This document shows positions 1 to 64,000 of a stretch of 64,000 nucleotides of DNA, one piece after another. Numbering within the stretch: position 1 is the stretch's first letter; every line of letters starts with the position of its first letter. Source of the stretch: Heliocidaris erythrogramma (taxonomy: Eukaryota; Echinodermata; Echinoidea; Camarodonta; Echinometridae); assembly GCA_025617745.1 (NCBI GenBank), contig CM046863.1, positions 2,108,001 to 2,172,000 of the forward strand. The letters are read 5' to 3'. A program made the translations under genes and the position numbers. The notes beneath the pieces are model-generated. The model saw only the letters and a list, made by a program, of their open reading frames with translations. It ran no database searches and was not told where the DNA came from.

Positions 1-160
1 TTTTCAATAAAGTGATCCTTTCCTTCTAATAGGTGCTCTTTTTCATCTCGGTTGAGTGCCATATTTATCCTCAATATTATTGCCCCTTTCATTCTGATAC
101 ATGGCGTTTTCCTTCCATTAAGTGCCCTTTTGACCCCTAAAAAGAGTCATTTATTTTATA
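1..160 (-). repeat. Dispersed repeat, inverted relative to the copy at 55180-55325
   Basis: This stretch is nearly the reverse complement of 55180-55325, with shared blocks such as 'cattctgatacatggcg' and 'ccttccattaagtgcc'. Weaker relatives occur at 9480-9560 and 61860-62040. The open frame across it is not convincing as coding, because it only follows the repeat and ends in a poly-C run. Confidence 0.75.
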
Positions 161-164
161 AAAT

Positions 165-600
165 ATCTTGTGCCCGCCCCGCTTCGGAGAAAGAAGATCC
201 CGTTTATGCTACCAATTATTATTTAAAAAAAAGTTTAAATAAAATTTGCATTCCCTTAAATACGATTTGCCCCCCCCCCCCCCCCCCCCCCACTTTGTAG
301 AAAGAGGATCCCGTTTATGCTATACATTATTATCAAAAGACAAGTGTCAACAAAGTTTGATCGGTCGCTACGCTCGCTCGCCTAATCAAAATTAACATTC
401 CCTTAAATACGATTGTGCCCGCCCCGCCCCTTGCGAAGAAAATTCCGTTTATGCTGCCAATTTATTTCAATGAGAGATATTACTATTTTTTCCGCTCGCT
501 CTCTACACTCGCTCGCCCAGTCAAAACCTAACATTCCCTTAAATATGATAATTATTAAAATCGAACATTAGAAAAGGGGCTCGCTCGCGAATATGAAATT
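165..600. repeat. Degenerate tandem repeat, ~125 bp unit, about 3 copies
   Basis: Three successive units share the blocks 'cccgtttatgct', 'acattcccttaaatacgat' and 'gcccgccccgc', with starts near 170, 300 and 415. Units also carry 'gctcgctcgcc'. A 22-base C run at about 270-291 lies inside unit 1. No coding potential is seen. Confidence 0.7.
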
Positions 601-735
601 AACACTCATTTGATGTGGAACAAGTGATTGTAGGTGGTGCTTTAATTAGATATTGGCAAGGAAAAAAAAATTATTCGAATTAGCCGGGGTAATAATGTGA
701 TACTTTGTATTAAGCGCAGTAGAGTATATTCATAT

Positions 736-1062
736 AGTGGCTTCGCTATATAAATGGAACATATTATTATTATTATCAAATAGAGGTGTCGTGGGGTCTA
801 GTAGATACGTCACCGGATTGTGGATCTCATGGTTCGCTGTTCGAATCCCGCCATGGCACGAATGTCCTTTGGCAAGACATTCATCTACATTCGCCACTCT
901 CCACCCAGGTGTAGTAAATGGGTACATGGTAGGAATTTATTCCTTGACTGCTTTCAGCGCCTTATAGGGCACCTGGGCTAAAGCCAGCTTAATAACACTA
1001 CTTCGGCGCTTAGAAACATATGTATTCAGCGCAATATAAATGTTATGTATTATTATTTATCA
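736..1062 (+). mobile_element. tRNA-derived SINE, echinoderm-like
   Basis: The 5' part is tRNA-like. It has an A-box-like 'ggtctagtagatac' near 794-807 and a B box 'gttcgaatccc' at 839-849. The body follows, with 'cctttggcaagacattcatc' and 'ctccacccaggtg', and the 3' end has 'gcgcaatataaat'. From memory these body and tail blocks resemble SINEs common in sea urchin genomes. The TIR-less, tRNA-headed layout with a short A/T-rich tail fits a SINE. Target duplications were not resolved. Confidence 0.7.
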
Positions 1063-1683
1063 TTAAATGAAAATACACTCACGGTTGATATAGGTTGAGA
1101 ACAAATTATTCAGTTAATTGCTTCTGCACATGCCCCTCCCCCCCCCCAAAAAAAAATAATAATGTTGTCGTTCACAAACAAAGGTTTATCGGTTATCGGT
1201 GGCACACAGACTCAGGTTCGTCGGTAAATTAGTGATCTCGACACCCCCCCCCCCCCACCTCCAACTCAGAAAGGCCTAGCGACGCCCACGAGTCTATCCA
1301 GTCTTTCATGATGACATTGTACTTTGAACTCCACTAGGATGACTTTTTTCCTTTTCATAAGAATCTGATGTCACCGGCGGATCCAGGATTTTCCAAAGTG
1401 GGGGGAGTCTCGATGTGAAAGAGATACGCGAAAAAACGAAAGAAAAAAGGAAAGGTCAAAATAGGGGGCTGAAGTCCTAGTTGTCAATCAGGGATAATTT
1501 AAAAAAGCTCCGCCAAAAGCCCCCCCCCCCCCCCCCCCCCGATCCACCACTGGGTATCACAGCCCGCTATGCTCGATTGGAAATTAAAGGAATATACAGA
1601 CCCTCACACTCAACTGCACTCTGTAATGTAAAGAAAGAAACAAATAGGATAATTTGAATCTTTCCCCAGATGGCTTCAAAATG
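1063..1683. other. No gene seen; homopolymer-rich, possible hAT-like remnant at 1371-1553
   Basis: This interval has poly-C runs at about 1137-1147, 1243-1256 and 1521-1540. The segment 1371-1553 begins 'caccggcggatccagg' and ends 'gatccaccactg', resembling the ends of the hAT-like element at 50886-51235. No clean 8-bp duplication was found, so it may be truncated. Confidence 0.4.
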
Positions 1684-4440
1684 TGGGGTATATAATCCCA
1701 GGTAACAGGCCCATGTGGGGCCCATATGGGCATCATCCGGGCCATCTGGGCCATCTGGGCAAAAGGGAACCCATATAAATCCCATATGTATCCCTTGTGG
1801 AACCCATATGGGTTAACCCATTTTGAGATCTACTTGGGCCAGCCCATATGGGAACCATATGGGAAAAGACTGGGAAAACCCATATGGGAATGACATGTAA
1901 ATGCCCATATGGGTATCATATGGGAATAAGCTGGGCAAACCCATCTGGGAAACATCTGTAAATGCCCATATGGGTACCATATGGGAATAAGCTGGGCAAA
2001 CCCATCTGTGAAACATATTCAAATGAGCATATGGGTATCATATGGGAATAAGCTGGGAAAAACCATCTGGGAAACATATGTAAATGCCCATTTGCATATC
2101 ATGTGGGAATAAGCTGGGCAAACCAATATGGGAAAACATTTGTAAATGCCCATATGGGTATCATATGGGAATAAGCTGGGCAAACCGATATGGGAATGAC
2201 ATGTAAATGCACATATGGGTACTACGTGGAAAGAAACTGGGAAAACCGATATGGGAATGACATGTAAATGCCCTTATGGGTATTACATGGGAATAAACTG
2301 GGCAAACCAATATGGGAAAGACATGCAAATGTCCACATGGGAATCATACGGGAATATGCTGGGCAAACTCAAATGGGAAAGACATGTAAATGCCCAAATG
2401 GGTATCATATGGGAATAGGCTGGGCAAACCCACCCGGGAAACATATATATTTGCCCAAATGGGTATCATATGGGAATAAAATGGGCAAACCGATATGGGA
2501 ATGACATGTAAATGCACATATGGGTATTACATGGAAATAAACTGCGCAAACCGATATGGGAATGACATGTAAATGCCCATATCGGTATTACATGGGAATA
2601 AACTGGGCACACCAATATGGGAAAGACATATGAAAGCCCACATAGATATCACATGGGAATAAGCTTGGCAACCCCATCTAGGGAAACAACTGTAAATACC
2701 CATATGGGTATCATATGGGAATATGCTGGGCAACCGATATGGGAATGACATGTAAATGCCCATATGGATATAACATGGGAATAAACTGGGCAAACCGATA
2801 TGGGAATGACATGTAAATGCCCATATGGGTATTACATGGGAATAAACTGGGCAAACCCAAATGGGAAAGACATGTAAATGCCCATATGGGTACTTTATGG
2901 GAGTAAGCTAGGCAAACCCGTCTGGGATATATATGTCAATACCCATATGGGTAATAAATGGGAGTAAACTGGCCAAACCCATATGGGAAAGACATATGAA
3001 TGCCCACATGGATATCACATGGGAATAGGCTGGGCAACCCCATTTAGGGAAACAACTGTAAATACCCACATGGGTATCATATGGGAATAAGCTGGGCAAA
3101 CCCACCTGGAAAACATATATATTTGCCCATATGGGTATCATATGGGAATAAAATGGGCAAGCCTATATGGGAATTACATGTAAATGCCCGTATGGGTATC
3201 ATATGGGAATATGCTGGGCAAACCCAAATGGGAAAGACATGTAAATGCCTAAATGGGTATCATATCGGAGTAAGCTGGGCAAACCCATCTGGGAAACATA
3301 TAATTTTGCCAAAAGGGGTATTATATGGGAATAAGCTGGGCAAACCCACCTGGGAAACATATATATTTGCCCAAATGGGTATCATATGGGAATAAAATGG
3401 GCAAACCGATATGGGAATGACATGTAAATGCACATATGGGTATTACATGGGAATAAACTGGGCAAACCAATATGGGAAAGACATGCAAAAATTCCACATG
3501 GGAATCATACGGTAATGTGATGGGCAAACTCAAATGGGAAAGACATGTGAATGCCCAAATGGGTATCATATGGGAATAGGCTGGGCAAACCCACCTGGGA
3601 AACATATAATTTTGCCAAAATGGGTATTATATGGGAATAAGCTGGGCAAACCCATCTGGGAAACAGTTATATTTGCCCACATGGGTATCATATGGGAATA
3701 AGCTGGGCAAACCCACCTGGGAAACATATATATTTGCCCAAATGGGTATCATATGGGAATAAAATGGGCAAACCGATATGGGAATGACATGTAAATGCCC
3801 ATATGGATATTACATGGGAATAAACTGGGCAAACAGATATGGGAAAGACATGCAAATGTCCACATGGATATCACATGGGAATATGCTGGGCAAACCCATC
3901 TGGGAAACATATCTAGATGCCCATATGGGTATAACGTGGGAATTAGCTGGGCAAACGCAAATGGGATATATATGTCAATACCCATATGGGTAATAAATGG
4001 AAGTAAGCTGGCCAAACCCATATGGGAAAAACATATGAATGCTCACATGGATATCACATGGGGATATGCTGGGCAAACCCATCTGGGAAACATATCTAGA
4101 TGCCCATATGGGTATCATGTGGGAATAAGCAGGGCAAACCCCTGGGGAAAGACATATGAATGCCCATTAGGATATCACATAGGGAATAAGCTGGGCAACC
4201 CCATCTGGGGAAACAAAAGTCAATGCCCATATGGGTTTCATATGGGAGTAAGCTGGGCAAGTCCATATGAGTATGATATTCCAAAGTCCAAATGGGTGTC
4301 ATTTTGAAATGACCTGGGCAAACCCATATGTTAAAATATGTAAACCCCAATGTGGGTATCATTATTGGAATGATCTTGGCGAACCCATGTGGGTAAGATG
4401 TGTATATCATAAACTGGGTAAACCCATATTCTTGAGGGGT
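1684..4440. repeat. Satellite array, ~61-bp unit rich in CCCATATGGG
   Basis: About 45 diverged units are present. A typical unit reads as the consecutive blocks 'aatgcccatatgggtatc', 'atatgggaataagctggg', 'caaacccatctgggaaac' and 'atatgta'. The perfect palindrome CCCATATGGG or a one-base variant occurs once or twice per unit. Long open frames on both strands, rich in Met-Gly-Ile/Trp and Phe-Pro-Tyr, are products of the repeat and not genes. Units vary by insertions of a few bases. Confidence 0.95.
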
Positions 4441-4551
4441 ACATACTTCTGACAAAAAATTATCAGCATACTATTAAAGATCTACATTGTACACATTTGC
4501 AAACTGAATTCATATTTTGTTGTCATTATACTGGCCCTAACTTATCAAACG

Positions 4552-4792
4552 GTAATAGAGTACCGAAGTGTGACGTCATACCGCCCAAGTTGTCAAGGTT
4601 GCTGGTTCTAAACAATTTTGTGCTGAACAATGGCGTGGTGATCACACCGGCACCAAACACTGAATTTGCCCTGCTCCAGCCCGTTGCTTGACTGATTCCG
4701 CGGTGAACCTCAAGCACGGGCTTTGTTGTTTAGAACTAGTAACCTGGACGACGAGCGAATATGACGTCAGCACTTCGGTACTCTATTAATCT
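4552..4792. mobile_element. Foldback (MITE-like) element with inverted arms
   Basis: The left arm 'taatagagtaccgaagtg' at 4552 pairs with the right arm 'cacttcggtactctatta' ending near 4789. A second paired block lies inside: 'ggttgctggttctaaacaa' against 'ttgtttagaactagtaacc'. Both arms carry a TGACGTCA-like motif. The length of about 240 bp without coding potential fits a non-autonomous DNA element. The target duplication is not clear. Confidence 0.7.
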
Positions 4793-5187
4793 ATGCAGAC
4801 CTAAAGAATGTGAGAAGTGCTTAAGAGAAAATGAAAGCACCTCCCAACCCCCATGTGCTTTTGACCCCTAGTACAAATGGTTGAGTCCACTTTTCAAACC
4901 TGCCCCACCTTTTGAGGAAACGGCATTCCATTGCTACTACTTACGAAGGAAGCACTACACATCCGCCTCCCTACTCTTTGAAGGTAAGCTGATTTTTATA
5001 TCTTATCATTTCATTTCATCATCATTTCATTATTCATCCATTTTCTTTTTGATATTGTTTATTAATTTAAAAGTACATATATAGCCTGAGATGTACCATC
5101 CAGTGACATTTTCTGGTCCATGACTGTCTTTTGAGGGATTATTATGAGTGAATTGATAGAGAAATGTTAATTCAGTTGAGATACCAG

Positions 5188-5412
5188 CACTATGAACACG
5201 ATGAACAATTGCTTTAGTAGACAAAAGAACATCCCTTCATTACTGTTATGTAAAATAAGCAGAACAGGTGAATATGCATGTGACACCTGTTCTACATATT
5301 TTTACATAATAGCAATGAAGAGATGTTCTTTTGTCTACCAGGGCAATTGTGGAAGGTACAATGAGGAGCTGTATATTTTGTCCGCTTCTTTGTTCGCCAT
5401 GTTCATAGTGCA
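5188..5412. repeat. Long imperfect palindrome (foldback)
   Basis: 'gcactatgaacacgatgaac' near 5189 pairs with 'ttgttcgccatgttcatag' near 5391. The inner arms 'agacaaaagaacatc' and 'gatgttcttttgtct', and 'agaacaggtg' and 'cacctgttct', pair around a centre near 5278. The transcript could fold into a hairpin with arms of about 60-100 nt. It could be a MITE or a hairpin RNA source; neither is shown. Confidence 0.7.
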
Positions 5413-8200
5413 GTTTACCTTAGCTTAATTAATACTCCCGTGATAGTTTACATTCCCTACTGGTCTGTTTATAACCATGGGGTTGTGTGGTAACTCCTTG
5501 GTTTAACTAGTGGTCTGGCTTTCCATGTATATGGGCTAAGAAATCAAAATCATTTCACTAGGCAAGTGTGTATCGAGCACATAATTATGCAGCTTCAATT
5601 TCAAGACAAGATGAATGTCATAGTTTATTATGTCATAATGATGTTATTGTTCGCTTCATGTGAGGAACATATGCCATAAAAAGATAATTGAAGTGTCATT
5701 ACTACCATTCTCAAAACTACAGATGATCTTGATATCTTTATAAAGTTGCCTTTCTTGCACTCTATTTCTCTCCCCTCCCCTTATTTCTGTATCAGTATTG
5801 TACCTTTATTCCATACACCATTTTATTTTCTGCTATATTTCTTGTCATTTCCCTTTGCATGGGTCAATAGGTATTATCTATATTTCTATATGTTTTCTTT
5901 TTTTCCTTTTTTTTTTTTTTTTTTTGGTGGGGGGGGGGGGGTGGGACCCGACTCTCTTTGATTTTTTTTTATTTTATGGAAACGGCATGATGTCTCGTAT
6001 ATGTGGTATATAGAGAGAGTGAGAGAGAGAAGGGGAGGGGCAGGAGAGAGAAAAAACGAGCTAACATTTAGATTTCCTTTTTAAAAAATATCTGCATTGG
6101 TAATCAAAAATTGTAGCATATTTCACTACAAAAGTTTAATATTGTAAATATGCTGGTGTAATATTTTTTGTAAAATTTGTTACATGTACATATATCTCAC
6201 TCTGTCGTTTCAGATCCAGCAAATAGACGAGAAAAACAACAACGGTACGAGGAAACAGCATAAGCAGTAACGTAGCAACTAAAAAAGAAATTAACGTATA
6301 TTCTAGATGGACAAAATGAAGAAGACTTCTGGCACGTGTTAAGATTATATCATGATTATATCCAAACTGGATGAAGCTGTTAAGGTGGCACCATAAGTAG
6401 TACCTGCAGGAAAATGTTTGCAGTATTCGGAACTGAAGAAATGTTTACTATGAATACTATGAAGGCCGGGAAAACTCCTTTCAACATGCCCTGGTCGTGT
6501 ATGCATCTCAACTATGGGGGAATGCACCGCAGCTTAAATAGATGTTGACCAGTAATTTGGATAATTATGAGGAAGTGCCAGATGGAAACAACTATTGTTT
6601 AACCTTATCGTTTGGATAGCATGATGTGATTGTAATAACAAATACTGCATAGTAATCATCTTTAATGTATGCATGGTGAAGGAGGCCTAGAGATTACAAC
6701 TGGAGGAGAAAGTCTATTGTATATATATCAATTCATTCTACTTCTGACCGCCGTTCTGTTATTTGATGAATTCGCCAACTGGACCTTTGGGTATTAAAAT
6801 ATTACTTACTCAGCTCTTTGTGATAACATACATGCATTTCTGAAAGAACATTCTAAACTCATGGGGCTTGACACTGAGCTCCACTAGCCTGCACGTTATG
6901 AAGGAACTAATGGCGAAAAATGGATAGTGTGAAATTGTTTCGGGGTATCGCTTTAACCATGACACATGTAGTGGCAAGCTATAATCCGGAGTCGACCCTT
7001 CCGAACAGATGCATATTTTTTTCAATAGTGAGAAGGAGCCGTGATATAAACTACCTAACCAATACAATATTCCATTATTTATTATTTTCACAACGTGTTT
7101 TTCTTTTAAGTTTGTTTTAAGTGTGTTGCCAAGGCTGTTCTTTAGAAATTGTACTTACAGTATCTAAACACACTTCCAATACCATGTGTTGTGTCACAAA
7201 ATGAATTGTATGAGAAATGATTCCATCAAAATCCCATTATCATTTTTAATGGTAGATTCCTAAGCTTATTTCACTTCAATAATGTATGTCGTTGCATATC
7301 CCCTAGCTTAAAATGAAAAATCTCCAGTTCTTTTTGTAAGATGAACATTATGGTGGTTAATTGATTGATAATTTATTTAACCTGACAGCTAAGAAAGCAA
7401 GTTAGCGTATGTTTGTAAGCAAGCAACCGGGGGAAAGAAATCTTTTAGTCCTATTCGAGGGACTTGGATTAATTCCTTACCAACTACACAGTATTAATTT
7501 CTAATATTAAAAAGGTTTACTTTGAAATATGATTACTTACTATTTAATGGGTAAAACTATGTAGAAATAAGTGAAAACATGATTGCATGAATGGGATTTA
7601 TGGGGTACTTCATGGAAATCTAATTACTGCTATGGAGTAAATTTCCTGGGCATGTACGAATAAGTGAAAATGTATTTGCAGATCAATATAAAATACATGT
7701 ATGTCGTTGCCTATTCCCAACTTAAAAGTAAAATTCTTATGCATATTTATAATAAAAAATGTTTATATACTTTGATAATCTAATTACTACTCTGGAGTAA
7801 ATTTATTGGGTATGTAGCAATAAGTGAATACATGTCAGTGTGAATGAGTTTGGTGGGGGTACTTCATATATAGGCATGCTCAGAAATTTGTTGACCGCGC
7901 AAACAGGTCTGTTTTCAAGACAAAATTCCAAAAGGCAATACTCATTATTTGTGACATACATGTATGTACACAGGTTGCATGGCAGGTCACCGGCAACTTA
8001 TATTTCAAGTACCCCCCATTTTTCATTTTAATGTTGTTGTTTTTTGTAGTGGCATAGCTGTGGTGAGAGGCTGATGATGATTGCATGATCAAGTAGTCTT
8101 TGTGTCCCATGACTCATTCCTTATAACCGATTTAGGAGTTGTCCCCTTGTATCAAATGAATAGACCAAAATAGGCATATTGTAAATCTCAGTTGTTAAAT
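5413..8200. other. No convincing gene; AT-rich with short internal duplications
   Basis: Nothing here reads as a conserved protein. A T-run/G-run junction lies at about 5905-5942 and a (GA)n tract at 6013-6030. Between 7560 and 7870 blocks recur: 'atgtatgtcgttgc' at about 7281 and 7697, 'ctaattactgctatggag' at about 7619 and a variant at about 7780, and 'ggggtacttcat' near 7599 and 7856. This suggests an old degenerate tandem duplication. Confidence 0.5.
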
Positions 8201-8204
8201 TATT

Positions 8205-9450
8205 TCGGGCCCATGAGGGGGCCCATGGGGGAACACAATATATGGGATCAATCATACTGTTCCCATATATTACCCAGGTGGACCCCAGATTAAACCCATA
8301 TGGGCCATCGGGTATGGCCCATATGGGTCCCCAATGGGCCTTGCGTGCAAAATACTATGGGGCCCCGTATGGGCATTCCAGGGTAGGACCCATATGGGAT
8401 AGCCTAGTATTTGCCAACATATTGCCCACATTTATACCCAGATTGGCCCCAGGCTGAACCCATATTAGCCATGTGGACGGCCTTTATTGGCCCCATATGG
8501 GCCTTGGGTGCAGAATCTTATGGGTCCCGTATGGGCATTCCCATGTGGGACCCATATGGGAACCCACAGATAATACCCATATGGGATAGCCCATATTTTG
8601 CCCACTTATTTCCCACATTTATACCCAGATGGGCCCCAGGCCGAACCCATATTGGCGATCTGGGATGGCCCATATGGGACCCACATGGGTCTTGGGTGCA
8701 AAATCTTATGAGGCCCATATGGGCATTCCCGTGTGCGACCCATAAGGGATAGCCCATATTTTGCCCACTTATTTCCCACATTTATACCCAGATGGGCCCC
8801 AGGCCGAACCCATATTGGCGATCTGGGATGGCCCATATGGGACCCACATGGGTCTTGGGTGCAAAATCTTATGAGGCCCATATGGGCATTCCCGTGTGCG
8901 ACCCATAAGGGATAGCCCATATTTTACCCACATATTACCCACATTTATACCCAGATGGGCCCCAGGCCGAACCCATATTGGCGATCTGGGATGGCCCATA
9001 TGGGACCCACATGGGTCTTGGGTGCAAAATCTTATGGGGCCCATATCGGCATTCCCGTGTGCCACCCATAAGGGATAGCCCATATTTTACCCACATATTG
9101 CCCACATTTATACCCAGATGGGCCCCAGGCCGAACCCATATTGGCGATCTGGGATGGCCCATATGGGACCCACATGGGTCTTGGGTGCAAAACCTTATGG
9201 GGCCCATATCGGCATTCCCGTGTGCCACCCATAAGGGATAGCCCATATTTTACCCACATATTGCCCACATTTATACCCAGATGGGCCCCAGGCCGAACTC
9301 ATATTGGCGATCTGGGATGGTCCATATGGGACCCACATGGGTCTTGGGTGCAAAATCTTATGGGGCCCATATGGGCATTCCCATGTGGGACCCAGATGCA
9401 AACCCATATGGGGCCTACATGATCCCCATATGGGCTTGCTACCTGGGATG
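8205..9450. repeat. Satellite array, 163-bp unit, also CCCATATGGG-rich
   Basis: Four to five near-identical 163-bp units lie at about 8600-9400, and diverged copies precede them from 8205. Unit blocks include 'tttatacccagatgggcccc', 'gaacccatattggcgatctg', 'ggcccatatgggacccacat' and 'tcttgggtgcaaaatctta'. The same open frames reappear every 163 bases on both strands, which is expected for a satellite with a unit length not divisible by 3. It shares the CCCATATGGG decamer with the 1.7-4.4 kb array but has a different unit. Confidence 0.95.
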
Positions 9451-10280
9451 TCTAAAACTTATGTATTCACTTTAACGTTTTATGCCTTTCCCTTTTCCCT
9501 AAAAAGTGCCTTTTCTGTTATTGCCCCCTTGTGCATGCCCCCTTTCCCACAGAAGTTCTTTTTCTGCTAGTGTCTACTTTACCCCCCCCCCCCCCCCCCC
9601 CCCAATCACGAGACGCTTTGCCGCCCTGGTCTGTTACCAATATTAATTAGTTGCCAACTCGTGATTTTAAGTCGCTACACTCTACATCTCTACCGTATTT
9701 AGTCGCCAGCTAACCTTAATGAATATCATCGATATACATGTATGTATATGATCTTTGTGTGACTTTCAATAATAAATTTCCAAAGATGACTTTTTACAGT
9801 TCTTATTTTAGATGACAATCGACAAAGTTACGGGTCATGTTTTTTTTTGTAATCCTGTAGTCTCATTAGTACATGGATGTTATCCACATTTCACATTCGG
9901 CTTAACATTACATAATATACTAAATTTGTTAGTTTTGAAATATTCATAGCCGTTTATTATTGTTTTTACTTATTATTTTATTACTTATATTTTTATTATG
10001 TAACTATATTTTTTTTGTTATAAATTGTTACCAATTTATGCCATACCTTATTGTTTATTCCTGTTGCATCAGGAACATGATGCAAAACAGTTTTATACTG
10101 ATCATGCTTTTATCCTGTATGAATAAGTTCAAATAAATCGATACATAAATACAGTGCTTATCAAAAATAGTATACAACTCTGATAGCTTCTAGTTAAAAT
10201 GTTGTAATCGATGTGACTTTAAAATTTACTTCATGGTGAAGAATAGCTTATTGTCTGTCTAGTAGTACCTCATTCATGAC
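9451..10280. other. No gene seen; repeat remnant and AT-rich sequence
   Basis: 9480-9560 contains 'ctttcccttttccctaaaaa' and 'agttctttttctgc', related to the family at 1-160. A poly-C run follows at about 9583-9603. The rest is AT-rich with no coding signal. Confidence 0.5.
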
Positions 10281-10284
10281 ACTT

Positions 10285-11180
10285 CTACCATGGATGACTG
10301 AGCACCAGGGTTTTTAAAAATAGCCAAACAATCAAAATCTCCTTGCAGACGCTGATGCAACGAATGTTGCTACTTTAGTCTAAAATATTTTGTAAAAAGT
10401 TAAATTCTCCTTTGTGCTTCAATGCTTCATTGTTTAAAGTGATGTAAGCTTCTTGTTCCAAGTGTGGGCTGACGCTGATGCAACGAATGTTGCTACTTTA
10501 GTCTAAAATATGTTGTAAAAAGTTAAATTCTCCTTTGTGCTTCAATGCTTCATTGTTTAAAGTGATGTAAGCTTCCATATGACCTTGTTGTCATGGATGA
10601 CTGAGCACCAGGTTTTTTTTAAAAAGAGTCAAACAATCACAATCTTCTTGTTCCAAGTGTGGGCTGACGCTGATGCAACGAATGTTGCTATTTTAGTCTA
10701 AAATAGTTTGTAAAAAGTTAAATTCTCCTTTGTGCTTCAATGCTTCGTTGTTTAAAGTGACGTAAGCTTCCATATGACCTTGTTGTCATTGATGACTGAG
10801 CACCAGGGTTTTTTTAAAAAGAGTCAAATAATCACAATCTTCTTGTTCCAAGTGTGGACTGACACTAATGCAACGAATGTTGCTATTTTAGTCTAAAATA
10901 TTTTGTAAAAAGTTAAATTCTCCTTTGTGCTTCAATGCTTCATTGTTTAAAGTGATGTAAGCTTCCATATGACCTTGTTGTCATTGATGACTGAGCACCA
11001 GTGTTTTTTAAAAAGAGTCAAACAATCACAATCTTCTTGTTCCAAGTGTGGGCTGACGCTGATGCAACGAATGTTGCTATTTTAGTCTAAAATATTTTGT
11101 AAAAAGTTAAATTCTCCTTTGTGCTTCAATGCTTCATTGTTTAAAGTAATCTAAGCTTCCATATGACCTTGTTTCAATCC
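10285..11180. repeat. Tandem repeat, ~195-bp unit, about 5 copies
   Basis: The block 'gacgctgatgcaacgaatg' or a close variant starts at 10348, 10471, 10666, 10861 and 11055. That is a spacing of about 195, with a shortened first unit at 123. Other shared blocks are 'ctcctttgtgcttcaatgc', 'gtaagcttccatatgacc' and 'atgactgagcaccag'. Units differ by a few percent, so the array is young. Confidence 0.93.
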
Positions 11181-11918
11181 AGATGACAATATTTAATTTA
11201 TTTCAATAGCCTTCTATCTTCCTGTCCCGTGATAACTAAAAACTGTCTGCTCATTCGTCAATAGCACCATTCCACCTGCATACGGTGCACACGGTGCTTT
11301 TGCGAATAACACATGGACTGAAAGGTTTACTGACCTCAAAGACTAAAAGAAGAAAAGAAGGATACACGTTGAGAATTAACAATGTACATTTTTAATGACT
11401 CAGTAAAAAGGCTTTCCTGAAAAAAGGGATGCAGATGAGGCCAACATTGTGTTATCAAATGGCCAAAAAAAAATCTGAAATTTAGCTTGTAATGAGCCCT
11501 TTCTTGAGTTTAAGTTGATTTTAAAACCTCTTCTATTCAAATGCACAAAATCAATTGAAAATAACTCAGCAATTGTTTTCCAACTGAAGTAACTAATGCA
11601 TAGTTGGTTTGACCCACACTCGCTACTTCAGCCCAAACTTGGTACAAGAGGAGTTTGACAATACTGTTTGAAAAACCTGCTGCTGAGTCATCCGTAGCAG
11701 CAAAGTTATGAATATAAGGTATCATTGCACAGAATATAAGTTGTTCTTTACTATGAAATAAATTTCAAGCTCATAGAGGTTATAAATTTATATTTTAGAA
11801 GCTAATTAAGTTGGGTATACTTTTTCATGATACGCACTGTATATAAATAAAATTTGCAATGAATCAAGTAGCAGGCCTTGTCATCATGTTCAATGTGAAA
11901 ATTTTGGTATCACCAGTG
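11181..11918. other. No gene seen
   Basis: AT-rich sequence with no protein-like open frame and no recognised repeat. Confidence 0.5.
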
Positions 11919-12010
11919 GTGTAGTGGAGCGTATACGCTTGTATACGCCGTATACGTAAAAAAGAAATTGGACTTTTTCGGGTATACGCGCGTATACTTA
12001 AAAAAAAAAT
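11919..12010. mobile_element. hAT-like transposon end with GTATACGC motifs
   Basis: The end 'cagtggtgtagtggag' is followed by repeated 'gtatacgc' motifs ('gagcgtatacgcttgtatac', 'ggtatacgcgcgtatac'). A CAGTGGTGTAG start with subterminal GTATAC repeats resembles, from memory, vertebrate and invertebrate hAT-family ends. The opposite end and the 8-bp duplication were not found, so this is likely a fragment. Confidence 0.5.
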
Positions 12011-13390
12011 TATCAGGTTTTAAAATTAAAAAATATATATATATAGGAAAAAAAGAAGAATTGTATGAAATTTATGAAAAATCGTCGAAATTCATACTCT
12101 GTGAGTTGTGTTCAACAGAATTAATTTGTGTTGGCGATCCATATACTCGACAAACTTTTGACAAATCAAACGTACGTATTGCAGTATGATTGCGTATTAT
12201 TTTTTACATACGGTACATCCGATCCATATCCGCCGGACCCGCGGCGCGCGTGTGATGTGCATGTGGCGGACGCGACGGCGTGTGCCCAGCCCGAGGCCAC
12301 TGGCCGGCGCGGCTAGGTATAGCAAGTGCGAGGCTAGCTGCTAGGCTAGGCGCGAGCTGGCTATATGCTAGTCCAATAGCCGCTAGGCCATCATCATGGC
12401 TCATGCGCCGTACAAAATATACAATGTACAACTTCAAGGCCAAAGGAGGCGGAGCTGATTTCGTGCAGTGGCCAGGTCCCAGGACCAACTAAGGAATTTC
12501 AGCCTTTGAAGTTTGAGGAAAATTGTGGGTGCAGCATCCCTATGCATAGGCTATATTTTTGTTGCATAAGCACTTAGAATTGCAGAACTTTTTGAGGGAT
12601 TTATTTCAAATAACAATTCTAAACAAATATATTGTGTTCATATGTTGTTTCTCTGCAGTTTTCCTCAGTAAAATATCCAGATACTTTTGGATGTGCGTGT
12701 ATAATCAGGGCAATGTGAACGTTACGTTGTATGAACTTCAAATCTATACTCATCTTTGCACTTCTAATACGAATTCAGGTCTCAAAAAGCACAACTCAGT
12801 TGTAGTTAATTGTTAAACAGTTCGTTGTGTTCAATTACCAAAATTGCACTGTTTGCACATCAAAAAAAAAAAGTAAAAAAAAAAAATGTTATTAACATTG
12901 GGTATGTATCTTCATGAATATTTTGCTCAAGCTCCCAACAAAATGTATGAAATGAGTAAAGATGTTGTGCACTTGTACATTGCCTCTTTAACAAACAAGA
13001 CGTTTGGAAGTGACAGTGTGTTCTATAAAAATCTGTATTAACAATTAAATAATTACCTCATACACTTTATGATAGCACAACCTTTACAGGTGATGAGAAT
13101 TTGCCGAAACTAGAACTAGAAAATCATTATTATGAAAACGGTTTGATAATATTTGGATTAGTTTGTGCATTTTAGACATATGGTTGATGCATTGATTGGT
13201 CTGAAAATACGACTCACTAACCCTCACTAATGCTTGATGCCTTTTGCAAAAACTATGATTTAATTATATTTTGATGTGATATTTATTGTGAAAAAGATGC
13301 CTTTGAATTCGTGTTTATAATCAGGGCACTGTGAATGTTACACTGTCTAAACTACAAACTTACTACTTGCATTCACTTCTACAGCTAATG
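12011..13390. other. No gene seen; local GC-rich patch at ~12220-12400 and a short duplication
   Basis: 12220-12400 is strikingly GC- and CpG-rich for this window ('ggcggacgcgacggcg'), but no supported exon lies in it. The segment near 12695-12760 recurs at about 13310-13385, sharing 'tataatcagggca' and 'tgtgaa(c/t)gtta', which points to an old duplication. Confidence 0.45.
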
Positions 13391-13394
13391 CATA

Positions 13395-14335
13395 ACTAAT
13401 AACAACCACTGGCGTAGACAGGGGGGGGGGGGGCACAAGGGCTCCCTGCACCAACCCCTGTCACATACAGCGCATGCAGTATTGCGCCCTAATAACTGAA
13501 AAGCAGTCATGGCGTCGACTATAACTTTCCGCCTAAACAAATTGTTTGCTATAATCCGTTTTCTTTCTCTTAAATTTGCTAAAACGTCAGAGCTTTCGCG
13601 CTTCGCGCTCATCCTTGTTACAGTGCAGTATTACGTCCAAAATAACTGAAAAGCAGCCAGGGCGTCGAACTAACATTCCGCCTAAAAAGGTGCTAAAACG
13701 TTAGAGCTTTCGCGCTTCGCGCGAGAAGGAGGGAAACTCCTCCTTCCTGCACCCACCCCCACATACCGTGCAATATTGCTCCAAATAAATGAAAAGCAGT
13801 CGGTTCGTCGAACTATAACTTTCCGCCTTTGTTTGCTACAAGCCGTTATCTTTCTCTCAGATTTGCTAAAATATCAGAGCTTTCGCGCTTCGCGCGGGAA
13901 GGGGGACCCCCCCCCCCCCTGCGCCCATCCCTGTTGCAGTACAGTATTACGCCCAAATAACGTAAAAGCAGTCCGGACGTCGAAATAACTTTCCGCCTAA
14001 AAAAGGTGCTACGAGCCGTTATCTTTCTCTCAAATTTGCTATAAAACGTCAGAGCTTTCGCGCTCCGAGCGGGAAGGGGAAATTACCCCCTTCCTGAACC
14101 CACCCCTGTTACATACAATGCTGTATTGCGTCCAAATAAGTGTAAAGCAGTCCTGACCTCGAAATACCTTTTCCCCTAAAAAAAAAGGGGGGGGGGTGCT
14201 ACGAGCAGTTATCTTTCTCTCAAATTTGCTATAAAACGTCAGAGCTTTCGCGCTTCGCACGGAAGGGGGGAATCTTCCCCCTCCCTGCACCCACCCCCTG
14301 GGGAGCACGCACCAATTTCGCACTCTTCGCGTGCT
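13395..14335. repeat. Tandem repeat, ~170-190-bp unit, about 5 copies
   Basis: The block 'agagctttcgcgcttcgcgc' or a variant occurs near 13589, 13702, 13877, 14049 and 14241. It is followed by a purine-rich stretch, poly-G/C, 'ctgcacccacccc', 'tattgcgccc', 'gaaaagcagtc' and 'aactttccgcctaaa'. The GCGC-rich palindromic core can fold. Open frames across it are repeat artefacts. Confidence 0.85.
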
Positions 14336-15525
14336 CACAACCGCCCCCTAAAATGACATCCTGGCTGTGCGGTTGGATCCTTCACGTCTGGCCCCCCACC
14401 ATTGGGTGTCGATCGCGGGAGGGGGGGGGGGGCGGTAGGGGTATATATCCCCCCAAAATATGAGGTGGGGTAATGGCCTGTTAATGCACTAAAAATCTAG
14501 TTTTTGAAGGTTTGAAATGCGAAAATTTTGGAAAGCTCGGTCGCTTTGCTCCCTCGCATAATTATTATCTTTCAGGATCTCGTAATTTCGCGCCCCCAGT
14601 AGGCCTATATTGTTCTTAAATAGCTTAAAGGGTTCAAAATTTGAAAAAAATAAAGATGTAATTGCTTTGCTCGATATATCATGTATGTGTCATATGACTT
14701 CTGCTAAATATTGCGCCCCCGATGTAAGATAAATAAAGTGTATAAAACAGCATTTGCAAAGGTTCAACTTTTGAAAGAAATCTCAACTTCAGGTAGCCTT
14801 GCTGAATTCCTCGACTCTTTCTCAAGCCTTTCAGGGTTTTCGTTAGTTTTGCTCCCGATTGTAGAAGTGAGTGAATAGAAAACCGCTTATCAATGCATAA
14901 AATTCGAGCTTCTCTACCGCTCAATTGCAAAATTTCCTGGGTAAAATGTACAAGAAATTGCGTTTTTTTAGGGTTAAAAATAGAAAAATTTGCCGCTCGG
15001 TGGCTTTGCTCCCTCGCTGACGTAGATAGGTTTGGGCACTCGGGGCGGGGGGGGGGGTGTGCATGTGAGCGTGTGTGTGTGTGTGTGTGTGTGAGGGTGT
15101 ATGTGTGTGTGTGTGAGGGTGTGTGTGTGTGAGGGTGAGTGTGTGTGTGTGTTTTCTTGTCAGGTCACGGGGGGGGGGGGGGGGTTATTGTGTTTGTGAA
15201 TCACCACCACAGGCACGGTACATGGCCTCGTCGTAACTTGGTACTCTGAGGATTGAGCTATCAGTATAAGGGAGTATACCCAAAAAAATATTTACCACTA
15301 CAACACTGGGTATCACCCATTTAATAGCGAACACAAATCTTCTGGATCTAGATTGGAATCAAGTAAACAGAAATTCTGGTAGAAAGACAACACCACTTTT
15401 TGTATTAGCTACCAAATTTTGGTAACAGCTATTATGATAGTGGTCACATTCACAACCAACGAGCAGATTCTAATCGCTGACTGTGTTTGTTAATCTAATT
15501 GCTATATATTTTATATTGGTTAGTT
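14336..15525. repeat. Gene-free stretch with (GT)n microsatellite at ~15060-15155
   Basis: The (GT)n tract is interrupted by 'gagggt' and lies between two G runs at about 15047-15056 and 15170-15184. Short degenerate blocks such as 'gctttgctccctcgc' at about 14547 and 15004 hint at another diverged repeat. No coding signal. Confidence 0.7.
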
Positions 15526-15529
15526 ACAT

Positions 15530-16440
15530 TTCCTTCTTTAGTTGAAAGATGTCATCTTCATTAATTCTGTTTCCATGGCAACAGATTTTTTTTAATAAAT
15601 CAAATTCCAAACTATATTCCAAACTAAATTTGTGAATATAATCAAACAGGCGGTAACAATAATTAGATGTTTACCATTATTTCATGTTGAAAACAAATAT
15701 AGTTCTGTATTTCATTAGAAATGCAATAAATTTATTTGTTACCATGGTAACGGCCTACACATTTAGTGGTCTCCTCCATCATCCCTTTACTTAAACAAAT
15801 TTTGATAAGTGAGTGTCGTGTAAAAGAGAAGATAATCACGTACAATACAAATATATTAATATTTACTTTTTTCGGTAGCATCGTTGTTTTTTTTTTTTTT
15901 TGCTCAAATATGTTTTTTTTTTGTCTTACTGTTTCCATAGCAACAGCCATTTTCAAACATGATGGACACCTTTTGTTTGAGTTTTTATCAAGTGAGAAAC
16001 TTGTGATACATTACTTTAAAATGTTATAATGTGTTTTGTCCTTCCTTAATCACGAATACATGACATTTTCTTAAATTCTACTGTTTGATCCGTTGCCATG
16101 GTAATAGTCCTTGTGGCCACGCCCACCTCTTATTTTAGGGCAAAGAAGCATATTCTGATAGTTAATGGTCCCATCTAACAGGGAAAAAAATCATTTTAAG
16201 ATTATTTCTAAGGGGGTGGAGACATTTCAGTTTTTGGCCCATAGACAATACTAATAAACATGGAATAATTGCCTTATACACTCTATAGATGTACCTTCAA
16301 ATAGTGTTTTTCAGTCAAAATGCGCATCCAGTAAAAACACATCGTTCTGTTTGGGATATCATAAAATGAGTTATACATTACCTTATCGGATAATTTCTTT
16401 TTTGTGTGTGACATGACAATATACATGATAGTAGGGCAGA
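15530..16440 (+). repeat. Dispersed repeat with spaced X-box-like palindromes
   Basis: This segment is a diverged inverted counterpart of 54320-55140. Shared blocks include 'aatcaaacaggcgg', 'ctttacttaaacaaatt' and 'tttggcccatagac'. It contains four matches to the RFX X-box pattern at 15569-15582, 15738-15751 (perfect GTTACCATGGTAAC), 15931-15944 and 16092-16105, spaced 169, 193 and 161 bp. It runs directly into the 158-bp array at 16480. Confidence 0.8.
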
Positions 16441-16479
16441 TATGTAACAAAAAATGGTCGAGTTGCTCGGATCCGGCAG

Positions 16480-17415
16480 AAAGTATAAAATTTGGTATAC
16501 TGGGGTATTTTGGGGCGCTGATTTCAAAAATTGCCGGCCCCCAGCGATCAGACCACCGGATCGGCCGCCATCTTGAATTTCAAAATGGCCGCCATGAAAA
16601 ATCATAAAAAATCGTTTTCTCGAGTTTTACATGACCTGTGGCACAGAAATTTGGCATATAGGGGTTTCTTTGGGTGCTGATTTCAAAACTGCCGGCCCCC
16701 AGCGATCTGACCCCCGGATCGGCCGCCATTTTGAATTTCAAAATGGCCGCCATGAAAAATCATAAAAAATCGTTTTCTTGAGTTTTACATGACCTGTGGC
16801 ACAGAAATTTGGCATATAGGGGTTTCTTTGGGTGCTGATTTCAAAACTGCCGACCCCCAGCGATCTGACCCCCGGGTCGGCCGCCATCTTGAATTTCAAA
16901 ATGGCCGCCATGAAAAATCATGAAAAATTGTTTTCGCGAGTTTTACATGACCTGTGGCACAGGAATTTTGCATTTAGGGGTATTTTGGGGTGCTGATTTA
17001 AAAAATTGCCGGCCCCCAGCGATCTGACCACCGGGTTGGCCGCCACCTTGATTTTCAAAATGGCCGCCATGAAAAATCATGAAAAATCTTTTTCTCGAGT
17101 TCTACATGACCTGTAGCACTGGAATTTTGTCTATGGGGGTATTTTGAGGCACTGATTTCAAAAATTGCCGGTCCCAAGCGATTTGACGACTGGTTCGGCC
17201 GCCATCTTGAATTTCAAAATGGCCGCCATGCTAATTCATGAAAAATCATTGTCTTGAGTTTTACATAACCTATGGCACTGGAATTTGGCACACAAGAGTA
17301 TTTTTGGGCGCGATTTCAAAAATTGCCAGCCCCAGTGATCTGAACACTGGGTCGGCCGCCATAAAAATCATTAAAAATTGTTTTCTCGACTTTTACATGA
17401 CCTGTGGCACTAGCT
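16480..17415 (+). repeat. Left array: ~158-bp tandem repeat with YY1-like motifs, about 6 units
   Basis: The block GGCCGCCA(T/C) recurs at 16563, 16721, 16879, 17038, 17197 and 17354, a spacing of 157-159. Each unit contains 'gccggcccccagcgatctga', a GGCCGCCAT(C/T)TTGAATTTC block, 'aaaatggccgccatgaaaaa' and 'ttttacatgacctgtggcac'. CAAGATGGCGGCC, read on the minus strand, matches the YY1 consensus. The same repeat appears in opposite orientation at 27270-27900. Confidence 0.93.
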
Positions 17416-17823
17416 GTAACTAGGTAGAAATGGGTATTTTCACATTCTAAATTCAAATATGGACTGATAGAAAATATCTAAAAATCATCATAGCCGCCAT
17501 TCGATTGAACATACGGAAAATCATACCCATCACTTTAAATTATAATATGACTGCCACGGAAATTCGATCTGTTTTAAATGACAAGTGGTTATGAAAATTT
17601 GGTACCAAAAGGTATTTTCATGGTAAATGTGTAAGTGTGTACATGTCAAACATTTGACGAACAATATCAACACAATTTTTAATTAAAATATGGCCGACAC
17701 GAGTAATATCAAGGAAACCCCTATTTATATGGAATATGAAATTTTGATATGGCTGCTAAACTGGAATGTTGAATAGCCCAAGGCTGAGCGTAACCCTTGA
17801 ATTTTCATTTAAAACTTAAAGAC
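17416..17823. other. No gene seen; decayed extension of the 158-bp repeat
   Basis: Weak echoes of the array persist ('tggccgacacgagtaa', 'aaattttgatatggctgc'). No coding signal. Confidence 0.4.
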
Positions 17824-17826
17824 AAT

Positions 17827-18150
17827 GGGCAGTATTCCACTAATTTAAGCTGGGACTAAGTCCAGACTAAGCTGGAATTTTAGTTCATGCTTCTATGGAA
17901 TGCCATGTTACAACTTCTACATCAATATTTATGACAGAATTATGTTACCAAAGGACCTCCTGAAAATTAAGTTCATACTTGTGCATGGTAACACGTTAAC
18001 GTCACTGCAACATTAACTTGGTTTGGGCATTTCGTCGCTGAATTAATATGATTTATACGCAATTTGGATGGGGCAACAAATGGCACTCCATAAAAGTGTG
18101 GACTAAGTTAAGCCAGGCTTAACTTAGTCTGCGCTATCGGAATACCACCC
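17827..18150. mobile_element. Short TIR element (MITE-like), 324 bp
   Basis: The left end 'gggcagtattccactaattt' and right end 'atcggaataccaccc' form an imperfect terminal inverted repeat. Inner paired blocks 'ctgggactaagtcc' and 'ggactaagttaagccagg' add secondary structure. The flanking bases AAT occur on both sides (17824-17826 and 18151-18153) and may be a 3-bp duplication. No coding capacity. Confidence 0.6.
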
Positions 18151-18459
18151 AATGATATTGTTGAACTGATTGAAATGTAAGATGAACCATAAGAAGACAG
18201 CCATTTTGAATTCAAGTTTGGCCACCATTACCATTTGGCCACCAACATTTTTTAGCACTGAACAATATTATAAACCCATTTTCTTGACTCTAAATGACAA
18301 AAGCCTCTAGCATCTTAAAAAGCACAAAAATATTATAGTTCAAGTGTTCACAGGCTTAAACCTGGAAAAGAATATCTGAAAAAAGTCCCTTACTAGTTTT
18401 ACCGTCATTCAGATTTAGCGATAAAAATGGTCCCAAAGTTCTCATCCAATGTACCTCTC

Positions 18460-21400
18460 CTACTCCTCATCTCGGAAGCATTGCCCAAAGCAGAAACATA
18501 GTCCTGTGCATGGCAGATTAGCTGCAAAACATTTGCAATTTCCAGTGCACCGCTTTTTACACTTGCACTTGATCAGTTCTCGGCACCCTTTTGACGCCTC
18601 TGGCAGTAGTGTCCAAAATGGATGCCATCCATCATCACCATCCTTCGTCCATCCCCAATCTTCAGGCGAAGGCAGCTCTGGGTTTGCACTTTGTGATTGT
18701 CCCCAGATGTGACCTGCTTGAAAGATTGCCCTCTTCACATGTTGACGTAGTGCTTCCTTTGTTGGTGGAATGTTCTCCAATTGCCGATTCCCTTGAGCAA
18801 AAAGCTGCTTACGTGCTTCGTTCACTTTCTTCAGAGAGGAAGTTCTACTGTACAGGACAACGAAAAACCTTTCAATGATGTCCATGTCATCATTTGTTAC
18901 TTCAACTGGTGCATTCGAGAGACGATTGAAGACCTCTCCCAAGTTTGGCATGGAAATCCATATGTCCCATACAGTCTTCTTGCCTATCCCTGCTAAGGCA
19001 GAAACGGTATCACACCCAGAAACAGCATGCAGGAACAGAAGTCCCCATGAGCGTTCGGGGCCTAGTTTTGTTGAAATGGTGTGAGCACCGATGTACCTAA
19101 GATTCTTTCCATGCCCAAAGGCCGACCACATCGCGATGCCATCCATTTTACTTGCCACTGCGATTGCCAGCACAACCACATCCGTGTCCGTTGCATGGAT
19201 TATGATACTTTGGTACCCTTGCTGATATGCCTGCCAAGCATGAAGCACCATACGTGTATCTGCTTCTTCATGTGTACATGGTTGAATGTTCTGCCACACA
19301 TCTGAATGAGGGTTTGATTTTACCTCTTCTCCCTGGGTTGTAAGAAGTGTTTTCCCATCTGGAACATTCATCGTCTGAAGAGAAGCTGCAAGGAAACTGA
19401 ACAATGTCTTCTTATTAGAATTTACACGAAGAAAACTGCTCCAGTTATGTGGTACCGACGTCTGTTCAGTTACATGGAGTGGTATGCCACTTCCACGACC
19501 AAGCCTGGTGCCTCCTTTTAGACTGTCCGATCTGTAGGTATCCCACACAACGTCAACACGTACTACTGTCTCCTCATTCAACTTTCGTGCAATGTATGGA
19601 AGAAACTGTTTCTGTGCATAATCACCAAATGTCCTGATCACACTACTGCATTTCTTAGGATCCAGCTGATGCACTAAGGCAGCCCCATCAAAAATGCAGA
19701 CTTCTGCAACGGGTGTTTCATCAGGACGTTCAGGATATGGGACAAGGGCTTCCAAACAGGGCACAAGATCGGCTTTGCTGGTTGGTGGGCGCATTGTATT
19801 AATATCTTCAGCCAATGCCGGAGGCCAACCGTGACATTCGTGTTCGAAGAATGCATCAAGATCACCATCTCTTGCCTGACAAGAAATGTACATTCGAGAG
19901 AACAGTTCAACATTGCTTTTCATATTAGTCATCTTCATCAGAGACTTTGCAGGTGTTTTCTTGGGCTTGGATTTGAACAGTCCCAGATTGTTCTTGGAAA
20001 TGTTGTCATAGAAACTGACAGAAGAATCATTCAGTCTCTTCTCTACAAATGCATTGAATTGTTTGTTGCCAGTTTCCTCCACAGATCGTAGTTGAGCTAT
20101 CACTTCATTAGGCATGATGACCTTGGTGTCAAGCACATACAGATCTTTAGTGTCTTCGGCAAATGGGTTCCCCAGTTTCTCGAACGAACTGATTGAATTG
20201 TTGAGATCTGATGCAAAGGATTTCTGCACACTAGGTAACTGATCATGGTGACGGACATCAGGTTCCTTCTGGCTCTGGAACTGGTCTTCAAACTCACTCA
20301 CGATTCTTGCTATTTCAGGACCAGCCACCATCCATCGGCGAAGAGCTGCTTCATTCTCAGTAATTCCTATGACTCCACCATCACCTTTAACTACGGCATT
20401 CTGCTGCTCATGTACCTGGTCATTTGCTATTGCAGAGAACCTGTGTGATGACTTCTGAGTGACAAATTTCCCATCGACAAATGCACGATGAGTATTCATG
20501 GAATTGTTTGGAAGCCCCTGGAGATCTGTGAGATGCACTGTCAACCATCTAGCATAATGGTAATGATCCATGGCAAACATCCATGGAATGATTGCCCTAA
20601 GGGTCTCCACGTACAGCATGTAGTTGGCTTCCCTCTGTGATCTTATGAATGCAAGGAGAAGGCATTCCAACTGCAGAACTTTATTCCAGTAACAAAACTG
20701 CGGGTAATCTGTGGCCATCTTGAGCTTCCAAGCATCGAATGATTTGATATCTTCACTTGCACAGGTTTTGAGGTAGTCTTCGTATGCTCTTTGCTGTAGA
20801 GAATAAAGTGCCGCAGCAGTGACCTGGTGTGCCCATTGGGCCCTGGAAGTTTGCGATCCTTTCTGAAGACTTTCTGCTCTCGCTTCTGTTGTTACACCTG
20901 CATTAGTCATCACACTCGTCCAACCACTCCCTTCTAAGAAGTCACCAATTACTTTCAACAATGCCATCTCTATGTGAAGTCCTCCCATCATCACCACAAA
21001 CTTGTCTTCGCCATATACACTTGGCCATGTCCACTGGATCTTCTTTGCTATAGCATAGAGAGGTTGATCAACTGTGAGAACAGGAACCTGTCCCGGATTC
21101 ACTAGATCTGTTGCCTGCTTGATTAAGTTCATCCCATGTTTCACCATTGCCAATGTATGAGCACTCTCTCGGAACATAGGTAACAGTCCTGTAATAGCAG
21201 GTGGTCGAGGAACTCCAACCTGTAGATTCGCCATGTAGGCTGCCCAGGATATGTTCTCTTCACTCTCTAGACTTCCGTTCTCGTGCAGTCTGTGTACAAA
21301 AGAAAGCCATTGACTTTCCTTGTCCTCTATTCTGGTCGACACATTTGGAGTTGACTGACCTTTAGATTTTCTTGGAATGGGCTGATTAGATGGAAATGCT

Positions 21401-23079
21401 GCAGGAGGGACATCACTGTAAGATGTAGGTAGGGCAGTTATGACTTTCCTACGCTTACTCTTCTCATTCGCAGTGAAGTTCTCATGATTTCTAATCGTAC
21501 CACTATTATCCTGTGAAACATGTTGTGTAAGTGAAATTGCTGTACCGTGAAATGAACTTCGAGAGGATACGGAGGATGGGTTGTGATCTATGTTATCCAG
21601 GTTCCCTGTTGTGAATAACCCACTTCGCAGTTTGGTTGGACACACAACACGGTCTTTTTCGTAGACTTCAATAACCCTGTTCGCCTCATCTGTGGATACT
21701 TGCAGGACACGATCATAGGAAACAGACACACCATATTGAAAAAGAACATCAACAAGATCCCGTTTCCTTGTTTTGCTATGAATGAGCAGACCCAGGTAAA
21801 GCGGTAGAGATGTTTCACGCTCCACATTGTGACGTACTGCTGCAGTTTCCAACCTGCCTCGTTTGATGGTGTTGAATGTGACAAGTTGGCTTAAGGATTG
21901 TACATGGACACTTACACCTTTCTTGATCGCAGTCTGTTTTTTAATGTTTGTACCAGCAAGGATCATTTGCATCAACGCTGTCAATGACGGTGCTGTGTTG
22001 TTAGATGATTCATCAAGAAGGGATCCATTAAATTGATACTGCCTCTGGAAAATATCTTTGCGCACAATCTGGGCAGCTCTCATAAGAATGACAGCATCAT
22101 CATCGGAGCTTTGTCCACAGGCATGCAGTAAAGCTTCGCCAGTGTCCTCTTTGAATGACAAAAGAACTTCATGATTGGTTGTATGTGCCTCAAGACTTGG
22201 AAGCTGTCTCAGAAGCTTGTCTTTAATGTGAGTCGAATTAATCCTCTTTGACGCATCGCCTCCCAGTTGCACCAAACGCTCTGTATAAAGCTTTACGAGA
22301 TCTGCTAACTTGAACACAGTATAGCTACCATCTGTGCACTTCATTTCTTCCAAATAGGACACCAGTTCCGCCAATGCTACTGATTCTAGTTGCATAGTTT
22401 CATTTGAACTGGCTTGTACTTCATTCTTCCTTACAAATGATCTGTATCGGGTGTGAAGGGCAGTCAGACACTTCTTGTGATATACAGCACCTGATGCTGT
22501 CATATCACCTACTGATAATTTAGCTAGAAGTTCTGTTTCTCTCAGTTCTGTCGCCATCATTCGAACTTTTGAATCTAAATTTAGTGTTGCTGCCCTGTGA
22601 ACTATTTGATCATTATTAATAACTGTATCGCAAAAGAAACATGTGCTAGCATCACTTTGTGTTACAGATGATGATGCAAAACTTGTTCTTAGTCTTTTCT
22701 TAACAGGCGAGAAAACTTCCTCATCAAGTTTATTTTCTGCAGCCCGTTTCCTTGCCCTTGATTCAGCTCGACCCACATTATAACTGCAACACTGCCTGTA
22801 ACATCTCTTGTGCCATTTGGCAGCATGAGTACCTAGTGTTTCTGCAATACCGCAACCTTCATCCAGTCGGGAAATGTTTATCCCACAAGGCAAAGCACCT
22901 ACATCATTCAGTGTTCTGAGGTTCTGGGCAAGAGTCTCGTAGACATCTCGACTTGACTGATTGCTGGCTCTACTGGCATCTCTGAGTAGTTCATTTTCTG
23001 AGTATTCCTGGCAAAGAGCGCATAGGCTCCAGTCTGTTGGCCTTGCCATTGTTGACGGTGCTTTCTCTGATGTTGACAT
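18460..23079 (-). CDS. Large unclassified protein: paired CxxC/HxxC modules, PIN/FEN-like block and CXC-like tail
   Basis: One uninterrupted exon of 1,539 codons plus a stop. ATG 23077-23079 is chosen because a strong 3' splice site (CTTTCTCTTTCAG) ends at 23085, five bases upstream, so the few in-frame codons beyond it are probably intron. Two similar modules open the protein: C20-x2-C23...H90-x2-C93 and C147-x2-C150...H201-x2-C204, likely zinc-binding. Conserved-looking blocks follow: DNIDHNPSS (~494-502), SFHGTAISL, VDQPLY (D671), GGLHIEM (~699-705) and HEQQN-VVKGDGG (~890-902). A PIN/FEN-type nuclease-like region spans ~1126-1400: FDGAAL, HEEADTR (~1270), TDTDVVVL (~1297-1304) and SGCDTVSALAGIGKKT, which resembles a FEN helix-turn-helix. 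A Cys-rich CXC-like tail occupies ~1499-1535. From memory, similar multicopy proteins occur in urchins, corals and amphioxus without assigned function. Its position between inverted repeat arrays suggests a mobile-element origin; function is not known. Confidence 0.85.
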   Translation of the reverse strand: MSTSEKAPSTMARPTDWSLCALCQEYSENELLRDASRASNQSSRDVYETLAQNLRTLNDVGALPCGINISRLDEGCGIAETLGTHAAKWHKRCYRQCCSYNVGRAESRARKRAAENKLDEEVFSPVKKRLRTSFASSSVTQSDASTCFFCDTVINNDQIVHRAATLNLDSKVRMMATELRETELLAKLSVGDMTASGAVYHKKCLTALHTRYRSFVRKNEVQASSNETMQLESVALAELVSYLEEMKCTDGSYTVFKLADLVKLYTERLVQLGGDASKRINSTHIKDKLLRQLPSLEAHTTNHEVLLSFKEDTGEALLHACGQSSDDDAVILMRAAQIVRKDIFQRQYQFNGSLLDESSNNTAPSLTALMQMILAGTNIKKQTAIKKGVSVHVQSLSQLVTFNTIKRGRLETAAVRHNVERETSLPLYLGLLIHSKTRKRDLVDVLFQYGVSVSYDRVLQVSTDEANRVIEVYEKDRVVCPTKLRSGLFTTGNLDNIDHNPSSVSSRSSFHGTAISLTQHVSQDNSGTIRNHENFTANEKSKRRKVITALPTSYSDVPPAAFPSNQPIPRKSKGQSTPNVSTRIEDKESQWLSFVHRLHENGSLESEENISWAAYMANLQVGVPRPPAITGLLPMFRESAHTLAMVKHGMNLIKQATDLVNPGQVPVLTVDQPLYAIAKKIQWTWPSVYGEDKFVVMMGGLHIEMALLKVIGDFLEGSGWTSVMTNAGVTTEARAESLQKGSQTSRAQWAHQVTAAALYSLQQRAYEDYLKTCASEDIKSFDAWKLKMATDYPQFCYWNKVLQLECLLLAFIRSQREANYMLYVETLRAIIPWMFAMDHYHYARWLTVHLTDLQGLPNNSMNTHRAFVDGKFVTQKSSHRFSAIANDQVHEQQNAVVKGDGGVIGITENEAALRRWMVAGPEIARIVSEFEDQFQSQKEPDVRHHDQLPSVQKSFASDLNNSISSFEKLGNPFAEDTKDLYVLDTKVIMPNEVIAQLRSVEETGNKQFNAFVEKRLNDSSVSFYDNISKNNLGLFKSKPKKTPAKSLMKMTNMKSNVELFSRMYISCQARDGDLDAFFEHECHGWPPALAEDINTMRPPTSKADLVPCLEALVPYPERPDETPVAEVCIFDGAALVHQLDPKKCSSVIRTFGDYAQKQFLPYIARKLNEETVVRVDVVWDTYRSDSLKGGTRLGRGSGIPLHVTEQTSVPHNWSSFLRVNSNKKTLFSFLAASLQTMNVPDGKTLLTTQGEEVKSNPHSDVWQNIQPCTHEEADTRMVLHAWQAYQQGYQSIIIHATDTDVVVLAIAVASKMDGIAMWSAFGHGKNLRYIGAHTISTKLGPERSWGLLFLHAVSGCDTVSALAGIGKKTVWDIWISMPNLGEVFNRLSNAPVEVTNDDMDIIERFFVVLYSRTSSLKKVNEARKQLFAQGNRQLENIPPTKEALRQHVKRAIFQAGHIWGQSQSANPELPSPEDWGWTKDGDDGWHPFWTLLPEASKGCRELIKCKCKKRCTGNCKCFAANLPCTGLCFCFGQCFRDEE

Positions 23080-23110
23080 TTGATCTGAAAGAGAAAGATA
23101 ATGCAATAAA
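23080..23110 (-). other. Predicted 3' splice site upstream of the large ORF
   Basis: On the minus strand a pyrimidine tract (TTATCTTTCTCTTTCAG) ends with AG at 23085-23086, followed by ATCAA and the ATG at 23077. This implies at least one upstream non-coding or short coding exon at higher coordinates, which was not identified. Confidence 0.55.
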
Positions 23111-23236
23111 TTATAATTGTTTCGATAATTGTTATTCATTATTATTGTTATCATTATTTTCTTTTATTATCATTATTATTGTTATGGACTTTAATAATAT
23201 CATCACAGATAGTTATTATTCTAACAGTCCAAACAG

Positions 23237-23468
23237 CAGCAGTGGATCCAGGCTTGACCAGTAAGGGGAGGGGGCGGAATGAGCTCTAATTGGGGCTCAC
23301 TTTTTCTTCACACCCTCCCCCCCCCCCCCCCCTTGACGTCAGGGAGGGTCCCCCCCCCCAAAAAAAAAAAGAAGAAAAAAAAATTGTACACACTTTTCTA
23401 TTGTCTTTTTAAAAAATGTCACATTATTTCCTGGGGGGGGGGGGGTCCGGGCCCCTGGATCTGCCACT
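23237..23468. mobile_element. hAT-like short element remnant
   Basis: The left end 'cagcagtggatccagg' and right end 'cctggatctgccacta' resemble the CAGTGGCGGATCC-type ends of the intact element at 50886-51235. The interior is poly-C, poly-A and poly-G. No clean duplication is visible, so it may be truncated or rearranged. Confidence 0.4.
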
Positions 23469-24640
23469 ACCAAACAGGGCCCCTCCCGCCACCCCGCAAA
23501 AGTAAATTAAAAAAAAAAGGAAAATGTCAACTGTTTTTGGAGCTGGTAACCTTATTTTTCTTGCTTGCTTGTCAAATTTTGAGGAGGTAAAAGTTGACCC
23601 TTTCTAATTCCATCATGGCCATGGTCGACTGTTTTTGTTGACAAAAAATTTTTTTTCACTTTTTGACCCCTCTCTCTCTCCAAAAAAAATGTACCGGCTT
23701 GCCAAAATAAATTATGGTCTTCAGGCTAGGAATTATAGTTCATACTTACATGCACTATGATTTCCAGGACAAAAGATATTGTTCTTCAAGATCTCCAAAA
23801 CTTGTCTCTCTGACTGTATATGCCCATGCTCTCACTAGAAAAGCTTGACGTGTATCCAGTGACAAAATGGCTCACTTCTCAAGGCTCTACATTGTAGACA
23901 AGTGCAAACAGAACAAATTTGATTGTTTACAGAAAAAAAATGAACTTAAATTAGTTCAAACTTTTCATAAAGTTGCTAATAATATTGGAGTTATTGAAAC
24001 ACTTTTCTATTGTCTTTTAAAAAATGTCACATTATTTCCTGTGGGGGGGGGGGGGGTCCGGGCCCCTGGATCTGCCACTACCAAACAGGGCCCCTCCCGC
24101 CACCCCGCAAAAGTAAATTAAAAAAAAAGAAAATGTCAACTGTTTTTGGAGCTGGTAACCTTATTTTTCTTGCTTGCTTGTCAAATTTTGAGGAGGTAAA
24201 AGTCGACCCTTTCTAATTCCATCATGGCCATGGTCGACCGTTTTTGTTGACAAAAACCAACTTTTTCACTTTTTGACCCCTCTCTCTCTCTCCAAAAAAA
24301 AATGTACCGGCTTGCCAAAATAAATTATGGTCTTCAGGCTAGGAATTATTAACAATTCAACATGTGTTGATGATAGTTCATACTTACATGCACTACGATT
24401 TCCAGGACAAAAGATATTGTTCTTCAAAATCTCCAAAACTTGTCTCTCTGACTGTATATGCCCATGCTCTCACTAGAAAAGCTTGATGTGTATCCAGTGA
24501 CAAAATGGCTCACTTCTCAAGGCTCTACATTGTAGACAAGTGCAAACAGAACAAATTTGATTGTTTACAGAAAAAAATGAACTTAAATTAGTTCAAACTT
24601 TTCATAAAGTTGCTAATAATATTGGAGTTATTGAAACACA
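23389..24640. repeat. Tandem segmental duplication, two ~610-bp copies
   Basis: Copy 1 (about 23389-23995) and copy 2 (about 24000-24640) share 'cttttctattgtctttt', 'gggcccctggatctgccact', 'ggagctggtaacc' and 'gtgtatccagtgacaaaatg' in order, with few differences. Copy 2 contains a short insertion near 24350. No gene lies inside. Confidence 0.9.
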
Positions 24641-27265
24641 GTGAAACACAGTTTTCCTTTTTATCATTTTTTTTCCACAAAGTGCTAATTACATTGGAGT
24701 CATTGAAGCAATTTGTAAAAATCATTATATACCATGCTCAATTTATAAAATATCAAATAAACTGAATCAACTGCATTTTTGTTGCCTTGTCCAGCATATT
24801 GAAATTCAAAAGGGCAAGCATTATGTTTGTGAAGATATTTCAAATTTATCCATTAGTGAATTTAATATGTTGAAATACCTCATTGCAACAAATTCAAGCA
24901 CAAAGCAGCATTTTGAACTCAAGAGATGGAATTAAAAAATTTCTCTGGGTGGCCATACTGAAATTACCAATTCTGTTCCAAATATTCATGACGTTACAAT
25001 AAATGGTATATTCTTCAATTAAATCATCAACAAGAGAATCAATAAACAATTATGTTCAATGCCTGTGTAAATTAAGAATTCATCGATGTATAAACATAGG
25101 TAGAAAGTATGGAACATTTGAATATTATATTCATTCCATATTTCATTTTAATTTCCACTCACCTGCAATAATGAAGCTTCATTTTGTTTCACTGGAGACC
25201 AGCATGCAAAGCCCTTAATTGTCTTCTCCATGGGCTACACCAAATCTAAAAAAGATAAAACAATAAGACAAATCAAAGGGATGCATAGACTGCTACTTGG
25301 ACAGTGAACATATATGAAATATTTTGTTCTTGTTTTTTTGTTTTTTGTTTTGTTTTTTTACTTGTGATTACTCATTCTGGTAAAACTTGGATATGATATG
25401 TGTACCCCGCAAAATAATCTATTGGCCTAATACAAAAATACAAAACTTGCCTGGGGCCATTCTAAAAAAAATGGACTTTCAATAAAAGCAAGGCAAGGAG
25501 AAGAAGAAGAGGAAGAAGAATAAGCAGAAGAAGAAGAATAAGCAGAAGAAGAAGTAGAAGAAGAAGAAGGAGAAGAAGAAAAAAGAAGAAAATAAAGGAT
25601 AAGAATAACAGAAGATGTTAGTTCACTTTTTTGAATGATATCAACGTATGACCCAAATTCTAAAACTGGGTGTATCAGAAAAAAAATAATTTAATGTCTT
25701 TTCCGGATAAAAACATAAAATCAGTGACAAGAAAAATCAGATCTCTTGAAATACATCCTGCTTATATTCATATGGAACTTTGATGGTCTTTCTAGGACCA
25801 CACATCACTGAACACCATTGTTTTTAGAACATACACAGCTGACACAATCGTGACAAAGAACAATAAAAAATCAACAAAATAAGAAAATTAAAAACCTCAC
25901 CACTTCTTCACGTCATACAATCTGTGTTTTTCTTTACATTTAAGAACATTCAATTCAGACACATAATTTTTTTTTTAAAGTAATGTTGACAAAGCAAATG
26001 CACAATTCCATTGTTCTAGGGTACACACTCAAAATTTGCCTATCGATGTGCAGTGGAAATGAACCTTCTGCTACTTTGCACTACTTTTTTTTGGAATAGT
26101 ATTCAGTAATGCTTGGTCATAATAACCTAATTAAGGTATTTTCGGAATGCTAATAGGTCATATTTTCAAGAATTAATAGTTTCATAATTATTTATTTGAT
26201 AATTTTCTTACTAACAATCATGAAAGTTTGGTTTCCTTTTTGAGACACATCGTAAAATCATACTCATAGCTTCAGATGTTTAAAAAAAGGAAAACACATG
26301 AGTGCTTTTGCACACTTACAAATCAGATTTCGATTTTAAAAAAATAATTAAAAAAAAAACCATGATAATCTTAGTGATCACAACACAAGTGTATTCTTAA
26401 GATTTTTTTTCCAATTTGGATCGGCCATTTCAAAAGTAAGATTAAAAATATTTGTGCTTTCATAAAGAAAATTTTAAGGATTCCTGCCTTTTTCCCCCAC
26501 AGATGTGCTTTTTTACCACCTTGTTATAAGTGTCCCTTCATTCACTTGGTCTGGTACCGTAGACTAATTATCTAAACTGTACAAAGCATGTAAAATTGTG
26601 ATAACTGTTTTGATATTATTCTGAATACTTCACCCATGCATTATTTTCATCAAGTAATTAGATAAATGGAACAATTTATAATGGAATTATAAAAGAACAA
26701 TGTTTTTGATTAGGAAAAAATAATGATAGACCTCCCCTCCCTTACAGTTACATATTATAACACCAAACTCAACATGTGGGACTAAATAGAAAATTCTATC
26801 AAAATAATTTCACAAAAATCATTTTATTTCATTGTTCTCTCAGCCAAACATCTTTGTTCACAGAGTCAATGTAATAAATTAAATAATTTTCTAAGTATAT
26901 GAAATATAAAGGTAACTTACCATCATAAAATGGTGGACTTGAAGAACTTTATTGTCATACTCTGCAGGGTGAGTTGCTTAGAAATATGAAGGCTCCTTAA
27001 CTTTTAGCCAATCACGCGCGAGTATTCAGAGGGGAATCCCCATTTATACTCTTTGCTAGTCTTTGTATTCAGACAGCTTATATTGGATTTTTTATTGGAT
27101 TTTGCCCCCAAAGGATCTTTATATTCACAAAGCTTCTCATTTAGATTTGCTGTCCTAGCTCATCCACATTTCTTCGATTAACAATCAAAATGGCAGTACA
27201 AAGGTTTTGCCACCTCTTGTGGTACCTATATCTGACTAAGGCCAAGGACTAGACCTTGGCCTATA
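24641..27265. other. No gene seen; AT-rich, polypurine tract at 25485-25600
   Basis: About 2.6 kb of AT-rich sequence between the duplication and the right array. The purine-only-like tract at 25485-25600 is made of GAAGAA and AAGCAG units and could form triplex DNA. If the 1,539-residue gene has 5' exons, they could lie here, but no exon is recognisable. Confidence 0.5.
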
Positions 27266-27269
27266 ATGA

Positions 27270-27900
27270 TGTTTAATTATTCATCATGGCGGCCGTATTG
27301 GAATTCAAGATTGCGGCCAACACAGTGGTCAAACCTATTGGAACTGGCATTTTTTGAATTCGTGATATCAAAATACCAGTGTGTACCGAATTTCAGTGCC
27401 ACAGGTCATTTAGAACTGAAGATAGGGATTATTAATGAATTGGCATGGCGGCCATTTTGCAATTCAAGATGGCGGCCGACCCGGTGGTCAGCTCGCTGGG
27501 GGCCGGCAATTTTTTCGAAATCATCACCCCCAAATACCCTTATTTGCCACATTTCCGTGCCACAGGTCTTGTAGAACTCGAGAAAATGATTTTTCATGAT
27601 TTTTCAATGGCGGCCATTTTGAAATTCAAGATGGTGGCCGACCCGGTGGTCAGCTCGCTGGGGGCCGGCAATTTTCGAAATCAGCACCCCAAAATACCTC
27701 TATATGCCAAATTTCTGTGCCACAGGTCTTGTAAAACTCGAGAAAACGGTTTTTAAAGATTTTCAATGGCGGCCATTTTGAAATTCAAGATGGCGGCCGA
27801 CCGGGTGGTCAGATCGCTGGGGGCCGGCAATTTTTGAAATCAGCGCCCCAAAATACCCCTGTATGCCAAATTTCATGCTTTCTGCCGGATTTGAGCATAA
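27270..27900 (-). repeat. Right array: ~160-bp tandem repeat inverted relative to 16480-17415
   Basis: Four units carry AAGATGGCGGCC or variants near 27313, 27471, 27633 and 27792, a spacing of 158-162. The outermost unit ends 'atgctttctgccgga', the reverse complement of the outer edge of the left array ('tccggcagaaagta'). The two arrays therefore face each other across 18.5-23.1 kb. Confidence 0.92.
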
Positions 27901-28222
27901 ATTTCACATATCTTACACACTATGATGTTTAATCAAGAAAAGGCGTTTAAAATGACAAATTTACGTTGGGTAAAAAACGTTGAAATATTGGTAGTTTTCA
28001 CAACCTATTATTTTGAGTAAATCACAGTTTTATGTTTCATTACGCCATACATGTGTGTATAATATCCTACTTTCAATTGTGTATTAATCAGGTTTATAAC
28101 TTGAAACTCAAAATAAATCTGATATCACTTGAAAAGTCTTAATCAGGTATTACATATTAGGTCAAAAAAATAAAAATCGTGATTTTTGACATTCTTTAAA
28201 ATTTTGAGCCCAAAATGGCATT
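27901..28222. repeat. Outer flank of the right array, shared with ~54330-54370
   Basis: 'gtttaatcaagaaaaggcg' and 'aaatttacgttgggtaaa' near 27928-27975 recur, in the opposite strand sense, at about 54333-54372. The rest of the segment is AT-rich with no gene. Confidence 0.65.
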
Positions 28223-28223
28223 T

Positions 28224-28860
28224 TTAGGCAAAAATGCGCGTGGCATCCGCCCGTACGTTATTCGTCAGTATTTTGCAAGACTTTAAGCATGAACGCCGAG
28301 CATTACCCAAAAATGCCGTCCAAAGTAAAAAAAATCTTCTTGGCTGGTCTACTATTACCCACGAAAAAACATTTTCTAAACCTTTTGTTAGCTTTCGCTC
28401 TACTTCTGCAACACTTCTTCCGTTAACTGTTAGAGTGGTGTCGTCGGCATACATATCAACAATACCTTCATCAATACATTTTGAGGAACTTGAAGTGGTC
28501 CCTAAAAAAAACCCCGTCTGTTCTCGGTTAGACAGATATGATACAAACCACTGAACACTCCTATCAGAACAGCCAATGGCTTTCAGTTTATGTAACAGAA
28601 TATCGTGATCAACAGTGTCAAATGCTTTCCTCAAATCAATGAAAGCAACACCTGTTAATTCATTGTTATCAAAATTCAATGACCATTGGTTAACTAATTT
28701 CATAAGAGCTGTTGCAGTAGAGTGAAGGGGACGAAAACCTGATTGGTTAGCACACAATATTTCATATTTGTCGAGAAAATCACATAGTTGGAAATGCACA
28801 GCTTTTTTCTAGAATCTTGCTTACTACGGATAATATCGATATTGGTCTGTAATTACTGGG
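28224..28860 (-). pseudogene. CR1/L2-type LINE ORF2, reverse-transcriptase fragment (broken)
   Basis: Read on the minus strand, an NYRPISILSVVSKILEK block at about 28800-28855 leads into QSGFRPLHSTATAL, then the RT motif-A block FIDLRKAFDTVDH, then YADDTTL. These are standard non-LTR RT motifs. The region between EQTGFF and the YADD box is too short, so the block with the usual PQGS motif has been deleted. After VFSW the frame runs into unrelated sequence. The fragment belongs with the endonuclease and ORF1 pieces up to 33720. It cannot encode an active enzyme. Confidence 0.88.
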
Positions 28861-29680
28861 AGGCACGTATGCGCACCGCTGGCATTAGCCGGGCGCCGCC
28901 ATTTTGTGTCCTAAAATGTCACTTTTCGCGCGTGGGTACGTTCTTCACGTCTTCTCATCTTATGCATATTCATTTTTTCCCTGTCCGGCTGTCGAATGAA
29001 AACTTGGGTAGTCAATCTTACCTCTAGATTCAGTAAATCAAGCTCGTTCCAAACATATATAATTTGCCACTATTTGATGTCATAAAAATACAGCAAAATT
29101 GGCTTCAAAATAACCTTCATTGTCATATAATCGATTCATAAAATCATGCTTTATTATTTGTTGCCATGGTGATTTTTCAACGGTTTTCCAGCTATCAACA
29201 TATATTTATTTTTATTGTTTATCATCCACTCTTCAAATTGTTCATATGATTTTACAAGTCTTATTCGATAGTTTTTTTTTATTAGCCCCCAAAGTCGAGG
29301 TAGTTTCACCAACTTTCCTCTTTATTTTGACCGTCATCCGGAAATTCGTCGGAAATTACGCAATGCGGATACAAATTGCAGTGTGTGAGGTGATATTTCA
29401 TATTTTGGGATATTGCTAACGATTTAATAATAACTTTACGTCGATTTGACTTCATTTCGGTGGATTTTGAAGAGTTTGATATCACCGCATAAGCAGCAAT
29501 CCCCCATTTCTATCGAGACATGTATTGGCCGTACGCCGCCTGCATTGGGGTAGCAAAAGTCCGATTTCCCGTAGCGAACGTTGCGTTTCATGCAGGATTC
29601 TGGGTCATGGACAATAAACATGCATCAACATTGGATATAAATTTATACTAAAATTCCATTCAAATGAGTTACATTTTCAA
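28861..29680. other. Unidentified sequence replacing part of the LINE
   Basis: About 820 bp separates the RT block from the LINE segment ending near 29680, where a continuous LINE would have the RT N-terminal part. The right part near 28865-28950 is CpG-rich. No protein family and no terminal repeats were recognised; it could be an insertion or the result of a deletion and rearrangement. Confidence 0.45.
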
Positions 29681-30054
29681 AAGACGGCAACTTATTCCAT
29701 CATCACCTGTTGCTTTATTTCTTTTAAAACAAATGCGTTCGTGACTTACTGAAGCTCAAACTTTTCTTCAGTATTAGCTAGCTCATTTTCTTCTAGAATG
29801 ATTTCAGCGTGTTTTGGGATATCGCGCGTAATATTTTGAGCACAAGTAACAGAATATTCATTAAATGTTTGTGCAATACCTTTGTCATCAGTAATTTTGG
29901 TCCCATTCACGTCTAGGCTGCTGGGTAAGACATGATTGGATTTAGGAATAATGTGCTTGATACTCTGCCACATTTTTTTGCTATTCCCTTTACTCATATC
30001 TATCTGAGAACTGTGATAATTTCTTTTTTCTTTTTTCAGAAGATAATTCACCTT
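29680..30054 (-). pseudogene. LINE ORF2 middle segment (between endonuclease and RT)
   Basis: Minus-strand frames give LLKKEKRNYHSSQIDMSKGN, then KKMWQSIKHIIPKSN, then a stretch ending EEKFELQ, a stop and VTNAFVLKEIKQQ. This is the usual linker between the endonuclease and RT of CR1/L2 LINEs. It continues the frame that breaks off in NKVNY at 31728, so both pieces were one before the 30055-31715 insertion. Confidence 0.75.
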
Positions 30055-30137
30055 TGTAAACAAATTTTTAGGCATTTTACTCCCAGTGTAAAGATCGTAT
30101 GCTCGATCTGTAATGAAAAACACAAGTCAGAAAAAAT

Positions 30138-30211
30138 TGGAACCAGCGGGATTCGAACCTGTCATCTACTGCTTGCCGGGCAGCGACTTAACCACCAGGC
30201 TATTCTGGTTC
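30138..30211 (-). repeat. tRNA-like sequence (SINE head), copy 1
   Basis: Read on the minus strand: a perfect 7-bp acceptor pair GAACCAG/CTGGTTC, an A-box-like TAGCCTGGTGG, a B box GGTTCGAATCC and a genomic CCA. The anticodon arm does not form a standard 5-bp stem with a 7-nt loop, and the T stem has mismatches. A tRNA-derived repeat is therefore more likely than a working tRNA gene. Confidence 0.7.
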
Positions 30212-30476
30212 ACGGCCAAGTCACGATGAACTGGAATCAAATACCCAAGATCCTCTTCTTTCTGACTCATTAATATTCAAACGGTCCGCCGTGGACAATG
30301 GTTATTAAACGAAGAAGCTTGATGGGAGGAATTTAATTTGTAAACAAATTTTTAGGCATTTTACTCCCAGTGTTAAAGATCGTATGCTCGATCTGTAATG
30401 AAAAACACAAGTCAGAAAAAATTGGAACCAGCGGGATTCGAACCTGTCATCTACTGCTTGCCGGGCAGCGACTTAA

Positions 30477-31122
30477 AGGGAAATTAACCTCAGCGTATGA
30501 ATTAGCTTATTTTGAATGGTGTAGTATATGCCTCTTATTTGATACATGCAATTTCATGTAAAAACACAGGATATAGATATAAATCACTATTTTCCAGCCA
30601 AGTTATCGTCTGCTAGCAATAATAAGGGGGCTGCCATTACTTTATGTGTACACGAACATATTTTTCATCCCAAGTAAAATTTCCTTCATCGTTAACTTGT
30701 AATTGATTTTTAGAGGACAAATATATATTAGATAAAGTCACATATTCTGAAATGTAAGTTTAGTTTTATATATTTTTTAAAAGGTCTTAATTTGTTCATA
30801 AAAAATATACTTCATAAAAAATATACGTCAAGGACGGAGAATTGACGTCAAGGACGGAGACAATCGTAACAATACCAAAACAAAGCGAGGAATCTGCTTT
30901 ACAGGATGGCTATTAGAACTCATGGGTCGTCAATTATCTAGGCCCATGGCCAATAACAATCGTAATACAATCAGAACAAAGCGACGTATCTGTTGTAAAG
31001 GTAGGCTATTATCAATGCATATGGTACCTAATGATCCTTGTCATGCACAAAATGGCAGCCTCCATGGAAAGACGTAGCAGACAATAGGTGCATCTAGAAT
31101 ATCACGTGGGGTTAATTGTCCT
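30477..31122. mobile_element. TTAA-target TIR element, 646 bp, inserted in tRNA-like copy 2
   Basis: The ends are 'agggaaattaacctc' and 'ggggttaattgtcct', flanked by TTAA at 30473-30476 and 31123-31126. The element splits a tRNA-like copy: the left part starts near 30423 and the right part resumes at 31127 with 'ccaccaggctattct'. The TIRs match those at 39669/48211 and 63030/63932. TTAA duplication is typical of piggyBac-type and Kolobok-type transposases. No coding capacity. Confidence 0.85.
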
Positions 31123-31277
31123 TTAACCACCAGGCTATTCTGTTTCACGATGAAACTGGAATCAAATACCCAAGATCCTCTTCTTTCTGACTCATTAATA
31201 TTCAAACGGTCCGCCGTAGACAATGGTTGTAAACGAAGAAGCTTGATGGGAGGAATTTAATTTGTAAACAAATTTTT

Positions 31278-31314
31278 AGATGACAGATGACAGGTTCGAA
31301 TCCCGCTGGTTCCA
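31278..31314 (+). repeat. Truncated tRNA-like 3' end
   Basis: Only the B-box side remains ('caggttcgaatcccgctgg'), fused to 'gtaaacaaatttttaga'. It marks a rearrangement junction inside the composite insertion. Confidence 0.65.
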
Positions 31315-31525
31315 ATTTTTTCTGACTTGTGTTTTTCATTACAGATCGAGCATACGATCTTTAACACTGGGAGTAAAATGCCTAAAAATTTGTTTACAAA
31401 TTAAATTCCTCCCATCAAGCTTCTTCGTTTACAACCATTGTCTACGGCGGACCGTTTGAATATTAATGAGTCAGAAAGAAGAGGATCTTGGGTATTTGAT
31501 TCCAGTTTCATCGTGACTTGGCCGT

Positions 31526-31599
31526 GAACCAGAATAGCCTGGTGGTTAAGTCGCTGCCCGGCAAGCAGTAGATGACAGGTTCGAATCCCGCTGGTTCCA
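31526..31599 (+). repeat. tRNA-like sequence (SINE head), inverted copy
   Basis: An almost exact inverted copy of 30138-30211, with the same A-box-like and B-box sequences and CCA end. It lies in the right half of the hairpin-like composite. Confidence 0.7.
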
Positions 31600-31727
31600 A
31601 TTTTTTCTGACTTGTGTTTTTCATTACAGATCGAGCATACGATCTTTAACACTGGGAGTAAAATGCCTAAAAATTTGTTTACAAATTAAATTCCTCCCAT
31701 CAAGCTTCTTCGTTTATAATTCACCTT

Positions 31728-32560
31728 GTTCTTCAGTTCTTTGTACCTAGCCCATGATGTGTCACCACCTTTCTTAAGCGCCACATCATGGGCATGATCT
31801 CTTTCACGCATTGTTTCAATTATATCGTCATTAATCCAAGGGCAGGCATTATTTTGTCTTCTTTTTTCACATAACGGCATATGTTTACCAACAACATGCA
31901 TAAATAATTTATGCCACGTCTCCCATGCAATGTCAATATCATTTTTACATATGATCTCCATGGAATTTTTTGAAGATCATATAGAAAATCTGTGAGATCG
32001 AGGTTTTTTAGCGAATTTAGCAGATTTGCGCTTAGGGGATTTTCTATTATTATTGAAACTTCTCACAGTATAGACCAGATAATGATCACTAATGCTAGTC
32101 TTAAAAACACCAGTCTCAGAAAACAACTCGGGATTAGTGACAAAAATCAAGTCAATGATTGAGCACGTATTTTGAGTTATACGGGTAGGCATGTCAACCA
32201 ATTGCTTAAGACCATATAACTCAAATAGGAATTGTAATTTTTCTGCATTTGTATCTCTTTTATCACTGACAAAACTACAGTTAAAATCTCCCAAAATAGC
32301 ACAACTAATATTTTAAGACATTACTTTTGAAAGGCATGTATCAAATTTCTCAAAATAATCTATCGTCGCATTCGGTGGCCTATACATTGAACCTACCAAT
32401 ATAGGAGGTTTGTGGGGATGACAGAGCTCCAGCCACAAACATTCTAAGTCATTACTGTTTAAATCATGCCTTTGCTTGAAATCATACTTATTGGATACGT
32501 ACATAGCAACGCCACCGCCATGTCTGTTTCGGTCTTTACGAAGCATTCCAAAGCCATCTA
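31728..32560 (-). pseudogene. LINE ORF2 endonuclease domain (broken)
   Basis: From high to low coordinates: RKDRNRHGGGVAMYVSN, a WLEL-to-GSMYRPPN block, GDFNCSF (about 32280), a TRITQN-to-IDLIF block and SDHYLVY, then a C-terminal linker ending YKELKNKVNY at 31728. GDFN and SDH are hallmarks of apurinic-type LINE endonucleases. In-frame stops lie near 32310 and 31975, and a frameshift near 32560 separates it from the N-terminal part at 32564-32800. Inactive. Confidence 0.85.
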
Positions 32561-32563
32561 TGT

Positions 32564-32874
32564 TTAGTTCAGAGTCAGGTATTGATGAGTCCCACAGTGT
32601 TTCATTAAAACTATATCAAAAGGCTCATTTTTAAGTAAGATTTTCAGCTCATCAATCTTATATATAAGACTGTGAATGTTTAAGTGAGAAAACTTAATGC
32701 CCCTTTGCTTTGATTTATTTACTAAATCCTTTAATTTGTCGGTATGTGACTTGTCGGTATCAAGATTTTCAGAACTGACATCAGTACTATTAAACGAAGG
32801 TGACTTTGGCATTACTTCAAAAGATCTGTCATGTTCATTCTTTTTGTTATTATCAATTAACTGTTCATGACCGA
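32564..32874 (-). pseudogene. LINE ORF2 N-terminal segment
   Basis: The minus frame gives KQRGIKFSHLNIHSLIYKID, then LKNEPFDIVLM, which is the first strand-and-helix part of the endonuclease domain, here without a normal ET(W/L) box at its end because of a frameshift. The N-terminal tail overlaps the end of ORF1, as is common in CR1-like LINEs. Confidence 0.75.
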
Positions 32875-33720
32875 TCAAACAACCTTGAGGTATTCGTACC
32901 ACTCCTCCTTGGTAGTTTTGAGCCGGGCCCTGTTGGATGCTTGGTGGAAATCCAGATCCTCTTCGTCATTAGTGGATGGATTTCTCTTCTGTTGTGTGAG
33001 GAAAGAACCATCTGACTTACCAGCAACCACCTCGGCAAACGATCTCAGCGGGGACCTCTGACCCATGGCTGGCGTGGGTGGTGCGGATGGGGCTCTGTTC
33101 TGTCCTCTCTCCGACCCGCACCCATAGATGCACCCATAGATGTGGCGTGAGATGTTACCTGCTAGGAGACGCAACCCAGATCTGTTAAGGTGGACCCCGT
33201 CTCTCCCGCGATGTTGCCTGTCGTTGATGTGTGCGTTGTTGATGAATCCCCAGTTGTTCTGCCGAGCAGCTGACTCCATCAGTCGGTTGATCTTATCGAC
33301 TCGCCTCCTCTCATCTACACTCTCCCACCTCCGATGTATGATATAGGAGATGGTTACTAAGAATCCTTCAGCAACGACTGACTCGCACAGGAAAGCCATC
33401 TGATCTGCAACACTCCTAGCACTCTCAGCTAAGCTGTTTGTGCCTGCGTGGATAATGATTTCACCACCGGGCTTTAAAATAGCAAAGGGTGACGAGGAAG
33501 CAATTTCTTTTACCAAGGCACCAGGCTTAGATACGCAGGCCACTCTCTTGACGTTCTTCCAGGACAAACGCTCGCCGTTGATGTTCTTCACCATGGAGTC
33601 GCCGACCAAAATAACGTGATAACTTGAGGTCTTCTTCAGATCCTGACGGCGTTGCCGATGTCGTTCCAGCTGTTTGCGATGCCGCTCTCTATATTGCATT
33701 AACTGATCCTCCGTCGACAT
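32875..33720 (-). CDS. LINE ORF1 with SGNH-hydrolase (esterase) domain
   Basis: 281 residues, intact, ATG at 33718-33720. The N-terminus is basic and coiled-coil-like (~10-30). The SGNH/GDSL motifs are in order: GDS at 40-42 (Ser nucleophile), AGTN at 92-95 (block III), and D174-x2-H177 in RDGVHLN (block V). Esterase-type ORF1 proteins are known from CR1/L2-clade LINEs, where they are thought to bind RNA or membranes. The C-terminal ~90 residues are polar and overlap the ORF2 N-terminal region by about 28 bases. Its neighbours at lower coordinates are the broken ORF2 pieces of the same element. It is unclear whether it is still expressed. Confidence 0.85.
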   Translation of the reverse strand: MSTEDQLMQYRERHRKQLERHRQRRQDLKKTSSYHVILVGDSMVKNINGERLSWKNVKRVACVSKPGALVKEIASSSPFAILKPGGEIIIHAGTNSLAESARSVADQMAFLCESVVAEGFLVTISYIIHRRWESVDERRRVDKINRLMESAARQNNWGFINNAHINDRQHRGRDGVHLNRSGLRLLAGNISRHIYGCIYGCGSERGQNRAPSAPPTPAMGQRSPLRSFAEVVAGKSDGSFLTQQKRNPSTNDEEDLDFHQASNRARLKTTKEEWYEYLKVV

Positions 33721-34855
33721 TGACTGGCCTGAGCTATCATGGCTGATAGCTGCACTGTCTGCGAGAACTTCAAACCTATTCTCCGTCGGGACGGTAGGTG
33801 AGTATATATGAGAAGATCTGACAGAATGACAACGCTTAATTTTTTCAATGATTACAGAAAAGAGAAGTGTTAAATGCTCTCAGCATTGTAATGACCTTCT
33901 ATCACGAATGTATGCTAGCAGTAGCTGAAATTTATTTCACAGAAACTTTACACTGACGGAAAAAAAGAGTTTGATAGGACCAGGTTATGACATTTTCATG
34001 TGCATGTTGGTTGCTTAAACATGCTTTAGGAAGAGGGGCACAATTAAATGGGGCAATGTTTAGTAATTCAGATATGCCAGATTGTTTGTAAGGAAAAGAG
34101 TCTGGAATCTCGACTTTTTTATACACAACTGGATATAATCTGTTATTAATTTATTCATTTATTTTGTAAAATTTTAGTGAAATTTGGCTTGATGGTAGTC
34201 GTTCTGGGAGTCGTGTCCCTGCAGATGAGATCCTGATAAAAGTATCAGATGCAATTATGGGGCTGCAAAGAAAGACACTTGTGATTCAATATCAAAATCA
34301 CTCCCGTATCTTGATAAGCAAATATTTGGGACTAATATTTTATGTCCTCCAAAAATGTTATAATTAGTTAATTCATCGTGTGATATCAATAAAATACAAG
34401 TACTGAGCTATTCATGTTCAGATAATGTTCCGAAGTAGGGTAACCCTTTGATTATTCTTAGATGAGGCCAAGGTATGTCAGATGGGTATTCTCTTAAGTG
34501 GGAGTAGCACGCACCCCGACTCCCTCTTTCCACAAAAATCACTCTAGTTTATCTGTTACCCATTCCTACATTTATCATCCTGTTTCACTTTCAATAATGT
34601 TGGGATTGACGAGAGTGGATCTTTGAATCAGGTTCAGGCAGATGATATCCTGATAAAAGTCTCAGATGCTATAACTAAGGAGGAAGTACCACAGGGAAAG
34701 GAAGGAAACACTGATGGACTGAATTCCAGAAGGACTTTTTTGATGATGCTGCGAGAACGTTTCCCGGATCAATCACTAAGTGATTCCGCATCATTCTGAG
34801 GAATGCGCTGAAGGAGGCAAAACTGATGAACAACTTTCCAGAAATATTCCAAGGT
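33721..34855. other. LINE 5' region then undetermined sequence
   Basis: 33721-33790 continues GC-balanced sequence and is probably the LINE 5' UTR. At 34195-34275 and 34600-34680 a block recurs ('cctgataaaagt(a/c)tcagatgc', preceded by 'gcagatga'), perhaps decayed coding repeats (...DEILIKVSDA...). No gene can be called. Confidence 0.4.
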
Positions 34856-35607
34856 ACACGAAAAAGAGCATGATAACCTGCCACTCTGCTCGCACATTAA
34901 ACAATTTCTTTCTACGGCCCAAAATACTGGAACTCACTCAGCAATGACATAATTAATTCATCAAGTCTAAATTGTTTCAAAATCAAGCTGAAAAACATCT
35001 TCTCAAATCTTATACAGAAAATTCATAAACTCATATTAAGCGGTCAGGACCCATGAATATCCCCCCCCCCCCTCTCTCTCTCTCTTCCTTTCCCATCTGC
35101 TTTACTTTTGAAATTCTTTTGTCTTTCCTTTTTTTTTTTTCTCAGACGCACCACTTTGTCATCTTACTCTCAGTTATATTTATATATTTTTTTCTTCATC
35201 TCCATATTTCATTTTTCACTTTCATATTATATTCACACCAAAGAATATGTTATTCTATACATATTCTTTGTTAATTCTTTCTTTGGTAACACATACCTTT
35301 TTATTTTATATTGATGCAGCTTAATCTATTACAATATTTATTTGAGGGATCCACACTCAACAAGCCCTGCTTTTTAGTGGATCCCTCCATTTCCTCAGTT
35401 CTACTTTTACAAAAGGATAGACTATATAAAATACACTATTTGTTATATATCTTTTCGTTCACCATAAATATATATATATATATATATTTGAGTATTGTAT
35501 TGAATATTCATGTTTATGGTTTACTATGTAATTAATTGTTATATTATTATGATGTTAAGTCCAGTTGAGTTGAAATAAAATAAACTTGAAACTTGAAACT
35601 TGAAACA
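34856..35607 (+). pseudogene. Second LINE 3' end (RT C-terminus, 3' UTR and tail)
   Basis: On the plus strand at about 34917-35010 the frame reads YGPKYWNSLSNDIINSSSLN then CFKIKLKNIF, a typical C-terminus of CR1/L2/RTE-like ORF2. An AT-rich UTR follows, containing a poly-C/CT tract (35060-35090) and (TA)n (35468-35486). It ends with a microsatellite tail of 'acttgaa' units at 35583-35607. The 5' part is missing. Confidence 0.7.
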
Positions 35608-35619
35608 AAGCTTTCACAA

Positions 35620-36470
35620 TGAATAACACAATATTATACAGGGTGTCTCTGAAAAAAGGAAACCCTTGCTTGGTAAATTGAACAAAAATTCCAAATTTTT
35701 TTTTTTTTGTATACACTATTGGAAAGCTCATTTTGTCTCCTCTCATTCTGTCAAATGAATACCGTAGTCTACAGTGGCGTAATGTGAGTCCAGATGCTAA
35801 AGGGACACAGGCATCATCGGGGGGGGGGGGGGTCACCTGTCTTAATTGGCTCATGACGGGAAGGTGTAAAAGAGCTTTTTAAGCTTTTCATTTTTTTCTA
35901 ACCTTCGGAGTCATGCATCAAATGTTCGGAATAATTTCTTTTTCGAATCCCCTTGGTATTGTGTTTCAGAATAATGAACCTTCGGAAAAACGAGCGCCCC
36001 CGTTATATCACGTACATGACAATTTAGTTTTGTGAGCACAATTACAAAAATGGTAGTTTACTATGGTAGTAACAGAATACTATACAGGGTCTCTGAAAAA
36101 AAAAAGAAACCATTTATTGGTGAATTGAACAAGAATTCCAAATTATTATTTTTTTCGTGTTTGTATACACCATTTGAAAGATCAATTTGTCTCTTCTTAA
36201 ATGAAATTATAAACATGATCAATGAATTACAATAACGACACAAACATACCAGCCAACTACGTATTTTGGACAATTTGGGTTCCTGACACTGCCACTGCAA
36301 ACTGTCTAAAATCGGTCATGCGTAATTTATTGATCATGATTTCTATGCCTTATAAAATACTAGAAAACGAGTATTTGCAATAATATATATATTGACCCAA
36401 AATAATTTGAAATAATAGAGTTATAATGCCTATTAGCTTGAATTACCCTTTTTCAGGGACACTAAGCTCA
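35620..36470. repeat. Diverged direct repeat (two copies) with 'acagggt(gt)ctctgaaaaa'
   Basis: The segment at 35620-35760 recurs at about 36060-36200: 'atacagggt', 'ctctgaaaaa', 'gaattgaacaa' and 'aattccaaatt' in the same order. A G run lies at 35820-35832. No gene. Confidence 0.7.
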
Positions 36471-37847
36471 AGGAAAGAAGTATATTTATTTAAAAGAATA
36501 TACAATAAAAAGAAAAAAAAGATATGGATACGAACTAATCTATGTTAAGAAATAATTTCTAAGCATTGAGTTTTATTCAATGGGCGGGTTATGATAATGG
36601 AGCTGTCTTTAACGCGTTAAATATATTATGTTTTACTTTCTATACTCAGTATAGCTTATCATACAGCTCGTATCGTTGTGCAACTTATTTAATGTAACTA
36701 AATAATATCAATTTTAAAAGTATCGTATGTGTATCATCATAAATGTAAACTGTTCTATGCAAGGCCTGTTTTATAATTGGTCGATTCCATATTTACAAGG
36801 TTTTTTAAAATCATAATTTAGGTGAAACGACAAAATCAGGAGTGAGAGGCAAACAGAATCCATAATGCGAGTGGTATTAGATCCAAAAACAGTGGAGCTG
36901 TTGCTATAAGCTACAGCTCAAGAGAAAGAAATCCCAAGCTAACGACAGCCCACCAGGTCTTCCGGGACTTCAGACAGTCAATGAGTCTTTATTAAACAAA
37001 CAGCAAAAACACAAAAAAAACCATGCAATCATGCAGCAATTAGGCAGGGTCCACGCGCTTGCAGAGTTGAGTCTCGCAACCCAGTTTCACGAAGTAACGG
37101 TAACGAGGAAAATCGCATATTTTTTTCAATTTTAGAGTTGTTTGCATTTTTGGACATCATTCACTAACATCTTGAACCTCACAAAGTTTCAGACCGTAAT
37201 TATGTCTAATTATGTAACTATGGCGATAACGTCAACAAGAAAATACCTAGTAAAATGATTTTCCGAGTTCAGGAAGTGACGGCTGACAGCCGTCCCGTAT
37301 GTTTTGCGTGCGCGGCTGAAATCCGTCACTTCGTGAAAACAAATCAAAGCGCGTCCTTGAATCGTGTGTTTTCACGAAATGACGGTTATTTTTACAGCTC
37401 ATTTCCCCAATATATAAAACTTTATGCATATTAAACATAGAACTGGACATTGAAATAATTATGATCTATCCCAGGACATATATTTATTCACCCTTCATAC
37501 GTTAAAGAGGTTGAGATTATGCTTTAAAACTTTGAAAGATCTTTATTCAAAACTCACTTTCTTTTAGTTGTGCGCTTATCCGTCACTCGTGAAAACAGTA
37601 ACGAATTAATGAATTATGGCAGTAACATGTGTGGGGAAAATTCGCTACAGTCACATGCAATGACATTTCATTCAAAACTTGGGCACAGGCTAATTTGGAT
37701 TTTTTAAAGTAGCCATTGCTTAGCCATCCATGATTGGGTTTTGATTTAGCAACGTGTCAAATTAAAAAGGTTATTTTCAACTGCCATACCCTATCATTTA
37801 ATTTTTAAGATACTGGGGGTTGAATATCGGCTTCCAATATTTGACGC
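36471..37847. other. No gene seen
   Basis: AT-rich. 'cacttcgtgaaaac', 'tttcacgaa' and related blocks recur around 37085-37600 (for example 'gtgacggctgac', 'ccgtcacttcgtg'), suggesting a decayed palindromic repeat. No coding signal. Confidence 0.45.
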
Positions 37848-38095
37848 ACACTGTGCATATAGCGAGAGAGATGTTTATATGTACGTAATACTGGAGAAGC
37901 ATCGATGAAGAATATGACGAGCTAATATTTGATAAATGCAAAGTTTTTTGATCTGATCAAAGCTAAGATCAGAGATAAAAGACAAAAATACGAATACCGA
38001 TGGGATCTAACATACATAGATTTACAGTTCTCTGATAAATATCCAACAGCACTGTTTAGTAAATGAGATTATTTGTGCATTTATCAATACAGCCT
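37848..38095 (+). repeat. Direct repeat of 49727-49996
   Basis: 'gcacactgt(g/a)catat' leads in both copies, followed by 'gagaagcatcgatgaagaat', 'atttgataaatgcaaag', 'taccgatgggatctaa' and 'acagcactgtttagtaaatg'. The copy at 49727 has an 18-base G run near its start. No coding signal. Confidence 0.88.
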
Positions 38096-38221
38096 TGCTA
38101 TGGTATTCGAAAAGTGAAAAGAAACTGCTGAAGTGTTTGGACTAAAGATTCATGACACAGGTGTGTGCATGCATGCAGTCCCATATACAAATTTATGTGT
38201 CAAGTGAATGTGCTTTTCAGC

Positions 38222-39356
38222 GGCCTGTCTCGAATGGGTGGGTTGCGGGAGCGGGATGGGAACGGGACAAGCCCCCCCCCCCCCCGGTTATCTCGAATGG
38301 ACGCGTTCCCAGCGAGAAGTTCAATGAACGCGCCACTTCGAGACAACCGGGGGGGGGGTGGGGGGCTTTCCTCGAATGGGTGTGTTGAGTATACTTTTGT
38401 AACAGACGTTTTAGAAATTTTTGAAAAATGTACTCTTCCGGTTTTTTTTTTCGTTTTTCTTTTGTCTAAGATGTAGAAAATATAATAAAACAGTATCTAA
38501 AAAAAGCTTTTGACAAGGAAATCATTATTTGTGCAAAATAAATAGGAGAATTGAATAATTATGCATTAAAACACACGGGGACGAAAGGGCAAGTGGCGTA
38601 GCTAGGATTTTTTATTTATTTTTATTTTTTTGGCGTGACCTGTTAAATATTGTGAAATTGTGTTACAGACATGTGCTGACATAAGCCAAGGTGTGTTTAT
38701 CATCTTTCCAAAGTTAGAAACACCTTTTAATGCCACTATCATTCTATCAATACCCACTATCAAAAGTCAAAACGCATATCAAAAGGTCGTTTGTACCCGG
38801 CCCCCAACTCCCCATACAAGGGGTAGGCCTATGCTCGTACCTCCTTTTCAAAAGTGACCCCCTATCCCGGAGAAGTTGGAATTTGTTTTACCCCCTATCC
38901 CGGGGAATTTTCTGAGATATTGGACCCCCTATCCAGGCAATTTAGGAAATTAACCCCCCCCCCCCCCCCCTCCTATGCCCGGGGAGGAAACCACCAGAGT
39001 CTGCGAAAATTGACCCCTATTTACATTTTCCCGGGAATATTTTTTTCATCTTACTCACCCACCAATAAGGGGTGGGGCATGGCCATCTTGTGCCCCCCCC
39101 CCCCCCCGTAAAAAAAATACGCCGCAGTGAATTAACATTCTATTCTGGACTGTCTGCCCGACCAGACCTTTGAATTTTAAATGAACATTCCATTATGAAT
39201 TCATGCAACCCCATACATTCATTTGACAACCCCCGGTTATATTTTCTACATCTTAGACAAAAGAAAAACGAAAAAACCAGCAAGAGTACATTTTTAAAAA
39301 AACTTCTAAAACGTCTGTTACAAAAGTCTACTCAACACACCCATTCGAGACAAGCC
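38222..39356. mobile_element. Foldback TIR element with 9-bp target duplication (MULE-like), 1,135 bp
   Basis: The flanks CTTTTCAGC at 38213-38221 and 39357-39365 are identical. The ends are 'ggcctgtctcgaatgggtg' and the inverse of 'ggcttgtctcgaatgggtg'. Longer paired arms continue: 38375-38475 (containing 'gtaacagacgttttagaa') against 39240-39345 ('ttctaaaacgtctgttac'). A 9-bp duplication with long TIRs is typical of Mutator-like elements. The interior has poly-C runs and 'ccccctatcc(c/a)gg' repeats but no transposase. Confidence 0.75.
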
Positions 39357-39947
39357 CTTTTCAGCCAGGTTGGATAATTTCTTGTAATTTTGACGACTGC
39401 AAAAACCTCACATTATACCAATCCTTATGTAGACATAGTCAACCTTTTTAGATTTCATTGAGTTTCTTTCACAATGAAATCGCATGACCAATTCAACTTT
39501 ATCTATAAGCTGTGAATAGGAAATCCATGACCTTCTGCATTACACAATGTGAAGGTTATTAATGTTAAGCACTACACATTTGAAACCAAGATGCCAAATT
39601 ATTCACTGAATCAATGCATAATTTCAATTACACTATGTTCCAATTGATTCATTTACTCTTACAATTAAAGGAGAATTAACCCCCGATTACAAATTTACTT
39701 ATATTGGAAGGTGTAATATATTCCTACTTATCGGCCTAAATCAGGTATAAATAAAGATATTCCAGCACCCGGTATCGTATCCTCCTCATTTACATGGGGG
39801 CTGCCATTTTCTTGCTGATTTGGAGTTGTACATGAACCATTGAGAAATGTTCCAGTCAGGAAGATATTTTGAATCCAAATCCTAAATTGATTTTCTTCAT
39901 TACCTAAAATCCCATATGTGACGAGAAATATAAAGCGGGTGTTTACA

Positions 39948-39952
39948 TGTAT
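39948..39952. repeat. 5-bp target duplication TGTAT (left)
   Basis: TGTAT precedes the left LTR and recurs at 47646-47650 after the right LTR. Five bases is typical for Ty3/gypsy integrases. Confidence 0.85.
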
Positions 39953-40393
39953 TGTCACAAGCCCAGTGCAGAAGCAAAGGACAAAAATACTCTAGAGAAA
40001 AATAATTGCCTAAGTACTGTTCACACAACAAATTACTAAAGTAGAAAATGGATTGGGATTACAAAAGCAAAGAAAATATCTTTATTAAGATTTAAGTTTA
40101 ACAAGTTTCATATCTCTGTAATGAAATGCATATTCAATAAATAATTGAAATCCAATAACTAAAGAGGTGATCAATCTCATTAAAATAAAAGTCCTTAGCT
40201 GATATATTGTTGGGGCCCATTCGAGAATTCGACGAGTGTCGCTCAGTGAAGTATCCAAGAGTTCTCCCGGCAACACCGATGACTCATGTCAGTGACGTCA
40301 CTATGGAGACGATTCGCTCGCCGAAGCTCCTGTCCCGTAACGTCGTTCTGTTCAAGAACCCTCAGCTCTACCAATACGTCTCGTTTCTTCTTA

Positions 40394-40684
40394 GGCTTCT
40401 TACGGAAAGTTTTTACATCGGCGGGCCCTCGGCGGCGCCGATTGATTCGGCGCGCCTGCGGAGCGGCTTTGTTCTCAACACGCCGACTGAGCGATGCGGC
40501 GGAAGTTCTATTTATCTCGTTTAGCAGGTGGATCGCCGTAAACAAAAGCTCGCGCTAATCCCGCTGAACGGCGACTTCTTAGAGTCGCCGATAGATATGA
40601 CAAGATCCGGGAGAAAATCCCGCTAAACGGCCTATTTAACTTTGGCCGCGGTGAAAACGGTGACAAAACTTTCCGTAAGAAGCC
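40394..40684. mobile_element. PIF/Harbinger-like MITE, 291 bp, TTA duplication
   Basis: Perfect 20-bp TIRs: 'ggcttcttacggaaagtttt' at the left and its reverse complement at the right. TTA at 40391-40393 and 40685-40687 is the 3-bp duplication. The empty site is visible in the right LTR near 46920 ('ttcttcttacacgaag'). A 3-bp TTA/TAA duplication is the PIF/Harbinger hallmark. GC-rich interior, no transposase. Confidence 0.9.
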
Positions 40685-40965
40685 TTACACGAAGTTCGAA
40701 ACTAAAAACCCTACAACAAACAATAAACATGGAATCTCACCTCTAATATATTGATCCAATTAAGCAAAAAGCTTATGAATTTGTTTTGCAATAAATAGAC
40801 AGTGATTATGTAATACATCATTACAAATTGACCGTACCCTCCCTAGTCAATAGAAACGTCACATTTGTAAAATATGCAACAGGTTTGTTTTCGTAAAATA
40901 AACCTATAAAACGGTAGTAATTTCAGGAAAGCAATATCAAGTAAGCTTTCAGAATATCTTAAGTA

Positions 40966-41167
40966 CTCTCTAAAAAAAAAATCGAGTGATCACTGAGGTC
41001 ACTCCCCGGGCGAGTGAAAATAGACTGAAAATAGAGTGATAATCACTCTTTTCTGTTTAGAGAGCACTCGATATTCACTCAATATTCACTCCTAAACAAG
41101 TGAACACTGAGGTCACTCCCTGTGGAGTAAAAATTGTGCGAAAATTCACTCTTTTTTTTTTAGAGAG
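40966..41167. mobile_element. Tc1/mariner-like MITE, 202 bp, TA duplication
   Basis: The TIRs 'ctctctaaaaaaaaaatcga' and 'ttttttttttagagag' are flanked by TA (40964-40965 and 41168-41169). The right LTR has the empty site ('cttaagtaaactttc'). Internal inverted blocks around GAGTG(A) and CACTC repeat through the element. Confidence 0.88.
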
Positions 41168-41244
41168 TAAACTTTCTTCATCGTTTTATACATTCATAAA
41201 TACCCAGTAGGAAGTGATTTCAACTTACCACATATGTGGGTTAA

Positions 41245-41358
41245 TGATTGATTGATTGATTTTATTCGTCAGGTATATTGCAATACAAACATAACCAGGT
41301 ACCATGACAGGATAGCCCATGAAAGCCGAAATGGCTTATTTCCAGTGGGGTCCTTTAA
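41245..41358 (-). mobile_element. CR1/L2-type LINE 3' tail, 114 bp
   Basis: Absent from the right LTR, which reads 'gtgggttaagtaaacac'. TTAA occurs at both junctions (41241-41244 and 41355-41358). Read on the minus strand it ends 'gacgaataaaatcaatc' with a 'atca' microsatellite tail, typical of a 5'-truncated LINE insertion. Confidence 0.82.
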
Positions 41359-41733
41359 GTAAACACAAACGAAATCATCAAAACTCCTTTTCTGATATAG
41401 CAGCATAAACACGACTAACATGTCGATGCAGTACAACATTTTCCATTTAAGGCTGCTAAAATGGAGAAAAACGATGAAATTAGCCTTGCCTTTAAGGCGA
41501 AAGCAAAACGGGATAAAACAGGTCTGCTCCCTTCAAAATCAACACAACGTAATGCCCGAATTAGTCCAGTACACGAACGCAGTCAGATATATCAGGGCGT
41601 AGTTCATTTCCCTAACAAAAGATGAGACCAAATAGTTTGCTCACGAAGCTTTAACGAAAGTGTTTCCTAGACTTTAATCTCCAGACTGTATAAAAGCTCT
41701 CATATGAGTAAGGTCATCAATCCAACCGTGACA

Positions 41734-41756
41734 AATAACCCCCAACCAAAATGACA
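41734..41756 (-). other. Candidate polypurine tract next to 3' LTR
   Basis: On the minus strand, 'ggttgggggttatt' lies directly before the 3' LTR start. It is the only purine-rich run at the right place, but it contains T residues, so it is a weak PPT. Confidence 0.4.
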
Positions 41757-41825
41757 GTACAAGTTTAGAGGTTTTCTATAATTAATAAATTCAATTACGT
41801 TAATCCACCCAATTTTGTGAACAAA

Positions 41826-44726
41826 TCAACCTTCGGGACATCTACTGAGACAATCTGCTCCCACATTATCAGATCCCTTGATAACTTCTACATGGAAATT
41901 ATAGGACTGCAATGCCAACGCCCAGCGTAACACTCTTGGATTTTTCATTCTCGCTTGCGACAAGTATGCCAAAGGAAAGTGGTCCGTCTGCAACGTGAAC
42001 TTCCTCCCATATAAGAAGTAGGCAAACTTCTTAACAGCCCACGCTAAGGCAAGACACTCGCGCTCAACTATGGGATACAATTGCTCGCGATCGAGCAATT
42101 TGCGGCTGGCATAACAAACGGGAAACATTTTCCATTCAAGAGCTTGCATCAACACAGCGCCGATGCCGACATCTGATGCATCCGTGCGCACTACAAACTC
42201 ACTGTCGATGTCCGGTAATCTAAGTACAGGGAAATGACTTAATCGGCTCTTGAGTGTTTGGAACGCATGTTCATGCACTTCCTCCCACTTCACTTTCATT
42301 GGACAATTCTTCTTCGTTAAATCGGTCAGTGGGGCTGCAATAGTAGCCATATTGGGAATAAACTTCCGGTAATACCCCACAAGACCCAAGAAAGATCTTA
42401 CCTCCCTTTTCGTTGTCGGGCGTGAAGATGACAACACTTGCTCGATCTTCTCTGGTGTGGGTTTCACTTCACCTTGTCCCACGATGTGTCCAAGAAACTC
42501 TACTGAACTACACGCAGCATTACACTTGCTTGGTCTGGCAGTGAGATGACATTCCCTCAGCCGTGATAGGACTCGTCTTACATCTTCCAGATGCTCCTCC
42601 CATGACGAGCTATAGATGAGGATGTCGTCTATATAGTGAAGGACGTTAGGGAGTTCATCTAACAGCTTCCTCATCATTCTGGTGAACACAGCAGGGGCAT
42701 TAACCATGCCAAAGGGAAGTACCAAGAATTCATACTGGCCATCAGGAGTAACAAACGCCGTTTTCCCATGATCTTTCTCGACCACTGGCATCTGCCAGTA
42801 TCCTTTCGACAAGTAAATTTTAGTAAAATACTTGGCGTCTCCCACATCTGCGATTATCTGTTCTATGTTAGGGATTGGTTCGTTGTCGATGACTGTCTTG
42901 GCGTTGATCTTCCTATAGTCAACGCAGAATCTATTCTTTCCGTCCTTCTTCTTGACGATTACCACAGGTGATGCATACGGTGACGTCGATTTTTCGATGA
43001 CTCCCATTTTAAGCATCGCTTCTACCTCCTCTCTAATCGTCTCTCGTAATGCTTGGGGTACTGGGTAGGGGCGTGATCGGATGTGCTCGTCAGAAGTCAA
43101 CTCCACGGAATGACTAATGATGTCTGTCTTCCCAGGGACATCGGTCATGACGTCGGTGAATTCATGGAAGAGCTCCTGCATCTGGGTTCGCTTGTCGACG
43201 GGTACGTCGTCGCCAAACTTCACGTCATCGATGCCTTCCGTCTGCTCAACCGCTGGGAACGTAATCCCCGCAGAATCATCACTCTCGTCACCCTCATCCA
43301 CAATATGGACAGCACCAACGTGGTCAACCTGAGCTGAAACTTCTTGACTACCATCTTCGTGCTCCCTCTCAACATACCTCTTCAGAAGATTTGCGTGATA
43401 ACTCTTTTCTTTTCCATCCACCATCAACTTGTAGTTGTTCCTAGCAACCCTCTTCACCACCTCATATGGACCTCTCCAATGCATGAGTAGCTTATTGCTG
43501 CTGGAAGGTAGAAGTAGGAGGACACGATCACCACACTCGAATCTCCTCTCCTTCGCCTTGACGTCGAAGTGTCTCTTGTATTTCGTTGAGGCCTTCGTAA
43601 GCTCCTTCCTGGCGAGCTCACACGTCGACTCTAGTCGTTCCTGCAAATCAATGACATACTGATAAGTTGATTTAACTTCTTCCTCTGAGACTTCTGTGGA
43701 CCATAATTCCTTAAGAACAATCATGGGTCCCCTAACAGTTCTCCCATACATCAATTCAAAAGGAGAATACCCCAGACTCTCATGCGGAACCTCACGATAC
43801 GCAAACAGAAGCGCGGGTAAGTATCTATCCCAATCTTTAGGGCATTCCTGACACATTCTACGCAACATTTGCTTAAGGGTCCCATTAAACCGTTCACACG
43901 CTCCATTAGCCATTGGATGGTAAGGAGTAGTGTGAAACTGGCTAACTCCCAGCAATCGGGCAGCTTCCTTCATAACTCCCGAAACAAACTGAGTGCCATT
44001 ATCAGACAATATTTGATTAGGAACACTTAAGCGTGAAAATATTTCAACCTGGGCTTCAGCCACACGTTCAGCTTCAATACGAGGTAGGGCTACTGCCTCC
44101 GGATAACGAGTAGCTAGATCAACTACAGTCAATATATACCTATTCCCTCGATCTGTAATAGGAGCTATGGGTCCAAACAAATCTACTGCAATCCGTTTGA
44201 AACAAGTATCTATCAAAGGGGGAACTACGAGTGGTACCTTACCAATCCTACCTTTCGTCATTGTGCGTTGGCATGCGTCGCATGATGCACAATATCGTTT
44301 GACATCGGATTGTAATCCAGGCCAGAAGAATTGCGTTAGGATCCTATCTATCGTCTTCCTCGTCTTCAGATGTCCAGACAATGCAGAATCATGGGCTAGT
44401 CGAAGAACTTGAGATCGGAACTGCTTGGGTACCAACAATTGGTTGAACGTCTTCCCCTGGGTGTTACCTAGTGACCTATATTCACGGAAAAGAAGACCAT
44501 TCTTGAAATAAAATCTCACTTCGCTATTCTTCCCGACAAGTTTTGACTCTTCTTTTGCTGCAAAATCTCTAAGTTTCTTCAGCGTTGGATCTGCCTGCTG
44601 TGCTGCGATGACTTCTTCGCAGTTGCAGGACTCTACTGCTGCTGTGAAGATCCAAGACTCATAAATGGTCGATCCTTGCGTCTCTTCATCCCTCGAGTCT
44701 CCACTCCTGCTCCTTGTTCCATCTGT
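41826..44726 (-). CDS. pol: LTR retrotransposon pol: integrase - RT - RNase H
   Basis: The frame is open from 44726 to 41826, and the first 94 bases overlap the end of gag-pro in the -1 frame. Numbering from codon 44519: integrase zinc motif H43, H50, C80, C83; catalytic D113, D173, E209 (D,D-35-E); a GPY/F-like module (HWRGPYEVVKRV) near 340-375; RT from about 480; YIDD at 629-632; RNase H (TDASDVGIGAVL, ERECLA, TDH) to the end. Integrase before RT marks the Gmr1-type order. The residue normally Asp in RT motif A is Tyr569 (codon 42813-42815), so the RT should be dead although the frame is intact. No protease in this ORF; it lies in gag-pro. No initiator ATG near the start, so frameshifted translation is likely. 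Confidence 0.93.
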   Translation of the reverse strand, partial: TDGTRSRSGDSRDEETQGSTIYESWIFTAAVESCNCEEVIAAQQADPTLKKLRDFAAKEESKLVGKNSEVRFYFKNGLLFREYRSLGNTQGKTFNQLLVPKQFRSQVLRLAHDSALSGHLKTRKTIDRILTQFFWPGLQSDVKRYCASCDACQRTMTKGRIGKVPLVVPPLIDTCFKRIAVDLFGPIAPITDRGNRYILTVVDLATRYPEAVALPRIEAERVAEAQVEIFSRLSVPNQILSDNGTQFVSGVMKEAARLLGVSQFHTTPYHPMANGACERFNGTLKQMLRRMCQECPKDWDRYLPALLFAYREVPHESLGYSPFELMYGRTVRGPMIVLKELWSTEVSEEEVKSTYQYVIDLQERLESTCELARKELTKASTKYKRHFDVKAKERRFECGDRVLLLLPSSSNKLLMHWRGPYEVVKRVARNNYKLMVDGKEKSYHANLLKRYVEREHEDGSQEVSAQVDHVGAVHIVDEGDESDDSAGITFPAVEQTEGIDDVKFGDDVPVDKRTQMQELFHEFTDVMTDVPGKTDIISHSVELTSDEHIRSRPYPVPQALRETIREEVEAMLKMGVIEKSTSPYASPVVIVKKKDGKNRFCVDYRKINAKTVIDNEPIPNIEQIIADVGDAKYFTKIYLSKGYWQMPVVEKDHGKTAFVTPDGQYEFLVLPFGMVNAPAVFTRMMRKLLDELPNVLHYIDDILIYSSSWEEHLEDVRRVLSRLRECHLTARPSKCNAACSSVEFLGHIVGQGEVKPTPEKIEQVLSSSRPTTKREVRSFLGLVGYYRKFIPNMATIAAPLTDLTKKNCPMKVKWEEVHEHAFQTLKSRLSHFPVLRLPDIDSEFVVRTDASDVGIGAVLMQALEWKMFPVCYASRKLLDREQLYPIVERECLALAWAVKKFAYFLYGRKFTLQTDHFPLAYLSQARMKNPRVLRWALALQSYNFHVEVIKGSDNVGADCLSRCPEG

Positions 44727-46405
44727 TCAGGGGTAGGTGACTCGCTCGTCAACTCACGTGGTTGCTTTCGAACGATGACATCATCCTGGCTATGTAGCTG
44801 GGATACATCAGTCACACTCTCTTCATCTAGTACTTGAGGAATGCCTGACGAATCACCTTCTGTGGCTACCAACGTTGAGGGCGCACTCAGCTCTCCCACA
44901 GTTGTCTCCTTTCTGACATCAGAATTGCCGCCTCGAGAAGATTCATCTTCCTCTTTGATGGATGACTCGCCGTCACTCGTCTCAGTGTACTTCCAGTTCG
45001 GATCCTCATCTCCAGGTTTCCTAACACCTGCAATATTTCCGATGACCAAATCATATAACGGGTTATCAATACATAATGCTGTCACATTACCTTGGAAATA
45101 TGGCGTACTTACATAAAGTGTTGCCACTGGCATCTGTCTAACTGTTCGGTCAATTAGCAAACAAAGCTTGCTTTGCCCTGTAAACTGAGCTTCCTGTACT
45201 AAACCTGTACGAATAATTACGCCACTACAACCTGAATCACGCAATACTGTTATTTTCTTGCCATTCACATTGCCATCACAAGTGGGCATATCTGCTTCTA
45301 CTGTGCAAGCCGTATAAAGCAATGGGATTTCATGGCCACACTGCAGCTTTACCGTAGCTGAATCGGGATAAACACCTTCCATCTCAGGTGTTGACGTTTC
45401 CGGACACACGCCGACTACGCATGCGTTCACAGTCTGCTTACGCGATTCCGAGCTTAACTTGCCTACACTATCTTTCAAACTACTACCTCTTTTGTGAGGA
45501 CACTTCGCCATAAAATGGCCTGATTTACCGCAAGTATAACAAGCTTTGGAAGGACTTTCCTCGCGCTGATCCTTAGCGTTACCGCCTTTCTCTTGACGAT
45601 ACTTCTCTTCACGGCGTACGCGTCTACTCGAGTCATTAGAACCTGAGCCGTGCGCACTCCGATATTGCTCCGCTAGCAAGATTAGCTCTTGAACGTTTTC
45701 AGGATTCCTTTCTCGCAGAAATACAGATAAAGAACGATCTGAAGTCTCATAAATGTGTTCACGAACAATTACATCCATCAATGCATCGAATGTCTTTGCT
45801 TTGCCGCTCAAATCAATGCAGCGCGTGACATAACGAATCAAACGGTTAGCATATTGGTAATAAGATTCTTCGCCGCCTTTCTTCGCCTCGCGAAAGCGTT
45901 TCCAATTACCTTCACTCGTAAGAGAAAAGTATTGCAATAGCATATTCTTAAGGAGATCATAATCGGTTGCCTCCTCTGCGCTTATTGAACAATAAACATC
46001 TAGAGCGGGGCCTGTCAACAAGTTGCCTAAAGCGGACGCCCAACATTCCTTTGGCCATCTACTTAAAGTAGCGTGCCGTTCGAAACGATCTATGTACGCA
46101 TCCAATTCGTCGGTTTTCGCTCGAAACGCTGGCATGCAGGGGATCTTACTAGTAAAGCCTTCAGATGCTATCCCACTATCTCTTCTACTTTCACTAATCT
46201 TTAAATCTAACTCCTTTTGTTTCGTAACCTCTTCTAGCCTTTTTCGATCATCTTCCCTCTTAAGTCTTCGCTCATCTCTTTCTAACTGTTCGTCTCTTCG
46301 TTTTTCTTCAAGAACCCTGTCACGTTCCTTACTTGCAAAGTCTAACAATTCTTTACCTTCAAATCCACACACTTTCCCGATTTCCAGAAACTTTTCCAAA
46401 TCCAT
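44633..46405 (-). CDS. gag-pro: LTR retrotransposon gag-protease polyprotein
   Basis: 590 codons, ATG 46403-46405, close to the primer-binding site. A charged Glu/Arg/Lys coiled coil spans residues ~25-75. A capsid-like helical region with FxxRFERHATLSRWP and LTGPALDVY lies at ~100-255 and resembles gags of other metazoan gypsy elements. A CCHC knuckle is formed by C289, C292, H297 and C302. The protease-like region has D390-S-G in place of the usual DTG/DSG, and YDLVIGN at ~451-457. The stop TAG lies at 44633-44635 and the pol frame overlaps by 94 nt in -1. I saw no classical XXXYYYZ slippery heptamer in the overlap. Confidence 0.9.
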   Translation of the reverse strand: MDLEKFLEIGKVCGFEGKELLDFASKERDRVLEEKRRDEQLERDERRLKREDDRKRLEEVTKQKELDLKISESRRDSGIASEGFTSKIPCMPAFRAKTDELDAYIDRFERHATLSRWPKECWASALGNLLTGPALDVYCSISAEEATDYDLLKNMLLQYFSLTSEGNWKRFREAKKGGEESYYQYANRLIRYVTRCIDLSGKAKTFDALMDVIVREHIYETSDRSLSVFLRERNPENVQELILLAEQYRSAHGSGSNDSSRRVRREEKYRQEKGGNAKDQREESPSKACYTCGKSGHFMAKCPHKRGSSLKDSVGKLSSESRKQTVNACVVGVCPETSTPEMEGVYPDSATVKLQCGHEIPLLYTACTVEADMPTCDGNVNGKKITVLRDSGCSGVIIRTGLVQEAQFTGQSKLCLLIDRTVRQMPVATLYVSTPYFQGNVTALCIDNPLYDLVIGNIAGVRKPGDEDPNWKYTETSDGESSIKEEDESSRGGNSDVRKETTVGELSAPSTLVATEGDSSGIPQVLDEESVTDVSQLHSQDDVIVRKQPRELTSESPTPEQMEQGAGVETRGMKRRKDRPFMSLGSSQQQ

Positions 46406-46462
46406 TTTTTAATTTGCCTTTGTTGTGAACAGTAATGCAATCAAATTATTTTCTCATCCCAA

Positions 46463-46475
46463 GGACAAGCCCCCA
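46463..46475 (-). promoter_or_regulatory. Primer-binding site, tRNA-Pro type
   Basis: The minus-strand sequence TGGGGGCTTGTCC starts two bases after the 5' LTR. It matches the first 13 bases of the known tRNA-Pro-complementary PBS except for one C-to-T change. Past that point the match weakens. Confidence 0.7.
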
Positions 46476-46477
46476 TT

Positions 46478-47645
46478 TGTCACAAGCCCAGTGCAGAAGC
46501 AAAGGACAAAAATACTCTAGAGAAAAATAATTGCCTAAGTACTGTTCACACAACAAATTACTAAAGTAGAAAATGGATTGGGATTACAAAAGCAAAGAAA
46601 ATATCTTTATTAAGATTTAAGTTTAACAAGTTTCATATCTCTGTAATGAAATGCATATTCAATAAATAATTGAAATCCAATAACTAAAGAGGTGATCAAT
46701 CTCATTAAAATAAAAGTCCTTAGCTGATATATTGTTGGGGCCCATTCGAGAATTCGACGAGTGTCGCTCAGTGAAGTATCCAAGAGTTCTCCCGGCAACA
46801 CCGATGACTCATGTCAGTGACGTCACTATGGAGACGATTCGCTCGCCGAAGCTCCTGTCCCGTACGTCGTTCTGTTCATACAAGAACCCTCAGCTCTACC
46901 AATACGTCTCGTTTCTTCTTACACGAAGTTCGAAACTAAAAACCCTACAACAAACAATAAACATGGAATCTCACCTCTAATATATTGATCCAATTAAGCA
47001 AAAAGCTTATGAATTTGTTTTGCAATAAATAGACAGTGATTATGTAATACATCATTACAAATTGACCGTACCCATCCCTAGTCAATAGAAACGTAACATT
47101 TGTAAAATATGCAACAGGTTTGTTTTCGTAAAATAAACCTATAAAACGGTAGTAATTTCAGGAAAGCAATATCAAGCTTTCAGAATATCTTAAGTAAACT
47201 TTCTTCATCGTTTTATACATTCATAAATACCCAGTAGGAAGTGATTTCAACTTACCACATATGTGGGTTAAGTAAACACAAACGAAATCATCAAAACTCC
47301 TTTTCTGATAGCAGCATAAACACGACTAACATGTCGATGCAGTACAACATTTTCCATTTAAGGCTGCTAAAATGGAGAAAAACGATGAAATTAGCCTTGC
47401 CTTTAAGGCGAAAGCAAAACGGGATAAAACAGGTCTGCTCCCTTCAAAATCAACACAACGTAATGCCCGAATTAGTCCAGTACACGAACGCAGTCAGATA
47501 TATCAGGGCGTAGTTCATTTCCCTAACAAAAGATGAGACCAAATAGTTTGCTCACGAAGCATTAACGAAAGTGTTCTCCTAGACTTTAATCTCCAGACTC
47601 TATAAAAGCTCACATACGAGTAAGGTCATCAATCCAACCGTGACA
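46478..47645 (-). repeat. 5' LTR, 1,168 bp
   Basis: TGTCAC...GTGACA ends. It contains the uninterrupted versions of all three insertion sites seen in the 3' LTR. It should carry the promoter; on the minus strand 'ctttta taga' near 47605 is TATA-like but not decisive. Confidence 0.93.
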
Positions 47646-47650
47646 TGTAT
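47646..47650. repeat. 5-bp target duplication TGTAT (right)
   Basis: Same five bases as 39948-39952. The corresponding place in the uninterrupted element at 63030-63932 reads 'tttacatgatttataaaaa'. Confidence 0.85.
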
Positions 47651-48215
47651 TATAAAAATTAAATCTTTATAATGATACTTTTAAATTGTCTGGTTTTGCT
47701 TAACAAAAATCTTGGGTTTGCCAAACAGAGCAGAACATAATATATGCAGCATGCATTCTGACTTTTCAAGTCCATTATCCGAAAGCAGGTGAATGCATAG
47801 TTTGCCGCTATAGATGCTCAGGGAAGAAGCATCCATAAAATTTGAATTAATTTGCTCCGTCCCATACGTCCAGTATCGAGAAAATAGATTTCTATTAAGC
47901 GAATATCGATTTTCAACAGAAATATATATAAGGAAATCTTCAGTTTAAAAATAAATTTTTAATCTCAAATGGGTTTTTAATTTTGAAAAAGGCAATTGAG
48001 CATTTGGATTAAGAAAATCTTCTTGTACACATAAACAAAATGGCAGCCCCCATGTGCTGCTAGCAGACGATACATATTGCTAGCAGATGGTAAATTTTGC
48101 TCAGAAAATCTTGATTCGTATCGATCTCGTATATTTTGACGCGAAGCCATATAGTCTAACAAGTAGGAATAAATAACACCTATCATCTTTATTTTTGAGC
48201 GTAATTCTCCTTTAA

Positions 48216-48980
48216 GGTTAGATATTATTACTCTATCAATAAGCAAAGAACAAGCGTTTTATTCATTTCTTTCTCTTTCAATTTTAGAAAAATTGATTTG
48301 ATAGTTTGTAATAGGAAGTGAATGAAAGCAATATTGAACAAGACAAAGACGAACATTTTAGATCGTATTCCATATTACGATGACAGATTATATTCCTGTA
48401 TAGCAGTAGTCATGAACGAATATACAGACTGATTGATGTTTTCAACGATCTATCAGCCATTTGCTTAATGGCGGTGATTAAAAGAAAATCTGAAAAAATA
48501 AAATCAGCGTTGCAAACCATCTACTGTTTTCATTTCTAACTAGTTTGACTACCCATGGAATTTGGATTTGAGTGACAGCAAATAGCATAGAGAAAGGTAA
48601 CATATTTCCAAGTATATTTCCATAGAGATCTATTTTTAGAACGTGCAGATATTGAATACAATTTCATGAAGCGGGTGCAACATACGTAAAAATGATGTGT
48701 AGTTGGAAAGGGGATAGACAATAAATGAACAATGGTGAAGTAAGATAGAAATAGAGATAGAGAAAGAGAAATGGAGAGAGAGAGAGAGAGAGTGGGTTGG
48801 GAGAGCAATGGGAAGAGGGAAGAGGGATAATACAGAGAGAAAGAGAGGCGAGGGATATTGGCAATACCATAATTATTTTGATGGATAAAAGGCAGCCTAT
48901 AGATTTTGGAAAAAAATAAAATCTGTATCATTATGATGACATTTAATTGACTTTAACGTTACCACAGCTTATAATGATCA
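48216..48980. other. No gene seen; (GA)n at ~48770-48795
   Basis: AT-rich with a purine-rich GA tract between about 48745 and 48850. The pyrimidine strand gives a Ser/Leu/Phe-rich open frame that is a simple-sequence artefact. Confidence 0.5.
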
Positions 48981-49060
48981 CAGTATTTCAGAATAATATT
49001 TTTTTTTCTTCAAATAAACGTTTTCTGGAAATTAATCTTCACTGCTAGTACTAAGGCTCT
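48981..49060 (+). repeat. Direct repeat of 50505-50585
   Basis: 'caaataaacgttttctgg' and 'attaatcttcactgc' occur in both. Downstream blocks such as 'gatatgctaatttttcacag' and 'acacccattcaaca' also recur (49081-49125 and 50599-50640), so the duplicated unit is about 150 bp. Confidence 0.85.
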
Positions 49061-49138
49061 GCCTCAGACGAAACTACTGCTGATATGCTAATTTTTCACA
49101 GGCAACAACACCCATTCAACATTCAACACTATCATCTG

Positions 49139-49216
49139 AGTGGGTATTCCCACCGGATCTATTTTGATCCCGAATGGCATGCATAGGGTATTTGCTTGGC
49201 ATACCAAACCACTTAT
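49139..49216 (-). repeat. Duplicated segment, possible exon fragment (copy 1)
   Basis: Near-identical to 51399-51482, sharing 'gtgggtattcccaccggatc', 'tattttgatcccgaatggca' and 'gcataccaaaccacttattc'. On the minus strand it would encode MPFGIKIDPVGIPT. It could be a duplicated exon or a non-coding repeat. Confidence 0.6.
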
Positions 49217-50090
49217 TCAAGAGTGAGTGTATAATGTGCTTGGAACAGACAATCAAAATATGGGTATTTACACGAACCCTAAAAGAGCTATGCTATGTTG
49301 TGCAGCAGTATACCGCGGAGGTCATACGACTCTACCCAATGACGTCAGTGCTAATTTGCATAGAAAAGTAAACAAGCTAGGATTTTGCCGAAAGTGGACT
49401 GCGAGACAATTTCAAACCCTTAAAAAGGTGATTTTTATTTTAAAACAAATGCATTTTCTAGTTGAGCTATTTGAAAAGTTTAAACAGGGTTGTTTTCTTT
49501 GATACACAGATTTCAATATTACCAAATAAAAACGCATACCACTTCTTTTCTCAATATGAGCTCTTTAACCAATCAGCTCACGAGTTTTAAGGAACGGTCC
49601 CAAAACCTCTACTTTTCCCCCTTTTTCGCCAAAACGGGACATAATTTGGACAATCGATTGCCAGATTCTTGATTAGAAAGCAAAAATACATGGAACCAGC
49701 TCCCATTTTCTCTCTAATTTAGTAAACGCACACTGTACATATGGGGGGGGGGGGGGGGGGAGGTGTATTTATGTACGTAATACTAGAGAAGCATCGATGA
49801 AGAATATGACGAGCCAATATTTGATAAATGCAAAGTTTTATTTTGATCTGATCAAAGTTAAGATGAGAGATAAAAGACAATAAATGAATACCGATGGGAT
49901 CTAAATAAAGAATATAAATAGATTTACAGTTCTCTGATAAATATCTAACAGCACTGTTTAGTAAATGAGATTATTTGTGTATTTATCCATACAGCCTTTA
50001 AGAAAAATATTTTTCCCGTTGTTTTGTTTCTCTTGAAAAACATTAAACCCTTGATAAAATCACTGTGTTTTTTCATGTACATGACTTATT
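49217..50090. repeat. No gene seen; contains the second copy of the 37848 repeat at 49727-49996
   Basis: 49727-49996 matches 37848-38095 in direct orientation, with a G run at 49743-49760. The rest shows no coding signal. Confidence 0.7.
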
Positions 50091-50500
50091 TAAAGGCCAA
50101 GTCCACCCTAATATCAAGTTGATTTGAATACATAGAGTAAAATTAAACAAGCGTAACAGTGAAAATGTCACTGAAATCGGATGTAAACTAAGAAAGTTAC
50201 GGCATTTTGAACTTTTGCATTATTTCATGAAACAGTGATATGCATAGCATGGGCGGTATGGAAATGAGTGAACCGATGATGTCACACACTCACTTTTCCT
50301 TATGTAATTTTATTACATGACATTTCAAATATTTCAATTTTTATAGATGTGATAATAAAGAATCCGTTCCTTGTATGAAAATAAGTTACAATAATGATGA
50401 TTTTACATGTTCCATATGGAGTCAAAACATGTTTTACATTATTGAAGCAAAAACAAATGAAATATATGATATAATAAAATACATAAGGAAAAGTGAATGA
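50091..50500 (+). repeat. Dispersed echinoderm-like repeat 'aaaggccaagtccaccc'
   Basis: Starts 'aaaggccaagtccaccctaa' and continues 'gttgatttgaatacatagag', 'gaaatcggatgtaaactaag' and 'gatgatgtcacacactcac'. From memory this resembles a very common sea urchin repeat. The segment near 50287-50325 pairs with 50462-50499 as an inverted repeat ('cacttttccttatgta' and its complement). Confidence 0.65.
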
Positions 50501-50885
50501 TAACAGCATTTCAGAATGATATTTTTTTTTCAAATAAACGTTTTCTGGAAATTAATCTTCACTGCAAGTAAAAGCTGTGCTTCATACGAAAGTACTGCTG
50601 ATATGCTAATTTTTCACAGGCAACAACACCCATTCAACAGATGCCTATTTCACAACACTATCATCTCAAGAAAAGGTATGAAAACACGATTGCAAGACTT
50701 GAAAAATCAAACTGAGGCAATTTTAATGACCTCGTCCATCACCTATTGAAATGTGTGAACATTACAATGACGCATTTATCACGGAATCCGAATATCAATT
50801 GTATGTATGGTATTGAAATTGCCCTTGAGTTGACTTTTCGAAAGTATTTGCGATCTTCTTTGAATTAAAACATGTATCAATGATA

Positions 50886-51235
50886 CAGGGGCGGATCCAG
50901 TATTTGTTAAAAGAGGGGGCACAAAAATGAAAAAGTAGACCCGTATTTTTTTGGTCTCGCCAGCTTCTCGAAAAGTCGATCAGTTGGGGGGGGGGGGGGG
51001 AGGGGTACCGCCAAACCTTCCAAATTCGCTCAGTAGGGGGTTACGGGGGTCCAGTTTCCCTCCATAATTTCCTGACAAGCAAAAAAAAAAGGTCTTCATT
51101 CGAAGGGGGGGGGGGGGGGAGGCACAATCGACAAAATGGCGGATCGTCTGTGGTCAAAATGCATACTTTTCTTCCAAAGGGGGAGGGGGGGGGGCACGGG
51201 CCGGAAGTGCCCCCCCCCCCCTGGATCCGCCAATG
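50886..51235. mobile_element. hAT-like MITE, 350 bp, 8-bp duplication
   Basis: A perfect 8-bp duplication CAATGATA lies at 50878-50885 and 51236-51243. The ends are 'caggggcggatccag' and, inverted, 'cattggcggatccag'. Both 8-bp duplication and CA...TG-type ends fit hAT. The interior is non-coding, with G runs at 50986-51000, 51106-51119 and 51181-51194 and a C run at 51210-51221. Confidence 0.88.
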
Positions 51236-51243
51236 CAATGATA

Positions 51244-51482
51244 TACATTTTAGGGTTCCTTGTTAGATGCAAACACATAAAATACGAAATTCCCTGACAA
51301 TGCACACCGTCCACAAAACCCCGAGGACGTATCACGTCTGTGTATTCTTTAATGGAGACTTCGTGCATATTTCCGTTTTTCCCCCATGGCACGTGTAGAG
51401 TGGGTATTCCCACCGGATCTATTTTGATCCCGAATGGCATGCATAAGGTATTTGCTTGGCATACCAAACCACTTATTCAAGG
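51244..51482 (-). other. Possible exon with duplicated 5' part (copy 2)
   Basis: On the minus strand a frame from 51467 to about 51250 reads MPFGIKIDPVGIPT, then GKNGNMHEVSIKEYTDVIRP, then RGFVDGVHCQGISYF. The composition looks more protein-like than surrounding frames, and the first ~80 bp are duplicated at 49139-49216. No family was recognised and no splice sites were confirmed. Confidence 0.3.
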
Positions 51483-52000
51483 TTGCGACGATTTTTTTTT
51501 TCGCCAGAGCTCCGAAAATCGCTCAGTTGGGGGGGGGGGGGGGGCGTTATGGGGTCCACTTTCCCCTCCATAATGCATTTTAAACGGGGGGAGGGGGGCA
51601 CAATCGAAAATATAATAATATTCCGACAAAAAATTATTTATAGCTAATTCAACATAAGTTTATAGTCCATGCCACTTCATATATTGTGTTGCCCCGTTTA
51701 TTCTTTGGAACTAAGCATAGATAAATCAAAACAATTTGATGGCATTGTATAACTACCGACAAACTTGCAACGTACTGACAAAACTCAAGCAAAGGCATTA
51801 TTGGGGGGGGGGGGGGGGTATTGCCAAGTATTAGTGTATGCATCAGTAATAAAAATGAGACCAGTTTAAGCTTGGTTGATACGATGACTCACGGCATCAT
51901 GCTTGGTCTAATCTTTGCGGCTCTACTGGCTCTGTCGAATAGTGCCCTGACTGCGAGAAGCCAACACACGCGTGCATATGGCGTGCATATGGCAAGCCAT
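51483..52000. other. No gene seen; G-run-rich
   Basis: G runs at about 51530-51544 and 51804-51818. 51600-51900 shows no coding signal. Inverted blocks 'ggcaagccat' at 51991 and 'ggcttgccat' at 53836 mark the outer edges of the nested palindrome. Confidence 0.45.
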
Positions 52001-52015
52001 ATAACAATTTAAAGT

Positions 52016-52310
52016 GATTTTGTGATATCACAAATTCGAATTTGTGATTACACAAATTGATTTTTGGATATCACAAATTCCCACTGGTTTATCACATAAA
52101 CCTAATTTGTGAATATCTTAATATCACAAATCCGATTTCTTGATATAAAAAATTGGGTTGATGTGATAAACCTATGAGAATTTGTGATATCATAAATTCG
52201 AATTCGTGATATCACAAAATCGAATTCGTGATATCACAAATTCGAATCCTTGATATCACATATTCCATTGTGTGATATCACCAATTCGAATTCATGATAT
52301 CACAAATTTA
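52016..52310. repeat. Short-period palindromic repeat of TGATATCAC and AATTCGAATT
   Basis: At least ten copies of 'gatatcacaaattcgaa' or close variants lie head-to-tail with partial palindromes. They also appear once at the far right arm near 53793-53810. They look like subterminal motifs of the outer element. Confidence 0.85.
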
Positions 52311-52918
52311 ATTCACACGTTATTCCCCCGATAGCAGAAAGTGTTAAAAAATGGCGTGATATTTACGTCGCGGTTTTCGTCTTTTTTACGTAATGTAATT
52401 ACGTCAATAAGACGACAACTTGCACCAACGCAAGACGTCAAGAGGCCGTCTTATTTTGACGTCATCTCTACGTCTTCATTCCTCTTCCCTGATAGCGGAA
52501 AGTGTTAAAAATGACGTGATATTTACGTCGCGGTTTTCGTCTTTTTTACGTCATGTAATTACGTCAATAAGACGACAACTTGCACCAACGCAAGACGTCA
52601 AGAGGACGTCTTATTTTGACGTCATCTCTACGTCTTCATTCCTCTTCCCTGATAGCGGAAAGTGTTAAAAATGACGTGATATTTACGTCGCGGTTTTCGT
52701 CTTTTTTACGTCATGTAATTACGTCAATAAGACGACAACTTGCACCAACGCAAGACGTCAATAGGACGTCTTATTTTGACGTCATCTCTACGTCTTATAC
52801 ACTGTAAAAACTAAAGTGCTCCTTTTAGGGGTATGTATAGTGACTGCACCTAAAATGCTGTTTATAACACTTGTAGTGTGCTAATTTACCAGCCAAAAAA
52901 AAAAAATTAAGAAATGTG

Positions 52919-52995
52919 ACCGTGGCGAGCCTCGAACCAGGTTCCGCTGATTGAGAGGCGCTGACGTTACCGATGGACTAACAAATGCTTCTTGC
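52919..52995 (-). repeat. tRNA-like sequence, left
   Basis: On the minus strand: A-box-like 'ttagtccatcggtaacg', then a B-box-like 'ggttcgaggctc' next to 'cgccacggtcac'. The B box departs from GGTTCGANTCC, so it is probably a tRNA-derived repeat and not a gene. Confidence 0.55.
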
Positions 52996-53093
52996 AATCC
53001 AGCTTAGTTATGGGAGTCAAGTAGATAACATGAACTATGTGGTGTCGTAAATTCACTATGTAACAATATGATCTGCTCTAAATCGTACAATGT

Positions 53094-53160
53094 GAGTTAG
53101 TCTAGTGGTAATGCCAGCAATTCTCGATCAGCGGACCCTGGTTCGAAGCTCGCCCAAATC
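53094..53160 (+). repeat. tRNA-like sequence, right
   Basis: On the plus strand: A-box-like 'ttagtctagtggtaatgcc', then 'gatcagcggaccctggttcg' and 'aagctcgccc'. It resembles the left copy in opposite orientation, sharing 'gatcagcgga' and 'ctggttcga'. Confidence 0.55.
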
Positions 53161-53846
53161 ATTTTTTTTATGAATGTTTAGCAGTTTAAGGATCCGGTCC
53201 AGCTCCCGTGAAAGTGCTGAAATAGCACGCTGTGTGCATTCAATAGCACTCTGAGTGCAGTCCCTATGCATGCCCTCAAAAAGTGCTATATACAGCACTT
53301 CGGTTTTTACAGTGTCCAGATGACGTCAAAATAAGACGTCCTCTTGACGTCTTGCGTTGGTGCAAGTTGTCGTCTTATTGACGTAATTACAGGACGTAAA
53401 AAAGACGAAAACCATGACGTAAATATCACGTAATTTTTACCACTTTCTGCTATCAGGGTTGAGCATTAATTTAGTGCAGAAATTCAGCGGTGTATTCGAG
53501 CGTTAGTTTAGTGCTCGAATTCACTTGGTATTCGAGCATTAGTTTTAAGTGCAGAATGTAGTATAAGTTTGAATAAAAATAGAAACAGAGTTTTCGCATC
53601 CATATCCTTCACTGTAAACGATTTAAAAATAATTTTAGAGGAATTGATACATGCAAATTGATTGGCAACATATCAAGCATTCAATTAATAACATGTTGTC
53701 AATTTAAATGAAACCCGCCAAGCTGATTCATATATTTTCGAGTTTTCATTGTTTAATGTAAATATATTTGTTTTGATTAAAAATATCAAAAAATTCGAAT
53801 TCGTGATATCAAAAAATCACTTTAAGTAGTAATAAGGCTTGCCATA

Positions 53847-54007
53847 CGTGCATGCTAGCTGCTGCCATGTGTCGACATTTTGACCAAGCCTACTTAGATC
53901 AAATCATGCAGTATGATTAACGGATATGCTATTTGTCAGGAAGTCACGTGTCTGTTGGTAATGTAATGTGTAAAAATTGCATCCTACACGCGCATATACG
54001 TACAAAC
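53847..54007 (+). promoter_or_regulatory. Possible 5' region of the 54008 exon
   Basis: Sequence between the transposon edge and a well-placed ATG. No TATA box was seen. The frame is open upstream to 53933, but the ATG at 54008 has the better context. Confidence 0.3.
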
Positions 54008-54207
54008 ATGGCGTCAGCGATCGGGATCGCTTCCCTCACTTTCTCCGTTGTAGGAAAAGCTGCAGACTTGATAAAGCTAATCAAACAGGTGGAGGGTTTT
54101 AAGAAAAGAAAGGAAGACTTAGAGGGAAACATCAACGCGATAACTAACTTGTTGAATGACTTTTCTGAAGACCTTCCAACGAACAACGGTGGAGAAGCAT
54201 GCCGCAA
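54008..54207 (+). CDS. Candidate first coding exon of a host gene, amphipathic helical N-terminus
   Basis: ATG 54008-54010 sits in a strong context (ACAAACATGGCG: A at -3, G at +4). The reading frame gives MASAIGIASLTFSVVGKAAD, then LIKLIKQVEGFKKRKEDLEG, then a helical stretch INAITNLLNDFSEDL. A donor CAA|GTATGT at 54208 would end the exon in phase 2. The pattern (short Ala/Ile/Val-rich helix, then charged helix) resembles the N-terminal helical bundles of STAND/HeLo-type defence proteins, but the similarity is only of style. No following exon was recognised downstream, where repeats begin at 54.3 kb, so the intron would be long. Confidence 0.45.
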
Positions 54208-54319
54208 GTATGTAGCTGTACATTCGCTTTGACAGTGAAAATAAATGTCAGTACAGTAGACATAGACAATGCTTGATATGTTTAGACACTTAAAGGATGA
54301 AACATTTGTTTATATATTT

Positions 54320-55140
54320 AATTGAGTTTACCCAACGTAAATTTGTCCATTTAAACGCCTTTTCTTGATTAAACCTATCATGTATTGTATTTTCATAAGG
54401 TTATAGATAACTCATTTTATGCCATCCCAAATAGAATGATGAATTTTAGTGGATGCGCACTTTGAATGAAAAACACTATTTGAATGTACATCAAGAGTGT
54501 ACATGTACATAAGGCAATTACCCCATGTATTATCAGTAGTCTATGGGCCAAAAACTGAATTTTCCCCACCCCCTTAGAAATAATCTTAAATGATTTTGTA
54601 TGTTATATGGGACAAATAACTGTCAAAATATGCTTCTTTTCCCTAAACTAAGAGGTGGGCACGACCACAAGGGCTATTACCATGGCAACGGATCGGATCA
54701 AGAACAGTAGAATTTTAGAAAATGTCATGTATTCGTGATTAAGTACAAAAACACATTGTAACATTTTAGAATAATGTATCAAAAGTTTCTCACTTAATTA
54801 AAACCCAAATAAGAGTTATACAAAATGCCCATCATGTTTGAAAATGGCTGTTGCTGTGGAAACGGTTGAAAGAATCATATATGAGCAAACTCATGATGCT
54901 ACAGAAAAAAATAAATATTAATACATTTGTAGTGGATATGGTTATTTTCTCTTTTACAGGACACTTATCATAATTTGTTTAAGTAAAGGGTTGATGGAGG
55001 TGACCACTACATGTGTATGCCGTTACCACGCTAACATTTTTTATTTTAAAAAAAAATACTATGGTTGTTAACATGATATGATGGTAACATCTAATAATTG
55101 TTGCCGCCTGTTTGATTATAGTCAAAATCTTTCAACTAAA
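54320..55140 (-). repeat. Inverted copy of the 15530-16440 repeat
   Basis: Shares, in reverse complement, 'aaaggcgtttaaatgg' with 27950, and 'gtctatgggccaaaaactga', 'ggctattaccatggcaacgg', 'aaatggctgttgctgtgg' and 'gtttaagtaaaggg' with 16240-15780. X-box-like sites recur at 54683-54696, about 54851 and about 55021. Confidence 0.85.
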
Positions 55141-55179
55141 GAAAGAAAAGGGATAAGGTGCCCATTTCATAAAAAAGAG

Positions 55180-55325
55180 ACACTTTTTAGGTGTCAAAAC
55201 GGCACTTAATGGAAGGAAAACGCCATGTATCAGAATGAAAGGGGGGAAATTATTGAAGATAAATAGGGCACTAAACAGAGATGAAAAGGAAAACCTAACA
55301 GAGGGAAAGTATCACTTTATTGAAA
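55180..55325 (+). repeat. Dispersed repeat, reverse complement of 1-160
   Basis: Contains 'ggcacttaatggaagg', 'cgccatgtatcagaatg' and 'agtatcactttattgaaaa', the complement of the window start. Confidence 0.8.
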
Positions 55326-55359
55326 AAAGGAATAGGAGTACTTGGCTAAGTAGAACAGG

Positions 55360-55650
55360 TAGCTCTCAGGGGTCATCCCTATAGCTAGAAGGTGCGATAG
55401 ACCGACACCCAATAGATAGAATTTTCCATAGACTGAATGTACGAGAGGGTCGAATAGACAGAAGGTTCTATAGACCGAATCAGCAAAAGGGTCCGATAGT
55501 CCGAAGGTCCGATAGATAGAAGGTTCGATAGTCCGAATGTACATGAGGGTCCAATAGACATAAGGTTCTATAAACCGAATCGGCAAAAGGGTCCGATAGT
55601 CCGAAGGTTCAGTAGGGGTCCGATATTTAGAAGGTCCGATAGACCGACAA
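55360..55650 (+). repeat. Minisatellite of 'ggt(c/t)cgatag' units
   Basis: About 14-18-bp units ('ggtccgatagaccgac', 'gtccgatagtccgaaggtt') repeat with frequent point changes. The same units occur inverted at 61685-61860. The open frame on the minus strand is a product of the repeat. Confidence 0.88.
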
Positions 55651-57394
55651 TAAATACGTAAAAAGGGTAAAATAGTGGATAAAATGATAAATTGGTAAAA
55701 AATAAGTGGTAAAATAAGTGGGGGCGTTCGAACCAGAAAAGGCAAAAAAGAATGGAGAAAAGAAAAGAAAGGAAAGGAAGAGAAAACAAAATTCAAAAAA
55801 TTCGCTCACTAGCATTATTATGGTTATTTTCCAATGCCCATTATGTTTTCATTATTGATATTAGTTATTAATATAATCGCCATATTTATATATATAAACC
55901 AATGCCAATTATATTAATAAGTCATATTCTTATGGAAATTATTGGTTTGCATCTTGAATCTCTAGCTAATGTTATGCTATTTTTCAACTCAAAGAATGTT
56001 ACCAACATAACTGAAAGGAATCGAGCGGCAAGTTGACCTAAAGGGGCTAAAGAGATGAATTTTCAGAAATAATGGCCTGTGACCAATAGTCTCTTCCCAA
56101 TATGAGAACGGAAGATGCCGATAACATGTCACACAGATTATGAAAACGGAATAACAATACGCTAGAACCTATTCTAAGGATACAAAATTGTTCTTTTTTT
56201 TGTCCCTCTCTCGTTCGCTCGCTTTGCTCGCTCATGCAATCAAGAAACTAGGCCTAGATTGTTTCTTACAGCAAGCACCTCTTACGCCCTTCAGCAACAA
56301 GAAGCCCGAATATCATAATATTCGGGCAGTGAGGTATCCGACTATTCTCGAATTCCTCCACCCCCCCCCCCAAAAAAAATGATATAATTTACCTAACAGA
56401 GTCCACAGACTAAAATTTTCCACAAAGTAGTAGTATGGGTGTAGTCGGTGAACATTCAAAAAAGTATAAAAGCTGACATCATAGGTGGTAGGAAAATATC
56501 ACCCGACAACCCTGACCAAAAAAAAAAAAAAAACGAAAAATGGAAACGCCCCCCTTCCAAGAAGGTGTTAGGGCCTAACTGAACCAATTTCATTTTTATT
56601 GTTCAGAATCTCTTGTTGTCAGAATCTTTTGTTACTTTAAATGAAAATTCAACTACAAAGTGTGCACCCATAAGATTTCTTTGTTTAAAAAAATAACACT
56701 TGTGTTAGAAGGGCACGCCCTTTCCTCAGCTTGCTTCACTAGAAAAAAAATGCTTCGGGCATGATGGGCCTCGGGGCTTTAGTGTGCACCATATAATTAC
56801 ATTTCCATATTTCAAAAAATGGTCAGCGTTCCCCATTGCCAATACATCGGTTTAGTGGCAAAATTAACCGGGGGGAGAGGGGGCTGAGCCACCCCCGCCC
56901 CACGGTGATGATGATGATGATGCTCTGATAAAATACTTTTATAATTTTTCGTCTTGTCATGTTGTAAATTATATTGCCAATACTTTTGGACTTCTTATAA
57001 AAATAATACATACAATACATGATTTTTTGAAATAATGAAGTTCTATCAGAGTGTTACATGTACAATAATCAATAAAATATTTCTCTACCTGAAGAATAAA
57101 GAAACCTGTTGTAGAGGACACAACTCTCTCTGACAGTTTTTTTCTGTATACTTTCTAAATTACTTCTAAACCGTGACGGAGAATTTTTCAACAAAGAATT
57201 AACTTATAAAATACTATATAGATTTATTTGTCACCCTTTAGTCGTGAGTGTACTATTATTAAAACACGAACGAGACTTGTGTATACTAAAGGACATTTGT
57301 GAGATTTTAAAACCGTTGCAATTTTAGAATTAGAACTGTGAAGTACAAAATTTAGACAGGAACGTGTGAAGCATGAGGTCTAGGTGAGAAATTA
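55651..57394. other. No gene seen; possible 3' UTR of the minus-strand gene at its right end
   Basis: AT-rich. (GAT)n lies at about 56905-56922, with C and G runs near 56360 and 56870. On the minus strand AATAAA-type hexamers appear near 57222, within reach of the stop at 57395, and could serve the ballast-like gene. Nothing else is coding. Confidence 0.4.
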
Positions 57395-57593
57395 TTAAAT
57401 CGCGAATTGTTCTGGAACAGGTATCTTCTCTCCGTCAGGACCGAGTCGAAAACCAGTGTAGTGGCCGTTCCTCGCAGGATATGGTGCATGGATTTTTATT
57501 ACAGCGCAAGCAGGAATAACCTTTCTGACCCCTCTTCCTAGAAGTCCATGTGTCCAGTATGTGTACAGACGATAAGCAGAATACCTGTAGGAC
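57395..57593 (-). CDS. Last exon of a P2X7-C-terminal ('ballast')-like gene
   Basis: Acceptor TTACAG|G at 57594. The reading frame starts with the last base of a split codon, then SYRYSAYRLYTYWTHG, LLGRGVRKVIPACAVIKI, and NGHYTGFRLGPDGEKIP before a stop at 57395-57397. The YR-x-YxxW-xHG-LGRGxRxVIPxCxVxxIRxxYPxxxGxYxGF pattern is the C-terminal half of the P2X7 intracellular 'ballast' domain, which is also found as stand-alone proteins in invertebrates. It joins the exon at 60494 in the same phase (GA|G). Its C-terminus is complete. Confidence 0.8.
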
Positions 57594-60493
57594 CTGTAAT
57601 GGGAGGGGGACAAAAAATACTTAGTACTGAGTGATACACAAATCATGTTTAAATTATGTGCATTTTGTTATGATTGTTTGCACAAATTTTAAACCTCTGT
57701 AAATTTGAGTACACTTGTTCAGCAGCAGGCTAAAATATATAATTTTATTTTGCTACGCCTACAGCCTAGTGTCTACTTGTTTAAAGATCACATTGCAAGA
57801 AAATTCCATCAAAATGAATATTGGTTTAATACTTATTATTGCATAGATGGCATAAATTATACAAGGTTATCCAAATTCAACGCTTGGAAACATTTGAATT
57901 AATGATTATTATCAATTATAAAACGGTAAAATACAGCCCCCGATATAGCAGCTGAAGAGCTCCTTGAACGCTACTGAGATGTGTGACGACACACGAAGGA
58001 CCAGTCCTGTCTAAGCAGACGATGTCCCATAACATCTTACACATTTTTCAGTGCCTGTTTTGTCATCTCCTCTTCACTTATTTCTCTTACTTGACTAGCG
58101 TCAGTCTTAATGTTAGTCTGTTGCCTCACTCTTAACTTCGTGTATGGTATTATTTTGATGAAAAATGCAGCGTTAAAAAAATAAAGGAATCAGTCCCTTG
58201 TAAACAAAATAAGACGCCATTGTATTTTCAGCTGCTTGCACCGGGGCATGTTCGGCGTTTCAAGAGGGAACGAATACAATCTGTGATATTATTCGGAGGG
58301 CTTTTCAATTTGAAAGTGGGGTTTATTTCATTGATCATTGACCCTTCTCCTGTGTATTTACAATCAAACGGTTTTAGTTATCAGAATCAGTTTCACTTTC
58401 CCTTTTAGAATGGTGTGAAATAAGGTCATGTTAAATATACCAAACTCTTTATAATTTGATAAATAATTGCATTGCAATTACGTTCATTCATTATAGGACG
58501 TCGTCTGCTTAAGCAGGATCGATCCCTGGTGTGACGACATCAAAACATCGCTATATTTCTGGCGAATCCTCGGATATTCCAGATGCTTAGAAGAGCTTTT
58601 ATTTATGTTGTTTTTATAATCATCAGATACGCAGTTGACATAAAACTTATACGATTGCCATCTGTAAGCTTCCCAGTTTCTAGTGATACATTAATTGCCA
58701 TATTTGTGATTTTCTTGCAATGTGATCTTTAAAATTAACAATTGAATAGTCGAAGAAGGGAATAGAGGAATTTTAGCCCAGCCATGAATAGAGATAAAAA
58801 AGTTGTGAAGCTTTATTATTCGATCTGCGAATATAATCAATGAGAACAAAGCAAAATTTTAGTGCATTGTTTAGTTAAATGACAAATGCAAATTTTGCTA
58901 TTATACCTCAATAGATCTTTATTAACTACATGTATGATGTACTGAATAGGCATTGTACCTATAAATTTGACACTTAAATCATTAATAAACCTTTGTATTT
59001 CCAGACATGCATGCTTTGTCAAATAACTTTTGTCCGAGTCTTTCCTTTAAATAGAGCATAACGTATAAATCAATGATTCATGTCATGGTTCCACTGTATT
59101 GACAAATTATTAATTAGGCAAATCATTAAAATGCTTATTCTGAATTTGAAACTCTCATTTGCATAAAATCAAATATATCTGAGCATAAATATCTAGAATC
59201 AATATCCTTCAATATACATGTACATGTATCCTAAATATATCTGCATAATGGAAATTATGCAAAATACTACAACTCAATGGCTATTTGGCCACTTTCATTT
59301 ACTCTCTATATGTCGTGACCTTCAAATGACCTTCACAAGTGCACTGGCACATCTTAAATGTATGACAATACATCAAGTGTTATCAAATTCACCTTCGTTG
59401 TTTTAATTGGTTTATAATCCCAATCCATAGATTAAGTCAACTGCAGGCTTTTGCATTTTTGTCTTCACATTAATGTTTAAATAAACCTCTGCAACTGCAG
59501 TGTAAATTTTAGAACCTCACTATATACCAAATAAAATATTGCGTGCTAAATATCAGGTCCTACCATCCTACACTACAATTAACAATTTGGCTTCACTTCT
59601 CCACTCAACAGCAAAAAATGCCTTTGTTAAACCATTAATTTATTACCAGAGCTGCCAGATTAAACTTGTACAGCAAGTCACTAAATAGTGTCTTGCAAAC
59701 GAAATCTAACTTTTGCAAGATTAACTAGTATTTGTTAGAAAAACCACAATTCAGTGTTTCTCTTAAATCCAACAAATTGTTTCCAAATAATATACAGTAA
59801 TTCCAAATTAGTTGCATGCCAAAGCAACCCTTTGCACATCCAAAGTCCATTCATTATTATAGAATACATGTACAAAGTTTATTCCCATTTGGCAACTCTG
59901 TTCATACTCATCATAAATACAGAACTAATGAATTGACATAGATACTGATAAATTCTCTTTTCCATTTTGTCAATGATAAATGTCATATACACTGCACCTT
60001 CAGTTACTGATATTTAGTTTCAGTAATCACTTCTATATATACACGACCGTTTCAATAAACAGTGACTGGGCGTGGCCTTTATACACACACGCACACAGAG
60101 CCACATACATTGCACAAAATATGCGAACTAGTCCAAGTGAGTTCAACTGAGTTCATACAGGATTCATTTGAGCATTCTTCTTCTATTTGCTCAAGTTTCA
60201 GTTTTATGAGTTCAAATTAAAGTTTCTATTTGTTTCATCACTTACTTCTGTGGCGGGACTAAAAGACTTCTCTCTGAAAAAGCCTCGTAAAGAAACAGGC
60301 GAGTTAGCGTCCATGTTCTGTGTCACGTATCATGACCAGCATTGACGGTGTACATCGGCTAACTAACTAAAAATGACGTATTACATATGGTGTCCTTGAG
60401 ATCAAGGTCAAAAAAGAAAAAAATACTACTAGGCCTAGTACTTAATATTAGTAATATCTTGATCAAATGGGACTCGGACGGAATTATTCTTAC
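57594..60493 (-). other. Intron of the ballast-like gene
   Basis: Starts with GTAAGA at 60493 and ends with TTACAG at 57594. The phases on both sides agree. It has no repeats of the main families; CGT(C/A)-rich blocks near 57985-58030 and 58497-58520 recur ('gtgtgacgac', 'gtctgcttaagcag' and its partner), forming an inverted pair. No gene inside. Confidence 0.7.
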
Positions 60494-60860
60494 TCATTAT
60501 CTAGCTCCCTCGGCAAATTGCCTCTGTGGCCTCTCTTTTCCAGACGAGCTACCAGCGCAGTCCTCAAAACTGCCTTTTCCAAACAGATTTTGGAAAAGTC
60601 TGGATGCAGAGTGATCCACCGACTCAGAAAAAAAATCCTGACAGTTTCTCCGCTCTCGACAGCATAGATATTCAATTGCTGATTGTATCGGTCTACAATT
60701 GCCGCATCTACACCATTCGTCGTTATTTATTCTATGTGGAGCCGGTGGCTCCCCGTGATCGCTGTCGTCGCCTTTGGGAATCCGCTGTTCTTGCAGAGTG
60801 TGCGAGGAGTTCTTCTTTCGAAAATTCAGGTTCGAAATTGTACGCTACTGGACCTTCCAT
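60494..60860 (-). pseudogene. First coding exon of the ballast-like gene, with two frame shifts
   Basis: ATG 60858-60860 opens MEGPVAYNFEPEFSKEEL, the usual start of stand-alone ballast proteins. The frame then stops; a second frame carries NDEWCRCGNCRPIQSAIEYL followed by CCRERRNC (about 60640-60725), the Cys cluster that binds zinc in P2X7. A third frame carries WITLHPDFSKICLEKAVL (about 60556-60620) and ends DNE at a GTAAGA donor. The shifts lie near 60805-60815 (GAA-rich) and at the 8-base A run 60628-60635. Either the copy is a pseudogene or two single-base errors are present. The protein would be about 190 residues, soluble, without membrane segments. Confidence 0.7.
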
Positions 60861-61440
60861 CTTACCACAACAGTCTGACTTTACAGTGTTCAAATTTCAA
60901 CTGTAATCAAATAAAAAACCAGGCAGGTGATTGTTGATAATTTTAAAATTCAATCGGCAAAATGTAAATGCAAGGCAAGGTACGGAAGGCGTAGACTAGC
61001 TATCTGAACGAAATTCCGCGTTCGTATAATCAAGCTAGTGTGTCCTGGAACAGGTTTTACTTACGATGATTATTTTACTCTAATATATGTTTTTCAAATG
61101 TGATAGTTACGTAAATAACATAAATTGATTTATTTAATTTAATTATGAAACTCTTGCGTAATTTATGTTATTATTAATAATAATAAACTTTTTTTTAAAT
61201 AATGTTGGTGAACTATTGCGAGCCAATTACAAAGCGCTACGGCCAACTCCATGCCCTACGTCACACAGCCCGATCGGACCGGGGACATGGCGACGCTGCT
61301 TTACTCTCGAGAACAATAAAAGTCGGAGGATTCAATCGACAATTCCCATCCTCTCGATTCTCGAATATACGATGTTTTTACTTTATCAGAAACTGTTTAG
61401 AATTCTGTTTTAGGTCAATGATAAAAGTCTCGTGGGGATA
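60861..61440. other. Upstream region of the ballast-like gene; no further exon recognised
   Basis: Just upstream of the ATG the minus strand has 'tttttatttgattacag' (about 60905-60920), which looks like a splice acceptor for a 5' UTR exon ending near 60903. At 61433-61459 'gtggggataattctccttta' is a lone end of the TTAA-type element family. Confidence 0.45.
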
Positions 61441-61508
61441 ATTCTCCTTTAAAATAATTTCCTAATTTTCTATTTTTTTTTAATTTTTTTTGATTTTTTA
61501 ATTTTATT

Positions 61509-61543
<35 letters not shown>

Positions 61544-61684
61544 TTATTTTTTTTTTTGGGGGGGGGGGGAGGTTGGGCCTACAGACCATCGGTTTATTAC
61601 AATGCACATAGAAGAAGATAAGGCATTACCCTTTCCTGTTATGAGATAAAACTTATTGTATCCCCTTATACGTTTTTTACGTTA
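61441..61684. repeat. (TTTA)n microsatellite with flanking T and G runs
   Basis: About ten 'ttta' units at 61501-61542, then T and a 12-base G run at 61558-61569. No gene. Confidence 0.8.
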
Positions 61685-61860
61685 TTGTCGGTCTATCGGA
61701 CCTTCGGACTATCAGACCCTTTAGCCGATTCGGTCTATAAAACCTTCTGTCTATTGCACCCTCTCGTACATTCGGTCTATGGAACCTTCTATCTATCGGG
61801 TGTCGGTCTATCGGACCCGCTAACTATCGGACCTTCCAGCTATAGGGATGTAACCAGCTC
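61685..61860 (-). repeat. Minisatellite, inverted copy of 55360-55650
   Basis: 'gtcggtctatcggaccttcg', 'ccgattcggtctataaaacc' and 'tatcgggtgtcggtctatcg' are reverse complements of units at 55.4-55.65 kb. With that copy it brackets the ballast-like gene. Confidence 0.88.
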
Positions 61861-62962
61861 TCAGAATTAACAGAGGGAATGATAGATGAAGGGGTACATA
61901 TCAGCTTATGAGAATGAAAAATGAAATGTTGTTGCAAAGGAAAAAAAAACACTTATCGAAGGAAAAGGGGCACATATCAGAATTAAAAAGGAACGTATAT
62001 TACCAAATGGGATAATTTCAGAAGTGAAAAAGGAACATTTATTAATAATTAGAAAACATTTTATAGTGTAGATACTATATTAATTTTTTAGTGTGTTGTG
62101 ATGCCGGGGGGGGGGGGGGGGGATGCGGATTAAATACCCAACCCCCGATATTTTAGGCGGGGGATGACCTATATTATCACACCCCACCCTCCCCCCCCCC
62201 CCGAAAAAAACCAAACCAAAACATAAAATAATAATAATAATTATCCAAATTCATCATCTAACAACATTTAATCACACAAGAACCATTTCGGGATGCTCTA
62301 AAATGCAAGTTTTATAGACAGATTTTGAAAAAACTCCCTGTAGGGGATAACCCCCCCCCCCCCCCCCTTCCCACACCCTCCCATCGACGGTTATCCCCAA
62401 TTATGAACACGGATCGACACCCCTGTTCACAAGGAAAGTTATAATAAATGACCTTAAATTAAATTCCATGTATACAAATAAGGATTTATTGTGTAATAAA
62501 CCCGATCTATTACAAGATAAAAATTATTTCTGTCTTTCATTCTGAAAGCATAAAATCATACCCTAACAAAATATTAAACGTGCTGTCTCTATGGTATTTT
62601 TTTTTTTTTTTGCACAGATTTGCACATTCATTGACCTGCATATTAGGATAAATGTACATTACTCCACTAGAATCCTGGTTTTGTTATGTTTACATAACAC
62701 AATACACAATATCATACATATTGTCTTCACATAATCCTCTTAATACTTAAATCTGCTCTTCCCAAAAGTATAGAATTCCATTTCTCTATATGGATACATG
62801 ACACATCATCACTGAATATTTCTGTATATTTATTTCACTTTCTGATATGATGTTCTATCTCCCGGAGATTGACCCATTGGGTTCACATGACTTCATAATT
62901 TTTTGTTTGTTTTTTTGTTTGTGGACCGCACAGTGAATTTATAATGAACCATAATTATATAC
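61861..62962. other. No gene seen; repeat remnant then homopolymer-rich sequence
   Basis: 61861-62040 has 'aaggggcacatatcagaatt' and 'gggtacatatcagc', related to 55180-55325. G and C runs lie at 62106-62120, 62190-62201 and 62350-62367. The rest is AT-rich without coding signal. Confidence 0.5.
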
Positions 62963-62968
62963 ATATAT

Positions 62969-63001
<33 letters not shown>

Positions 63002-63002
63002 A
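62958..63002. repeat. (TA)n microsatellite
   Basis: 'acatatatatacatacat' leads into an uninterrupted TA run to 63002. Confidence 0.9.
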
Positions 63003-63029
63003 GAGCAACAATTGGCTCACACACTTTAA

Positions 63030-63932
63030 AGGAGAATTAACCCCTGAGTACAAATTTACTTATATTGAAAGGTGTAGTATATTCCTACTTATTGGCCTAA
63101 ATCATTTTCCAATAAGATATCAGAAAAGGGTATAATAAAGATATTCCAACACCCGGTATCGTCTACTACTCATTTGCATGGGGGCTGCCATTTTCTTGCT
63201 GATTTGGATTTGTACATGAACCATTGAGAAATGTTCCGGTCAGGAAGATATTTTGAATCCAAGACCTAAATTGATTTTCTTCATTACCTAAAATCCCATA
63301 TGTGACGAAAAATATAAAGTGGGTGTTTACATGATTTATAAAAATTAAATCTTTATAATGATACTTTTAAATTGTCTGGTTTTGCTTAACAAAAATCTAT
63401 TTTCTTGGGTTTGCCAAACAGAGCAGAGCATAATATATGCAGCATGCATTCTGACTTTTCAAGTCCCATTATCCGAAAGCAGGTGAATGCATAGTTTGCC
63501 GCTATAGATGCTCAGGGAAGAAGCATCCATAAAATTTGAATTAATTTGCTCCGTCCATTGCGTCACAGTATCTAGAAAATAGATTTATATTAAGCGAATA
63601 TCGATTTTCAACAGAAATATATAAGGAAATCTTCAGTTTAAAAATAAATTGACATATCTATTCTATATTTTAAATTTCAAATGGGTTTTTAATTTTGAAA
63701 AAGGCAATTGGGCATTTGGATTAAGAAAATCTTCTTGTACACATAAAAAAATGGCAGCCCCCATGTATTGCTAGCAGACGATACATATTGCTAGCAGATG
63801 ATAAATTTTGCTCAGAAAATCTTGATTCGTATCGATCTCGTATATTTTGACGCGAAGCCATATAGTCTAACAAGTAGGAATAAATAACACCTTTGAACAC
63901 TATCGTCTTTATTGTTTGAGGTTAATTTTCCT
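63030..63932. mobile_element. TTAA-target TIR element, uninterrupted, 903 bp
   Basis: TTAA at 63026-63029 and 63933-63936. The TIRs are 'aggagaattaacccc' and, at the far end, 'gaggttaattttcct'. It matches 39669-39952 followed by 47651-48211 throughout ('cacccggtatcgt', 'ggggctgccattttcttgct', 'ctagcagatg(a/g)taaattt'). At 63331-63345 it keeps the target region that the LTR retrotransposon disrupted in the other copy. No coding capacity. Confidence 0.9.
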
Positions 63933-63936
63933 TTAA

Positions 63937-64000
63937 CATGGTGGGGTAGTGTACTCGGGTGCTAATTATATAGAGGCAACAAAATGAGTACATCTGCAGA
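63937..64000. other. Unassigned end of window
   Basis: 64 bases after the TTAA element, with no recognisable feature. Confidence 0.4.

Follow-up and report, generated by a model that had tools for sequence, protein, structure and literature searches.

A putative AcademX DNA transposon of Heliocidaris erythrogramma with a predicted transposase-nuclease fusion and palindrome-bearing terminal repeats

A 64,000-nucleotide stretch of the Heliocidaris erythrogramma genome (C11:2108001-2172000, hereafter the window; the genome searched comprises 1.06 Gb in 26 contigs) contains one very long open reading frame (ORF), which raises the question of what kind of protein it encodes and whether this protein serves the host or a mobile element. 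An earlier note, based on the letters alone, had described an uninterrupted frame of 1,539 codons starting at position 23079, and this frame is indeed present, on the minus strand, for which the note gave no orientation. The mechanical ORF is somewhat longer (18460..23154, minus strand, 1564 aa), and residue numbers used here count from this longer frame, i.e. they run 25 ahead of the earlier ones, which began at M26. The start at 23079 is better supported, since M26 is invariant in 30 aligned sequences (the window protein and 29 relatives picked from the full-length ones), and the first residue of a relative from Lytechinus pictus (P0120; 81% over 865 columns, without the nuclease half) aligns opposite M26, so that the true start is probably this methionine. 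The region was also said to be otherwise free of genes, which is roughly correct, but the 64 kb contain six further ORFs of at least 150 aa, three of which match retroelement-type domains. The features of the frame are as follows.

18460..23079, minus strand: transposase-nuclease fusion ORF from M26, 1,539 aa plus stop, by predicted folds
22801..23022, minus strand: zinc module 1 (C45, C48, H115, C118); H115 and C118 invariant, C45 and C48 at least 90% conserved (30 sequences)
22468..22641, minus strand: zinc module 2 (C172, C175, H226, C229), invariant (30 sequences)
22147..22377, minus strand: tentative winged-helix-like domain, residues 260-336
20284..21918, minus strand: DDE transposase domain by predicted fold, residues 413-957, proposed triad D520, D696 and E916
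18658..19779, minus strand: XPG/FEN/Exo1-type nuclease domain by predicted fold and acidic cluster, residues 1126-1499
18478..18585, minus strand: Cys-rich CXC-like tail, residues 1524-1559, nine Cys at least 90% conserved in 30 sequences

The two CxxC...HxxC modules that had been placed at residues 20-93 and 147-204 correspond to the zinc modules listed, and every other motif named before could be located in the ORF: VDQPLY (695-700), GGLHIEM (724-730) and HEQQNAVVKGDGG (915-927) in the middle region, and FDG (as FDGA, with D1156), HEEADTR (1295-1301), TDTDVVVL (1322-1329), SGCDTVSALAGIGKKT (1379-1394) and the Cys tail in the C-terminal half. Structure prediction gave an RNase H-fold transposase and an XPG/FEN-type nuclease, in agreement with the nuclease block and the further catalytic core that had been suspected. 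The putative triad D520, D696 and E916 is invariant in the 30 sequences, and a helical insertion of the DDE domain lies between the strand preceding H727 and the helix of E916. The acidic residues of the nuclease domain are D1156, D1205, E1297, D1299, D1323, D1325 and D1382, and the acidic residues of the window protein are invariant in 30 sequences and at least 95% conserved in 56. The fold and the order of these seven residues are common to Exo1, FEN1, XPG and XRN nucleases, whereas identity to these is 8-15% among the matches listed, and the window domain is fused to a transposase. Pfam and PDB sequence searches with the window protein alone gave no match. A profile search of the PDB returned one weak row for HflX (E 0.039), which was disregarded. 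The proposed CXC-like nature of the tail is plausible from its Cys spacing, a loose version of which was found in 70 of the 110 relatives described below (fragments counted in), and from the name 'Tesmin/TSO1-like CXC' that its source gives to a Labeo rohita relative (P0073), but the Pfam TCR model was touched by only one of 30 members (E 0.083), and the window protein (P0001) did not match it.

A protein search yielded 110 relatives among 7,987 candidates scored, many of them across the full length, and those covering at least 94% of the query are 32-72% identical to the window protein. Their hosts, where the source names them, include Nematostella, Frankliniella, Labeo, Ceutorhynchus and Dissostichus, and a profile search (39 of 7,992 scored) brought in the Lytechinus protein and one from Bemisia. 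Four insect gene models that belong to the family (P0107, P0069, P0080 and P0092) show domains or names unrelated to it (animal haem peroxidase, ACC oxidase, KIF4, BIRC6), which are probably annotation errors. No relative was confirmed in a scan of IMG/VR. In the GTDB collection, two contigs matched, one binned as Planctomycetota (L001, a metagenome-assembled genome with an Academ-like ORF of 1,445 aa, 26%) and one from the assembly of a Bathymodiolus (mussel) symbiont (L002, an Academ-like fragment). Rather than as bacterial relatives, we read both as contaminating animal or protist DNA, and they are probably cases of eukaryotic contamination of bacterial records.

The limits of the element that carries the ORF were determined by comparing copies and their flanks.

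16429..27922, ORF on minus strand: whole element, 11,494 bp; homology among copies stops at both points
16426..16428, no strand: target-site duplication TGA, left copy
27923..27925, no strand: target-site duplication TGA, right copy
23390..24639, no strand: a ~610-640-bp segment present twice, head to tail, upstream of the ORF

The element starts with TAGTAGGGCAGATATGT and finishes with ACATATCTTACACACTA, and in two further copies, fetched farther out, homology stops at the same two points. Eighteen of 21 copies could be read at both ends (the others being C10e, C13c and C11b), giving TAGTAGGGCAGATATGT on one side and ACACTA on the other. These 18 are flanked by target duplications of 3 bp in 15 cases and 4 bp in two (ATTA, TACA); the one without a duplication, C13a, has its first T changed to C. 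In C15b the first T is a G, and either TTA or TTAG can be read as the duplication, and C4 shows a 6-bp difference just within the left end. When flanks were deliberately mismatched, a 3- or 4-bp match was found in 20 of 306 pairs, versus 17 of the 18 true copies. The left flank of the element is part of a 1.1-kb interspersed repeat (15309-16430) that is 80-99% identical to 40 other places listed (40 of 1,938 candidates scored), and the alignments of 39 of these break off at the junction (16428-16430) and one earlier. Of the four places fetched past the junction, L073, L074 and L075 agree with the joined flanks, TGA counted once, over all 158 positions (0, 0 and 1 mismatches), and L076 differs by 2 bp at the site and carries one mismatch. 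Because these paralogous empty sites, three out of four, match the joined flanks, the element inserted at a TGA within the 1.1-kb repeat. The number of ~610-640-bp segments appears to differ between copies of the element.

Copies of the window element are spread over many contigs. A protein search of the genome (30 of 586 candidates scored) gave 21 rows, the window's copy among them, that span the full 1,564 residues at ~100% identity, and two of the 21 carry a stop. At 27 loci (L003-L029, the window's own counted), the fetched stretch was covered for 100% by the window element, with the longest pieces 99.2-100% identical to it, gaps counted, and two further loci, L030 and L031, are parts of a single broken copy. 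The ORF was compared with copies of the same locus length, i.e. 19 of the 20 others (L022 was excluded for its length), and showed 0-5 nucleotide differences in 4,692, the copy L003 on C15 being identical. Each of the 35 differences over these 19 copies is private to one copy and none is common, hence the star-like pattern of a burst. At the codon level, there were 5 synonymous, 27 nonsynonymous and 2 stop changes, with 3.3 possible nonsynonymous changes for every synonymous one. This looks like very recent copies drifting without selection, and the many near-identical copies suggest that the element moved very recently.

Could the ORF nevertheless be a domesticated host gene of transposon origin, with a nuclease or DNA-binding role, that has spread by duplication? 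Its active-site residues are strongly conserved across animals, but the many copies on many contigs do not fit, and the reading is already contradicted by the exact ends with target duplications, the empty sites and the neutral-looking differences (the synonymous, nonsynonymous and stop changes against the 3.3 ratio). We consider it extremely improbable, and the data exclude a single-copy, syntenic gene that lacks terminal repeats. The proposal of the earlier note, a DNA-acting enzyme derived from a mobile element, is instead borne out by the predicted folds, the conserved Asp and Glu residues, and the many copies with common ends in the same genome.

The Academ superfamily and its AcademX lineage reportedly go back to Kapitonov and Jurka 2010 and Kojima 2020, and the nuclease of AcademX is of the XPG type. 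Judged by its features against the described traits of this lineage, the window element very likely belongs to AcademX, the nuclease lineage of the Academ superfamily, as an autonomous DNA transposon of the cut-and-paste type that was active in its host very recently. According to excerpts of PMC10045372, target duplications are 3 or 4 bp in AcademX and 9 or 10 bp in AcademH, a difference related to the encoded nuclease or helicase. The traits of AcademX, a DDE transposase with a nuclease, 3- or 4-bp duplications and terminal inverted repeats, are all present in the window element, which is set apart from AcademH, with its helicase and 9-10-bp duplications, by its nuclease and 3-4-bp duplications. 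Terminal repeats of ~158-bp units with a palindromic core are a possible difference from other AcademX families. At 11.5 kb, the element is also about twice as long as the curated Academ consensuses of bivalves, with a mean of 5,565 bp in the part of PMC10294476 consulted, which also reports an expansion of Academ in bivalves. Excerpts of two other papers list an Academ relic in the human genome (PMC9004415) and treat AcademH in fungi (PMC10799480).

Alternatively, the element could belong to a different superfamily of DNA transposons, known or new, whose XPG-type nuclease was gained separately from that of Academ. The P element is the best-scoring solved transposase fold, and the Academ filing was made by comparison with described traits and not with the sequence of a named Academ protein, both of which leave room for this reading. 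Members of the P superfamily have 8-bp duplications and an N-terminal THAP domain, but the duplications here are 3-4 bp, and no THAP match was found in a Pfam scan with E up to 1. As described in part of PMC7776569, the RNase H fold of the Drosophila P element and hAT (Hermes) transposases is interrupted between beta5 and alpha4 by an all-helical insertion, as predicted for the window protein; these transposons differ from the window element in duplication length, and the window protein has a fused nuclease and no THAP domain that we could find. The combination of a transposase, a nuclease and 3- or 4-bp duplications is the one stated for AcademX in the excerpts of PMC10045372, which argues against a separate superfamily, and we give the latter a small chance.

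A further point of comparison, beside the AcademH lineage, is the Pfam family DUF6589 (PF20231). It was matched by 6 of 30 members at E <=0.1 (best 1.1e-8), and in P0032 the match spans residues 752-944, the region of the helical insertion and the E helix. Six relatives were scanned for this family, and three matched, two of them above the 27-bit cut-off. The window protein (P0001) gave no match in the Pfam scan and did not reach the gathering cut-off. The word DUF6589 was not found in the literature searched, and that it represents Academ transposases is our surmise.

The ends of the element consist of arrays of short units, as follows.

16429..17410, plus strand: left terminal inverted repeat, terminal ~60 bp and 6 units of ~158 bp, the innermost shorter
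27263..27922, minus strand: right terminal inverted repeat, 4 units of ~158 bp in opposite orientation, the innermost partial
16563..17227, plus strand: five 31-bp near-palindromic cores (16563, 16721, 16879, 17038, 17197), spacing 158-159
27288..27798, minus strand: four 31-bp near-palindromic cores (27288, 27447, 27609, 27768), spacing 159-162

The left and right arms are 83.6% identical over 633 columns. Beyond the terminal repeats, the ~158-bp unit had no match to E 0.01 in the 64 kb (best 0.016, at 24909-24965). In the core, 26 of 31 positions are self-complementary, and the nine core sites of the window compare with none in 20 shuffles of it (single-base composition kept, one strand scanned). 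The box ATGGC[CG]GCC occurs 24 times in the element versus 0 times in the other 52.5 kb of the window. The same genome contains a second family (L032), with a protein 44% identical, which has arrays of its own on both sides of the ORF, with a period of 160-162. Its unit looks different, but the core is kept (29 of 31 positions in six of eight sites, 28 in two), in plus orientation on one side of the ORF and in minus orientation on the other. In a third family (family C), the 3' flank of L086 contains 8 boxes with a different spacer in a period-346 repeat, and the fetched 5' flank of L087 has no boxes. No box was found in the fetched flanks of L088 and L089 of a fourth family (family D), of which L088 has a period-173 array, and the palindromic boxes are absent from L001 and L002. 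The palindrome thus appears, by sequence comparison, in full in two families and in part in a third, without being a general feature, and its presence in two families with 44% identical proteins makes it a specific candidate binding site.

What the palindromes bind is a separate matter from the AcademX filing. Compatibly with that filing, it is quite possible, at somewhat less than an even chance, that they are host-factor (YY1-like) sites, for example promoter elements, which the element's own protein would neither process nor bind. One palindrome arm, as its reverse complement CAAGATGGCGGCC, resembles the YY1 motif, and AAgATGGCggcg binds YY1 according to part of PMC4669652. Against this, the mirror-oriented arrays at both ends, with a 158-162-bp period in two families, exceed the needs of one promoter. 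Tentatively, and with more doubt, we consider that the arrays may form a conserved cis-code, in which two inverted ATGGCSGCC boxes per 31-bp near-palindrome, repeated every 158-162 bp (a nucleosome-like step) at both ends, would be read by the fused transposase/XPG nuclease, or else by a YY1-type factor captured from the host, so that the ends are assembled on chromatin, with the nuclease processing branched end DNA. If so, the element would be a live Academ transposon open to testing, with a mode of end recognition that departs from the short terminal sites used by most cut-and-paste transposons.

From the computational observations above, a route of transposition can be proposed. The zinc modules, the winged helix and the CXC-like tail would bind the element ends, perhaps at the subterminal palindromes, after which the DDE domain (D520, D696, E916) would excise the element and attach its 3' ends to the target DNA, at positions staggered by 3 nt or sometimes 4 nt. 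Trimming of an intermediate (a flap, a hairpin or other branched DNA) may fall to the fused XPG/FEN-like domain, most likely on the strand that is not transferred by the DDE site. We know of no experimentally studied Academ transposon, and met none in a partial literature search that was not aimed at that question. With numerous intact ORFs, ends that are mapped and flanked by target duplications, and copies that are nearly identical, the family is a strong candidate for a working element, and it makes testable what a flap-type nuclease does within a transposase, and whether this nuclease sets the 3-4-bp stagger, as excerpts of PMC10045372 suggest for AcademX versus AcademH.

Several other repeats were observed. 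A third Academ-like family comprises seven loci, which match L032 over query residues 457-1279 at 54-55% identity. Their open frames span 823-1535 aa, with two stops within the match at one locus; the loci include C21:10068867-10073015, C11:50004954-50007398 and C18:12372347-12374791. In the window, a Ty3/gypsy-type retroelement (41826-46405, minus strand) has the pol order integrase (residues 30-202), reverse transcriptase (522-680) and RNase H (770-873), with a gag-like ORF containing a zinc knuckle directly upstream of the pol ORF. This integrase-first, copia-like order is known from Gmr1 elements. A reverse-transcriptase fragment lies at 28224-28799 (minus strand). Another high-copy repeat (28864-29400; 40 of 1,750 candidates scored) starts near 28864, and several of its copies form inverted pairs ~1.4 kb apart. 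Large tandem arrays occupy 1842-4398 (period 61), 8575-9394 (163), 10449-11173 (195) and 52326-52796 (160 bp).
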